Positions 1 through 14,017 of a stretch of DNA of 14,017 nucleotides are shown here, one piece after another. Origin of the DNA: Halobacteriales archaeon SW_9_67_25 (GTDB lineage: Archaea; Halobacteriota; Halobacteria; Halobacteriales; Haloarculaceae); assembly GCA_003022745.1 (NCBI GenBank), contig PXSU01000070.1, positions 1 to 14,017 of the forward strand, in the 5' to 3' direction. The stretch's first letter is position 1, and every line of letters begins with the position of its first letter. The notes under the pieces were generated by a model, which did no database searches, was not told the DNA's origin, and saw nothing but the letters and a program-made list of their open reading frames with translations. The position numbers and the translations under genes were made by a program.

Positions 1-226
1 GCCGGATGGCGCCCTCGAGTCCGAACCGGAGACGGCCGGTCACGTCCCGAAACGGGAGTGGCAACTCGACGAACTGGTCCGCGCCGACGTCGTTCTCCTG
101 GTCGACGACCACTGTCGGTGTGTCCTCCGCTTCGAACTCCTCGACCGTCGCCGCGTCCGGGGAAAACAGCAGGATTGCGTCCGTGCCGGCGACGATCTCG
201 TCGAAGAAGGTATCGAGGGCGCTCAT
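1..226 (-). CDS. Unidentified haloarchaeal protein, N-terminal part only
   Basis: The open frame starts at the ATG read from 226 and runs off the left edge after 75 codons with no stop. The visible part begins MSALDTFFDEIVAG and has hydrophobic beta-strand-like stretches (AILLFS, PTVVV, FVELPLPF) between acidic segments. This pattern suits a small soluble alpha/beta protein. I see no signal peptide, membrane helix or metal-binding motif. I do not recognise the family and give no function. A T-rich box about 26 nt upstream suggests leaderless transcription. It points the same way as cbiA but is separated from it by about 110 nt, so it is probably its own transcription unit. Confidence 0.65.
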   Translation of the reverse strand, partial: MSALDTFFDEIVAGTDAILLFSPDAATVEEFEAEDTPTVVVDQENDVGADQFVELPLPFRDVTGRLRFGLEGAIR

Positions 227-248
227 TGTCGTATCAATTCAGTAGACA

Positions 249-256
249 TGAAAAAA
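249..256 (-). promoter_or_regulatory. T-rich TATA-like box, or terminator of cbiA
   Basis: On the minus strand this is a GGTTTTTT-like run centred about 26 nt before the ATG at 226, the spacing of an archaeal TATA box for a leaderless mRNA. A T-run in this position could also end the cbiA transcript, which is read in the same direction just upstream. The remainder of 257-337 shows nothing else. Confidence 0.35.
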
Positions 257-337
257 CCTTGTGGGGCGTCTTGCGTGCGACTATCGCCTGTCATCCGAGC
301 GATTGACACGCCTCTCAGCGTCCTCGCGGCGGCACGG

Positions 338-1651
338 TCAGGACTCGCTCGCCCACTCGACCAGCGCGTCGAAGGCGCCGCTTTCGGCGTGGCAGTGCGT
401 GTACTGACCCAGCGTCGCGTACTCGATCAGACCGTCCTGTTCCTCGTGTATGCCGTCGCCACGCTCGACGTCGAAGGCGAAGCTGGCGTCCCGGCCCACG
501 TCGGCCGTCGAGTAGTGGAACTCGTGGCCGCGGTAGGTGCCATCCGCCATCGGTTCCGGCGCGGTATCGGTCGCCACGAGTTCGACGTGGTCGAGGGCCT
601 GGTACCGGTCGTGCATCTCGACGGCTGCCGGGAGGACGCCGGCCATCCCGTGGGTCTCCCCGTCGGCCGTCGTCAGCGACTCCGCGAGTGCCATCATCCC
701 GCCACATTCGCCCAGCACGGGCACTCCATTCGCGGCCCTCTCGGCCAGCGTCGTCAGCGCCGGACTCCCGCTGAGACGGCCGGCGTGCAGTTCGGGGTAG
801 CCACCGGGCAGATAGACGCCGTCCGCGGGTGGGACGTCATCGCCCGCCAGCGGCGAGAACGTCTCGACGCCTGCCAGGTCCCGCAGTCGTTCGAGCGTCG
901 CCGGATACCAGAAAGAGAAGGCGCTGTCGCGTGCGACCGCGATCCGGAGCCCCTCTCGGTTTCTGGCAGGTAACTCCGACCGCTCGGGTCCGGGGGGTGC
1001 GCGGGCGATCGTGGCAATCCGGTCGGCCCGGACGGTTTCGGCGGCTTCGTCGAGGGCCTCGCGTGGCAGGGCCGCCTCCTCGCCCATGTGGAGGCCGAGG
1101 TGACGGTCCGGGATTTCCAGGTCCTCGCTGGGGGGAATACGCCCGAAGTAGGACAGTTCTTCGGGGAGAGCCTCGCGGATGCCCGCGGCGTGTCGCCCGC
1201 CGTGGGCCCGCTGGACGAGGACGCCGGCAACCTCGACGTCACGGCCGACCCGGTCGGCGAACTCGCGAAAGCCCAGCGCGGTCGCGGCGACGCTCTCCAT
1301 GCCGGCCTTCCCGTCGACGACGAGCACGACCGGGAGGTCCAGTGCCGCCGCGACCATGGCGGTGCTGGAGCCGTCGCCGTCGTAGAGTCCCATCACGCCC
1401 TCGACGACGCAGACGTCGCCGCTCCCGCGGTCGTAGTTGCGCCGCAGGCCCGCCTTGCCTTCGAGCCAGCAATCGAGGGTCCGGGAGGGGGTACCGGTGA
1501 TCGCCTCGTGGTGGCTCGGGTCGATGAAGTCCGGGCCGGCTTTCGCCGGCTGGACCGCGTAGCCCGCGGATTCGAGGGCTCGCATTGCGGCGAGGGCGGC
1601 GACGGTCTTCCCGACCCCGGAACTCGTCCCGCCGAGGACGACGCCCCTCAC
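338..1651 (-). CDS. cbiA: Cobyrinate a,c-diamide synthase CbiA
   Basis: CbiA amidates the a and c side chains of cobyrinate, using glutamine and ATP, in cobalamin synthesis in the cytoplasm. The 437-residue product has the normal family length and two-domain order. At the N-terminus is a dethiobiotin-synthetase-like ATPase with P-loop [10 protein letters not shown] (residues 7-16). Other conserved stretches are [14 protein letters not shown] (36-49) and EGVMGLYDG (84-92). At the C-terminus is a class I glutaminase domain with GGYPE (283-287), the nucleophile region LGECGG (Cys316), and His419/His421 in THCHAES. The start is GTG, read from 1651, sharing a GTGA overlap with the stop of the upstream cobT-like gene, so translation is probably coupled. 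The gene looks intact. A Ni-sirohydrochlorin diamide synthase role (CfbB) is known for homologues in methanogens but does not fit a haloarchaeon. Confidence 0.95.
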
Positions 1652-2569
1652 GGCTGCCCCTCCGGCGCACTCGCGAGGAGTCGGTCGGTCGCCGCGGCGA
1701 CCCGCTCGCGCACCGCCGGGAGAACGCCGGCACAGCCCGCGAGCGCCAGCGCGCCGCCCATCCCCACGCCCTCCTTGGCCTCGCCGGCGAGATATCCCTC
1801 GGTTGCGGGGTGGTCCAGTTCCTCGAACCCGGGGTCGGTGACGGTCACCTCGACGCCGAGTTCGGCAGCCAGTTCGTTGACGCTCGCACTCGGGTCGTCG
1901 GCGACGAAGGAGGTGGTCGCCAGAGAGAGCGTGCCCTCGGCGCCCGCGTGTCGGAGCAGTGCCGCGACCGCGAACATCTGGGTCCCGCCGGCGAGGGTCA
2001 CGGCTGTCCCGGACTCGCGGGCACCCAGCGCGAACCCGGCGGCTGTCGCGAGCACGGGGTCGCCCATCCGCCGGACCGCCAGTTCCGGGTCCCCGGCCGC
2101 GCCGCCACGGGAGAGGTCGCTGGCGTCGAGTCCCCTGGCGACGACCTCGCGCTTGCGTTCGATAGGGTTCTCGGGCAGTGAAGAGGACACCGACGCTGGT
2201 TCGCCCAGCGCGGTCAGCACACCCAGCGCGGTGGTCGTTCCGCCCGGAATCGTCTCCGCGACGAGCACCGACTCCTCCGGGATGGCACGCCCGAACTGCC
2301 GGGCCGCCGCGAAGACTCGCGAGGCCGCCGTCGACGACCGTCAGTGGAACGTCGAGTTCCTCCCTGACCGCCCGCGTCACGACGGCTGGCGTCGGTGTTC
2401 CGGCGGGGCTGACCGGCACCACCGGCGCGCGCACGGGCCGGCCGTACTCGAGTATCTCGGCGTCCGCACTCGGCGTGTGGGCCATCGCGGCCGGGTCCGC
2501 GCCGGCGGCGCTTATCCCCTCGATTCCCGCCGTGTGCGTGGTGCCAGCCACGAGGACCAGCCGCGTCAC
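1648..2569 (-). pseudogene. cobT: CobT-like nicotinate-nucleotide phosphoribosyltransferase, disrupted by an internal deletion/frameshift
   Basis: The family is the archaeal relative of CobT, which activates the lower-ligand base for cobalamin by moving phosphoribose from nicotinate mononucleotide. The first 84 codons from the GTG at 2569 match its N-terminus ([20 protein letters not shown], then [12 protein letters not shown], then [17 protein letters not shown], ending VVDGGLA). The rest of the family pattern is in another frame from about 2316 to the TGA at 1648 ([67 protein letters not shown]). The two halves total about 306 codons; relatives are about 335-345. The stretch normally between VVDAGL and the VFAAAR helix is absent, so about 75-85 nt seem lost, not a multiple of three. 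As written the protein cannot be made whole. Its stop overlaps the cbiA start. Family and frame change are clear; the deleted length is estimated from memory. Confidence 0.85.
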
Positions 2570-2607
2570 GCGCCGGCTCCCCCCGTGCTGTTCCGTCGCT
2601 CGGCCAT
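2566..2607 (-). CDS. Possible 13-codon leaderless mini-ORF ahead of cobT
   Basis: The first ATG downstream of the TTTAAA box (2635-2640) opens a 13-codon frame ([13 protein letters not shown]). Its TGA overlaps the GTG start of cobT as GTGA. With a TATA-to-start distance of about 26 nt, transcription would begin only a few bases before this ATG. A leaderless ribosome could therefore translate the mini-ORF and restart at cobT. It is short enough to be chance, and no conservation can be judged here. Confidence 0.3.
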
Positions 2608-2640
2608 AACTGCTTGTAGTTAGTGCAAGTGAGATTTAAA
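2608..2640 (-). promoter_or_regulatory. cobT-cbiA promoter with small inverted repeat
   Basis: A TTTAAA box at 2635-2640 is correctly placed for a start near 2611. Between the box and the first ATG lie overlapping short inverted repeats: TAACT-N6-AGTTA and CTTG-N9-CAAG. These would sit over the transcription start, a usual place for an archaeal repressor site. The TATA box is fairly convincing; the operator role is inference. Confidence 0.45.
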
Positions 2641-2671
2641 TGGCCCGGTGTCTCCAGAATCGGTCCGAACC

Positions 2672-2727
2672 TTCATAATCGGGAACGCGCCCACCGGTCC
2701 CTGCCGGGCGTCATCGCCCGGGGAAGG
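2672..2727 (+). promoter_or_regulatory. Promoter, 5' hairpin and Shine-Dalgarno of the ERCC4 nuclease gene
   Basis: TTCATAATC (2672-2680) is the best TATA-like box upstream of the ATG at 2730 and predicts a transcript starting near 2703. A perfect 7-bp stem follows at once: CCGGGCG (2704-2710), loop TCAT, CGCCCGG (2715-2721). Then comes a purine-rich GGGGAAGG (2720-2727) that can act as a Shine-Dalgarno site. The hairpin would lie at the extreme 5' end of the mRNA and shares its last bases with the ribosome site. Confidence 0.4.
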
Positions 2728-2729
2728 CA

Positions 2730-3281
2730 ATGTACCTCGCGACGATACTCAGAGACACGCGCGAACGACGGCCCTGGGAGTTCCGCCCCCATCCGGTCGA
2801 GACGCGGGACGTGACACTCTCGACGGGCGATTACACCGTCGCCGCGTGCTGCTCGCGGGACCCCGGGACCGGCACCTACCTCCCCGGGTTTGCCGTCGAA
2901 CGAAAGACCGGTCGGGACTTCCTGCACTCGATCACCTGGGAGCGCGAGCGCTTCGAGGCACAGGTCGGGCGGGCCGACGGGTGGCCCGAACCGCTCGCCG
3001 TTGTCGTCGAGGAGACCTGGGCGACCTTCACAGAGGGACGGGGGCCGATGCGCGGACGGGACGTCCATCCGGGCCAGGTCCGGGGGACCGTCGCGGCGTG
3101 GTCGGAGGCGTACAACGTCGAGTTCCGGTTCGTCGGCTCCCGGCGTGCGGGCGAACTGTACGCCCTGTGTCGGCTGCTCGGCCAGGAGATGGACGCGGGA
3201 CAGCGAGCGCCCGTCGTGTTCCGGCGGAAACTCGCGGCGCTATACCTGCTCGTACGCGCCGAGATGGGTTCCGTCGAGTAG
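2730..3281 (+). CDS. ERCC4-domain (XPF/Mus81-type) nuclease
   Basis: The 183-residue protein is essentially a single ERCC4 nuclease domain, the fold that cuts branched or flapped DNA in XPF, Mus81 and archaeal Hef. Visible motifs are ILRDTRERRPWEF (residues 6-18, Asp9), TGDYTV (Asp34) and the signature ERKTGRDF (Glu57, Arg58, Lys59, Asp63), followed by SITWERERFEAQ. All expected metal-binding and catalytic positions are present. There is no helicase domain and no clear helix-hairpin-helix domain, so DNA specificity may depend on partners. The ATG at 2730 follows a purine-rich ribosome site. The last 42 nt overlap the 3' end of rpe on the other strand. A repair role is inferred from the family and from the neighbouring RPA operon. 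Confidence 0.88.
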   Translation: MYLATILRDTRERRPWEFRPHPVETRDVTLSTGDYTVAACCSRDPGTGTYLPGFAVERKTGRDFLHSITWERERFEAQVGRADGWPEPLAVVVEETWATFTEGRGPMRGRDVHPGQVRGTVAAWSEAYNVEFRFVGSRRAGELYALCRLLGQEMDAGQRAPVVFRRKLAALYLLVRAEMGSVE

Positions 3282-3992
3282 GTACGCCTGCCCATCGCGG
3301 AGCGCCCCGGGGAGGAACGGCGACAGGAACTCCCGGCCGTGGACGTTCACCCAGGTGCCCCCCGAGCGGTCGTTGAACGCCGGGAACACGACGAGTTCCC
3401 CGGGAACCGCAACGTCCGCGTCGTAGTGTGTCCGGAACGGTGCGGGGTCGACGCCGCCCCGCAGCCAGACCCGCTCGACACGTCGGCCACCGACCTCGTC
3501 TTCCAGCCGGACGACAGGGTGTTCGTGGCCGAGACAGAGGACGTCGGCGGCCAGCACCGCCCGGTCGGGCCAGGTGTGTCCGTGCGCGAAGCCGACATCT
3601 CCCAGCCGGACTCCCCGTCCCGCCCCGACGGAGACCCGCTCGTGGTCCTCGAAGAGCGACTCGGCGCCGCTGTCGTGGTTGCCCCGGACCAGGGTCACGG
3701 GGACGCGCTCGGCGGCAGCCGCGAGCACCGATTCGATCTCCTCGCGCTCGTCCCGGCCCGGCTGGCCGATAGCGTGACCGAGGTCTCCCAGCACGACGAG
3801 CCTGTCCGGCCCGGTCCGGTCGAGCAGCGCGGTCAGCGCCGCAAGCCGGCCGTCGGCGTCGCTGTCGAGTTCGACTCCCTCGCGGCGCAGACCGGCCTCG
3901 ATGCCCGCGTGGTAGTCCGCGACGACGAGCGCGCGGTCCCCGTCACAGTCGACGAGCGCCGCGGGTTCTCCCGGAATCGGCTCGACGGCCAT
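3240..3992 (-). CDS. rpe: RPA-operon calcineurin-like phosphoesterase (Rpe)
   Basis: The 250-residue metallophosphoesterase keeps every signature of the family: DYH (Asp26, His28), GDLGH (Asp70), RGNHD (103-107), HGHT (137-140) and GHEH (155-158). These bind a two-metal centre that hydrolyses phosphate esters. It is the third gene of rpa1-rpap1-rpe, an order described in Haloferax volcanii, where such a phosphoesterase is encoded with RPA1 and its partner. Its substrate is not established; a nucleic-acid end or nucleotide is a reasonable guess. The start is the ATG at 3992, overlapping the rpap1 stop as TGATG; an in-frame upstream start at 4031 would lie inside rpap1 and adds a non-conserved basic tail. 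Its 3' end overlaps the ERCC4 nuclease gene by 42 nt. Confidence 0.9.
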   Translation of the reverse strand: MAVEPIPGEPAALVDCDGDRALVVADYHAGIEAGLRREGVELDSDADGRLAALTALLDRTGPDRLVVLGDLGHAIGQPGRDEREEIESVLAAAAERVPVTLVRGNHDSGAESLFEDHERVSVGAGRGVRLGDVGFAHGHTWPDRAVLAADVLCLGHEHPVVRLEDEVGGRRVERVWLRGGVDPAPFRTHYDADVAVPGELVVFPAFNDRSGGTWVNVHGREFLSPFLPGALRDGQAYLLDGTHLGAYEQV

Positions 3993-5647
3993 CAGATGGG
4001 CTTGAGCGTCGCGTCGTCGGGCTCGTAACACCGACCGTCCATCAGGGCGTCCTGGATGGCCGCCTCGACCGCCTCGGGGTCGACACCGTGCCTCTCGGCC
4101 GTCTCCTCGACGACCGCCCCGCGGTCCGCGCCGGCCCCGTCGTCGAGTTCGGTCATCACGTCGAGGGTCGCCTCTTCCAGGTCCACGTCGTCGGCCCCGT
4201 CGGCTTCCGTCCCTTCTCCGGTCTCCGAGGCCGTCCCGTCTGCCTCCGCCGTCGTACCGGCCGAATCCGCCGATTCTCCGTCCTCCCCGGTCGCTGCTGT
4301 GGCACTTTCCTCGACTGTCGATGGCCCGCCGTCCTCGACGTCTGTGGATTCCGCCGTCGCGTCGACGACACTCGCAGTGGTGTCGTCCTCTCCCATGGAC
4401 TGCTCGGGGTCGGGCGTCTCGATGTCTGCCTCCCCTGGTTCGTCGACCTCGGCCCCGCTCTGGAATTCGGTTCCGAACTCGGCCTCTATCTCCTCGCGCT
4501 CCTCGTCGTCGAGGTCGAACTCGCCAGGCTCGAAATCACCGACGTCGGCGGTCGCTTCGTCCGGGTCGGCCGCTTCGCCCGCAACCTCCGACTCGCTCGC
4601 GTCATCCGGTTCCCCGACTGCCGGGCTGCCCTCGTCCGGTCCGTCGACGTCCGCCTCGGTTTCATCCAGACTGTCGACCTCCGCTCCGGTCTCGTCTGGA
4701 CCGGCACTGGCCACGGGGGTCGCTTCGGCCTCCTCCACTGTCGCGGCGTCGCCGGCGGACTCTGCCGTGGATTCGGGTTCTGCCCCTGCAATCGGTTCGG
4801 CCACGTTGCCCCCAGAGTCCGTCGACGCTGTCATCGGTGTGTCGGCGTCGCCCTCCACGGACCCGGATTCACCTGTGTTCCCCGCGGACTCGCCGGCGTG
4901 GATGGTCGCCAGGTCGGCATACGCAGCGAGCGAGTCCGTATCGGCCTCTCCGGCGGCGTCCGGCGGCACCGAGACGGTATCCACTTCGTCGGTGTCGCCG
5001 GCGACGAGCCGTGCCGCGTCCAGGGCCATGTCGGCGACGGCCGAGAGGTACGCTGGCGACGTCCCGTAGTGATCGAGCGCGCGGACGATACCCGACGCGA
5101 ACCCCTCGTCGGCGCCGTCGGCCACGAGGGCAGTTTCGAGGTCGGTCCCGCTGCGGTCGCTGTGGATTGCCCTCGCCATCCAGCCGACACGCTGGAGCGT
5201 CCGTTCTGCCGTCCCGACGGTCCAGCGGTCCCGCGTGTCCGCGTCGACCTCGTTGATGATCTCCGGGCGGATCGAGGTGTAGACGCGGTCGGCGTCGTCG
5301 GGCTGGAACGTCCGGGCCTTGCCCGTCACGGCGACGAAGGTCGGCGTCTCGGCACCTTCGAGGAACGCCTGCTCGTCGGGCTGGTACTGGCCGGCGTAGA
5401 GGACGAACGCGCCGGTGGGGTCGACGACCCGCGCCCGGAGGACGTCCTCGCTGACCGCCTCGACTTCGGTGAGGACGCCCACGAAGAACGCCCGGTTGAC
5501 GCGCGCGCCGGTCGGCGTGACGACGTAGTTGGGGGCGCGCTCCTGCTCGCCCTCGGAGTAGGAGAGGTCGGCGTCATCGTACTCGGCGGCGAAGAGACGG
5601 TAGGCTATCTCGCGAGTGTTGGCCCCCTCGGAGGGCGCGTCGCTCAT
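3992..5647 (-). CDS. rpap1: RPA-associated protein Rpap1 (COG3390)
   Basis: The 551-residue partner of archaeal RPA forms a complex with the ssDNA-binding protein encoded upstream. The N-terminal domain (about 1-220) contains an OB-like stretch (about 40-135: RAFFVGVLTEVE, VVDPTGAFVLYAGQY, TFVAVTGKART) followed by helices. Then comes a very long acidic, Ser/Thr-rich linker (about 221-488), interrupted by a charged helix EFDLDDEEREEIEAEFGTEF (376-395). It ends in a small helical domain (about 489-551: LEEATLDVMTELDDG, GVDPEAVEAAIQDALMDG), probably winged-helix-like. The ATG at 5647 overlaps the rpa1 stop as ATGA, and GGAGGTG lies just upstream. Longer in-frame extensions run through rpa1 and are not real. 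Family assignment is firm; domain limits are by eye. Confidence 0.92.
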   Translation of the reverse strand: MSDAPSEGANTREIAYRLFAAEYDDADLSYSEGEQERAPNYVVTPTGARVNRAFFVGVLTEVEAVSEDVLRARVVDPTGAFVLYAGQYQPDEQAFLEGAETPTFVAVTGKARTFQPDDADRVYTSIRPEIINEVDADTRDRWTVGTAERTLQRVGWMARAIHSDRSGTDLETALVADGADEGFASGIVRALDHYGTSPAYLSAVADMALDAARLVAGDTDEVDTVSVPPDAAGEADTDSLAAYADLATIHAGESAGNTGESGSVEGDADTPMTASTDSGGNVAEPIAGAEPESTAESAGDAATVEEAEATPVASAGPDETGAEVDSLDETEADVDGPDEGSPAVGEPDDASESEVAGEAADPDEATADVGDFEPGEFDLDDEEREEIEAEFGTEFQSGAEVDEPGEADIETPDPEQSMGEDDTTASVVDATAESTDVEDGGPSTVEESATAATGEDGESADSAGTTAEADGTASETGEGTEADGADDVDLEEATLDVMTELDDGAGADRGAVVEETAERHGVDPEAVEAAIQDALMDGRCYEPDDATLKPI

Positions 5648-6918
5648 CCTCCCACCTCCGCGAGCAGCGCCCGGGCACGCTCGGCCGGGTCGTCGGTGGT
5701 CGCGGCGAACGACCGGGCATCGAGGTTGGCGCCGTAGTCGTCGACGCTTAACGACCCGCGAACGCGGAACTCCCGCCCGACCACCGTCCCGGCGATGGCG
5801 TCCGCGACCACCTCCCTGTCCATCGCGTCCCGGGCCGCCTCCTTCGCGTCCGCGACGCCGCCGCCGTACACCTCCTCGGTGAGGTCTTCCCCGAGGACGA
5901 CCGTCACCGTGCCGGTGCCGTCGTCGAGGATGGCCTTGGTCCGCAGGTCGTCCTCCGCGTCGACCTCGCCGTGGCTGCGACACTGCCCGTTCTGGACAAG
6001 CCGGCCACACGCGGGACACCGCTCGATGAGTCCCGACCCGTCCCGGAGGTCGATGACCGTCCCCACCAGTTCGACGTCGAACAGCCCGCCCGACTCGACT
6101 GCCGCCCGGACTGTGCGCTGCTGTGCCGAGTCGGTGGCCTCGACGCCCCCGTCGAGTCGCCGGACCGTCGAGAACTCCGAGACGTTCACCGACGGAACGC
6201 CGCGGAACTCCCGGACGAAGGCGTTCTCGACCCGGACCGACTCGCCCGTCTCGATGGTTTCGTGTGGGTCCCAGTCGGTAAAGGGGAGTCGGCCGCTCCC
6301 GTCGGCGAGGACGCCGCTGAGTATCTCTGTCTCGCCGTCACGGCCGTCGATGACTTTCGTCTCGCAGTCCTGGACGAGTCCCTCGACGTTGACGCCGCGG
6401 TCGCCTATCGACAGGCCGGCCAACTCGCGGTCGCCGCCGACATCGTAGGCCACGTCGAGCGAGTCCTCGACCAGTTCGACGCTCGTGCTCTCCCCGAGAT
6501 TGAGTTCCGGATCCCCCTCCCACTCGCGGACGCCGGCGTTGCCGACCCGGACCGTGATCCCGGGTTCGAGCCCGAAGTCCTCCCAGGCCGTATAAGATAT
6601 TTTACCGGTCTCGTCTGCCAGTTCACCCTCGAAGATAACGATCTCCTCGCCCTGGTACTGGATGGAGCGCTGCCCGACGGTCAGCAACACGCCGGTGACC
6701 GAGACGTTGCTGTCACCGGTCGTGACGTCGGCGACATCCCGCGTGGTGGGGGTCTCCCCCCCGCTGCCGGTGTCCTCGCCGTACTTGCGCCGCAGGCTCT
6801 GTTTTGCCTCGTCCATCGGCACGCTGTAGGAGACGAGGTTCTCCAGGTCGCGTTTGACCTCCTCTGTGTCGACGCCGAGGTCGGAGGCGAGGTCCTCGGC
6901 CTGGTCCTCGAGACTCAT
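5644..6918 (-). CDS. rpa1: Replication protein A, RPA1-type ssDNA-binding protein
   Basis: The protein coats single-stranded DNA during replication, recombination and repair. The 424-residue sequence has a short N-terminal helical region (1-50), three OB folds (about 70-150, 170-257 and 280-402) and a zinc-binding loop inside the third: CPAC-x8-C-x2-H (Cys301, Cys304, Cys313, His316). Length and architecture match haloarchaeal RPA1 better than the shorter RPA3, and the two following genes (rpap1, rpe) match the RPA1 operon. The start ATG at 6918 has a TATA-like box about 27 nt upstream, consistent with a leaderless mRNA. No damage is visible. It probably acts as a complex with Rpap1 because the stop and start codons of the two genes overlap. 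Confidence 0.94.
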   Translation of the reverse strand: MSLEDQAEDLASDLGVDTEEVKRDLENLVSYSVPMDEAKQSLRRKYGEDTGSGGETPTTRDVADVTTGDSNVSVTGVLLTVGQRSIQYQGEEIVIFEGELADETGKISYTAWEDFGLEPGITVRVGNAGVREWEGDPELNLGESTSVELVEDSLDVAYDVGGDRELAGLSIGDRGVNVEGLVQDCETKVIDGRDGETEILSGVLADGSGRLPFTDWDPHETIETGESVRVENAFVREFRGVPSVNVSEFSTVRRLDGGVEATDSAQQRTVRAAVESGGLFDVELVGTVIDLRDGSGLIERCPACGRLVQNGQCRSHGEVDAEDDLRTKAILDDGTGTVTVVLGEDLTEEVYGGGVADAKEAARDAMDREVVADAIAGTVVGREFRVRGSLSVDDYGANLDARSFAATTDDPAERARALLAEVGG

Positions 6919-6942
6919 ACACCCGGATTGGTCCCGCCCCCA

Positions 6943-6948
6943 CTAAAA
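6943..6948 (-). promoter_or_regulatory. TATA box of the rpa1-rpap1-rpe operon
   Basis: TTTTAG on the minus strand is centred about 27 nt before the rpa1 ATG, the standard spacing for a leaderless archaeal transcript. It lies in the 39-nt gap after the preceding small membrane-protein gene, so the operon can be transcribed independently. Confidence 0.6.
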
Positions 6949-6957
6949 GCGTTCACG

Positions 6958-7200
6958 TCACTCCTCGTCCTCGGGTGTTTCCACGACGCGGCCCCCCACC
7001 CGTTCGAGGATGGCCGCGGGGATGTCTGTCGGCGAGGTAATCGCTTCCTCGAAGACCACGACCCCCACCGCGAGGGCGAGAAAGAGAACGCCGAGCAAGG
7101 GGGCGCCTTCCGCGAACTTGAACAGGCCAAAGGCGGCGACGGGCACGGCGACGACGACGCTCGCCGCGAACTGGAGCGTCCCGATCAGGCCCTTCGACAT
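6958..7200 (-). CDS. Small two-helix membrane protein
   Basis: The 80-residue protein has two predicted membrane helices (about 8-28, QFAASVVVAVPVAAFGLFKF; about 34-50, PLLGVLFLALAVGVVVF) and an acidic C-terminal tail ending PEDEE. After the second helix comes SPTDIPAAILERV, a short amphipathic stretch. It has the look of small uncharacterised haloarchaeal DUF membrane proteins; I cannot name the family safely. It starts 2 nt after the stop of another two-helix protein (7203-7448) and lies just ahead of the rpa1 promoter. The function is unknown. The two neighbours have the same layout and a similar SPT-acid motif, so they may be diverged copies. Confidence 0.8.
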   Translation of the reverse strand: MSKGLIGTLQFAASVVVAVPVAAFGLFKFAEGAPLLGVLFLALAVGVVVFEEAITSPTDIPAAILERVGGRVVETPEDEE

Positions 7201-7202
7201 GG

Positions 7203-7448
7203 TCAGAGGAGAGTGCGGACCTCGTCCGCGAACTCGGTCGGCGAGTAGATGTTTCGAATAACGATCTCCAGGGTTCCGCCCGTGCCGGAGGCGACACGGA
7301 CGATGACGAAGGCTCCGAAGGCGAGCACTGGCAGTCCCACCTGGTTCGGGACGAGAGAATTGGGATCGGCCACGTACACGTAGCCACCACCCAGCGCGAA
7401 CGGCGCACCGAGCACTGCACTCCAGAGAGCCGGTAATCCCCGTGCCAT
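7203..7448 (-). CDS. Small two-helix membrane protein
   Basis: The 81-residue protein has two predicted membrane helices (about 7-26 and 37-52) followed by a helical tail containing IYSPTEFADEVRTLL. The ATG at 7448 is preferred over an upstream start at 7484, because a strong GGAGGGTGA ribosome site (7454-7462) lies 5 nt before it and the extra residues (MESPTRCWRVID) overlap the upstream gene. It sits 2 nt before the next small membrane-protein gene and directly behind the propeller gene, so the three are likely co-transcribed. No function is known to me. Confidence 0.8.
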   Translation of the reverse strand: MARGLPALWSAVLGAPFALGGGYVYVADPNSLVPNQVGLPVLAFGAFVIVRVASGTGGTLEIVIRNIYSPTEFADEVRTLL

Positions 7449-7449
7449 A

Positions 7450-7566
7450 TCAATCACCCTCCAGCATCTGGTAGGCGATTCCAACCACTGACAGGAGAAA
7501 GCCCAGCGTCGTCAAATTGAGCGGGTTCGTTCCCGGAGTTCGAAAAAAAGCCCCGCTGGCGGCCAT
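7450..7566 (-). other. Shifted-frame C-terminal membrane segment of the propeller gene, or separate 38-residue ORF
   Basis: In the alternative minus-strand frame an ATG at 7566 opens 38 codons ending at a TGA at 7450, one base before the next gene. The product is MAASGAFFRTPG, then a likely membrane helix (LNLTTLGFLLSVVGIAYQML), then EGD. Codon third positions look haloarchaeal in this frame after the T7 run and in the main frame before it. The simplest reading is that this is the anchor of the propeller protein, separated by a one-base change in the T7 run. A separate overlapping microprotein gene is possible. Confidence 0.55.
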
Positions 7567-8146
7567 CCGCGTCCTGGGCGCCCCCAGTGGCGTCTCCGGA
7601 CGCCCCCGTGCTCTCTGCGTCACCCGACGGCTGGCTCGCAGTCTCCGCGTCTCCTGTCTGCTGTGTGTCGCTCGTTTCCTGGTCCGAACCGGTCCGTATC
7701 GCGATCACATCCAGTCCGGCCAGGACAAAGAGCGTGCCCCCGGAGAGTGCCATGGGATCGAACGCCTGTCCGGTTTCCAGGCGCCAGCGTTCCTCCCCTG
7801 TCTGGACATCCAGCCCGTATATCGTGCCTCCCGAACTCCCGGCGATGACGAGTTCCTCTGTCATCGCAGGCCCCGTGGATTCGGTCTCTCCGACAGTCTC
7901 GAAGCGCCATATCTCGTCCCCGCTCTCGCTGTCCAGGCCGTACACGTTCCCGGCGGCGTCGCCCTGGTACATCGGCCAGCCGGAGTCCGGTACTGCACGA
8001 GGATCCGAGTCACTGCTCTGGTACTGTGTCTCCACAAGTCGGCCTGTTCCTGCCGTCTGTGTCTCCCGACCGGCACCCTGTCGCCGGCGCCACAATCCAC
8101 TGGTCGGCAACAGTACAGAGCCGTGCAGGAAATCCCGTCTGTTCAT
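7454..8146 (-). CDS. PQQ-like beta-propeller repeat protein, shortened and frameshifted (probable pseudogene)
   Basis: The product resembles secreted haloarchaeal beta-propeller proteins built of PQQ-like repeats (GNVYGLDSESGDEIWRF; GGTIYGLDVQTGEERWRL). Only two to three blades remain, where relatives usually have about seven or eight. WPMYQGDAA (57-65), which normally opens the propeller, runs straight into a late repeat at residue 66, as if the middle had been removed in frame. The N-terminus MNRRDFLHGSVLL is Tat-like but lacks a good hydrophobic core. A low-complexity Gln/Ser/Asp/Gly linker follows from about residue 153. After the run of seven T (coding strand; 7543-7549) the listed frame loses haloarchaeal third-position GC, while another frame encodes a membrane helix. 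ATG 8146 fits the promoter better than the GTG at 8173. The protein is probably non-functional, or its C-terminus needs slippage. Confidence 0.65.
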   Translation of the reverse strand: MNRRDFLHGSVLLPTSGLWRRRQGAGRETQTAGTGRLVETQYQSSDSDPRAVPDSGWPMYQGDAAGNVYGLDSESGDEIWRFETVGETESTGPAMTEELVIAGSSGGTIYGLDVQTGEERWRLETGQAFDPMALSGGTLFVLAGLDVIAIRTGSDQETSDTQQTGDAETASQPSGDAESTGASGDATGGAQDADGRQRGFFSNSGNEPAQFDDAGLSPVSGWNRLPDAGG

Positions 8147-8383
8147 AAAATCCTTTACACTGATAGAATTCACCAGTAGTTGATAAATATTATCTAGATT
8201 TTATGATGTTTTTTCGGTCTCCGGTGACACTTCTTTCTTCCCCCGACGGCACCGGCCTCTGACTGCTGGCAAGGCAGCCCACAATCCCGACCAGGGGGTC
8301 CCTAGCCACAGGATTCGTCGAGATGACAGGCTCCTTTGCGGGCGAAACGAGATGTTATTACTCGCGCAACGAAACACACAGAT
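8147..8383. promoter_or_regulatory. AT-rich divergent promoter region
   Basis: This is the least GC-rich stretch of the window near its left side. On the minus strand GATAATATTTATC (8182-8194), a near-perfect palindrome with GATAA/TTATC arms, acts as the TATA region of the propeller gene and predicts a start about 16 nt before ATG 8146. On the plus strand TTATTA (8355-8360) is 26 nt before the DsbA-like ATG at 8384 and fits a leaderless mRNA. I see no gene between 8195 and 8350. Confidence 0.5.
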
Positions 8384-9109
8384 ATGGATAGAGCCGCTCG
8401 AGGATACTCGAGACGCTGCGCATTGAGAGTGGTGGGGGGTGCAACTCTGGGAGTTCTGGCCGGCTGTACCGGTGGTTCTGGAGCCAGTGGTGATGGCGAG
8501 AGCGGGAACGAGGGGGGAAGCGGAGACGGGGAAACCGACGCGCCGGGGACACCCATCGGGGAGCAACTCCCGGCACCGGTGAAAGGCGACGCCGACGCGG
8601 ACGTCACCCTCGCCGTCTTTGAGGACTACGCCTGCCCGCACTGTGCCGACTACAACGTCGAGGGGTTCCCCGAACTGGCCGCGGAGTACGTCGACCCGGG
8701 CGAGATCAGGTACGAGCACCGCGACCTGCCGATTCCGGTGGCCGATCCGGGCTCTTTCCAGGCCGCCAACGCGGCCCGCGCGGTCCAGGACCGCCACGGT
8801 GACGAGGCCTTCTGGGAGTATGCTGCAGTGTTGTTCGAGCGCTCCGGCGAGATTCCGGGTGGAGCACCCGACATCTTCGGGACCATCGCCGACGAACAGG
8901 GGCACGACAGCGAGGCCATCCGCGCTGCTGCAGCCGACCGGGTCTACGAGGGAACCGTCCAGGCCGACCGCGAGGAGGGGGTCGAACTGGGCGTCGAGGC
9001 CACCCCGTCGTTCGTGCTGGACGGCGAGGTGGTCGCCTCTGGGTACGGGTCCGGCACGGTCGAGGAGGTGTCGGCCGCGATCGAGGCGGCGCTGTCCGAA
9101 ACTGGCTAA
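8384..9109 (+). CDS. DsbA-family thioredoxin-fold lipoprotein
   Basis: The 241-residue protein is exported and lipid-anchored. It has a twin-arginine SRR near the N-terminus, a hydrophobic stretch and a lipobox LAGC (Cys28), then a Gly/Ser/Asp/Glu-rich tether (29-57). The thioredoxin-fold domain carries CPHC (84-87) after VTLAVFEDYA, and the matching cis-proline segment EATPSFVLDGE near the C-terminus. It should make, break or rearrange disulfides on proteins outside the membrane. All motifs are intact. The start is the ATG at 8384, 26 nt after a TATA-like box; an upstream TTG frame adds no signal features. The trm56 gene follows after 24 nt with no obvious promoter, so they may share a transcript. 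Confidence 0.9.
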   Translation: MDRAARGYSRRCALRVVGGATLGVLAGCTGGSGASGDGESGNEGGSGDGETDAPGTPIGEQLPAPVKGDADADVTLAVFEDYACPHCADYNVEGFPELAAEYVDPGEIRYEHRDLPIPVADPGSFQAANAARAVQDRHGDEAFWEYAAVLFERSGEIPGGAPDIFGTIADEQGHDSEAIRAAAADRVYEGTVQADREEGVELGVEATPSFVLDGEVVASGYGSGTVEEVSAAIEAALSETG

Positions 9110-9133
9110 CCCGGCGAGTCCCTCCCCTGAGAC

Positions 9134-9673
9134 ATGCAGGGGACACCCGAGGTGGCGGTGTTGCGCCTGGGCCACCGGCCGGGCCGGGACGAGCGGATGA
9201 CGACCCACGTCGGGCTGACGGCCCGCGCGCTGGGGGCCGACCGCGTCGTCTTGGCCGGCGAGGGCGCCAGCCGCCAAGACACTGTCGAGGACATCACCGA
9301 GCGGTTCGGCGGCCCCTTCGCCGTCGGGACGACCGACAGCCCACACGCGCTCTTCGGGGGCTGGGACGGCGACGTCGTCCACCTGACGATGTACGGACTT
9401 CCGGTCCAGAACGTACAAGACGACATCCGGACCGCCTTCGAGACCGGAACGCCCCTTCTTGTCGTCGTCGGCGCCGGAAAAGTCCCTTTCGAGGTCTACG
9501 AGGCCGCCGACCACAACGTCGCCGTCACGAACCAGCCCCACTCGGAGGTGGCCTCGCTGGCCGTCTTCCTCGACCGACTCTACGAGGGCCAGGAACTCGA
9601 CCGCGAGTGGGAGGACACCGAGCAGGTGGTCGTCCCCCAGGCGACGGGCAAGCGAGTCGAAACCGACGGATAA
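9134..9673 (+). CDS. trm56: tRNA (cytidine(56)-2'-O)-methyltransferase Trm56
   Basis: This SPOUT-class enzyme puts a methyl group on the ribose of C56 in the tRNA T-loop, using S-adenosylmethionine. The 179-residue sequence has the family's opening (VAVLRLGHRPGRDERMTTHV, residues 7-26) and VVHLTMYG. It also has the C-terminal knot region that binds the cofactor (LLVVVGAGKVPFEVYE, then NVAVTNQPHSEVASLAVFLDRL). Length is normal and nothing is missing. The ATG at 9134 precedes the conserved N-terminus by only a few residues, so the start is secure. Two strong hairpins follow the stop and probably end the transcript. Confidence 0.93.
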   Translation: MQGTPEVAVLRLGHRPGRDERMTTHVGLTARALGADRVVLAGEGASRQDTVEDITERFGGPFAVGTTDSPHALFGGWDGDVVHLTMYGLPVQNVQDDIRTAFETGTPLLVVVGAGKVPFEVYEAADHNVAVTNQPHSEVASLAVFLDRLYEGQELDREWEDTEQVVVPQATGKRVETDG

Positions 9674-9706
9674 GACCGGCCCGCGAGCGAAGCGAGCGGG
9701 CCGGTC
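9674..9706 (+). terminator. Hairpin 1 after trm56 (11-bp stem)
   Basis: GACCGGCCCGC (9674-9684) and GCGGGCCGGTC (9696-9706) are perfectly complementary around an 11-nt loop, GAGCGAAGCGA. The stem starts on the base after the trm56 stop codon. It lacks a T-run, so a role in mRNA 3'-end processing or stability is as likely as termination. Confidence 0.5.
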
Positions 9707-9740
9707 GCCAGGACAGCAGGCGGGTAGCGGTAGGCGGTAG

Positions 9741-9767
9741 AAAACGGCGAGCGAAGCGAGCCGTTTT
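9741..9767 (+). terminator. Hairpin 2 after trm56 (8-bp stem ending in TTTT)
   Basis: AAAACGGC (9741-9748) and GCCGTTTT (9760-9767) pair around the same 11-nt loop, GAGCGAAGCGA, as the preceding hairpin. The A-run and T-run make it a plausible terminator in both directions. Together the two hairpins separate trm56 from the tfe promoter. Confidence 0.5.
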
Positions 9768-9777
9768 GTGGCGATGG

Positions 9778-9783
9778 TTTTAA
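9778..9783 (+). promoter_or_regulatory. TATA box of the tfe operon
   Basis: TTTTAA is centred about 28 nt before the tfe ATG at 9809, so transcription should start within a few bases of the start codon. Confidence 0.6.
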
Positions 9784-9808
9784 CAGCGACAGAGCCCGAG
9801 CGAATGTA

Positions 9809-10261
9809 ATGGCTTTTGAGGAACTCCTGGAGGACCCGGTCATACAGAAGTACCTCCACGAACTCGTCGGGCCCAAGGGGATGCCCGTCGCGGCGGCGCC
9901 GCCGGACGGCGAGGGGACCGAGAGTTACCGCCGGTTGCGCGACGAGGACTCGGGCTGGCTCACCTACCTCTGGACCTTCGAGTACGACAAGGTCCCCGAG
10001 CAACTCGAGGAGGAGATGCACCGGCTGCTGGCGGGCCTGGATGAGCGCCGGGAATACGAGCAGACCCACGAGTTCTACCTCTGTGAGAACTGTGGCATCC
10101 GCTTCGAGTTCGGCGAGGCGATGGACGTCGGCTTCGAGTGCCCCCAGTGTGGGTCCGGGCTGGAGACCATGGAGAACACGCGGCTGGTCGATGCGATGGA
10201 GGAGCGCATTGGGGCGTTGCGGGACGAACTCAACGTCGAGTCGGTGGACGTCGAGGGCTGA
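9809..10261 (+). CDS. tfe: Transcription initiation factor TFE (alpha), lacking most of the winged helix
   Basis: TFE helps RNA polymerase, TBP and TFB open the promoter. The 150-residue sequence has the exact family N-terminus (DPVIQKYLHELVGPKGMPVA), the region after the winged helix (YRRLRDEDSGWLTYLWTFEY) and the zinc ribbon (Cys92, Cys95, Cys111, Cys114). The helical C-terminus is also present. Between PPDGE (31-35) and YRR (40-42) only GTES remains. Haloarchaeal relatives, as I recall them, have about 31 residues there (like TDEELAEELDLELNDVRRAL and LYENDLA), forming the core helices of the winged-helix domain. About 27 residues therefore seem missing, in frame. The protein may be impaired, or the sequence may be misassembled here. 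The ATG at 9809 is supported by the conserved MAFEELL start. The stop overlaps the DUF2110 gene start as TGATG. Confidence 0.9.
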   Translation: MAFEELLEDPVIQKYLHELVGPKGMPVAAAPPDGEGTESYRRLRDEDSGWLTYLWTFEYDKVPEQLEEEMHRLLAGLDERREYEQTHEFYLCENCGIRFEFGEAMDVGFECPQCGSGLETMENTRLVDAMEERIGALRDELNVESVDVEG

Positions 10262-10926
10262 TGGTCGTCCTCGCAACCAAGGTGTACGTGTCGGGCGACG
10301 CCAGCGAGCGCGCGCTCTCCGGCCTGGATGCGATGGTCGCGGAGGAGTTCGGTGACCTGGACGTGACCTACGAGGTCGGCCTCCGCGACGACGGCTTCCC
10401 GTCGGTGACCGTCGAGGGGCCGGATGCGACCGTCGGGCGCAACCTCCTCCGGGAGCGGTGGGGAGCCATCACACCACACCTCGAGGAAGGTGCCGTCCAC
10501 GTCGGGACCCTCGAATCCTGGGACGAGGACGGGTTCGTCCTCGACGCCGGCGAATCGGTGCGTATCCCAACCGGCGAACTGGGACTCGGCCCCGGCTTAC
10601 CGTCCCAGGTCCGGACGCGCTTTGGCCTCGTCCAGCACCTCCCACTGCGGTTCGTGGCGGGCGAGGTGCCCCGGCTCGCAGACGCCGAGCGCGACCGCCT
10701 CTTCGAGTGGAGGCGGGGGCCCGGCAGGGTGAACGTCAACAGCGCGACGCGCTCGGAGATCCGGGCGACGGTCAACCGCGCGGGCCACGCCGAGGACGTC
10801 GTCACCGTCGAACGGCTGGGCCTCCTCGAGGGGAGTATCGTCTGTCGCGAGGGGACCGACCCGCCCGGCCTGCTCGCGAGTATCGGCGAGTACCTGCCCG
10901 CGGAACTGCTCTGTGTCGTGCCATGA
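10261..10926 (+). CDS. DUF2110 family archaeal protein
   Basis: The 221-residue cytoplasmic protein follows tfe with a TGATG overlap, an arrangement I recall as common in haloarchaea, which suggests a link to transcription. Its biochemical function is not known. By eye there is an N-terminal alpha/beta part (1-75), then an S1/OB-like stretch (GTLESWDEDGFVLDAGESVR, 82-101, then IPTGELGLG). A conserved GLVQHLPLRFV (122-132) follows, and then VNVNSATRSEIRATVNRAG (157-175), which resembles one helix-hairpin-helix unit. These resemblances would fit nucleic-acid binding but are inference. The length is normal and the gene is intact. The start at 10261 is set by the overlap; an upstream frame from 10138 lies inside tfe. 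Confidence 0.85.
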   Translation: MVVLATKVYVSGDASERALSGLDAMVAEEFGDLDVTYEVGLRDDGFPSVTVEGPDATVGRNLLRERWGAITPHLEEGAVHVGTLESWDEDGFVLDAGESVRIPTGELGLGPGLPSQVRTRFGLVQHLPLRFVAGEVPRLADAERDRLFEWRRGPGRVNVNSATRSEIRATVNRAGHAEDVVTVERLGLLEGSIVCREGTDPPGLLASIGEYLPAELLCVVP

Positions 10927-11681
10927 ACAGGCGCGTCCTCGCGGGGCTGGCACTGGTCGCCGTTCTCCTGCTTGCGGGGTGTTTTGGCCCCTCGGAGATT
11001 CCCGAAGAGGACCTGACTGGCGAGGCGAGTTACGACTGGGAGACCAACGCCACGACGACGTTCAATCTCTCGCGGTCCTCCTACACCACGGTCGTCGAGA
11101 TACAGAACCGGACCGAACTGACCGTCTGGCAGCGCGACCGGCTGGGCACGGACAACCCGGTCGACCTCCAGGCGCTCCAGTTCCGGTTCGAGAACGGGAC
11201 GGTCGTCAACGCCACGCAGGCGAACCTCTCTGCGACGCGCACGGGTGACAACACCGTCATCGACCTCCCGGCCGAGAACGGGACGGTCGCCTACACCGCC
11301 GCCCGGACGGGCAAGCGGTTCAGCGCGCCCGCATTCGTCGAGGGCAGTTACGAACTGCTACTGCCACCCTCGACACGGATCGGCGTCCCGCTGCTCTCCC
11401 AGGCCAGCCCCGGCGGCTACTCGACGAGCGTCTCCGAGGACCGCATGACCGTCAGGTGGGACGAAGTGTCCGACGGGACGCTGACGGTCCGGTACTACCT
11501 CCAGCGGGACCTCCTGCTGTTTGGCGGCCTGGCAGCCATCGTACTCCTCGCGGGTGGGGGCGGGTCGGTGTACTACCTCTGGCAACTCCGGACGCTGGAG
11601 GAGCGGCGCAAACAGATGGGTGACGACATCGACTACGACGAGGACCCCCGCGACGACGGGCCGCCGCCGGGGATGGGCTAA
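10923..11681 (+). CDS. DUF5803-like membrane-anchored lipoprotein
   Basis: The 252-residue protein has a lipoprotein signal (RRVLAGLALVAVLLLAGC, Cys20) and an extracellular domain. A C-terminal membrane helix (about 197-219, LLLFGGLAAIVLLAGGGG) is followed by a charged cytoplasmic tail (LEERRKQMGDDIDYDEDPRD). The outer domain carries seven Asn-x-Ser/Thr sites (Asn42, 48, 62, 91, 96, 101, 119), so heavy N-glycosylation is likely. It overlaps the DUF2110 stop as ATGA and is the third gene of the tfe operon. I believe this is the haloarchaeal family DUF5803, but the number is from memory and the function is unknown. The gene looks complete. Confidence 0.8.
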   Translation: MNRRVLAGLALVAVLLLAGCFGPSEIPEEDLTGEASYDWETNATTTFNLSRSSYTTVVEIQNRTELTVWQRDRLGTDNPVDLQALQFRFENGTVVNATQANLSATRTGDNTVIDLPAENGTVAYTAARTGKRFSAPAFVEGSYELLLPPSTRIGVPLLSQASPGGYSTSVSEDRMTVRWDEVSDGTLTVRYYLQRDLLLFGGLAAIVLLAGGGGSVYYLWQLRTLEERRKQMGDDIDYDEDPRDDGPPPGMG

Positions 11682-11716
11682 CTCACGGGCGCAGGGTCGC
11701 CCGTGTGAACAGAGAG

Positions 11717-11723
11717 GTTTTAC
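11717..11723 (+). promoter_or_regulatory. TATA box of the cinA-like gene
   Basis: The run GTTTTAC is centred about 26 nt before the ATG at 11746, which fits a leaderless transcript. The short gap 11682-11745 holds nothing else. Confidence 0.55.
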
Positions 11724-11745
11724 CGGCTCGGCCGCAGGGTGTAGT

Positions 11746-12330
11746 ATGCGCGTCGCGCTCGTGTGTGTCGGCGACGAGTTGCTCGCCGGCGACACCGTCA
11801 ACACGAACGCCGCCTGGCTGGGCCGACGGCTCGGCGAGCGCGGCGTCACTGTCGGGCGCGTCTCGGTCGTCACGGACCGGGTGGCCGACATCGCCCGCGT
11901 CGTCAACGAGCCCCGCGCGGAGTACGACGCGGTCATCGTCACCGGTGGCCTCGGCCCCACACACGACCTCGCCGAGGGCACCGCCGACATCCCCGCAGAC
12001 GCGGAGATGCTCCCGAACCCCGAGGGCGTCGCTCCGGGCTGTATCGTCGAGGATGTCTACGTCCTGCCCGGGGTGCCGGCCGAGATGAAGGCGATGTTCG
12101 AACTTGTGGCCGGAGATTTCGCCGGCCAGCAGCGGTACGTCGAGACGATGACCGTCGACGAACCCGAGAGCGCGCTCGTCGACCGCTTTACCGACCTCCG
12201 CGAGCGCTACGACGTGCGCGTGGGCAGTTACCCCGGCGAAACCGTGCGTGTGAAGATCCACGGCACGGACCGCGGTGCCGTCGAGGAGGCCGCCAGGTGG
12301 CTCCGCGAGCGGGTCGAGGTCGCCGAGTAG
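11746..12330 (+). CDS. CinA-like molybdopterin-binding-domain protein, internally shortened
   Basis: The protein belongs to the competence/damage-inducible CinA N-terminal (MoaB/Mog-like) family. The start (RVALVCVGDELLAGDTVNTN, residues 2-21), VIVTGGLGPTHD (63-74), YVLPGVPAEMKAMF and VGSYPGETVRVKIHG are all conserved. It has 194 residues, where haloarchaeal relatives I recall have about 230-240. After GPTHD the usual DDVTM helix and the next 35 or so residues are absent, and the chain resumes at LAEGTADIP. The lost block carries the acidic DDxT-type active-site part of the MoaB-like fold, so activity is doubtful. The deletion is in frame, at about 11965-11970. The family role (pyrophosphatase or nicotinamide-nucleotide-related in other CinA proteins) cannot be transferred with confidence. 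Confidence 0.82.
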   Translation: MRVALVCVGDELLAGDTVNTNAAWLGRRLGERGVTVGRVSVVTDRVADIARVVNEPRAEYDAVIVTGGLGPTHDLAEGTADIPADAEMLPNPEGVAPGCIVEDVYVLPGVPAEMKAMFELVAGDFAGQQRYVETMTVDEPESALVDRFTDLRERYDVRVGSYPGETVRVKIHGTDRGAVEEAARWLRERVEVAE

Positions 12331-12339
12331 CGCGGCCGG

Positions 12340-12456
12340 CTACCGGTAGAGGTAGTCGAGCCAGAGTGCCGTCAACAGGAGACCGCCGAGCCCGACGACC
12401 CAGCCCGAGAGAGCGACGACGCCCTCGTTGACGCCGGCTTGCAGGAGTGCGCTCAT
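12340..12456 (-). CDS. 38-residue single-helix membrane microprotein
   Basis: The minus-strand ATG at 12456 opens a 38-codon frame ending in TAG at 12340. The product starts MSALLQAGVNEG, continues with a clear membrane helix (about 13-33, VVALSGWVVGLGGLLLTALWL) and ends in DYLYR. A TATA-like CTCTTAG (12481-12487) is about 28 nt upstream, correct for a leaderless mRNA, and third codon positions are GC-rich. It is divergent from the NAD kinase-like gene and convergent with the cinA-like gene. I recall similar short proteins in haloarchaeal genomes, but its role is unknown. Confidence 0.7.
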   Translation of the reverse strand: MSALLQAGVNEGVVALSGWVVGLGGLLLTALWLDYLYR

Positions 12457-12480
12457 GCGTCCGGGTGGGCCGCCCGCGGT

Positions 12481-12504
12481 CTAAGAGGTTCCGGTTGGCT
12501 TTTG
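12481..12504. promoter_or_regulatory. Divergent promoters for the microprotein and the NAD kinase-like gene
   Basis: On the minus strand CTCTTAG (12481-12487) serves the 38-residue microprotein. On the plus strand CTTTTG (12499-12504), about 26 nt before the ATG at 12528, serves the kinase gene. The two boxes are only about 12 nt apart, so the units may compete or be co-regulated. Confidence 0.45.
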
Positions 12505-12527
12505 CGGGCAGCGACCCTACGACGCGT

Positions 12528-13601
12528 ATGCGACGGATCGGCGTCGTCGTCAACCCGATTGCCGGCATGGGGGGTCGCGTCGGCCTGAAGGGCACCGACG
12601 GGAAAGTAGAGGAGGCCATAAATCGGGGTGCCCAGCCGCGGGCACCCGAGCGGGCCAGGGAGGCGCTGGTAGCCCTCCGCGAGGCCGGCGAGGAGGTAGC
12701 CGTCCTGACCTACGGCGGCGTCATGGGTGCGGACGTGGCTCGCGACGCGGGGTTCGACCCCGCTGTCGTCGGGCGTCCCGGCCGCGGTATCGGCGAGACC
12801 GGCCCGGACGATACCCGCGCAGCGGTCCGGGCGTTCGTCGACCCCGACGTCGACCTGATACTCTTCGTCGGGGGGGACGGCACCGCTGTCGACGTCGCGG
12901 AGACACTCGACGAACAGGACGCGGAGACGCCGATGCTGGGTGTCCCGGCCGGCGTGAAGGTCTACTCGGCGGTGTTCGCGGTCACGCCGCGGGCTGCCGG
13001 CGAGGTCGCGGCCACCTACGACCGGGTGGAGGCGGCCGAGGTCAACGACATCGACGAGGACCAGTACCGAGAGGGCGAGGTCCGGACGCAGTTGCGGGCC
13101 GTCGCCAACGTACCAGTCGACGACCGCCGCCAGGCGAGCAAGCAACTCGGCGGCGGCACCGTCGAGGGCATCGCCGAAGGGTTCGCCGCGACGGTCGCGG
13201 AGGGACGGACCTACGTCCTCGGACCGGGCAGTACCCTCGGCGAAATTAAAACGGCGCTCGGGTTCGAGGGGACGCCCCTCGGCGTGGACGTCTGGCGCGA
13301 CGGCGAGGTGCTCGTCCGCGACGGCGCCGAGTCGGACATCCTCGGGACCCTCGGCGCGGACAACACCGTCGTCGTCTCGCCCATCGGTGGCCAGGGATTC
13401 ATCTTCGGCCGTGGCAACCAGCAGATATCGCCCGCAGTCATCCGGCAGTCCGAGACCGAGGTGGTCGCCTCGCGCCGGAAACTCGACGGGACGGGCGTAC
13501 TCCGGGTCGACACCGGCGACGCCGAACTGGACGAGCAACTCCGGGGCTGGACGCGTGTGCGGGTCGGCCGCGTCGAGAAGCGCCTCGTCGAGGTCGTGTG
13601 A
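12528..13601 (+). CDS. ATP-NAD kinase family protein (COG3199/AcoX-like)
   Basis: The 357-residue protein belongs to the NAD kinase-like superfamily that transfers phosphate using a GGDGT motif. Visible features are VVVNPIAGMGGRVGLKGTDG (residues 7-26), LTYGGVMGAD, LFVGGDGTAVDVA (GGDGT 115-119) and MLGVPAGVKVYSAVFA. Further on are a segment following DIDEDQYREGE, TYVLGPGSTLGEIK and SPIGGQGFIFGRGNQQISP. It appears intact and of normal length for this archaeal subgroup, which differs from the main NAD kinase; the true phosphate acceptor in haloarchaea is not certain. The ATG at 12528 is preferred because it directly precedes the conserved RRIGVVVNP and has a TATA-like box 26 nt upstream. Extending to 12447 would cross the promoter. 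Confidence 0.88.
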   Translation: MRRIGVVVNPIAGMGGRVGLKGTDGKVEEAINRGAQPRAPERAREALVALREAGEEVAVLTYGGVMGADVARDAGFDPAVVGRPGRGIGETGPDDTRAAVRAFVDPDVDLILFVGGDGTAVDVAETLDEQDAETPMLGVPAGVKVYSAVFAVTPRAAGEVAATYDRVEAAEVNDIDEDQYREGEVRTQLRAVANVPVDDRRQASKQLGGGTVEGIAEGFAATVAEGRTYVLGPGSTLGEIKTALGFEGTPLGVDVWRDGEVLVRDGAESDILGTLGADNTVVVSPIGGQGFIFGRGNQQISPAVIRQSETEVVASRRKLDGTGVLRVDTGDAELDEQLRGWTRVRVGRVEKRLVEVV

Positions 13602-13615
13602 GCGTCGACAGTCCG

Positions 13616-13642
13616 GGCAGTGCCGTCCGGCCGGACCCTGCC
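13616..13642 (+). terminator. Palindromic hairpin after the NAD kinase-like gene
   Basis: A perfect 12-bp palindrome GTCCGGCCGGAC (13625-13636) is flanked by a further complementary pair, GGCAG (13616-13620) and CTGCC (13638-13642). It lies 15 nt after the stop codon. No T-run follows at once, so it could be a processing or stability element or a protein-binding site. Confidence 0.35.
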
Positions 13643-13700
13643 GCGCTCGCCTACCCATGACCTTTGATATTCTGGATGGAAATTTAGGGCATTAACACAA

Positions 13701-13733
13701 GATTAAGGTACGTCCGAAGTCAGGAAGGACGTA
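13701..13733 (+). promoter_or_regulatory. phoU promoter with inverted repeat over the start codon
   Basis: GATTAAG (13701-13707) is placed about 29 nt before the ATG. Immediately downstream is a perfect 7-bp inverted repeat, TACGTCC (13709-13715) and GGACGTA (13727-13733), spaced by 11 nt and ending on the A of the ATG. It covers the expected transcription start, a classic repressor position. Because the product has an AbrB-type DNA-binding domain, autoregulation is possible but inferred. Confidence 0.5.
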
Positions 13734-14017
13734 TGGAAACGAGGAAGGTCCAGCGACTGGGGCCGTCGACGCTCGCGATGACGCTCCCGGCGGAGTGGGC
13801 CCACGCCCACGACGTCGAGAAAGGTGACGAGGTGTCGCTGCGCGTCGGCGACAAGGGCGCACTGACCGTGATGCCCGAGTCGGTGACGACAGAAGAGTCC
13901 GAGGCAGTCATCAGTGCGACGGGCTTCGGCGCGGACGCCGTCGAGCGGGCCATCGTCGGCGAGTACGTCCTCGGCCGCCGGATCATCCACGTCGAGGCCG
14001 CGGAGGGCGAGACCCTG
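13733..14017 (+). CDS. PhoU-type phosphate uptake regulator with AbrB-like N-terminus, partial
   Basis: The window ends after 95 in-frame codons. The start METRKVQRLGPSTLAMTLP, followed by AEWAHAHDVEKGDEVSLRV, is the SpoVT/AbrB swapped-hairpin DNA-binding domain (about 1-47) that haloarchaea place before PhoU helical domains. The next part (VERAIVGEYVLGRRIIHVE) matches the region leading into PhoU. Such proteins regulate phosphate-uptake genes. The helical PhoU bundles lie beyond the window, so completeness cannot be judged. The start is supported by the promoter spacing and the conserved METRK opening. Confidence 0.88.
   Translation, partial: METRKVQRLGPSTLAMTLPAEWAHAHDVEKGDEVSLRVGDKGALTVMPESVTTEESEAVISATGFGADAVERAIVGEYVLGRRIIHVEAAEGETL

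What the first reader, a model, noticed from the sequence alone, without database searches (positions are those of the whole stretch)
1648..12330. Four genes in one window each lack a clean internal block
cobT, the propeller gene, tfe and the cinA-like gene keep strongly conserved sequence on both sides of a sharp junction but miss the expected middle: about 75-85 nt, an unknown larger block, about 81 nt and about 105 nt respectively. Neighbouring genes look full length. Four such losses in 14 kb, one in a basal transcription factor, are far more than expected. Either this lineage suffers short deletions (perhaps between small direct repeats) or the assembly dropped segments. Sizes are from remembered family alignments.
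Basis: partly seen in the sequence, partly recalled or inferred. Interest (0 to 1): 0.72.

Follow-up and report, generated by a model that had tools for sequence, protein, structure and literature searches.

The report
Assembly dropped short gene blocks
The gene pieces missing from this salt-loving archaeon were most likely lost during genome assembly, where contigs were joined across small unsequenced gaps, rather than deleted in the living organism.

Summary
Three of the four reported losses are real features of the deposited sequence: cobT 86 nt (frameshifting), tfe 81 nt, cinA-like 105 nt, each the same size against a same-genus genome (G001) and a complete same-family chromosome (G014). 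The fourth (propeller) could not be measured and stays open. Full-length TFE (177 aa) and CobT (335 aa) with nearly identical flanks, probably the same species, exist in JGI metagenomes. The losses are not special to these genes: among 150 orthologs in 371 kb of this 57.5%-complete draft, nine clean losses without Ns plus one at an N-run stand against one in the other direction; 78 named genomes show no clean loss around tfe. The main clue is the marked gaps: the window ends at 112 Ns where both relatives have 222 nt, and all 4 of 6 N-runs that could be measured are 44-125 nt too short, close to the size of most losses. Some joints sit on short chance overlaps, which in this coding DNA are mostly in codon phase, so the in-frame excess needs no selection. 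Best reading: contig ends joined across underestimated gaps. No reads were available, so this is inferred. One blindly chosen 20-kb stretch shows no clear excess of losses.

The parts
1648..2569 (-). cobT (nicotinate mononucleotide-dependent phosphoribosyltransferase, TIGR00303 family); N-terminal part in one frame (about 2318-2569), C-terminal part (1648-2313) in another
   Evidence: P0121, 335 aa: 79 of 79 N-terminal and 200 of 206 C-terminal residues identical; names from the listing
2314..2317 (.). joint 1: 86 nt absent, frameshift
   Evidence: same size against G001 and G014
7454..8146 (-). PQQ-type propeller gene, 230 aa
7948..7960 (.). suspected joint 4; a loss is neither shown nor excluded
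9809..10261 (+). tfe (transcription factor E, alpha subunit), 150 aa instead of 177
9921..9922 (.). joint 2: 81 nt absent, in frame; 27 residues from within the TFIIE_alpha (winged-helix) domain are missing
   Evidence: Pfam TFIIE_alpha matched at 25-103 in P0002 and only at 58-103 here
11746..12330 (+). cinA-like gene (MoCF_biosynth domain), 194 aa
11963..11967 (.). joint 3: 105 nt absent, in frame, on a short repeat (ACGAC)
13605..13659 (.). intergenic stretch 108 nt shorter than in G001; not a sharp joint
14000..14017 (+). end of the window: last bases before an N-run of 112 in contig C70 (14018-14129), where G001 and G014 both have 222 nt

Best explanation
The blocks are assembly losses. 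The genome is a fragmentary draft (178 contigs, 57.5% complete, N-runs inside contigs). Shown: the N-runs that could be measured are 44-125 nt shorter than the distance in relatives, and further joints without Ns lack most often 70-170 nt. Inferred: a scaffolding or gap-closing step underestimated gap lengths; where the estimate fell to about zero or below, it butted or merged the two contig ends, in part at chance overlaps of a few nucleotides, so the unsequenced block vanished without Ns. The living organism most likely has ordinary full-length cobT, tfe and cinA-like genes.
For: (1) Near-identical full-length proteins: TFE P0002, 177 aa, 35 of 35 residues before and 111 of 112 after the joint; CobT P0121, 335 aa, 79 of 79 and 200 of 206. 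(2) One-sided beyond this window: 150 orthologs against G014 in 41 stretches, 24 blocks of 36 nt or more absent here and 5 absent in G014; with clean flanks 10 (9 without Ns, 1 at an N-run) against 1. (3) Controls, same test: 78 named genomes around tfe, 371 orthologs, 85,050 aa: 1 loss, 17 gains; clean 0 losses, 9 gains, where about 20 clean losses would be expected at this genome's rate; G001, 56 orthologs: 3 losses, 5 gains, no clean loss where about 3 would be expected, a weak control. (4) N-run deficits 110, 44, 125 and 72 nt in 4 measurable of 6 N-runs; 110 and 72 repeat against G014. (5) Equal losses against both relatives at cobT, tfe, cinA, L075:7780 (87) and L071:12153 (81), and 98/97 at L214:3544, so the change lies in this genome. 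(6) Overlap of 10 nt or more at 5 of 16 joints, 8.8% in simulation, p 0.01; chance overlaps are 66-84% in codon phase. (7) Lost blocks have GC broadly like their flanks and, one excepted, ordinary folding energy. (8) tfeA is most likely essential in Haloferax volcanii: all 129 colonies examined kept it (PMC5861453, passages).
Against: No reads were available. L077, the only one of seven G001-compared stretches picked without knowing of an event or N-run, has 3 sharp losses (all within 330 nt of one place, one of them repeat-rich) against 2 gains: no clear excess. One of the 21 sharp losses, L075:793 (83 nt), is a copy of a dispersed repeat present in G001 and so probably a real difference. 7 of 16 joints show no overlap, and the rank test on overlaps is not significant (p 0.10). 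Four sharp losses are 273-733 nt, too large for an underestimate of about 100 nt. In-frame losses exceed one third (11 of 21, p 0.056; 11 of 20 without the repeat, p 0.04), which selection on real deletions could also cause. Assembler and library are unknown.
Confidence: 0.84

Rival explanations
1. Other technical loss: deletions made during whole-genome amplification or library PCR, or by graph simplification in a mixed-strain sample, then carried into the consensus.
For: 57.5% completeness with 0.01% contamination would also suit a single amplified genome (inference); short repeats at some joints; the same-genus draft G001 is itself broken inside tfe, two contigs sharing exactly 141 nt there.
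Against: Does not by itself explain why the measured N-runs are too short by similar amounts. No common hairpin or GC signature in the lost blocks.
Confidence: 0.11
2. Real recent deletions: the lineage loses short blocks between small direct repeats, and the genes are truly broken.
For: Overlaps at some joints; 11 of 21 losses keep the frame.
Against: One sharp loss per about 3-15 kb would break a large share of the genes, among them tfe, whose Haloferax counterpart could not be deleted. Near-identical proteins are intact. N-runs show a size bias of the same order. The frame excess is expected from the codon rhythm of chance overlaps.
Confidence: 0.04
3. Ancestral short variants of these proteins.
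For: None found.
Against: All 37 other genomes with a tfe match (39 genomes searched, the own one included) show the match in two parts with DNA between them; all 36 other genomes with a cinA match do too; 78 of 78 named tfe orthologs and 45 of 45 cinA orthologs show no loss.
Confidence: 0.01

Closest known systems
Negative or under-predicted scaffold gaps (PMC3504050, passages seen)
   Same: Scaffold gap sizes that are wrong, scaffolds joined wrongly, and under-predicted gap sizes suspected among the causes of over-filled gaps
   Different: There the gaps were still marked in the drafts; here most are inferred to be closed without Ns, inside genes of an archaeal draft
Spurious pseudogenes from low-coverage assembly (PMC11017572, passages seen)
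   Same: Intact genes look broken because of the assembly; a high count marks a poor assembly
   Different: The passages seen count frameshifts and internal stops; in-frame block losses as in tfe and cinA would escape such a count (my inference)

Membership tests
Scaffolding / gap-closing artefact | Losses spread over the assembly, not tied to a gene or function | tested here: met
   clean losses on 8 of the 41 stretches examined (C70 and seven others); but L077 alone shows no clear excess
Scaffolding / gap-closing artefact | Marked gaps in the same assembly are mis-sized in the same direction and by similar amounts | tested here: met
   4 of 4 measurable N-runs (of 6 in the stretches compared) short by 44-125 nt; 2 repeat against G014
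Scaffolding / gap-closing artefact | Joints enriched for short chance overlaps | tested here: inconclusive
   5 of 16 at 10 nt or more, p 0.01; rank test p 0.10
Scaffolding / gap-closing artefact | Few or no reads cross the joint and pairs span it at too great a distance | not testable with these tools
   no reads held
Real microhomology-mediated deletion in the lineage | Independent sequence of the same population has the deletion | tested here: not met
   near-identical P0002 and P0121 are full length; proteins only, and not for certain the same strain
Real microhomology-mediated deletion in the lineage | Losses spare essential genes or keep frame because of selection | tested here: inconclusive
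   tfe is hit and cobT is frameshifted; a frame excess exists but chance overlaps predict one too
Ancestral short variant | Relatives share the short form | tested here: not met

The most novel reading that the evidence does not exclude
A haloarchaeal strain that is accumulating short, microhomology-bounded deletions across its whole genome, including a basal transcription factor, while same-species cells keep intact genes.
Probability: 0.04. Interest if true: 0.8.

Novelty: not a real feature. Interest (0 to 1): 0.1.

Why it matters
As biology it most likely does not. As quality control it is a warning: in a public draft genome about half of the sharp losses keep the reading frame (11 of 21), so a gene caller would report ordinary-looking short proteins, such as a TFE that lacks 27 residues of its winged-helix domain. 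Anyone who mines such drafts for domain losses or minimal proteins could be misled, and checks that look only for frameshifts or stops would miss these.

Tried and rejected
Blocks moved elsewhere in the genome: the full TFE protein searched in the own genome finds the two flanks and one weak match elsewhere (E 0.078, 40% identity over residues 37-104), not the block; not tested for the other genes. Hairpins or extreme GC in the lost blocks: no consistent signal; one block, L075:793, folds strongly (z -5.8) and is a copy of a dispersed repeat. Ancestral variants: rejected. Naming the genome: the genome contigs answer says records of it may be left out, so its source and assembler are unknown. 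Close propeller ortholog: none found.

Dropped rows and limits. In the G001 table rows were typed by hand, collinear and mostly higher-scoring rows only. Of its 46 neighbouring pairs, 4 hold an N-run, 22 are sharp losses here, 6 are sharp gains here, and 14 are not sharp (9 with this genome shorter, 5 with it longer). Of the 22 I leave out one in low-complexity DNA (4828/4810, 60 nt) when I say 21. Of the 6, one is low-complexity (4571/4691) and two coincide with dispersed repeats. Six of the seven stretches were taken because they are the finding (C70), held a G014 event (L071, L075) or an N-run (L206, L214, L216), so the G001 rate is biased upward; only L077 was blind. The G014 count (41 stretches) is not chosen that way, except that C70 is among them, but with clean flanks it misses frameshifting losses such as cobT. 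Three more N-runs look short against G014 (104, 93, 54 nt) but their flanks are poor and I do not count them. For two of the four measured N-runs (L216) some unaligned bases beside the Ns are part of the gap (6 and 48 nt). For the overlap test 16 of 21 joints were used: L077:1779 left out as repeat-rich, L077:1547 not resolved apart from its neighbour, and three L214 joints without DNA. The 78-genome control covers one region of about 12 kb and leaves out L231 and L232, which are G001 and G014.

Full report
What the window is. It is contig C70, bases 1-14017 of 26,809, of a draft haloarchaeal genome (G000: 1,786,328 bases, 178 contigs, 57.52% complete, 0.01% contamination).

The observation. 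A blastn of the window against five relatives breaks at 2314/2317, 9921/9922 and 11963-11967. Base-level alignments give a loss of 86 nt in cobT, 81 nt in tfe and 105 nt in the cinA-like gene, the same against G001 and G014. For tfe, all 37 other genomes with a match have the two flanks apart (38 of 39 genomes match, the own one included), and the own protein is the only 150-aa one among the best 120 listed of 750 database matches (the other listed lengths are 172-213). For the cinA-like gene, all 36 other genomes with a match show it in two parts (37 of 39 match, the own one included). For the propeller no close ortholog was found in 58 genomes. A G014 paralog has about 44 residues between the motifs that touch here, but Pfam aligns through the joint and four listed matches run through it. 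I leave it open.

Not ancestral, and very recent or unreal. The database holds a 177-aa TFE (P0002, JGI metagenome) that differs from the window's at one of the 147 residues that can be compared outside the joint, and a 335-aa CobT (P0121) with 79 of 79 and 200 of 206 identical residues. Both are probably from the same species (inference). The window's TFE also carries a V-to-G change two codons from the joint, as an error-prone contig tip or imprecise merge might leave (inference from one case; the residue that differs beside the CobT joint also occurs in G014, and says nothing).

Genome-wide test. I took 40 further contig stretches of G000 (with C70 370,854 nt in 41 pieces) and 1.6 Mb of G014. 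With G014 proteins against G000 DNA, 150 orthologs were paired: 24 blocks of 36 nt or more are absent in G000 and 5 are absent in G014; with at least 12 of 20 identical residues on both sides, 10 against 1. One of the 10 is the N-run at C70:14018, so 9 are joints without Ns (55, 72, 81, 81, 81, 87, 87, 105, 115 nt). The reverse search (142 pairs) gives 20 against 5. The same protocol gives, on 78 named genomes around tfe (371 orthologs, 85,050 aa), 1 loss and 17 gains, clean 0 and 9, where this genome's rate would give about 20 clean losses; and on G001 (56 orthologs) 3 losses, 5 gains and no clean loss, where about 3 would be expected, so that control is weak.

Against G001 at DNA level, seven G000 stretches (66,677 aligned nt) hold 22 sharp losses without Ns and 6 in the other direction; 14 further pairs are not sharp, 9 with this genome shorter and 5 with it longer. 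Leaving out one low-complexity case, the sizes are 72, 81, 81, 83, 84, 86, 87, 97, 98, 105, 127, 146, 150, 151, 157, 168, 171, 273, 313, 453 and 733 nt. The 83-nt one (L075:793) is a copy of a dispersed repeat in G001 and probably a real difference. Six of the seven stretches were chosen because they are the finding, held an event or held an N-run. The one blind stretch, L077, has 3 sharp losses, all close together and one repeat-rich, against 2 gains, so it does not show the excess by itself. The rate lies between about one per 15 kb of aligned coding DNA (G014 set) and one per 3 kb (G001 set, biased upward).

The clue to the mechanism. G000 has 11 N-runs (21-181 nt) in the 371 kb. The window ends where one starts: 112 Ns stand where G001 and G014 both have 222 nt. 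Of 6 N-runs in the stretches compared with G001, 4 could be measured; all 4 are too short, by 110, 44, 125 and 72 nt, and 110 and 72 repeat against G014. If these Ns were masks put in by operators, the length would be kept; it is not. So marked gaps in this assembly are mis-sized by about what most of the joints without Ns lack. The simplest account is one process: gap lengths estimated too small, with gaps estimated at or below zero closed without Ns.

Joints. Seen against G001, several joints fall on short direct repeats: overlap of 10 nt or more in 5 of 16, against 8.8% of 399 simulated random joints (p 0.01); 7 of 16 have none, and the full rank test is weaker (p 0.10). Chance overlaps 45-180 nt apart are frequent (10 nt with at most one mismatch: 16 per kb) and 66-84% of the kinds tested are in codon phase. 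A mix of merges at such overlaps and blunt joins therefore predicts a frame excess like the 11 of 21 observed (p 0.056 against one third; 11 of 20 and p 0.04 without the repeat copy), without selection. Lost blocks have GC broadly like their flanks and, one excepted, ordinary folding energy.

Function check. The 27 lost TFE residues lie inside Pfam TFIIE_alpha (profile 25-103 of 105 matched in P0002, only 58-103 here), a part that aligns without a break to a solved TFE structure (6pln). tfeA could not be deleted in Haloferax volcanii: all 129 colonies examined kept it (PMC5861453, passages). A dividing haloarchaeon with this TFE and with a broken gene every few kb is improbable.

Literature. 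Negative and under-predicted scaffold gaps (PMC3504050, passages) and spurious pseudogenes from low coverage (PMC11017572, passages) are described; PMC5368935 (passages) notes negative gap sizes in ALLPATHS-LG scaffolds. Five searches (listings) showed no paper that I could tie to this genome's losses; I could not search for the genome by name, which I do not know.

Verdict.

Noticed in passing
C70 16694-16781 (L061:2677-2764), also L206:1667-1754; part of it at L077:11600-11640: A dispersed, partly palindromic repeat of about 88 nt (64 of 88 positions equal to its own reverse complement) with some 30 places listed in the same-genus genome G001, matching on both strands; looks like a small non-autonomous element. 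One of the supposed losses (L075:793) is a copy of it.
   Followed up: partly
window 9683-9697 and 9747-9761: Two exact copies of GCGAGCGAAGCGAGC between the preceding gene and tfe; 4 copies in 371 kb of G000, 1 in 1.6 Mb of G014; G001 has one at the same place.
   Followed up: partly
window 7454-7560 (-): Another frame after a run of seven A/T reads NPLNLTTLGFLLSVVGIAYQMLEGD and stops just before the next gene: the propeller gene may change frame near its C terminus (possible homopolymer error).
   Followed up: no
L062 1-141 and L063 1-141 (G001 C140 and C177): In the same-genus genome the contigs break inside tfe and share exactly 141 nt, as if at a branch of an assembly graph with k of 141.
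   Followed up: no
window 7200-8562: The stretch with small membrane-protein genes, the propeller gene and the start of a DsbA-like gene (labels recalled, apart from the propeller) has no aligned counterpart in G001, which holds 397 nt there; recent gain here or loss there.
   Followed up: no
L071:11822 and L071:1355-3318: Larger differences from G001 (733 nt absent; 1,884 nt extra); may be real gain or loss, or larger mis-joins.
   Followed up: no
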